Source: a virus
Strand: one strand, 5' to 3'
Length of the DNA: 26,837 bases
Virus record (IMG/VR): IMGVR_UViG_3300050121_000115
Span: 1 to 26,837 of that record
Of this stretch, positions 1-26,837 are shown one piece after another. Numbering within the stretch: the stretch's first letter is position 1; the number at the start of each line of letters is the position of its first letter. The notes below the pieces were generated by a model, which was not told the origin of the DNA, ran no database searches, and saw nothing but the letters and a program-made list of their open reading frames with translations. Position numbers and translations under genes: made by a program.

Positions 1-2
1 TG

Positions 3-356
3 ATGTGGGTTCGCCACGTTGACGGCTATCAGGTAGAGGTGAATATCGGCGTGTACCTGGATAAGGCTGATGCCCAGGCCGGTGTCGTGCCGTTCACACG
101 CAACGTATTTCGATGCGTCATCCCGTATCGAGAGGACGGATCGAAGCCGACCGAGGCCGACATCTATGCCATTCTGATGGCGCCTGTGCGCTATCTGCCC
201 AAGCAGGTGATCAGCCATGATCCTGTCGTCGATATGAGCCAGGCCAATGGCGATCCTGATCACATCGGCACTCGCAGCTTCGCGGAGAGCGTTGCCGTCG
301 TGCAAGAAGTTGATCAAGCGAGCGTCACCGGCTACAACGGCGCGGAGATGGCGTGA
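3..356 (+). CDS. Hypothetical phage protein, possibly cut at the 5' edge
   Basis: An open frame of 117 codons starts with ATG two bases into the window and ends in TGA. The first bases read TGATG, the stop-start overlap used elsewhere in this phage, so the ATG may be the true start; but the frame could also extend left of the window, which cannot be seen here. The product is acidic and soluble, with no membrane segment, no signal peptide and no motif I recognise. A segment near residues 38-60 is the best-ordered looking part (a VIPYRED strand followed by an amphipathic stretch). It overlaps the next gene, an ASCH-domain protein, by one base (TGATG), so the two are probably translated together. 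Function unknown. Confidence 0.75.
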   Translation: MWVRHVDGYQVEVNIGVYLDKADAQAGVVPFTRNVFRCVIPYREDGSKPTEADIYAILMAPVRYLPKQVISHDPVVDMSQANGDPDHIGTRSFAESVAVVQEVDQASVTGYNGAEMA

Positions 357-748
357 TGAAGGCGCTGTCAATCAAACAGCCTTGGGCGTGGCTCATCATC
401 CACGGCGGCAAGGACCTTGAAAACCGGACATGGCACACGAAACACCGTGGCCGCTTCCTGGTGCATGCATCAAAGGGAATGACTCGACAGGAATACTGCG
501 ATGCCCTGGATCTGGTGTTGCATATTGGTGATATCGATGTCATGCGGGCCTTCCCAATGTTCCACGACCTGCAACGTGGTGGAATCATCGGATCGGTCGA
601 GCTGGTGGATAGCCTCGATCACAGCGACTCACCCTGGTACATGGGGCAGAAAGGATTCGTCCTGCGCGATCCCAAGCCGCTTCCGTTCACCCCTATTAAG
701 GGGCGCCTTCAGTTCTTCGAAGTCCCTGACGAACTGGTGATGGCATGA
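356..748 (+). CDS. ASCH-domain protein
   Basis: The 130-residue product opens with MKALSIKQPWAWLI followed by HGGKDLENRTW (residues 16-26), the signature start of ASCH domains: a strand, the QPWA turn and the G-K-x-x-E-x-R-x-W motif that lines the ligand pocket. The whole protein is about one ASCH domain long. The family has a PUA-like beta barrel fold; members bind RNA or modified nucleosides, and the E. coli member YqfB hydrolyses N4-acetylcytidine. Whether this phage protein is an RNA binder or a nucleoside amidohydrolase cannot be told from sequence alone. The ATG at 356 shares its A with the upstream TGA stop; a GTG at 353 is an alternative start. Family call is firm, specific function is open. 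Confidence 0.85.
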   Translation: MKALSIKQPWAWLIIHGGKDLENRTWHTKHRGRFLVHASKGMTRQEYCDALDLVLHIGDIDVMRAFPMFHDLQRGGIIGSVELVDSLDHSDSPWYMGQKGFVLRDPKPLPFTPIKGRLQFFEVPDELVMA

Positions 749-801
749 TCGCCATCATCTGGTTCACCTATGTTTTCGTCTACAAAGGTCCGAAGCGATA
801 A
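745..801 (+). CDS. Possible 18-residue hydrophobic peptide
   Basis: ATG 745 overlaps the ASCH gene stop as ATGA and opens an 18-codon frame, MIAIIWFTYVFVYKGPKR, ending in TAA. The peptide is a hydrophobic stretch followed by a basic end, the layout of a tiny inner-membrane peptide. Support is only the stop-start overlap and this composition; at this length chance is a real explanation. There is no strong ribosome binding site beyond GGTGATGGC just before the start. Confidence 0.2.
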   Translation: MIAIIWFTYVFVYKGPKR

Positions 802-837
802 CCTGGCTGACGCAGGTATGCCGGAAACAAATGGCCG

Positions 838-856
838 TCGCGGGGCCATCCCGCGA
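838..856 (+). terminator. Perfect 7-bp GC-rich hairpin, possible terminator
   Basis: TCGCGGG (838-844), loop GCCAT, CCCGCGA (850-856). The stem is perfect, but it is followed by TAGGCTTTAG rather than a T-run, so it is at best a weak or factor-assisted terminator. It lies about 90 bases after the ASCH gene. Confidence 0.35.
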
Positions 857-892
857 TAGGCTTTAGAGCAAATCAACGCATGGCAGACAGCT

Positions 893-1042
893 ATGGAAAA
901 AAGACCCAAGGCCAGCACAAGCCACTGGCTTAAACCCCGCGACCCTCTCGAAGACAGGCCGTATGTGAATCCGGTCGGAACCCACGAAGAGCAGCTAGAC
1001 CTGTTCAAGCAGGTCCCCAGGAGGCGCTCAGCGCGGCGATAG
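893..1042 (+). CDS. Possible small protein, 49 residues
   Basis: An ATG-to-TAG frame of 49 codons. The product begins MEKRPKASTSHWLKPRDP and ends in an arginine-rich tail (PRRRSARR). It is charged and hydrophilic with no known motif. The composition of residues 1-42 looks protein-like, but there is no clear Shine-Dalgarno sequence. From about 1015 the -1 frame also stays open to 1170 and also reads like protein, so this may be the front part of a gene broken or shifted near 1015. Confidence 0.35.
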   Translation: MEKRPKASTSHWLKPRDPLEDRPYVNPVGTHEEQLDLFKQVPRRRSARR

Positions 1043-1163
1043 TCAGAACATCCATACACTCCCCGCCATACATCGTGCAGTACGCCACAAGCGATCTGCA
1101 CGACCCGCCTGAACGACCGTACAATCCGCATTACAAAAACATAAGAAATATGCAACGCAATGC

Positions 1164-1192
1164 TTGCAATTGAATTGCTACGCCTGTAGATT
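1164..1192 (+). promoter_or_regulatory. Putative promoter with overlapping palindrome
   Basis: TTGCAA (1164-1169), a 17-base spacer and TAGATT (1187-1192) each match the sigma-70 consensus at 4 of 6 bases. A palindrome, GCAATT-G-AATTGC (1166-1178), overlaps the -35 element and could be an operator. It lies 35 bases before the start of the gene at 1227. A related sequence, sharing TTGCAA-n-TG-n-ATT, lies upstream of the small gene at 8255. Confidence 0.35.
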
Positions 1193-1226
1193 TGGCTCAT
1201 CGAAACGAACAACGGAGCAAGACGAG

Positions 1227-1475
1227 ATGACCGCACATACCACCAACTTTCTTTTCAAGGGCGTCGACTACTTTGTAGCGATGCTCGACCATGGCGGCGT
1301 TCGCATTGGCTTGGTATCCAACTACGCAACCGATTTCCCGGCGGATCACGAAATGTTCGAAATGGTAGTCAAGTGCGGTAATTCGGGTGACGAGGGGGCT
1401 GTCGAACAACTCTCCGATGAAATCCATTCGATCCACTTGCAGGGCGGTGACTGCCGCGTGCTGCTGACCGCCTAA
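1227..1475 (+). CDS. Hypothetical small acidic protein, 82 residues
   Basis: The start ATG 1227 is chosen because GGAG (1214-1217) lies 9 bases upstream; an in-frame ATG at 1164 would fall inside the promoter-like sequence and lacks a ribosome site. The product (MTAHTTNFLFKGVDYFV...) is acidic, with alternating strand-like segments and a C-terminal segment DEIHSIHLQGGDCRVLLTA. No domain is recognised. It is a monocistronic-looking gene, with a putative promoter before it and a terminator-like hairpin after it at 1493. Confidence 0.7.
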   Translation: MTAHTTNFLFKGVDYFVAMLDHGGVRIGLVSNYATDFPADHEMFEMVVKCGNSGDEGAVEQLSDEIHSIHLQGGDCRVLLTA

Positions 1476-1492
1476 CCAACCCCGCCCACCAC

Positions 1493-1513
1493 AAGCCCCT
1501 TAACTGGGGCTTT
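1493..1513 (+). terminator. Rho-independent-like terminator
   Basis: AAGCCCC (1493-1499), loop TTAACT, GGGGCTT (1506-1512), then only one further T. A perfect 7-bp stem placed 18 bases after a stop codon supports a terminator, though the T-tract is very short. Confidence 0.5.
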
Positions 1514-1542
1514 GGACGTACCACCAGCAGGAGAAAGTCAGC

Positions 1543-1749
1543 ATGGCGATCACCCAGATCTACTACCCGTCAAACGGTTCGATCCTCGTCATCAAGCCGA
1601 TGTGCGATGCCACTGTGAACGAGCTTGTTCTCGCTCAGCGGTTCGCCATCAACACCGGGGCATTCGACACCATGCGCAACATTCTGGCTGAGTTGGGTGC
1701 CCGCGCCGCACTGGCCTTCGACGCCCTGCCACAGAACAAGCTGCACTAA
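1543..1749 (+). CDS. Hypothetical protein, 68 residues
   Basis: ATG 1543 is preceded by AGGAG (1529-1533) at a spacing of 9, a good ribosome site. The product begins MAITQIYYPSNGSIL and continues with a mostly helical, alanine-rich C-terminal half (residues 27-62). No signal peptide, membrane segment or known motif is visible. It stands 30 bases before the ParB-like gene and is probably in the same transcript, downstream of the hairpin at 1493. Function unknown. Confidence 0.7.
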   Translation: MAITQIYYPSNGSILVIKPMCDATVNELVLAQRFAINTGAFDTMRNILAELGARAALAFDALPQNKLH

Positions 1750-1779
1750 ATCCAATCTCAGAACCAAAGGATCACCAGC

Positions 1780-2781
1780 ATGGCCAAATCATTCCGCGAT
1801 ATGACCCGCGACGGCGACTCGAAGACCGGCGTCGAGCCCACTATCAAGCGCACCGACTCGGGTCTGTTTATCCGCCGCAAGAACATCCATGTCCGGGGAG
1901 ACTTCAATCGTCGTTTCCCACGGCAAGAGCTGACCGATCATATCCGCAGCATGGCCGATACCATCAAAGCGGAAGTGGAGAGCGGCGCCAAAGAGACGCG
2001 CATCCCCAAGCTGTACGTGATGGTGCGCGAGGATGGTGGTGTGTGGGCGTGCGATGGTCATTGCCGCCTGAACTCGTACGATCTGGCTGCCGAGGAAGGC
2101 GCCCCGGTCGAATGGATCGGCATCGAGCCATTTACGGGAACCCTGGCCGAGGCCAAGGCATACACAATCAATTCGGACTCGCAGCTGCACAAGACCCCCT
2201 ATGAGCGTGCGGCTGACTTCAAAGACCTGCGCGATGATCCTCAATATTTCATCGACGGCAAGCCGCTGACCACCACTCAGATCGCCGTTCTGACCAACTT
2301 CAAGCGCCAGTACGTCGAGCAGTTGCTCAAGGTGGCAGACGCCCCGGAAGACGTGAAAGAAGCCGTCCTCAATGGCGACATCGCTGCCGGTCTCGCCGAT
2401 GATCTGATCCGCGCTCATGGTGATGATGCCAGCGCCGTGATCAAGACTGCGGTAGCCACGGCCAAGAGTCAGGGCAAGAAGGCCGCTACCAAGGCCACGG
2501 TTCAGGGGCGTCCGATCCCTCGTGCCCTGGCTGACGATCTGAGCACCGTGGCAATGCAATTGCGCGACAGCCTTCCGCCTGAAACCAAGCAGGCCGTCCA
2601 GTCCTTCCGCGATGGCGACGACAACGTCCAGGTGACCATCGACATCCGTAGCCTGAACCGCCTGCTGGCCCTTCAGGACGAGATCGACCGCGTACGCCAG
2701 GATCAGGCCGACAAGGCCTCAAAGAAGGCCGCAGCGGAGTGGCGCGCGCGCAATGCCGAGGAGGAATCTGAGCATGCGTAA
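1780..2781 (+). CDS. ParB-like (ParB/Srx fold) DNA-binding protein
   Basis: The 333-residue product has the layout of a phage ParB-like protein. Residues 75-103 carry strands followed by CDGHCRLNSYDLA, the equivalent of the ParB box II motif (usually D/E-G-x-R-R). Residues 163-186 (TTTQIAVLTNFKRQYVEQLL) form a helix-turn-helix, followed by a helical domain, a lysine/alanine-rich linker (225-245) and a long charged C-terminal helix (290-333). In chromosomal ParB this fold binds CTP and slides on DNA; phage members include DNA nucleases and transcription factors. There is no ParA gene in the window, so plasmid-like partitioning is not supported. AAAGG (1766-1770) precedes the start. It overlaps the next gene by eight bases. 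Confidence 0.85.
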   Translation: MAKSFRDMTRDGDSKTGVEPTIKRTDSGLFIRRKNIHVRGDFNRRFPRQELTDHIRSMADTIKAEVESGAKETRIPKLYVMVREDGGVWACDGHCRLNSYDLAAEEGAPVEWIGIEPFTGTLAEAKAYTINSDSQLHKTPYERAADFKDLRDDPQYFIDGKPLTTTQIAVLTNFKRQYVEQLLKVADAPEDVKEAVLNGDIAAGLADDLIRAHGDDASAVIKTAVATAKSQGKKAATKATVQGRPIPRALADDLSTVAMQLRDSLPPETKQAVQSFRDGDDNVQVTIDIRSLNRLLALQDEIDRVRQDQADKASKKAAAEWRARNAEEESEHA

Positions 2782-2989
2782 GTCTGGTATCTGGGGGGTG
2801 CTGGCCGCGCTCGGCAGCATGGTCGGCTTTAGCAGCCTCGATAAATTCGGTCCAGCCAAGAAAGCCAAGCGAAAGCATGTTTCATCTCCAAGCGAACAGG
2901 CACAAACCGCAGCTATCACAGCTGCTCAAGAAAAGCGAGCCCGCCGCGCAGAGCGTAACCGGGCCAATGAGGACCGCAAGCATGACTGA
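2774..2989 (+). CDS. Small basic protein with hydrophobic N-terminus
   Basis: ATG 2774 lies inside the end of the ParB-like gene and has AGGA (2762-2765) 8 bases upstream; an upstream in-frame ATG at 2753 is less well placed. The 71-residue product starts MRKSGIWGVLAALGSMVGF, a short hydrophobic stretch that could be a membrane anchor or uncleaved signal, and then becomes strongly basic (KKAKRKH, then KRARRAERNR). The hydrophobic-then-basic plan suggests a membrane-associated, nucleic-acid-binding or chaperone-like peptide, but I recognise no family. It overlaps the next start by eight bases, so ParB-like, this protein and the zinc-ribbon protein are likely translationally coupled. Confidence 0.65.
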   Translation: MRKSGIWGVLAALGSMVGFSSLDKFGPAKKAKRKHVSSPSEQAQTAAITAAQEKRARRAERNRANEDRKHD

Positions 2990-3857
2990 CAAGAAGTTTG
3001 ATCTTCGGACCTCCGAGGGCGGTCGCGGGTACATCGCCCACCTGTTCGAGACGCAGCTAAAGCGCCATGACTTCCGCACCTACATCAAGGAGCGCCTGGC
3101 CGCCGACTTCGCTTGCGCGCTGTCCGAGTTCATCGCGACCATGCAGCCGCACGGTCAGCACATTGACACGGTAGCGAAGTTCAAGTTCGACACGCTGGTG
3201 GAACACAGCAAGCGGCAAGAGCGAGACATCGCCTTGCTGCGGGCGGAACTCAATCAGATATGCCTGTACGAAAACAGCACCGTGTGGCACTGGCAGCATG
3301 ACGGTGAAGACTTTCTGGAGAGCCTGACGTGCCCGGTGGTGATCCCAGCTGCCCAGCTACGCGAACTGCTGAGCAAGAAGCTGACCACCGATAAGATGGG
3401 CAAGCCATTCACCTACAGTTCGACCCAGGCTACCAACTGCGCCGGGTGCGGCAAGTACAAGCACACGCCGTTGCGCGTTGACGGCATGGATGGGTATGTC
3501 TGCCTGACCTGCATCGACACTCGCCTGGAAGAACTGCTCGCCGCAGAATCTGCCCGAGACTGCGTAAAAGACTGGGATGGGTGCGAGCAGGTTGCTGACC
3601 TTCCTGCCGTTCACGAGGCCCTGGAAGCGTTCTCAGGCGATCCGACTGGCGATGCTGGCGTGCTGGTCGTTAAGGCTGTCGTCGATGCCCTGGCTGGCGG
3701 ATACATCGCCCTGACCCCAGCCGAGCTGCAATCAGGTCATGACCGGGTGCGCTGGGCGGAAGGGCTGATCCGTCAGCTTCCAGAGCATCATGACGGGCGC
3801 AACTCATGGCTGATGAATTATGGTCAGGCAGACAAGGGTGGAGATGGTCATGAATAG
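2982..3857 (+). CDS. Zinc-ribbon-containing hypothetical protein
   Basis: Start ATG 2982 is chosen over the upstream in-frame ATG 2877 because TGAGGA (2968-2973) lies 8 bases ahead and it overlaps the preceding stop only slightly. The 291-residue protein has an N-terminal helical region (residues 1-95, with a likely coiled coil at 64-92) and a treble-clef or zinc-ribbon pattern C153-x2-C156-x17-C174-x2-C177. The C-terminal 110 residues are helical, with no recognised domain. The zinc site may bind nucleic acid or simply stabilise the fold. I cannot name a family. The last eight bases overlap the following DUF1643 gene. Confidence 0.75.
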   Translation: MTDKKFDLRTSEGGRGYIAHLFETQLKRHDFRTYIKERLAADFACALSEFIATMQPHGQHIDTVAKFKFDTLVEHSKRQERDIALLRAELNQICLYENSTVWHWQHDGEDFLESLTCPVVIPAAQLRELLSKKLTTDKMGKPFTYSSTQATNCAGCGKYKHTPLRVDGMDGYVCLTCIDTRLEELLAAESARDCVKDWDGCEQVADLPAVHEALEAFSGDPTGDAGVLVVKAVVDALAGGYIALTPAELQSGHDRVRWAEGLIRQLPEHHDGRNSWLMNYGQADKGGDGHE

Positions 3858-4371
3858 CGCAGTGATCAGCCCGTGCGGCCAATACCGGTATCGCTTGGAC
3901 CGAGAATGCGAGCCTATGTTAAGGCTGGCTCCGGCAGAGGTCTTGAAGGCGCCGACTTTCGCTTACTTCGGAATCAATCCCTCTACAGCTGACGCTGATC
4001 TTGACGACGCCACCGTTCGAAAATGGCGCGGATTCACTGAGCGCAACGGCGGTGACCATTTCATTGTCGGAAACGTGTTCAGCTACCGCGCCACCGACGT
4101 GAAACTGGTTGGCAAAGTGCCGTTCCCTCAAGGTCCGCAGCACTTCATGCACTTGGATCAGATCATCGCCGAGGCCGACGTGCTGGTGCCTTGCTGGGGT
4201 GGTCGCGACAAAGTGCCAAAGCACCTGCGTGAACAGCTCGACCTGCTGCTCGCGTGGCTGCACCGAAGCGGCAAACCGGTGCTGCACTTCGGCACGACCG
4301 ATGGGGGTGATCCGAAACATCCACTGTTCCTGCCGTACACGACACCGCTAATCCCTCTGGTTAGCGTGTGA
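3850..4371 (+). CDS. DUF1643 family protein
   Basis: The 173-residue product shows the DUF1643 pattern: a beta-strand PTFAYFGINPSTAD (residues 35-48), then DDATVRKWRGF (52-62), a second strand FIVGNVFSYRATD (71-83), and a Gly-rich WGGRDK segment followed by the helix carrying a H-x-G-K-P-V-L strand. These features suggest a uracil-DNA-glycosylase-like or nucleotide-binding alpha/beta fold, but the activity of DUF1643 is not established to my knowledge. ATG 3850 with GGAG (3840-3843) at spacing 6 is preferred over ATG 3844 and ATG 3820. It closes a coupled run of genes; the next gene lies after a strong hairpin at 4392. Confidence 0.85.
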   Translation: MNSAVISPCGQYRYRLDRECEPMLRLAPAEVLKAPTFAYFGINPSTADADLDDATVRKWRGFTERNGGDHFIVGNVFSYRATDVKLVGKVPFPQGPQHFMHLDQIIAEADVLVPCWGGRDKVPKHLREQLDLLLAWLHRSGKPVLHFGTTDGGDPKHPLFLPYTTPLIPLVSV

Positions 4372-4391
4372 AAGCCCAACTCCCCGCCTAC

Positions 4392-4415
4392 TGCCAGTGC
4401 CTGCTGGCACTGGCA
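4392..4415 (+). other. Perfect 10-bp stem-loop between genes
   Basis: TGCCAGTGCC (4392-4401), loop TGCT, GGCACTGGCA (4406-4415). There is no T-tract, so it is not a textbook terminator. It lies 20 bases after the DUF1643 stop and 23 bases before the next start. It could be an RNA-processing or stability hairpin, or a weak terminator. Confidence 0.6.
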
Positions 4416-4438
4416 CAACTGATTTGATCAGGTGATTT

Positions 4439-4735
4439 ATGAGTGAAGAATTCAAACTTGACGGATCAACTCCAGCGCGCCCAGCTCTTCGCTGCTACAG
4501 CGTTGGGGACCATGATTACGTTGCTGCCACGAGTGAGGACGAGGCGCGTCGAATCCTTGCCGAAATGAACGGGGATGACGTTTCCAGCTACGAAGATTGG
4601 GATGTCGAGCTAACCAGCGATAAAACGCTCGATATGCAGTGGGTTGACGAAGACCCGCCGCACCCTGAAGTCGGATGCCTTCGTGACTGGCTGGCAGAAG
4701 CAACAGAGCCAACCTATCTCAATGGGACGGAATAG
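4439..4735 (+). CDS. Hypothetical acidic protein, 98 residues
   Basis: ATG 4439 has AGGTGA (4430-4435) just upstream. The product is strongly acidic, with a strand-helix start (RCYSVGDHDYVAA, residues 18-30, then the helix SEDEARRILAEMN) and a C-terminal acidic part rich in Asp, Glu and Pro. This strand-helix arrangement resembles small phage proteins of unknown role; I can name no family. The next gene begins two bases after the stop, so the two are one operon. Its acidity might fit a DNA mimic, but that is speculation without a structural match. Confidence 0.7.
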   Translation: MSEEFKLDGSTPARPALRCYSVGDHDYVAATSEDEARRILAEMNGDDVSSYEDWDVELTSDKTLDMQWVDEDPPHPEVGCLRDWLAEATEPTYLNGTE

Positions 4736-4737
4736 CC

Positions 4738-5382
4738 ATGACCAACAACCAAACGATTGATGGCGTGCTGGTATCGCGTGAGCTGCTGGAGAACTGCGCC
4801 AGCTACATGGAAGGATCGGCCAGCGGTAAAGTGCAGTTGTGGGTTAGGAAACTGCGCGCCCTGCTGGATGCGCCTGCGCCGCGAGCAGAATTCAAGAAAA
4901 TTGAAATGGCGCACATCGTTAATGCGCTTGACGATGTTCGCGGAAAGCCAGTGCTTACCAGCCTTCAATGCCATGACTTGGCACGGGCGCTGAATGACCG
5001 GCTTCTTTCACCGTTGCAGCTCCTGTCCCTTCCTGCCGAATACGCGTCAGCCGCCAAGCCACAGGGCGAGCATACCGCAGTGAGTTTCCTGGAGCGGATG
5101 CTGAAGGGCTCAGGAGATGATCGCTTGGCGGCATGGCAGGGAGAAATGGCCATGCTTCTGGAGCACGTCGGCGCCCAGTCTCAGATTGAGCGGCAACACA
5201 TCAAGGGCATGATCGAGGCTGCTGGCAGTGAATACGCTATCATGATCGACCCTGAAAACGGCCACTTCGGTTGGACGTTCAAACGTCATCCTGACGGCCA
5301 ATGGGTATCCAGTCGAAAGGCAACCGAATCAGAAATGTACTCGGCTCGGCAGTACGCCAAAACCACCGGGCGGGATGTTTGA
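4738..5382 (+). CDS. Hypothetical phage protein, 214 residues
   Basis: The N-terminal segment (DGVLVSRELLENCASYM, residues 8-24) followed by a helix ending in LRALLDAPAP resembles a widespread class of uncharacterised small proteins in phages of Pseudomonas and related hosts, often with a variable C-terminus. The rest is helical up to about residue 160, and the C-terminal 55 residues (from SEYAIMIDPENGHFGWTFKR) look like a separate small beta domain. No catalytic motif is visible. The gene lies between two other unknown genes with gaps of two bases on each side, so all three are likely cotranscribed. Confidence 0.75.
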   Translation: MTNNQTIDGVLVSRELLENCASYMEGSASGKVQLWVRKLRALLDAPAPRAEFKKIEMAHIVNALDDVRGKPVLTSLQCHDLARALNDRLLSPLQLLSLPAEYASAAKPQGEHTAVSFLERMLKGSGDDRLAAWQGEMAMLLEHVGAQSQIERQHIKGMIEAAGSEYAIMIDPENGHFGWTFKRHPDGQWVSSRKATESEMYSARQYAKTTGRDV

Positions 5383-5384
5383 CT

Positions 5385-6173
5385 ATGACCAGCAATGATA
5401 TGAAAACGATAGCAACTCGCCTGCGCGAATATTTGAAGAACCGACATCATGTCAATCCAATGTCGGAACGTTTCAAAACGCTGATCATTGAAGCGGCAGA
5501 CGCATTTTCTGCGCTCGCGAAAGCCCAGCCCCAGGGCGATCCGATGGCGTATCGCTACAAGGAAGGTCATGCAGCGTGGGAGAGCGAAAAGCCCTGGGAG
5601 CCGACAACGCTAGCTCATGGCGCCGTACTTCTTGAGCGAAAGGCGCTAGCTGCGAACGGAACATTCAGGGCTAACGAGCTGGAATACTACTCGGCACTCA
5701 CAGTCGAACCGCTCTACGCCGAGCAGCCCGCGCTGGTTAGCGACCTTGACGATGTTGATTGGAAGGCGATCAAAAAGGCGGCAGATGAGTCGGCCTGGAT
5801 GCCGCCCGAGTACATGCGTAACGAGTGGGTGTCCGATGTGTGTGCATTCTTGCGCGATCCTCGGGAAGAGCAGGCTGTGCCCGCTGAGATTCTTGCGTCA
5901 AAGCTGATCGACTCTTGGGTAGTCGCGCACTGTCGCCGGGTGCCATGGTCGAAGGCTATTGAGATAACCTCCGTTGTCACGGGGATGGCGCCTGAAGAGA
6001 AGAGCCGCTTGCTGGCACTTGATGATGATCAGCCAGTATCGTCGGGACTCCCTGATGTAGATGTCCTGGCGCAAATCATCCGTAAGGTCGATGGCTCTAA
6101 TTCTCTCGGAGCCGGTGCTTTGGCAGAATCGATCCTGTCCGAGATCTCGCATCTGAATGGTGTCAAGCCATGA
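5385..6173 (+). CDS. Hypothetical phage protein, 262 residues
   Basis: ATG 5385 lies two bases after the upstream stop; the frame stays open upstream to 5301 but that would overlap the previous gene heavily. The product has an N-terminal helical part (MTSNDMKTIATRLREYLKN), a central region containing HAAWESEKPWEP and EYYSALTVEPLYAEQPA (about residues 60-115), a style common in uncharacterised proteins of Pseudomonas and Burkholderia phages, and a C-terminal helical part rich in Asp and Ser. No known domain. It overlaps the LytTR gene by four bases (ATGA), implying translational coupling with that regulator. Confidence 0.75.
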   Translation: MTSNDMKTIATRLREYLKNRHHVNPMSERFKTLIIEAADAFSALAKAQPQGDPMAYRYKEGHAAWESEKPWEPTTLAHGAVLLERKALAANGTFRANELEYYSALTVEPLYAEQPALVSDLDDVDWKAIKKAADESAWMPPEYMRNEWVSDVCAFLRDPREEQAVPAEILASKLIDSWVVAHCRRVPWSKAIEITSVVTGMAPEEKSRLLALDDDQPVSSGLPDVDVLAQIIRKVDGSNSLGAGALAESILSEISHLNGVKP

Positions 6174-6526
6174 AGCGCGCAACGCTGCATCAGAATACGG
6201 GGAACAAGATCACCAAGTCCGTGGACGCTTGCGACGTCACGCACTTCATGGCTGACCACAAGTATGTTTCGGTGAACTGGCCTGGCGGTGAACTGATCAT
6301 GCGCGGGAGGCTCAAGGATCTTGAGGTGGAATTCGCGCCGGACTTTATCGTCGTGCATCGCTCGTACCTGGTTCGATCCTCATTGCTGATCGCTGTCCGG
6401 CACGTCGCGGTATCCAATACCTATGAGGTTGACGTGCAGGGAGTAGCGGAGCCGCTGGTCATCTCTCGCCGCAAGATCCACTCCTTGCGCGCACTCATCG
6501 CTGAGCGAAACGCTGCTACTGCCTGA
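6170..6526 (+). CDS. Stand-alone LytTR-type DNA-binding regulator
   Basis: The 118-residue product is essentially one LytTR domain (about residues 19-112): an opening strand DVTHFMADHKYVSV, the helix GRLKDLEVEF (46-55), the conserved segment FIVVHRSYLVR (59-69), and the closing strand and helix PLVISRRKIHSLRALI. LytTR domains (AlgR, AgrA, LytR families) bind direct repeats and usually follow a receiver domain; there is no receiver or membrane domain here. The gene is the last before a terminator-like hairpin and the terminase gene, so a role in switching on late genes is an attractive inference, not shown. It overlaps the previous stop as ATGA. Confidence 0.85.
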   Translation: MKRATLHQNTGNKITKSVDACDVTHFMADHKYVSVNWPGGELIMRGRLKDLEVEFAPDFIVVHRSYLVRSSLLIAVRHVAVSNTYEVDVQGVAEPLVISRRKIHSLRALIAERNAATA

Positions 6527-6532
6527 ATCGGA

Positions 6533-6554
6533 AAGCCCTTTGCGAGAGGGGCTT
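6533..6554 (+). terminator. Hairpin after the LytTR gene, possible terminator
   Basis: AAGCCCTT (6533-6540), a 6-base loop and AGGGGCTT (6547-6554) pair with one G-T wobble. It sits 6 bases after the stop and overlaps the octamer CGGAAAGC (6529-6536) that also opens other gaps in this window. No T-tract follows. Confidence 0.45.
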
Positions 6555-6570
6555 GGCCGAGCTGTAACTT

Positions 6571-6593
6571 GCCCTAATGGTTCATAGTAGGGC
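6571..6593 (+). promoter_or_regulatory. Inverted repeat upstream of terminase
   Basis: GCCCTA (6571-6576) and TAGGGC (6588-6593) flank an 11-base centre. The site lies about 80 bases before the terminase start and could be an operator or part of a leader RNA. A similar CCCTAA sequence occurs in the gap before the portal gene at 11350. Confidence 0.3.
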
Positions 6594-6674
6594 ACACGCA
6601 TGGCAGCGCAATTTGAATGCAGTAACGAATCGACAGAGTCGGCGGGGTTGAGGTAATTGGCCGCTCTATCGCTT

Positions 6675-8180
6675 ATGAGTGATCCGCGCTGGCCTGCTTT
6701 CGTCGAGCGCTATGCCTTCAACGCCTATCGGTTCGCCATCGAAGTCTGCTCGATGGAGCCGACCTGGCAGCAGCGCGACCTCCTGAATAGCGTATCTCCC
6801 TTCGGTTCGCGTACATCGGTGTCGTCTGGTCACGGGACGGGAAAAACTGCCAGCTTCGGTGTGCTCTGCCTTTGGCACTTGACCTGCTACGCCAAGTCCA
6901 ACACCTACCTGACGGCGCCGAAGCTGAAGACCCTTCAGGAAGGTGTGTGGCAAGAGATCGGTAACCGCAAGGATGGCATTCTCAAAGGCCCGCACGCTTG
7001 GATCTTCGATTACATCGTGATCGAGGCCGAGAAGGTCTACATCAAGGGTTATAAGTCGCAGTGGTTCGTATCATGCCGCACGGCGCCTCAGGGTCGCCCG
7101 GAGGCCCTGGCCGGTACGCACAACCAGTACCTGCTGTGGCTCGCAGATGAGGCATCAGGCATCCCGACTGCCAACTTCAACGTGATCACAGGTGCGCTGT
7201 CTGACCACCGCAACCGATTTGCCATAGCCAGCCAGCCAACGCGCCCGAGCGGATTCTTCTACGAGACGCACCACAAGTTTTCGACGCGCAACAAAGGCCG
7301 GTGGAACGCGCTGACGTTCAACTCTGAGATGTCGCCTATCGTCTCGGTGCAATTCATCCTCGACAAGCGCCTGGAGTACGGCGGCAAGGACTCGGCAGAA
7401 TACCAGGTCAAGGTTCTGGGTATCTTCCCCACGAACAGCGATAAGTACATGCTCGGGCGCAGCACTATCGAGAAGTGCATCGGCGCGCCTGCGGTGATCA
7501 AGGCGGGGGAGTTCTACGGCCATCTCGTAGTCGTGGACGTCGCGGCAGCCGCACACCGAGACAAAACCGTAGCCTTCCACTGCAAGGTTATCGGTACGGG
7601 CGACCGGATGGAACCAGATCCCCGGCGTATGGACGCGGTCGGTATCCCACTATTCACAAACGGCCTGGACTGGACCCCCTCGGCGCGCATCATCGCCGAC
7701 TATGTCGCCAGGCTGTCCAACTGCACCGTAGTTGTCGATGCCCACGGCATGGGCGTGCAGTTCGCCAAGCGCCTTGAAGAGTTCGGTGTCGAGCACGTCA
7801 TCAAAGCCTACTGGGGCACCAAAAACTTTTCGAAGCGCTACAAGGATCGTTTCTTCAATAAGCGGGCACAGTGCGCGATCCACGCCAAAGAGGCCATTGA
7901 GGATGGTCGCGTTACTCTGACAGACCAGTATCAGGCTGACCTGCTGGATCAGGGCAGCCGGATACCGTTCGGCATGGACGATCATGGCCGATGGAGGATT
8001 GCTGGGAAAGATGACATGGCGAAAGACGGCATACCTTCCCCCGACCTTTTCGATACTGTTTGCATGGCTTTTCTTGAGAATGTCAGCTATATCCAGTGCG
8101 ATTCGATACCGGGTGACAGCGAGGTCGGAGAGGCAGTAGGGCGTATCGCGGACGCCCTGGCAGGTGTTGAGCTTGCATAA
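6675..8180 (+). CDS. terL: Terminase large subunit
   Basis: This is the ATP-driven DNA packaging motor and headful or site-specific nuclease, acting at the portal vertex. In the 501-residue product the Walker A motif is SGHGTGKT (51-58), Walker B is LLWLADEA with D158 and the catalytic E159, and the coupling motif is SQPT (186-189). The RuvC-like nuclease half shows the expected acidic residues: D288 in LVVVDVA, D355 in VVVDAHGMG, and D457/D460 in SPDLFD. Length is typical. The start is uncertain: ATG 6675 lacks a ribosome site, while TTG 6657 has GAGGT only three bases ahead; the frame closes at 6654-6656. No small terminase subunit is recognisable in the window. Confidence 0.95.
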   Translation: MSDPRWPAFVERYAFNAYRFAIEVCSMEPTWQQRDLLNSVSPFGSRTSVSSGHGTGKTASFGVLCLWHLTCYAKSNTYLTAPKLKTLQEGVWQEIGNRKDGILKGPHAWIFDYIVIEAEKVYIKGYKSQWFVSCRTAPQGRPEALAGTHNQYLLWLADEASGIPTANFNVITGALSDHRNRFAIASQPTRPSGFFYETHHKFSTRNKGRWNALTFNSEMSPIVSVQFILDKRLEYGGKDSAEYQVKVLGIFPTNSDKYMLGRSTIEKCIGAPAVIKAGEFYGHLVVVDVAAAAHRDKTVAFHCKVIGTGDRMEPDPRRMDAVGIPLFTNGLDWTPSARIIADYVARLSNCTVVVDAHGMGVQFAKRLEEFGVEHVIKAYWGTKNFSKRYKDRFFNKRAQCAIHAKEAIEDGRVTLTDQYQADLLDQGSRIPFGMDDHGRWRIAGKDDMAKDGIPSPDLFDTVCMAFLENVSYIQCDSIPGDSEVGEAVGRIADALAGVELA

Positions 8181-8188
8181 CTTAGTGG

Positions 8189-8217
8189 TTGCAAATGCAT
8201 TAGCGTGTTGTTATGTT
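8189..8217 (+). promoter_or_regulatory. Putative promoter after terminase
   Basis: TTGCAA (8189-8194), a 17-base spacer and TATGTT (8212-8217) each match the sigma-70 consensus at 4 of 6 bases. It shares TTGCAA-n-TG-n-ATT with the putative promoter at 1164. If real, transcription begins near 8224, consistent with the ATG at 8255 being the start of the next gene. Confidence 0.35.
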
Positions 8218-8254
8218 TGAGCCATTCTCAACGCCGTTACAGGACAACGCGAAA

Positions 8255-8458
8255 ATGATGGCACTGATGCTGACCCTCTGCATGACCCAATCGACCCTGG
8301 AAACCTGCGCCCCAGACCAAAAGCGTGGGCCGATCATCCTGGTGGCACACATCGAATCTCGCGAGCAGTGCGACAACGCCACGGCGTTCTATTCCAAGGT
8401 CCTGGGTAAAGGCCCTGATCAGAACTGGAAAATGACCTGTGAGGTTGAGGAGTCGTGA
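8255..8458 (+). CDS. Small cysteine-containing protein, possibly exported
   Basis: ATG 8255 is preferred because AGGA (8241-8244) lies 10 bases ahead; an in-frame ATG at 8213 has no ribosome site and falls within the putative promoter. The 67-residue product begins MMALMLTLCMTQSTLETC, a short hydrophobic run that could be a weak signal sequence, although it lacks positive charge at the front. Cysteines at residues 9, 18, 39 and 62 could form disulfides if the protein is exported. No family recognised. The stop overlaps a GTG of the next frame. It belongs to a small insert between terminase and the next virion gene. Confidence 0.65.
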   Translation: MMALMLTLCMTQSTLETCAPDQKRGPIILVAHIESREQCDNATAFYSKVLGKGPDQNWKMTCEVEES

Positions 8459-8463
8459 GAGCC

Positions 8464-8844
8464 ATGAGAGCCGACGTCAGAATTTGCGCGGTCTGCGAGC
8501 ATACACAGGCGATTGATGACATTCGTGCTCATAGCTGCGCGGGCGTATTGCGCAACCGCGTGCTGGAGTTGAAGACGCTGCTGGCAATCCGCGACACTCA
8601 GTTATTCACGGCGAACGCTACGATCAGCACCATGCACGCCATCGCAGGCCATGATGATCGTAAGCCGGTGGATGCGGTGATGGGGATCTCGCGCTATGCA
8701 CGGCGCATGGCCGATCTGTCATCAGGAAATTACGACCGTGGCACCCGGACAACCGCACTGCTGGCGATACAGATCGTCAGGCAAGGTGGATCTCGGCGCC
8801 GGATAATGAAGCGCCTGCTGGACCTCGCAGGCCGCATCGACTGA
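8464..8844 (+). CDS. Hypothetical protein with N-terminal zinc-like motif
   Basis: ATG 8464 has TGAGGAG (8446-8452) 11 bases ahead; GTG 8455, which overlaps the upstream stop as GTGA, is an alternative start. The 126-residue product starts MRADVRICAVCEHTQ and shows C-x2-C-x11-H-x-C within the first 27 residues, a possible small zinc knuckle, followed by a helix (RNRVLELKTLLAIRDTQLF) and an arginine-rich C-terminal helical part. No domain is recognised. A DNA-binding or assembly role is possible but unsupported. Confidence 0.7.
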   Translation: MRADVRICAVCEHTQAIDDIRAHSCAGVLRNRVLELKTLLAIRDTQLFTANATISTMHAIAGHDDRKPVDAVMGISRYARRMADLSSGNYDRGTRTTALLAIQIVRQGGSRRRIMKRLLDLAGRID

Positions 8845-8881
8845 ATCACCCAATCAGAAACCACACGAACCGGAGAGCACC

Positions 8882-9358
8882 ATGAAAAAGATTATCGCTT
8901 CAATTGCATTGACCCTGTGCGTCGGCGTGGCCCACGCTGAATTAGATGCCAATGCCGACCCGCTCGGCGCCAACTGGGTATCTGGAAGTTTCACCGGGGT
9001 CTATGTCATCCCTGGTCACGAGGGCCTCGTGCGCATGGCCTACGACACCATCACCTTTCGCGTCATGGTGGGTGACGGCGTACCATTCCGAAATCTGAAG
9101 ATCGATTCCTACGATATCAATCGCGGAACCGTCAACATCACCTACACGTACGAAGGGCATCCGCAGATGGGGACGATGCAGAAGTACGATGATGGCGTGA
9201 TGATCACTCTTGGCAATGGCTCCCAGATCCCTTTGCAGTCGATCCGTGTGGCGACCAAGATGGATGTGAAGGCCCTGTTCTGCGCTACTGCAAACACTGA
9301 TACGCCGCCGCGTGGTGATCGTGGTTTCAATTGCGCGGACATGACGGCCAGCAACTGA
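8882..9358 (+). CDS. Periplasmic protein with signal peptide, unknown role
   Basis: The 158-residue product has a textbook Sec signal peptide: MKK, a hydrophobic core, and AHA as the cleavage site (after residue 19). The mature part is rich in beta-strand-like segments (for example SGSFTGVYVIPG and TVNITYTYEG) and has two cysteines (C134, C151) that could form a disulfide near the C-terminus. GGAGA (about 8872) serves as the ribosome site. A secreted protein amid packaging and structural genes suggests a moron-type cargo, perhaps altering the host envelope or excluding other phages; a lysis-associated role is an alternative. No homologous family is recognised by eye. Confidence 0.8.
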   Translation: MKKIIASIALTLCVGVAHAELDANADPLGANWVSGSFTGVYVIPGHEGLVRMAYDTITFRVMVGDGVPFRNLKIDSYDINRGTVNITYTYEGHPQMGTMQKYDDGVMITLGNGSQIPLQSIRVATKMDVKALFCATANTDTPPRGDRGFNCADMTASN

Positions 9359-9364
9359 CCGGAA

Positions 9365-9394
9365 GGCGCGGAGGTCATCGGAAACCGCCGCGCC
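9365..9394 (+). other. GC-rich hairpin after the secreted-protein gene
   Basis: GGCGCGG (9365-9371) and CCGCGCC (9388-9394) form a 7-bp stem with a 16-base loop, six bases after the stop. No T-tract follows. It begins with CGGAAGGC (9360-9367), a one-mismatch copy of the recurring CGGAAAGC octamer. Confidence 0.35.
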
Positions 9395-9406
9395 GGTAGC
9401 GCCATC

Positions 9407-9426
9407 GCCCCATTCACAATCGGGGC
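9407..9426 (+). other. Small hairpin touching the next start codon
   Basis: GCCCC (9407-9411) can pair with GGGGC (9422-9426), which ends directly at the ATG of the next gene. The G-run is also the only ribosome-site-like sequence there, so pairing could dampen translation. The stem is only 5 bp and may be chance. Confidence 0.25.
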
Positions 9427-9726
9427 ATGATTGAGACTTCCCGACTGTATCGCATGGTTCGTACGTTCGCGCTCACCGAGCCAGTTTGGTCGGGCGACCG
9501 TCAGACGTACTTCACTAAGCCCGATGAATACTTCGACCCCACGCTGATTTCTCGGCGCGTCTACGGTACGCCTGACGAATACCTCGTGATCATCGCAGCG
9601 GCAGGCATCGACCGCATCACAACACAAAAGCTTACCGAGCGCGAGCTGGTGCTCCCGACCTCGGCGAAGCTGTCTGCGATGAAGTCCGCCCTCGGGATCG
9701 CCACTGTCATGACGTCGGTGCGCTGA
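9427..9726 (+). CDS. Small structural protein, possible gp53-like baseplate wedge
   Basis: The 99-residue product has the pattern of small LysM-like or T4 gp53-like wedge proteins: W21 and an aromatic run, then EYFDPTLISRRVYGTPDEYL (residues 35-52), a hydrophobic helix (LVIIAAAGI), and a final L-x-E-R-x-L-V-L-P strand (69-77). In that family the recurrent features are a 'YG-x-P' turn, a helix and a 'L-x-x-G/E-x-x-L-x-I/V-P' end. This is a motif-level resemblance, so baseplate wedge is a moderate call; another connector or tail-completion protein is possible. The next gene starts one base after the stop. Confidence 0.5.
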   Translation: MIETSRLYRMVRTFALTEPVWSGDRQTYFTKPDEYFDPTLISRRVYGTPDEYLVIIAAAGIDRITTQKLTERELVLPTSAKLSAMKSALGIATVMTSVR

Positions 9727-9727
9727 T

Positions 9728-10813
9728 ATGGCAAAGGCTGACCCAGGCCATCTAATTGCCGTCAACAAGGCGCTGAAAGAAGCCGTCGCTAGGCACAAGT
9801 CTGGTGTCTCTGATCGAAGTGTTTCAGATATTCTGATCTCACCCGATGAGATCGCAGGCGCCTATGATCTCCAACGCAACCTTCTGACAACGCTTGGTGG
9901 AAATGGCCATAGGCCTATAACCCCAAGCGATATAGAGGCATTCGCTGCAACTGCAAGGCTTCTCGGAAAGAAGGCGATTGGCGGTATCACTGCGCAGCGA
10001 ATGCTCGATACGTCGATGCCAGGTCCGCGCGAGCGAGCGCACAAAGAGATCCATACCGCTATCCCGATCCAGGCCAGAGGTGGCACGGTCACATTTCAGA
10101 CGAACGCTGGCCCTAAGTCGATCCATAGACGGCACATGGTTCGCATAGTGTTTTTAGAGTTCGAGAACTGTGTAGTTAATCCAGCCGAGCCCAAGAGCGC
10201 CGTGACGAAAATGCTCAAGGGAAAGCTGAAGATCGACTGCAACTGCGAGGATTGGCGATACCGATTACGTTACATCGCAACTATCGGAGGGTGGGAAGCT
10301 GGGCCATGGTTTGAATCGGCATACCCAAAAATTACCAACCCGCTCCTTCACGGTTGCGGGTGCAAGCACGCACTGCGAGTGATGACCTCTATCCTCGGTT
10401 CGCCGACGTTCAAAAGCTACGCGATAAAAATGATCACTGATGCGCGAACTGCTGTTGAGCGTGTCAAGTCGAACAACACAGTCAAGGCCATGAAGGAATA
10501 TGCCGACAAGCTGGCTAAGGAGTCCTACCGTCAGCGTCGAGTGGTCTCATCGGATGACAAGAAAGCCGAGCGCGAACGCTGGAAACAAACTCAGGCCATG
10601 AAGGCTTCGGTTGCTGACGTCAAAAAGGCAGCTGCCGAGCAGGCCAGGAAGGCCGAGGTCAAAGACAAGCGCAAAGCCATCAGCGACACCAAGAAGGCCA
10701 TCAAGTCAGCGCAGTCGCTCATGGATAACCCGCGTACAAGCGAGGCCATCCGCTTGATGTTGCGCGCCGAGATCGCCGACCGCCAAGCCGACATCGACAG
10801 AATGAGCAAGTGA
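9728..10813 (+). CDS. Virion-region protein with SWIM-like zinc motif
   Basis: The 361-residue product carries C171-x-C173 ... C212-x-H214, a SWIM-like zinc pattern (C-x-C, 38 residues, C-x-H), with C210 as an extra cysteine and the surrounding words DCNCEDWRY and ITNPLLHGCGCKH. SWIM motifs bind nucleic acids or proteins. The conserved 'CxC...NP...CKH' wording occurs in other phage structural-region proteins as far as I recall, but its role there is not known to me. Residues 1-95 are helical; the C-terminal 110 residues are a Lys/Ala/Glu-rich helix likely to form a coiled coil. Placement between a gp53-like gene and the portal suggests a head-completion, neck or internal virion protein. Confidence 0.7.
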   Translation: MAKADPGHLIAVNKALKEAVARHKSGVSDRSVSDILISPDEIAGAYDLQRNLLTTLGGNGHRPITPSDIEAFAATARLLGKKAIGGITAQRMLDTSMPGPRERAHKEIHTAIPIQARGGTVTFQTNAGPKSIHRRHMVRIVFLEFENCVVNPAEPKSAVTKMLKGKLKIDCNCEDWRYRLRYIATIGGWEAGPWFESAYPKITNPLLHGCGCKHALRVMTSILGSPTFKSYAIKMITDARTAVERVKSNNTVKAMKEYADKLAKESYRQRRVVSSDDKKAERERWKQTQAMKASVADVKKAAAEQARKAEVKDKRKAISDTKKAIKSAQSLMDNPRTSEAIRLMLRAEIADRQADIDRMSK

Positions 10814-10820
10814 GACTGAC

Positions 10821-11315
10821 ATGCTGAACAACGTACCGATACAAGTGAACCGGATCACGCGGCAGATAGTGCTACGTCATCCTAACGCGATGCCTTGCAC
10901 TGTGCAGAGGAAGACTGTCAATCGTACTGCTGGCACGTCCGAGGGTGGCCTGCCGACTCTTGGGGGGGCCGGGGTTCTGGACAGTGAAGACGAGGCTGAC
11001 TTCACTTACTCGGACCTTGGTGCCGCAAGCATCCTGTTCGCCGACATCTATACGCCGGATATCGGCAACATGTCAGACGACGACAGCGTCCCGATCTATG
11101 CAGAAGGGATGATCCAGGCCCAGGTCGAATGCGTTGTTGATCCTACCAACTCGGCCTATTTCTTCGCCGACAAGCATGACCTCGTCATTGCCACGCCTGG
11201 CGCTGGAATCATCATCCCTTACGAGGTTGTGGGTGTCACTTCGAAGGGCAACATCCCGCCATATACGCGCCTGTTATTGCTCAACCCACGGGAAGACTTG
11301 CTGGTGGGTATCTGA
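10821..11315 (+). CDS. Unrecognised protein next to portal, likely structural
   Basis: The 164-residue product begins MLNNVPIQVNRITRQIVL and is rich in beta-strand-like segments, with an acidic loop (SEDEADFTYSDLG, about residues 54-66) and a C-terminal part (IPYEVVGVTSKGNIPPYTRLLLLNPR) that looks like an Ig- or barrel-type fold. It could be a head-tail joining or tail-completion protein, judging from size, composition and position just before the portal gene. No family is recognised. It includes a G7 run at 10962-10968 within Gly codons. The stop is followed immediately by the CGGAAAGC octamer. Confidence 0.65.
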   Translation: MLNNVPIQVNRITRQIVLRHPNAMPCTVQRKTVNRTAGTSEGGLPTLGGAGVLDSEDEADFTYSDLGAASILFADIYTPDIGNMSDDDSVPIYAEGMIQAQVECVVDPTNSAYFFADKHDLVIATPGAGIIIPYEVVGVTSKGNIPPYTRLLLLNPREDLLVGI

Positions 11316-11316
11316 T

Positions 11317-11324
11317 CGGAAAGC
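11317..11324 (+). repeat. CGGAAAGC octamer at start of pre-portal gap
   Basis: CGGAAAGC begins one base after the stop of the gene ending at 11315. The same octamer opens the gaps before terminase (6529), before the long fibre gene (20708) and before the last gene (26293). The 79-base gap that follows has no good hairpin beyond a GCG-CTAA-CGC turn. Confidence 0.5.
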
Positions 11325-11394
11325 GCTAACGCAACAATGGTCGGCCAGTCCCTAAGATGGTCCAAACGAATCCGTATTTTGCGCTTGGAATTTT

Positions 11395-12981
11395 ATGGCT
11401 GACTCGACTGAAAGTGGCATGTGGGCGCGGGCCAAGAAACTGGCGCAGGCGCTGGTGGATGGTGACCGGGCCATTGCCCAGGTTGATTCTGCCGATACGA
11501 TGATGGGCTATGACACGGTCAGCGTGTCGATGCTGCTGGGTTCTGGCGACCGCGTTGCCCGCTCCCGCGTAATGATCTATGAGAAGTTCGCGCGCATGAT
11601 GGAAGACCCCATCATTGCAACTGCATTGCGTTTGCACGTCACTCAGGCGCTCGGAGGCCATGAGACCACCGGGGATACCGTCTTCATCGAGGTGAAGCCT
11701 GGTAGTGAGAAATACGCGAAGTATGTGAATGATCTCAAGCTTAACTGCGCGCCTATTTTCAATCGCGAGGCGCATGGTGTTTCGTTCAACGCGGCTGGCT
11801 TCGGAGATTCCTACGCCAGGGTGTACCTGAAGGACGGCGAGGGCCTGATCGATATCAGCTGCAACGAGATGGTGTACCCGCCCATGGTGCAGCCATATGA
11901 GAAGGGCAACGCCACCGTGGGCTATGTAGTTTCTAGCGGTGAGAAGCAGCAGGTGCGCCTGCTGCCAACCCAGATGGCACGTATGAAAATGCCTCGCCTT
12001 CTGTGGATTCCGCAGATGAAGGCTATCGAGAAAGCCTACCGCTACCACCTCGAAGAGGACGACATCCAGAATCTTCCAGCCATGCCAGCCATGGTCGGCG
12101 GATCGTTTCTGTACGAGGCCGAGGAGCCATATGAGCGTCTTCGCGCCTCGCTGCTTGGCCTGGTAGGCCAGCGCATCCTCGGCACCATCGACGAGAACCT
12201 GATCACTGTAGAGACCGAAGGCATGTCGCTCCAGCAGCGCAAGACATTCATGGCCAGCATCAACAAGATGCTGACCAAGTCGAAGGAAGTCGCCGAGAAG
12301 GCGGTGCGCGAAAACAAGCCGGTCACGACGCGTCAGTATCACGTTCTCCCGGTCAGCGGCCAGAAGCAGGTCACCAGCATCTCTAGCTTCCAAGGCGCCA
12401 CGGCAACCAACGGCATGACCATCGACGACGTGATGCTCCAAGCCAAGCTGCTGGCGGGCGCACTCGGCATCGACTTGGCCCTGCTTGGCTTCTCTGATCA
12501 GTTGTCGGGTGGGCTCGGGGATGGTGGCTTCTTCCGTGTATCCGCTCAGGCAGCCGAGCGCAGCCGAATGATCCGGACCGCGCTGTCCTCATTCTTCCAC
12601 TATCTGATTGACCTACACACATGGTCGAAGTGGGGATTTGTGTGGGAGGACGGCGACCGCCCATACGAGATCAATTTCTACGGCTCGATCAGCGCCCTGG
12701 AAGCTGAGAATACCGAGACTCACGAGCGGAAGATCAATGGCAGTGCAGTGCTGATGACTGTTCTGGATTCGATGCGAAATCTCGGGCTGCCAGAGGACAC
12801 CATGGTCAGCCTGCTGTCTTCCGAGATGGGCTTCGATGAGGAAGACGCGAAGAAGATCGCCCGAGGCATCAAGGAGGCGAAGCCGCCCCAGTCAATGATG
12901 GGTGGTGGCTTTGGTGACGATAGTTTCAGTACGTCGCCTGTCTCCAAGCAGGTGAATGAAGAGGAAGCGAGTAATGCGTAA
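11395..12981 (+). CDS. Portal protein
   Basis: The 528-residue product is the dodecameric portal through which DNA enters the head. Support: size; an N-terminal helical part followed by YEKFARMMEDPIIATALRLH (about residues 62-81), a characteristic portal 'double helix' segment; a middle beta region with NAAGFGDSYARVYL; a long stem helix with LLGLVGQRILGTIDENLITVE; and a C-terminal wing/clip region with GISxxLLG-like wording (GALGIDLALLGFSDQL), ending in a glycine- and acid-rich tail. Position after terL and before a probable prohead protease fits. ATG 11395 has CTTGGAA upstream as a weak ribosome site. It overlaps the protease gene by eight bases. Confidence 0.85.
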   Translation: MADSTESGMWARAKKLAQALVDGDRAIAQVDSADTMMGYDTVSVSMLLGSGDRVARSRVMIYEKFARMMEDPIIATALRLHVTQALGGHETTGDTVFIEVKPGSEKYAKYVNDLKLNCAPIFNREAHGVSFNAAGFGDSYARVYLKDGEGLIDISCNEMVYPPMVQPYEKGNATVGYVVSSGEKQQVRLLPTQMARMKMPRLLWIPQMKAIEKAYRYHLEEDDIQNLPAMPAMVGGSFLYEAEEPYERLRASLLGLVGQRILGTIDENLITVETEGMSLQQRKTFMASINKMLTKSKEVAEKAVRENKPVTTRQYHVLPVSGQKQVTSISSFQGATATNGMTIDDVMLQAKLLAGALGIDLALLGFSDQLSGGLGDGGFFRVSAQAAERSRMIRTALSSFFHYLIDLHTWSKWGFVWEDGDRPYEINFYGSISALEAENTETHERKINGSAVLMTVLDSMRNLGLPEDTMVSLLSSEMGFDEEDAKKIARGIKEAKPPQSMMGGGFGDDSFSTSPVSKQVNEEEASNA

Positions 12982-13810
12982 GACCACCGGCCTGATCAGA
13001 TTCAACGTTGCTGAGCGCGACCGGATGTTCCGAGGCCAGGATCGCAGCTTCGATATTCCTTCGGTCATGCGTGTGATCAACGGGCGCTCCGTGCAGGAGC
13101 GGGTCAAGAGCGGCGACATGTTCGGCTACTTCGGCCACTGGCCTCGCGAGAAGTTTGGGCTCGATCCTGCGGAGGGCGGCATTCTCAACGGCAAACAGTT
13201 TTCGCTTGAGCCCGCCATACGCACGACATCGATCAAGGCGCACCCTAATGGTGATATCGAGCATGAAATCGAATTTCTCGACACCTCGTCTGGCCGTATT
13301 GCAGCTCGCGTCTACGGCAGCAAAGCCTATGGGTTCTCGTCGGCGATTCGCGCGCGTGCGGTTAATGGTCGCGACCTTGCCACCGACTTTTTCGGCTTTG
13401 ATCTGGTCAAAGAGCCGAACTACAACACGAATCGCGGTTATGTGCTCGATAGCGTGAGCGGCGAAGATATCGCGATCCTCGACGAGGTCGCCGACCGCGA
13501 TGCATTGTTCGAGACCGTCAACGAGATGCTGGACGTTAAGCAGAGGGAAATCGACAGTATGAAGGCGATCCTTGAGAGCCTGACGGCTGAGAATACCGAG
13601 CTGATCAGTATGCTGTCGAAGAAAACTGGCAAGACTGAAGCAATTCTCGACGGCGTCCTCGATGTGGGGCGCCTGCCGATTCACGGCAACTCGGCGCTGT
13701 TCGATAACGCGCATGACTTTCTCACTGTAGACCTGCCGCGAATCCAGCGGCCTCGCGAGGAGCCCGTCCCTACCCCCCAAGCTGATGCCTTCTTTGAGCG
13801 CCTGCGTTAA
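12974..13810 (+). CDS. Probable prohead protease with coiled-coil tail
   Basis: ATG 12974 has GAGGAA (12961-12966) 8 bases upstream and lies within the portal stop region; ATG 12956 is an alternative. In the 278-residue product, residues 48-150 match the layout of phage capsid maturation proteases: GYFGHWP (51-57), EHEIEFLDTSSG with H97, then KAYGFSSAIRA with S122/S123 as candidate nucleophile, and FFGFDLVKEPNYNTNRGYVLD (139-159). The H-then-S spacing suits the herpes-assemblin-like fold, but catalytic residues are inferred. Residues 184-217 are a heptad-like coiled coil, possibly a scaffold segment. No separate scaffold or major capsid gene follows, which is unusual. Confidence 0.7.
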   Translation: MRKTTGLIRFNVAERDRMFRGQDRSFDIPSVMRVINGRSVQERVKSGDMFGYFGHWPREKFGLDPAEGGILNGKQFSLEPAIRTTSIKAHPNGDIEHEIEFLDTSSGRIAARVYGSKAYGFSSAIRARAVNGRDLATDFFGFDLVKEPNYNTNRGYVLDSVSGEDIAILDEVADRDALFETVNEMLDVKQREIDSMKAILESLTAENTELISMLSKKTGKTEAILDGVLDVGRLPIHGNSALFDNAHDFLTVDLPRIQRPREEPVPTPQADAFFERLR

Positions 13811-13812
13811 TC

Positions 13813-16467
13813 ATGGCCTTTCAGTCAGATGATCAGGGCTTTCTCCAGGGCCTGGGCAACTCGCAGAGCGTTGCCGCCTATGGTCGCCAGCTCGAAGTCC
13901 TGCGCGCTATCAACGCCGGTATCGAGTCTATCGACCGCAAGCTGGATATTCAAAACAAGGCATCCTCCGGGGTATCTCCGGCAGATCCGCGCCGCTCGCG
14001 AGGTAGCGGGGTGCCTGTACCAGCTTCTAACGAGGCAGGTATCGGGGCGTCTCGCAATTCGTTATCCAGGCCGTCCGACATCACGCAGGGATCGCCTGAT
14101 TCGAAAAGACAGCCTTCCGCACCAGCTGTGCCGCGTAAGAGCCGTGAGGCGCTTACAGAGCGTGGAGCGAACGGAAGATTTAAGTCGAAAGGCGGATCGC
14201 CTGACAAAAAGAAATCGCCGAAAGATGACGATGGGGATGATGTAGATAACAGAAGGGCGCCTAGGCATAGTGCTGGACGACTAGCTTCTGCTGTCGAAAG
14301 CATGAAGGGTGGCCTGTCAGGTATTACATCTGGCAGTGAGCGAATCGATCCGACAATTGCCGCAGGCAAGGAAATTAAGGATGCCTTGTCGCCCTTGATG
14401 AAGCCTGTCAAGTCACTGCTCGGCGGAATGTTCTCTCGTGGAGGCGCCACCGACGAAGAGAAGGCTGAGCGCAAAGTCTCAGTGCCGTGGTATCGCCGCA
14501 TCTGGAGCGAGCTGCGCGAGGGCAATAAGAAGAATGGTGGAGGAGGCGGCGGCCTAATGGGCGCTCTGATGGGCGCGCTCGCTGCTCTTCCTTCGCTCCT
14601 TGGCGGCAAGCTGTCCGGCTTACTGAAGCATATCCCTGGCGCGGGCTTTGTCGGTGGCGTCATGCGCCGTGGCGGAAGCCTGATCGGCAGTATCGCTAGG
14701 CGCGCCAAGAACCTTGTTGGGCGCCTGTTCGGTCGCAATGCTGCTGGCTCTGAGGCGGGGGCAGCGGCCAAGGGTGGCCGATGGGGACGCATTGGTCGCC
14801 TTGGCAGCAAAGTAGGAAATTTCCTCGGCAAGGTCGGTAAATATTCTGGGCTAAGCAAAGTAGCCAAGCTTGGGGGCGGATTATTAAAACGTATTCCGAT
14901 GCTCGGCAACTTGATCACGGCTGTCACGGGGATGGCTTCCATCCTTGATCCCAACGCGACGAAGGAAGAGAAGTTCCATGGTGGAGGCAGTGCGGTTGGC
15001 GCTCTAGCAGGGGGCGCCCTTGGATCGCTCCTTGGCCCTATTGGCACCGTCCTCGGCGGTATGCTTGGGGAGAAGGTGGGGGGCATGGTCGGCGACTGGC
15101 TGGCTACACTCGATTGGTCGAAGATCGGCGAAAAAATATCCGGTGCCTGGGACAACGTCGTCAATGTTTTCAGTGATGCCGGTAAGCTGGCTTCTGACGC
15201 CGCGTCAGCGGTATTCAAATCGATCTCCGATGCCGGATCAAAACTCAGCAGCATGGTTTCTGACGTCTACAGCTCGGTTAAAAACTGGCTTGGCGATAAA
15301 TTCGGCGGCATGGTTGAAGGAGCCAAGGATCTCGCTAAGAGCGCTGTAGACACTGCAAAGAGCACGGCAAGCTATGTCGGCGACAAGGCCGGAAGTGCTT
15401 ATACGGCAGCCAAAGAAGCCGTATCAAGCGCCGCAACAAAAGTTTCGGACGGCTTCAGCTCGGCGAAAGACGCAGCAGTCGTCCAGGGCGGTCGCCTGCT
15501 CGGCTCTCTTGATAGCTCTTATCGACACAAAGAATCGTTCGGCGGCATTGCCGGTGGATCTGCTCTAGGCACCTATGGCAGCTATACCAACGACGAAGCC
15601 AGCCGAATCCGTGAACTCAAACAGGGCGGCTATAACACCTCGGCAAACGTCAAGGGAGGCATGTCGGCGGCTACTCAGAAAAAGATCACGGATGCAGCGA
15701 TTGCGAGGGGTCTTGATCCGCGAGAAATGCTGGCGATGGCTGCAATGGAGAGTGGTGGCAATTCGAATGCAATCTCCTCAACTGGCGCTATCGGCACATA
15801 CCAGTTCACCGGGCGCACAGCCACGGGCGTAGGCATCACAAACCGTTTTGACGAGGATCAAAATATCGCGGGCGGTATGAAGCTTGCGCTGACAAATCAG
15901 CAGTATCTGAAGTCACGGGGGCTGCCAGTCACTGCGGCCAACCTTTACATGATGCACCAGCTCGGGCCTTCCTCGGCAGAAGAGCTGATTCTCGGACAGA
16001 AGAACGGCAAAAAAATCAGCGATCTATCGGCCAGTACCCAGGCCGCAGTGAAACTGAACTATGGCAGCGGCTCGACCACGGCTGACGAGTACATCACGAA
16101 GAACGCCAAGGCTCTGGATTCGCGCTATGCCAGTGTCGTAGGTGGCGCATCTGGAAATTCGTCGCCTAGCCCTCTTGTTACCGGGGCAACGCCAGGGGCT
16201 CCTGGATCGACAGCGCTATCGGTTCCGCCGCTGTTGCAGCCGATGTCGGCAAACAATCCCATGGCTGTTGCTTCGAGTAACGCGGCGCCAACCGTGACTA
16301 ACAAAGCGCCATCGACTGCGGCAACACCACCGGAAAAGATCGCATCCGATGCGAGCAAAACTGTGGGCGTAATGCGTATGGAGCAGCCTGTCGGCCAGGA
16401 TGTTTCGGAGCGGCAGATCGCGGCCTTGGTTACGGGCGGCATCGGAAATCAAGGCGGGACGTACTAG
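13813..16467 (+). CDS. Tape-measure-like protein with SLT transglycosylase domain
   Basis: The 884-residue product has an N-terminal coiled-coil part (residues 1-50), a disordered Ser/Pro/Arg-rich stretch (50-160), hydrophobic glycine-rich segments that could cross a membrane (about 241-280, 354-380 and 390-428), an Ala/Lys-rich helical repeat region (about 470-560), and a soluble lytic transglycosylase domain (about 617-770). The catalytic glutamate is probably E646 in MAAMESGGNSNA, followed by STGAIGTYQF. The domain cuts peptidoglycan during DNA entry. The membrane-prone segments suit a tape measure ejected into the host envelope; a baseplate-hub transglycosylase is the alternative. There is no clear ribosome site; the start lies two bases after the protease stop. 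Confidence 0.85.
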   Translation: MAFQSDDQGFLQGLGNSQSVAAYGRQLEVLRAINAGIESIDRKLDIQNKASSGVSPADPRRSRGSGVPVPASNEAGIGASRNSLSRPSDITQGSPDSKRQPSAPAVPRKSREALTERGANGRFKSKGGSPDKKKSPKDDDGDDVDNRRAPRHSAGRLASAVESMKGGLSGITSGSERIDPTIAAGKEIKDALSPLMKPVKSLLGGMFSRGGATDEEKAERKVSVPWYRRIWSELREGNKKNGGGGGGLMGALMGALAALPSLLGGKLSGLLKHIPGAGFVGGVMRRGGSLIGSIARRAKNLVGRLFGRNAAGSEAGAAAKGGRWGRIGRLGSKVGNFLGKVGKYSGLSKVAKLGGGLLKRIPMLGNLITAVTGMASILDPNATKEEKFHGGGSAVGALAGGALGSLLGPIGTVLGGMLGEKVGGMVGDWLATLDWSKIGEKISGAWDNVVNVFSDAGKLASDAASAVFKSISDAGSKLSSMVSDVYSSVKNWLGDKFGGMVEGAKDLAKSAVDTAKSTASYVGDKAGSAYTAAKEAVSSAATKVSDGFSSAKDAAVVQGGRLLGSLDSSYRHKESFGGIAGGSALGTYGSYTNDEASRIRELKQGGYNTSANVKGGMSAATQKKITDAAIARGLDPREMLAMAAMESGGNSNAISSTGAIGTYQFTGRTATGVGITNRFDEDQNIAGGMKLALTNQQYLKSRGLPVTAANLYMMHQLGPSSAEELILGQKNGKKISDLSASTQAAVKLNYGSGSTTADEYITKNAKALDSRYASVVGGASGNSSPSPLVTGATPGAPGSTALSVPPLLQPMSANNPMAVASSNAAPTVTNKAPSTAATPPEKIASDASKTVGVMRMEQPVGQDVSERQIAALVTGGIGNQGGTY

Positions 16468-16782
16468 ATGGCAAGCACTACTATCAACGCGAGCAGGATC
16501 ATGCAGATGATCGCGCATTGGCTTGATACGCCCGTGAATGGCTATCTCGGATCGACCTACGGCGCACCCGTTGAAGAGTTGATTCAGAAGCCTAGAAACT
16601 CTGCGCTTGCGAACGCTTTCCTTGCAAAAATGAAGGCGGACTTGCCGATCCTAGCGGCCATGCCAGCCGGATCGGTATCGATCTACTTTCAAGATGTAAC
16701 GGATCGGAATGATGCGAAAAAATTGATTATTCAGGTGGGCGATGTAACGCTGACCGTTGACGAGCTGAGGAACGTTAGTTGA
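16468..16782 (+). CDS. Small baseplate-associated protein
   Basis: The 104-residue product has an N-terminal helix followed by HWLDTPVNGYLGSTYG (residues 17-32), a wording that I associate with small phage proteins encoded directly upstream of baseplate J genes, and a C-terminal strand-rich part ending in IIQVGDVTLTVDELRNVS. It begins directly after the upstream TAG and overlaps the baseplate J start by four bases. The position argues for a baseplate wedge component, perhaps a gp25-class role, but the specific family is not certain. Confidence 0.65.
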   Translation: MASTTINASRIMQMIAHWLDTPVNGYLGSTYGAPVEELIQKPRNSALANAFLAKMKADLPILAAMPAGSVSIYFQDVTDRNDAKKLIIQVGDVTLTVDELRNVS

Positions 16783-18191
16783 AGACCCTTGCCGAGATGC
16801 AGTCCGCGTATGTCTCGATCCTATCGAGCTATCCTACGGTGGCCCTGCTGTATCAAGCCAAAGACCCTACGATCCTGGCCCGGCTTGACTCCATTGCCAA
16901 TATGCTGTCAATAGCGAGCGTCGAGAACGATGTCGCAGCAGCTGAGCCATTCACAAAGTCCCGAGATGTAACCGTCCTTGCTGACGCTGCGGTAAAGGGC
17001 GTACTTCCATTCGGCACCCCGACAATCGTCTCTCTCACTGTCACCAATGCCACGGCCACTGCATGGCCTGTGCTCACAGGGCGTACCCTCACCGATACGC
17101 AAGGTCGCGCCTATATGGTGACGGTCGGCGCCACAATACCTGCAAGCGGAAGCGCGACCGTGACTGCTGTGCAGCAGGAAAATACCTCGTATAGCTCGAC
17201 CGTTACAACAAGTCAGGCGTTTTATCAGATCCAGGTTAATCAGCCGGCCACGGGGTCTGTCGTTAGCGTTGGTATGGCTGACGTCAATGGAAACCCATAT
17301 TCCTACATCCCGGATTTCGTCAACGTCGGACTTGGCGAGTTGATGTTTCACTTGCAGACTGACGAAAATCAGGTGCTGTACATTCAGTTCGGAGCCACCG
17401 GCTTCGGGGGATATCAACCGGCAGCCGGTGAGGTTTTCACGGTTACGGTCGTATCCACCGAGGGTGCGATAACGCTTGCATCTGGGTCTGCCTTCACATT
17501 CGACTATACGGCATCGATCTATGAAGCCGGTTGCACTATCGTATTGGCTGAAGTCCTCCAGGCTGGGGCCGACCCCCTCGACATCGCGACGATCCGCGAG
17601 ATCTGTTCTTACCCGTCGCTGTACGACAGCAACGCCGTATACAACAACAATTTTGATTTTCTGATCAGGCGGTCGCCATCGGTTGCTCCGCTCACATTCC
17701 TCTCGGTCTGGAATGAACAGACCGAGGAGTCTGTGAGGGGCGCCAACCTTAACAACATGAACACGATTTTCGTGGCAGCACTTAAAGACGGCACTGATCA
17801 GACGACTCTGCAAACGGCTATATCGACTATCGTCAGTGATGCTGACGACAGCATGAAGATCAGCTATGTGACTGTCGTCGAGATACAGATTCCGGTAGCA
17901 ATCACGTTGCAAATTGCATCCGTCTACGATCCCGCCTCGGTTAAATCAACGGCAAGCGAGATCATTCTCGCGCAGTACGGTCGCGATACCGCTTGGGCAA
18001 CGCGCGGCCAAGTCAATATCAAGCAAAAGACTATTACCGCGCTGCTGGTCGCTGGTATCACTGCTCTTCAGGACGAGAATAGCGATATCTTGATCAGCGT
18101 AACGGAGCCGACTACTCCGACGCTGCCAGAGCAATTCCGCTATGTTAGCTCGATCAGCCTGGCCATTGATGTGCAGGCGGTGACTTCATGA
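16779..18191 (+). CDS. Baseplate J / gp6-like protein
   Basis: The start is TTG 16779, overlapping the previous stop as TTGA, with TGAGGA (16766-16771) at the ideal spacing of 7; ATG 16797 is less well placed. The 470-residue product follows the baseplate J plan: a helical N-terminus (MKTLAEMQSAYVSILSS), the central beta domain with GTPTIVSLTV and 'ATIPASGSATVTAVQ' elements, an acidic DPLDIATIREICSYPSLYDS segment, and a C-terminal part with VVEIQIPVAITLQI and a final IAVTVQ-type strand. This wedge protein forms the baseplate ring in contractile-tail phages and related injection systems, which is the main evidence for a myovirus. Confidence 0.85.
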   Translation: MKTLAEMQSAYVSILSSYPTVALLYQAKDPTILARLDSIANMLSIASVENDVAAAEPFTKSRDVTVLADAAVKGVLPFGTPTIVSLTVTNATATAWPVLTGRTLTDTQGRAYMVTVGATIPASGSATVTAVQQENTSYSSTVTTSQAFYQIQVNQPATGSVVSVGMADVNGNPYSYIPDFVNVGLGELMFHLQTDENQVLYIQFGATGFGGYQPAAGEVFTVTVVSTEGAITLASGSAFTFDYTASIYEAGCTIVLAEVLQAGADPLDIATIREICSYPSLYDSNAVYNNNFDFLIRRSPSVAPLTFLSVWNEQTEESVRGANLNNMNTIFVAALKDGTDQTTLQTAISTIVSDADDSMKISYVTVVEIQIPVAITLQIASVYDPASVKSTASEIILAQYGRDTAWATRGQVNIKQKTITALLVAGITALQDENSDILISVTEPTTPTLPEQFRYVSSISLAIDVQAVTS

Positions 18192-18982
18192 CGACCGGTA
18201 TCCTTCTCCCAGAGGAGAATAGTTATAGCGAGAATGAGGTAGAGGAGGAGCTGCAAGGGCTCTTCCTTGAGCTGTATGAACAAGTTTGCAAAGACATCGC
18301 TGACGAGATCAACTTCTACGGCGCACCGCACATCGGCCCTATTGATCTGGTTCGTCGGAACCTTACGGCTGACGGTTTGGTTGTCCTCGCGAGTTCCGAT
18401 GAGGATGCGATCCGTTACCTGCACAAGGCATGGAAATTTCGAAACCCACGTCGTGGCCTGCACTTTCTCCGAACGTACCTTCAGGTCCTATTCGGCGCGT
18501 ACACCGTTGATCAGCTATGGCAGCTAAAGACCGGTACATACCCGATAGATACGGCTACTGAATCCGAGATAGCTGCTGCTGGTGAAAGCATCTCGAACTA
18601 CTTCTTGACGTCCCGCGTGCGAGTACGCCTTACGACCGGTGTCGTTCCGACGCAGATATTGGCTGCGCTAAAATCTACCGTTGCCGCTCGCATTGTCCTG
18701 ATCGTACAGATCGCAAATCAGGTCGAATTAACGGTTGGTCCTGGGATGATCACCTATGGCGTCGGTGTGACTCGCTCCATCGCACTTGTAGAGCCCGTCA
18801 CGCGCGTCTATGTGATGGCTCAGACAGATGGGCCTGGAATGCTTTTCGGCGCGTCTTCCCAGATGTATTCAGAAGCATCGCCGCAACCTGTCGGTGATGA
18901 CCTTACAATAAATTCGCTCGACCTGAACTTCTCAAGTGATACCTATTATGCCTTCCAGGCAACGACGTGGAGTGGCAACTGA
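18188..18982 (+). CDS. Tail/baseplate protein downstream of baseplate J
   Basis: The 264-residue product overlaps the baseplate J stop by four bases (ATGA). An acidic N-terminus is followed by IRYLHKAWKFRNPRRGLHFLRTYLQ (about 79-103) and a beta-rich C-terminal half with VYVMAQTDGPGMLFG. By position it corresponds to the P2 gpI-type protein that joins the baseplate wedge to the fibres, but sequence motifs for that family are not obvious. It ends with TGATG, the stop overlapping the start of the first fibre gene. Confidence 0.65.
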   Translation: MTTGILLPEENSYSENEVEEELQGLFLELYEQVCKDIADEINFYGAPHIGPIDLVRRNLTADGLVVLASSDEDAIRYLHKAWKFRNPRRGLHFLRTYLQVLFGAYTVDQLWQLKTGTYPIDTATESEIAAAGESISNYFLTSRVRVRLTTGVVPTQILAALKSTVAARIVLIVQIANQVELTVGPGMITYGVGVTRSIALVEPVTRVYVMAQTDGPGMLFGASSQMYSEASPQPVGDDLTINSLDLNFSSDTYYAFQATTWSGN

Positions 18983-20718
18983 TGCCGTTGGTCCAGCGCA
19001 AGTCGAGCGAACTGCTCACTATCAATCGGGCATCTCCAGGTGCGTACTTTGATCAATCTGGCGTTCTTCGACAGGCCATTGCGAATCGCCTCCGTCGCTC
19101 GTTCGACCCGGTCACCCATGCATTTCAGGGAATCCTGATCGAAGAATCCCGCACCAACCTGATCAAGGCATCTAGCGCGCTCGACGATGCTACGTGGTCG
19201 GGCACGAACATGACCGTGAATGCGAATATCGCTTCGGCTCCCGATGGCACGACCACCGCCGACAAGATGATTTCGTCGGTCGCCACGTCCGTAACACACA
19301 GCGTGGGCTTGCAAAGTTCTGGATCGGTCGCGGTAACAACAGGTGTTGCGGTAACGTATTCGGCCTTCGTCAAGGCTGCTGAACTGACTTTCTGCCTCCT
19401 GTCCTTCGACTCTGCGGATAGCACGACGCCGTGGGGGGCTACTCCAGGATCATGGTTCAACTTGAGCACCGGGACGGTGATTTCGGTCATCGGCACCGTG
19501 TCGAATGCCACTATCACGGCTCTCTCAAACGGCTGGTTCCGGGTATCAATGACCGCTGTTCCCGTCGCATCAGGCCCCGTCAGGCCCCGTATTATTCCTG
19601 CCAATGCTGCAAGCCCGACGTTCGCGGCCAACGTCGGTGATGGTTTGTACGCATGGGGCGTCCAGGTAGAAATTGGCGCGTCTATGACGAGTTTCATTCC
19701 AACTATCAGCGCAGCTGTGACTCGCGCCGCTGACGTCGTCGGGATGCCAGTCGATCTCAAGCTCACGCGCTCGAATATTCTGGCACCTAGCAATGATTTC
19801 ACTGGGTGGACGGCAGGCACGGGCGTAACTCTGTCGCCAGCATCTATCCCTGGTCCCAGTGGCCTAGCATCGAGCGCCGTGATGCCATCTGGTTTCGGCC
19901 TGACGGTTGCAACGCCAGTGCTATCGTCCTTGCTTTCCGCCTATACGTTTTCCGTATTTGTGAAGGCTTCGGCAGGCCTTGTGCAGTTGAAGCTGTCGGG
20001 GGCAGCCTATACGGCGCCCAGGACCGCGACCTTCGATCTTGCTGCTCTATCAGTCACGTCTACCACCGATGAGGCCGCTATCGGAGCACCGCTCAACGGC
20101 TGGGTACGGATATCGATCACGGCCACGCCAAACGTTGCGTCGGCAGTTGGATCATTGGCCATCCTCAATAACGGCACGTCATCTTTGACGATCGGCCTAT
20201 TCGGCGCGCAGCTTGAAAGCTTTCCCCAGGCTACCGCTTACATGCCAACGACTTCGGCGGCTACCAGCGCCACGTCGTACTTCAACTGGTACGACATGAT
20301 CAAGGGCACCTTGGTCGGAAGCATGACGTCATCCCCCGGCGCATGCCTGCTGTCACTCGACGATGGCACCAACTCAATCACAATCAGCCAGGATGCAACG
20401 GGGCTTGTTTCGCTGACCATTACGTCGGCAGGCATCGTGCAGGTCATTCTTACTGGATCTGTAGTAGCTGCTGGCCTTCCGCTGGGCATCGCAGCTTGCT
20501 GGTCGTATGACACAAACTCAATTGACGTCAGCCTCGGCGTCAATGGCACTGTTTTCACGGATAGCCCATTCACACGGCTCGTCTTTGTAGACCCTGTCTC
20601 TTTGCGTCTGGGCAACTTTGGCGGAACGACTTCATTCATCAACAGCTATATACGGCGCGTTCAGTATTTCAAGACCGCCTTACCTAGCCAGATCGCTGCA
20701 CTTTCATCGGAAAGCTAA
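18982..20718 (+). CDS. Fibre with two head-spike/CBM-like modules
   Basis: ATG 18982 overlaps the preceding TGA and has GGAG (18969-18972) 9 bases ahead; GTG 18967 is an alternative. After an N-terminal part (LLTINRASPGAYFDQSG ... RTNLI) there are two copies of the concanavalin-like phage fibre module. The first ends in YAWGVQVEIGASMTSFIPT followed by TRAAD (about residues 60-248); the second ends in FGAQLESFPQATAYMPT (about 262-424). Each has an NGWxRxS strand and a TYSAFVKAA/TFSVFVKAS strand. A C-terminal LamG-like part (about 430-578) follows. These modules bind surface sugars in tail fibres and head spikes. The attachment site on the virion is inferred from position. Confidence 0.8.
   Translation: MPLVQRKSSELLTINRASPGAYFDQSGVLRQAIANRLRRSFDPVTHAFQGILIEESRTNLIKASSALDDATWSGTNMTVNANIASAPDGTTTADKMISSVATSVTHSVGLQSSGSVAVTTGVAVTYSAFVKAAELTFCLLSFDSADSTTPWGATPGSWFNLSTGTVISVIGTVSNATITALSNGWFRVSMTAVPVASGPVRPRIIPANAASPTFAANVGDGLYAWGVQVEIGASMTSFIPTISAAVTRAADVVGMPVDLKLTRSNILAPSNDFTGWTAGTGVTLSPASIPGPSGLASSAVMPSGFGLTVATPVLSSLLSAYTFSVFVKASAGLVQLKLSGAAYTAPRTATFDLAALSVTSTTDEAAIGAPLNGWVRISITATPNVASAVGSLAILNNGTSSLTIGLFGAQLESFPQATAYMPTTSAATSATSYFNWYDMIKGTLVGSMTSSPGACLLSLDDGTNSITISQDATGLVSLTITSAGIVQVILTGSVVAAGLPLGIAACWSYDTNSIDVSLGVNGTVFTDSPFTRLVFVDPVSLRLGNFGGTTSFINSYIRRVQYFKTALPSQIAALSSES
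19571..19590 (+). repeat. 10-bp exact tandem duplication inside the fibre gene
   Basis: CAGGCCCCGT occurs twice in direct succession within the first carbohydrate-binding module. Gain or loss of one copy would shift the frame. Confidence 0.75.
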
Positions 20719-20727
20719 GCGGTTAGC
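20708..20727 (+). other. CGGAAAGC octamer and overlapping hairpin
   Basis: CGGAAAGC (20708-20715) forms the last two and a half codons before the stop of the fibre gene. GCTAA (20714-20718), loop GCGG, TTAGC (20723-20727) forms a 5-bp hairpin that includes the stop. It lies 57 bases before the next start. Confidence 0.4.
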
Positions 20728-20783
20728 GCTATGTGGCGCAGGCCAGAATGGCGAAAATGCGACTCCAGAATTGAGGACTACTG

Positions 20784-23660
20784 ATGACAACCCCGGTCAC
20801 TTACACCCCTACGCTGACGACAGCCGGACAGGCGGCGGCGTTCAACGCTAGCAGTACCGGCCTACAGGTTGCCATCACCAATATTTCGTTCGGTGGTGGC
20901 ACTTATAACCCGACCGGTGCAGAGACTGCGCTGACTAACCAGTATGCAATCGTGCCTATTGCGGGCGGTGGCCCGGTGTCAGCCTCGCAGATCAGAATCA
21001 GCTCAGTCTGGTCTGATAACACCCTGACAGTACCAATTACGGAGATCGGCCTTTGGGCTGGCTCCGTGCTGTTCGCTGTCTGGAGTACATCCGCTGGCAC
21101 GCCACTCGCCTATAAGACTCCTGGCACCGATTTCGTGTTGTTCAGTGACATCACGTTTGGCCAGATCCCGGCGAACAGCATCACCGTGACCGTGAACCCC
21201 GACTCAAGCGCCGCATTGGCCGCTCTGTCGGCTCACGAGATTGCTGCCAATGCTCATCCGCAATATCAGCTTATCTCGACCGTGGCGCAGTCTGTGGCGC
21301 CTCTGTCATGGTGCGGAACGGCTGGGGGGACAGCGAATGCCGTCCTTCTGACTTTGCCAAGCGCGTCCGTTCTGACCTCCTATGTCGCTGGGCAGGCATT
21401 CCGGTTTCAAGCTGGTGCGTCGAACACTGGGCCGGTGACGGTGAACGTTGCTGGCCTTGGCGTAAAGTCGATTACTAAGTCCGGCACGTCGCCATTGTCA
21501 TCTAACGATATCGTCGCGGGCGGTATTTATGAGTTGGTGTATGACGGCACCGAGTTCCAGATCACGGGTGGCGTTGGTGGCGGCCAAACCTTCACCCCTT
21601 ACGCGTTCACCGCAACTGCTGGTCAAACCGTTTTCACGTTCAACTACACGCCTGGCGCACTAATCACCACGAAGGACGGGAGAACACTTTCTGCTGCTGA
21701 TATCGCATCGGCTAACTCGGGTACATCTGTCACTCTCGCAGCGGCATGCGCGGCTGGGGATCAGATCGAGTTCTTTGCGTTCGGCACCTTCACCGTAGCC
21801 AACACGTACTCGAAAAGCGACACCGACGCCCTGCTCAATCGGTACATCGCTGACACCGGGACCGTGAATGCCTATGTTGGCACTTATAGCCCAGTGATTA
21901 CCGCGCTCGCCGATGGGATGGTCCTGCGCTTCAAGGCTTCCAACGCAAACACAGGCGCTTCCACGTTCACGCCGAATGGCTTGGCTTCGGCCCCGATTCT
22001 GACGAGCGCAAACACCGTTCTGGTAGGTACAGAGATCAAAGTCAGCAGCTATTGCTCCGTCACATATTCGGCAGCTCTTTCGAGCTGGATCTTGACGAGC
22101 GCCACTGCTGTACCTGGCTTCCCTGGAATCCCTTATTCGACCCTTGCTGGCGCCTATCCGCTTGGCGCAACAATACCGGCGTCGAACTACTCAGGCTTCT
22201 GGGTGAACACGGTCGCGGCGAACACAGCTAGCCCGGAAGTCACGAACGGTTCCTTGACCGGCTGGTTCCCATCCAACAATTTCGGACTTACTGCCGTAAC
22301 CGGCTTGGCTGCCACTAACGTAACGCTTACGTCACTCCAGGCAGCTAAGGACAGCATCAGTCTGGCGGGCACTCTCACGGCAGCCATCAATGTCGTCTTG
22401 ACCCTCTGGACGGGTAAGCGCTGGACTATCAAGAACAACTGCACTGGCGCCTTCGCGCTGACAGTGATCGGCCCGACCGGCACAGGTGTCGTTGTCCCGG
22501 CTGGTGCGACCGTTACGGTCTACTGTGACGGAACGAACATTGTCGGCGGCGTTGGGATTTCACCAGCCTCGCAGGCCCAGGCGGTATCGGGTACGGATGG
22601 TGTTTCGCCTGCCACGTCGCTCAGCGTCGCGCAGGCGGCCCAAGCTGCCGCTGCAACCTATGCAGTCGATACCGGTGCCAGTAACGCTTATGTGGCTACC
22701 CTCAGTCCGGCACCTACAGCGTTAGTGGACGGCATGGTAATCCGCGTGCAGATTTCCAATGGAAACACCGGGTCATCTACGCTCAACTTGAACGGGCTGG
22801 GTGCTAAAGCTATTCAGGGCTTTGCGGGTCTCGCATTGCAGACTGGCGAGTTGGTGTCAGGCGGTCGAGCATCCTTCATGTGGGCCACCGGTCAAAACTC
22901 CTGGATACTCTTGGGCTCCCAAGCGTCATCTCTGCAAGTCTCCGACGCCAGTCAGAGTCACCACGCAATGACGCTCGGGCAGCTTCCCGCAGCACTGATC
23001 AGCAACGGTGTGATTAAGAGCATTAAACGTCAGATATTCACTGTTTCCGGTACTTATACCCCATCGACGGGGATGGTTTTCTGTGACGTTGAGGTTCTTG
23101 GTGGCGGCGGTGGTGGTGGTGGTGCAGCTGGCGCTGCTTCGAACAGCGCTGCTGGTGGTGGTGGCGGTGCTGGTGCTTATGCCAAAAAGCTTTTCACTGC
23201 TGCAACAATTGGCGCCTCACAAACTGTGACCATAGGTGCTGCTGGTACGGGGGGGGCCGCTGGGGCTAATGCTGGTGTCGCTGGCGGCACTACAACCTTC
23301 GGAGCAATTATTACCTGTACTGGCGGACAGGGCGGCACAGGAGCCTCTGCCTCAACCCCGATCAATATTTCTGGAGGCGGCAATACCGGGGGTGTTGCCG
23401 CTGGTGGAGATATCAACATTCAAGGTTTTTCAGGGTTTGCAGGTCTATCAATGGGCGGCTCAAGTGGAGGTCTAAGCGGTCAAGGTGCCGGTTCAATCTA
23501 CGGTCCTGGCGGCTATCAAGCTGGGCCAAATGGAGTCGGTGGTAACGCATCCAATAAGGGCGCTGGCGGAGCTGGTGCCGCAACAAATAGCGCGACCGCA
23601 AATGCTGGAGGGGCTGGCGCTCCAGGATACATCGTGATCATTGAATACTGTACCCAATAA
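20784..23660 (+). CDS. Long tail fibre with repeat modules and glycine-rich tip
   Basis: TTGAGG (20771-20776) lies 7 bases before ATG 20784. The 958-residue product has an N-terminal attachment domain (about 1-150, with EIGLWAGSVLFAVWS) typical of tail fibres of T4 gp37/collar type, then three related beta modules (about 183-266, 355-443, 628-712), each with a VAGQAFRFQAGASNTG- or DGMVLRFKASNANTG-like strand and a GLGxKxI strand. From about 755 to the end it is extremely glycine-rich (YTPSTGMVFCDVEVLGGGG ... YIVIIEYCTQ), the pattern of the Gly-rich adhesin tip domain, in which polyglycine helices stack and loops bind the receptor. The DUF4376-type protein that follows is the likely folding partner. 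Confidence 0.85.
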   Translation: MTTPVTYTPTLTTAGQAAAFNASSTGLQVAITNISFGGGTYNPTGAETALTNQYAIVPIAGGGPVSASQIRISSVWSDNTLTVPITEIGLWAGSVLFAVWSTSAGTPLAYKTPGTDFVLFSDITFGQIPANSITVTVNPDSSAALAALSAHEIAANAHPQYQLISTVAQSVAPLSWCGTAGGTANAVLLTLPSASVLTSYVAGQAFRFQAGASNTGPVTVNVAGLGVKSITKSGTSPLSSNDIVAGGIYELVYDGTEFQITGGVGGGQTFTPYAFTATAGQTVFTFNYTPGALITTKDGRTLSAADIASANSGTSVTLAAACAAGDQIEFFAFGTFTVANTYSKSDTDALLNRYIADTGTVNAYVGTYSPVITALADGMVLRFKASNANTGASTFTPNGLASAPILTSANTVLVGTEIKVSSYCSVTYSAALSSWILTSATAVPGFPGIPYSTLAGAYPLGATIPASNYSGFWVNTVAANTASPEVTNGSLTGWFPSNNFGLTAVTGLAATNVTLTSLQAAKDSISLAGTLTAAINVVLTLWTGKRWTIKNNCTGAFALTVIGPTGTGVVVPAGATVTVYCDGTNIVGGVGISPASQAQAVSGTDGVSPATSLSVAQAAQAAAATYAVDTGASNAYVATLSPAPTALVDGMVIRVQISNGNTGSSTLNLNGLGAKAIQGFAGLALQTGELVSGGRASFMWATGQNSWILLGSQASSLQVSDASQSHHAMTLGQLPAALISNGVIKSIKRQIFTVSGTYTPSTGMVFCDVEVLGGGGGGGGAAGAASNSAAGGGGGAGAYAKKLFTAATIGASQTVTIGAAGTGGAAGANAGVAGGTTTFGAIITCTGGQGGTGASASTPINISGGGNTGGVAAGGDINIQGFSGFAGLSMGGSSGGLSGQGAGSIYGPGGYQAGPNGVGGNASNKGAGGAGAATNSATANAGGAGAPGYIVIIEYCTQ
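23249..23256 (+). repeat. G8 homopolymer in the fibre tip
   Basis: Eight consecutive G residues within Thr-Gly-Gly-Ala codons (ACG GGG GGG GCC). Such runs are prone to slippage, and a one-base change would alter or cut the receptor-binding tip. Confidence 0.8.
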
Positions 23661-23669
23661 GGAGGCGCC

Positions 23670-24242
23670 ATGCGCTACGCCCTGATTAATATTAAAAGTG
23701 GAATCGTAGAGAACGTCATCGAATTGGAAGATCTCACGGAATGGCCCACGCCTGACGGCTATCAAATTGCAGAGAGTGATACCGCTGGTCCGGGGTGGAG
23801 TTTTAAGTCTGGTGTATTCACCGAGCCAGCATCCTCTGTACAAGATCTGACACTTGTTGACGCCATTGCAAGCAAGCTCGCGGAAATTGATGCAGCTTGC
23901 GCTGCATTGATAACTTCTGGCTTTACGAGTTCTGCGCTCGATGCGAATGTAATTTACACATATCCCTCGAAAATCACGGATCAGGCGAACCTGACTTCAT
24001 CCGTACTCGCATCGCTCATTCCAGGCATCGCGGCAGATTGGTCCACACCATTCTGGTGTGCTGATCCATCAGGAGTATGGAGTTACCGGATGCACACCGC
24101 TGCGCAGATTCAAAAGGTCGGTGTGGATGCTAAGTCGGTAATTTCTTCATGCATTCAACGCAAGATAACTATCGAAGCACAAATATCGTCGTTAACTGAC
24201 GCTGCTTCCGTTCAAGCCATAAGCTGGAGTTCTCCAATTTGA
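23670..24242 (+). CDS. Tail fibre assembly protein, DUF4376-type
   Basis: A near-perfect ribosome site (AAGGAGG, about 23659-23665) precedes ATG 23670. The 190-residue product has a short N-terminal strand-rich part (MRYALINIKSGIVENVIEL, with WPTPDGYQI), a feature of fibre assembly proteins, and a C-terminal DUF4376-like part (about 67-188): KLAEIDAACAALITSGFTSS, DANVIYTYPSKITDQANL and a closing helix. Such proteins help fold or cap fibres. It lies directly after the long fibre gene, the standard place for its chaperone, and overlaps the next gene by four bases. Confidence 0.8.
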   Translation: MRYALINIKSGIVENVIELEDLTEWPTPDGYQIAESDTAGPGWSFKSGVFTEPASSVQDLTLVDAIASKLAEIDAACAALITSGFTSSALDANVIYTYPSKITDQANLTSSVLASLIPGIAADWSTPFWCADPSGVWSYRMHTAAQIQKVGVDAKSVISSCIQRKITIEAQISSLTDAASVQAISWSSPI

Positions 24243-25234
24243 GCGCTATTACACAAACAATCAATTCAGCTATCGGCGGCGTAACCTATGTGCCTTTCGG
24301 CAACTATATTATCGACGAAGCAGTAAATGTTCAGTCGTCCGTGATAGTCGAAGCCGGGACAACGTTTACCACTAGCGGATTCCCGATCAACATGAAGTCC
24401 GGCTCCGGCTGGAATTCGACGATTGGAGGAAAGCATCAGATCAATAAATCTGGCGCCAGTTCGCTATTCAAATTCCAGGGTAGTGGAATTTCCGTATCTG
24501 GCATAACTACAGATGAAACTGCTAGCACCGGCGGCTATAGCTTCATGCTTGACACGACTGTCAGCCTTGAAGAGATAGCGATAAAAAATGTAAAGACTAT
24601 GGGGTCGCTCGGACTTATCGCTGATAATTCTGCGGCAGGAATTATCGTAAATTTGCGTCTTGAGGACGTGAAGGCTCGATTGCATCGTGGTCGTGGATCT
24701 TATCTTACAAAAGCATTAGCCTATATATCACTTAGCCGCTGTACAGTGGATTATGTGAATACTGCCAGCCTTGTATCTGCTAACGTTCCCGCCTGGGTTT
24801 TCTTCAATAATCAAGGGCTATTGCTTGATTATGTTGATGTCACCGGAAATGCAGGTAACGCAGGAATGGATATCCAGTACGGGTTCTATTTTGAAAACTG
24901 CCAAGCTATTTCTGTAACCCAGATGATGGCAGATACGGTTGGCAGTCATGGCGCCTACTTCCGCAATTGTTCTAATGTTGATATATCGATATTCAAAGCT
25001 AGTCTTGTTGGTGGATATGCTTTGGCTTTCGGTGCTAACTGCTCAAATATCAGAGCTGAGCTTGCCTATCTCAGTGGCCGTAATACTTTGGCAGTAGATC
25101 CCAAGCTTCCTCCAATGTGGACTGATGGGACTAATACCAATGTAAGAATAAGTGATCTTGCACTCGCTTATTATGCGTCCAAATATGCTGCTACAAGCTT
25201 TGCGGAAGTTTCCGTAGGGCGAATTTCTCAGTAA
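24239..25234 (+). CDS. Putative beta-helix tailspike-type protein
   Basis: The start is TTG 24239, overlapping the upstream stop as TTGA, with GGAG (24226-24229) 9 bases ahead. The 331-residue product reads as a right-handed beta-helix: an opening VTYVPFGNYIIDEAVNVQSS, then short repeated strands with Asn, Gly and Ile at regular intervals (VSGITTDETA, EEIAIKNVKTMGS, YISLSRCTVDYVN, YFENCQAISVTQMMADTVG, YFRNCSNVDISIFKASLVGG). This is the fold of phage tailspikes and pectate-lyase-like depolymerases. No catalytic pair can be assigned by eye. GC content drops to about 38-50% in blocks counted here, lower than the 60% seen elsewhere, suggesting acquisition. Confidence 0.65.
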   Translation: MSAITQTINSAIGGVTYVPFGNYIIDEAVNVQSSVIVEAGTTFTTSGFPINMKSGSGWNSTIGGKHQINKSGASSLFKFQGSGISVSGITTDETASTGGYSFMLDTTVSLEEIAIKNVKTMGSLGLIADNSAAGIIVNLRLEDVKARLHRGRGSYLTKALAYISLSRCTVDYVNTASLVSANVPAWVFFNNQGLLLDYVDVTGNAGNAGMDIQYGFYFENCQAISVTQMMADTVGSHGAYFRNCSNVDISIFKASLVGGYALAFGANCSNIRAELAYLSGRNTLAVDPKLPPMWTDGTNTNVRISDLALAYYASKYAATSFAEVSVGRISQ

Positions 25235-25253
25235 CCTTACAGAGGATTCCTAT

Positions 25254-26291
25254 GTGACTCGCTCGGCGGATTTAGCAGCTATTGAACAAGGGTTGCTTAG
25301 CTCTTGGTCATTTCGAAACAAACTTATTAACGGAAACTTTGGGCATTGGCAGCGCGGCATATCGATTGCATCAATGGCCGGGAACGCCTTTCTTGCTGAT
25401 CGATACATGTGCGGAAGTGTCGGAAGCACCTTCACCGCCTCCCAGCAGACCTTCACGCCAGGTCAGACGCTTGTACCCTACGAGCCAAAATATTGGCTTC
25501 GACAGACCGTCACGACAGTCGCAGGGACCGGCAACTTCGCCAACCTGCAACAACGTATAGAATCTGTCCGCACTGCTGCGGGACAGACCGTAACACTGAG
25601 CTTTTACGCGAAGGCCGATGCTGCTAAAAATATCGGTATTGAGCTTGCCCAATATTTCGGGACAAGTGGATCTGCGCTAATCACCGGTATAGGTGCGCAG
25701 AGCATTGCACTTACTGCTGCCTGGCAGAAATTCGTCATCACGATAGCGGTTCCGAGCATTGCTGGCATGACCGTCGATGACACTAACAATAACCATTATT
25801 TGTCGGTCCTTTTCTGGCTTGATGCTGGATCGACGATGGCATCTCGTTCTAGCTCAATCGGTCAGCAGTCGATCACGTTTGATATTGCTCAGGTGCAGCT
25901 TGAAATAAGCCCGGTGGCAACGCCGTTTGAGCATCGTCCTGCACAGGTCGAGCTGTCGTTGTGCATGCGCTATTACGAGCGCTTGGTATGCAGTGGTACA
26001 TATCCAGGTTATGGGATGGGTGGTGTCAACTCAGCTACCGGAGCATATATCATGGTTCCGTTCCAGTCGCCTAAGCGAGCGACACCGACCACATATTTAT
26101 CGGCGGCCTCAACTTTTACATTTTGGTCAGCGACCACGGCGAACATCTCTCCTTCAGCCCTTGCGGTGACTGGCGTTGGCAGTTCCGCCCTCGGCATAAC
26201 GGCAACGATTGCAAGTGGTGTAGCGGGCCAAGCAGCGATCCTGGAGGGGTCGGGCACTGCTTCGTACATCGGAATCGATGCGGAGCTGTAA
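25254..26291 (+). CDS. Carbohydrate-binding-type tail protein
   Basis: GTG 25254 has AGAGGA (25241-25246) 7 bases ahead. The 345-residue product has the widespread phage CBM-like pattern: RNKLINGNFGHWQRG (21-35), the ADRY element, GQTLVPYEPKYWLRQTV (70-86), LQQRIESVRT with AGQTVTLSFYAKA (98-121), a VPSIAGMTVDD element and the closing strand FDIAQVQLEISPVATPFEHRP, followed by a distal beta-rich part. In other phages these proteins are virion-attached and bind surface glycans. Its position after the beta-helix protein fits a second receptor-binding or branching subunit. Confidence 0.8.
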   Translation: MTRSADLAAIEQGLLSSWSFRNKLINGNFGHWQRGISIASMAGNAFLADRYMCGSVGSTFTASQQTFTPGQTLVPYEPKYWLRQTVTTVAGTGNFANLQQRIESVRTAAGQTVTLSFYAKADAAKNIGIELAQYFGTSGSALITGIGAQSIALTAAWQKFVITIAVPSIAGMTVDDTNNNHYLSVLFWLDAGSTMASRSSSIGQQSITFDIAQVQLEISPVATPFEHRPAQVELSLCMRYYERLVCSGTYPGYGMGGVNSATGAYIMVPFQSPKRATPTTYLSAASTFTFWSATTANISPSALAVTGVGSSALGITATIASGVAGQAAILEGSGTASYIGIDAEL

Positions 26292-26292
26292 C

Positions 26293-26322
26293 CGGAAAGC
26301 AGCCAAGGAAGGCGCCCCCTTC
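26293..26322 (+). other. CGGAAAGC octamer and hairpin before the last gene
   Basis: CGGAAAGC (26293-26300) begins one base after the stop of the CBM-type gene. GAAGG (26308-26312), loop CGCCC, CCTTC (26318-26322) forms a 5-bp hairpin just after it. No T-tract follows, so the terminator status is uncertain. Confidence 0.4.
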
Positions 26323-26363
26323 ACGCGGTAAGGTAGATGCTACAAAAATCGGAATAAGACCCC

Positions 26364-26837
26364 ATGAGTAGCGGCGATCTCAACCCCCTCAAAGAAGCAC
26401 TCGGAACGTACCTCGGTGCGTGGTATGCGGGCGTTTATGGCGACACGCCGAGCGTAATCGAATTCGCTGCGCGTGGATATGAGCGATCTGTGCTTTGGGC
26501 TCCAGGTCGCATGGTTGATTATGCCGAGGAAATGCTGAAGCTCTACCAGAAGAACAGCAACGGCGAGAAAGGTGCGAACTCCCTGCTACCGGTGGTGCTT
26601 ATCGCGCTGGCCAAGGAATACACGCCAACGCCTGGAGAAGCCGGTGGCAAGCAGGTCGAGCGCCAGATTGTCAGTATCGTAGAAGGTGGTTCAGCTTACG
26701 GATACCGGCAGGCTATGGCCGACAAGCGCGCACAAATCGTCATCTTCGGTGCCGAGGAAATGAGTGCGAATAGCCTGGCAGCTCAACTGGGGCTGTACCT
26801 GGGTGCAATCCCGAATCGTCGGTTCACAGCAAGTCAC
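26364..26837 (+). CDS. Unrecognised protein, truncated by window end
   Basis: ATG 26364 opens a frame of at least 158 codons that is still open at the last base. The visible part begins MSSGDLNPLKEALGTYLGAW and is largely helical, with a repeated-looking pair (GTYLGAWYAGVYGDTP near the start and LGLYLGAIPNRR near the end). Composition and position suggest a tail or neck protein, but no family is recognised. It follows a 72-base gap, so it may start a further transcription unit containing the missing head and tail genes. Confidence 0.7.
   Translation, partial: MSSGDLNPLKEALGTYLGAWYAGVYGDTPSVIEFAARGYERSVLWAPGRMVDYAEEMLKLYQKNSNGEKGANSLLPVVLIALAKEYTPTPGEAGGKQVERQIVSIVEGGSAYGYRQAMADKRAQIVIFGAEEMSANSLAAQLGLYLGAIPNRRFTASH

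Follow-up and report, generated by a model that had tools for sequence, protein, structure and literature searches.

The window analyzed here is a 26,837-nucleotide stretch of an 82,326-base IMG/VR record, from which it differs by one base; the record carries a 127-base terminal repeat and was taken as a complete genome of 82,199 bases (G001). An open reading frame with an ATG start at 6170-6526 (+) encodes a 118-amino-acid LytTR protein and is the sole LytTR gene of both the window and the 82.3-kb record around it. Its start shares an ATGA overlap with the end of the preceding gene (5301-6173, +), through which the two are likely translationally coupled; the 290-amino-acid product of that gene had no Pfam match and no PHROG match below E 0.1. 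Downstream lies terL (6657-8180, +; PHROG 2, 2e-29), encoding a large terminase subunit of the PacB type with 34% identity to PacB of phage P1 and akin also to the terminases of D6, Xanthomonas phage Rb1 and Acinetobacter phage ABMM1. The gene probably begins at the TTG at 6657, in agreement with the start in the relative G399. The small terminase gene, a homologue of Rb1 terS, is located about 15 kb upstream of the left end of the window.

The main genes between 1228 and 6526 all run in the same direction behind a sigma-70-like, predicted early promoter at 1164-1192 (+; -35 TTGCAA, 17 nt, -10 TAGATT). Because of this arrangement, the LytTR gene may be the last of an early operon (1228-6526) driven from this site. 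A near-identical copy of the promoter stretch 1164-1200 is present at 14724 of G001 (window coordinate -13357): both have a -35 of TTGCAA, 17 nt and a -10, repeat TTGC 11 bases on and have the leader ATCGAAACGAAC in common. Similar early-type promoters occur in G399. Within the gene run, about 70 bases at 4376-4443, before the gene at 4439, contain a perfect 10-bp stem (TGCCAGTGCC/GGCACTGGCA) and recur at 91-94% identity in several Pseudomonas phages that otherwise differ (HU1, phiAH14a, PfAn1, TPWB-08); the genes beside the corresponding stretch in two phages are mostly hypothetical.

A Pfam profile search, in which the lack of a domain match would have refuted the original prediction, matched LytTR (PF04397) over residues 17-110 (E 2.2e-12; 47.5 bits against a curated cut-off of 22.6) and found no receiver or other domain in the 118 amino acids, so that the protein is not a LytTR response regulator. 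PHROG 13895 ('transcriptional regulator') was matched at E 4.1e-15, the other PHROG match being 8810. An AlphaFold model built from 13 input sequences had a mean pLDDT of 94.8, strands ordered as in a complete LytTR domain and the ten-strand beta fold of AgrA, and the top 13 Foldseek matches in the PDB were all LytTR structures, including DNA-bound AgrA. The product of 6170-6526 is a complete, free-standing LytTR domain with a predicted fold, which bears out the original prediction of a single domain without a receiver. As no receiver is present, the protein would work without phosphorylation.

The AgrA LytTR domain on DNA (3bs1) has its fold in common with the model (Foldseek E 5e-5, TM 0.67/0.75) but just 17% sequence identity. 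Its DNA-contact residues, as given in the available part of PMC4227749, are R198, N201 and S202; in an alignment made by eye, the window protein has V61 in place of R198 and R64 in place of N201, and its S65 corresponds to S202. Response regulators of the AlgR/YpdB type belong to the same LytTR subgroup and are about 40% identical, but they carry the receiver domain that the window protein lacks. The contact motif reads FIVVHRS in the window protein and FVRIHRN in the host regulators, which leaves two contact positions unlike the AlgR type.

A stand-alone LytTR protein has already been annotated in a Pseudomonas phage, as D3 Orf50. Members of the D3 Orf50 family (PHROG 13895) also consist of a single LytTR domain without a receiver and are about 31-35% identical to the window protein over the aligned length; by its profile match and lack of a receiver, the window protein fits this group. 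In D3, PP9W2 and Haboob, the gene comes after those for RecT/ERF and the YqaJ exonuclease within the early operon and is not beside terL, and a further stand-alone LytTR gene (L008) likewise lies behind recombination genes. In two prophage contigs (L048 and L059, around 5995-6500), D3-type LytTR genes are frameshifted or truncated. In a tree of nine phage and 54 host LytTR domains, a branch with support 80/89 set the phage domains apart; this may argue against the gene having recently been captured from a host, although we are unsure of it given the long branches. Among 390 genomes of one order, 190 had matches, and no close stand-alone relative was seen among the matches listed, all of which lie in frames of at least 239 amino acids, that is, in full regulators. 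A search of a plasmid collection returned eight records, none closer than 44%. Matches in Acinetobacter phage MD-2021a were discarded because they are host genes despite the phage label of the record; the 12 kb concerned (L004) hold ordinary host genes only (argH, hemC, hns), and the label seems wrong there.

The LytTR stop codon (6524-6526) is followed immediately by the box ATCGGAAA at 6527-6534 (+), and then by a predicted -10 (TAACTT, 6565-6570) and a predicted start A at about 6577. The box was first spotted as a common word by reading intergenic stretches and forms part of a putative late-promoter motif, ATCGGAAA-N30-[TC]AnnnT, in which it lies at about -50 to -43, the spacer is fixed at 30 nt and a -35 is missing. 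Further copies on the plus strand precede the portal gene (11315-11358, with CGGAAA from 11317), the tail-fibre gene at 20784 (20706-20749) and the gene at 26364 (26291-26334). The copy at 9377-9420 has its predicted start at the ATG of the 9427 gene, whose mRNA is predicted to be leaderless; the ATG is also the predicted transcription start in the 9427 orthologues of G399, G394 and G402, suggesting leaderless mRNAs there too. A weaker candidate at 16441-16484, where the 13813-16467 gene ends, precedes the 16468 gene and has its predicted start inside it. Repetition of the motif before late genes supports the original placement of the LytTR gene just before terL, at the start of the late unit. 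The terminator-like hairpin proposed between the two genes (stem 6533-6541/6546-6554) did not hold up: it lacks a T run, its folding is not superior to that of shuffled sequences (z -1.1), and it is absent from the picks of a terminator scan and sits in the late-promoter spacer. No Rfam match was found within the window.

The motif was evaluated in two ways. When all 6-mers at each tested distance upstream of TA...T were counted on the late strand, the strongest combination of word and spacing was GGAAAG at 29 in G001 (6 found, 0.16 expected), CGGAAA at 30 in G399 (7 against 0.12) and GGAAAA at 29 in G404 (5 against 0.03), and the same or an overlapping word, likewise placed, in G394 (6 against 0.07). 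CGGAAA-N30-[TC]AnnnT was then counted in 11 genomes, with no selection of sites, and compared with 100 second-order Markov sequences per genome. Counts on the sense strand, on the antisense strand and as the shuffle mean were 10/2/0.39 in G001, 11/1/0.37 in G399, 13/1/0.18 in G394, 7/0/0.10 in Rb1 and 4/0/0.21 in G404. The 49-kb fragment G402 gave 1/0/0.14 and has a GGGAAA variant at the expected place before its 9427-type gene. No excess was found in G398 (1/3/0.78), P1 (0/1/1.20), ABMM1 (1/1/0.70), G405 (1/1/0.63) or G407 (1/2/0.30). The box precedes orthologous genes across phages, for example the portal gene in G001, G399, G394, G402 and G404. In G402 (the record of L171), the TerL match at 36786-37816, in reverse orientation, is interrupted for about 1 kb, in the manner of an intron or insertion.

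From a list of 48 sites in four phages (spacings 28-32), 33 were picked by hand (G001 9/14, G399 7/13, G394 11/13, Rb1 6/8), leaving out mainly sites within genes or without a near gene ahead, and were aligned with two variant sites to give 35 rows. An A was favoured 12 bases on from where the -10 begins, in 23 of these 35 hand-picked aligned sites, and we take it as the predicted transcription start; the preference arises partly because an ATG stands at this point in some sites. An ATG followed by at least 80 open codons falls exactly at the predicted start in 7 of 45 sense sites from the five phages, more than at any other ATG offset between 40 and 99 (runner-up, four sites at offset 71). 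Some late genes are thus predicted to be expressed from leaderless mRNAs.

Which protein reads the late box was considered next. In P1 and D6, the gene order is lpa-pacA-pacB, lpa being the gene for the late promoter activator (described for P1 in the accessible part of PMC10695390), and one sequence search with P1 Lpa found no homologue in G001. A counterpart role for the LytTR protein was therefore attractive: made early, it would bind ATCGGAAA about 45 bases upstream of the late starts and recruit RNA polymerase. P1 Lpa (gene 10) is likewise a small regulator whose gene immediately precedes the terminase genes and a late promoter, and that gene is annotated with a sigma-70 promoter of its own, controlled by C1. 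The LytTR gene occupies the same place as lpa, its stop codon is abutted by the box, and the absence of a -35 from the promoters leads one to expect an activator. The gene is also found near terL in all three clade phages that possess it, 1.9 kb upstream in G399 and about 0.85 kb downstream in G402, and its position is therefore recurrent in the lineage.

The comparison with relatives argues against this role. The box is identical in G394, Rb1 and G404, three of the five box phages, all of which lack a LytTR gene and would have to put another protein on the same box. The LytTR proteins of G001 and G399 share 28% identity, compared with 77% for TerL, and the box is unchanged. It is, moreover, a single box and not the direct repeat usual for LytTR proteins; no second conserved element was present 20-25 bases upstream of the aligned sites in G001 or G399. 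Lpa itself is unrelated in sequence (PHROG 1704), and its sites are 9-bp inverted repeats at -22 (annotation and the accessible part of PMC10695390), as opposed to a box near -45 here.

The full-genome scan for LytTR-type repeat pairs that accompanied the original prediction gave no excess. At up to 0, 1, 2 and 3 mismatches, a scan of the 82-kb sequence for consensus pairs returned 0, 4, 40 and 264, as against 0, 0-4, 23-41 and 242-265 in five shuffles; AlgR-type CCGTTYGTC sites in G001 numbered 0 exact, with no excess at one mismatch. In G399, seven pairs at one mismatch or fewer (about two in shuffles) were set aside because three of them belong to one 21-bp tandem array that is iteron-like. 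This array, four repeats read by eye at 6294-6373 of G399 (the record of L128; reverse orientation), is accompanied by a ParA-like gene adjoining the LytTR gene (12372-13082, reverse orientation, also by eye), and G399 is probably a phage-plasmid. Since no LytTR target site emerged, the argument for a regulator role is the domain itself. With three of five box phages lacking the gene, no LytTR-type double repeat and no enrichment of LytTR sites, the LytTR protein is probably not the reader of the late box. The original proposal that it activates the late genes thus appears unlikely, and the position beside terL on which it was based is not enough to name a late activator.

A better candidate for the reader is an XRE-type helix-turn-helix protein (240-amino-acid frame; Pfam HTH_31, HTH_3), which, among proteins outside the structural genes, is present in all five box phages and in G402. 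In G001 its gene lies about 22 kb upstream, outside the window, and in Rb1, G404 and G407 it stands shortly before terS-terL. The protein occurs as well in G398, G405, G407 and, weakly, ABMM1, all of which lack an excess of the motif, and for this reason we infer its role as reader without asserting it. It could equally be a repressor, which would suit its position in G399 behind one of the early-type promoters (-35 TTGCA).

Action on the host was also weighed. The LytTR protein could occupy or compete for host LytTR sites and so rewire host genes during infection or in the plasmid prophage state, in keeping with its identity of about 40% to the LytTR domains of host response regulators and with the lack of site enrichment in the phage genome; the divergent contact motif and the separate, weakly supported grouping of the phage domains render this improbable. 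That the gene is a passing 'moron' without consequence, retained by accident at a boundary prone to recombination, would fit its absence from G394, Rb1 and G404 and the broken copies in D3-type prophages (L048, L059), but is very unlikely given the intact domain, the confidently predicted fold and the recurrence close to terL in three phages whose neighbouring genes differ.

The explanation we prefer, at roughly even odds, is that the LytTR protein is an accessory early transcription regulator of phage or host promoters. As the final gene of the rightward operon 1228-6526, it would probably be made early, and it would act at those promoters without need of phosphorylation. The late genes would be switched on from a promoter type of their own, the first copy of which begins at the LytTR stop codon, and the more likely reader of the box would be a conserved protein of the phage, such as the XRE-type one.

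The literature searched, which includes the available portions of PMC10695390, PMC8198154, PMC4227749 and PMC4847170, yielded no account of a phage LytTR protein with a late role or of the CGGAAA box. As far as these searches go, the late-promoter class and its spread over the P1-related phages of this group are new. We tentatively propose, with slightly less than even confidence, that this class is shared by the phage with at least four distant relatives, namely Xanthomonas phage Rb1 and three metagenomic phages, that some late genes are leaderless at +1, that a conserved phage-encoded protein, probably the XRE-type one, is the reader, and that the LytTR gene, as a second layer, contributes control specific to the lineage as early expression gives way to late. 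To our knowledge, late switches outside the coliphages are mostly unknown. In all well-studied phages, late genes are under positive control, as stated in the accessible part of PMC10695390. Here, sequence comparison alone yields an exact predicted promoter for a P1-related lineage that includes Rb1, and with two named candidate regulators, the LytTR and XRE-type proteins, its late switch becomes directly testable.
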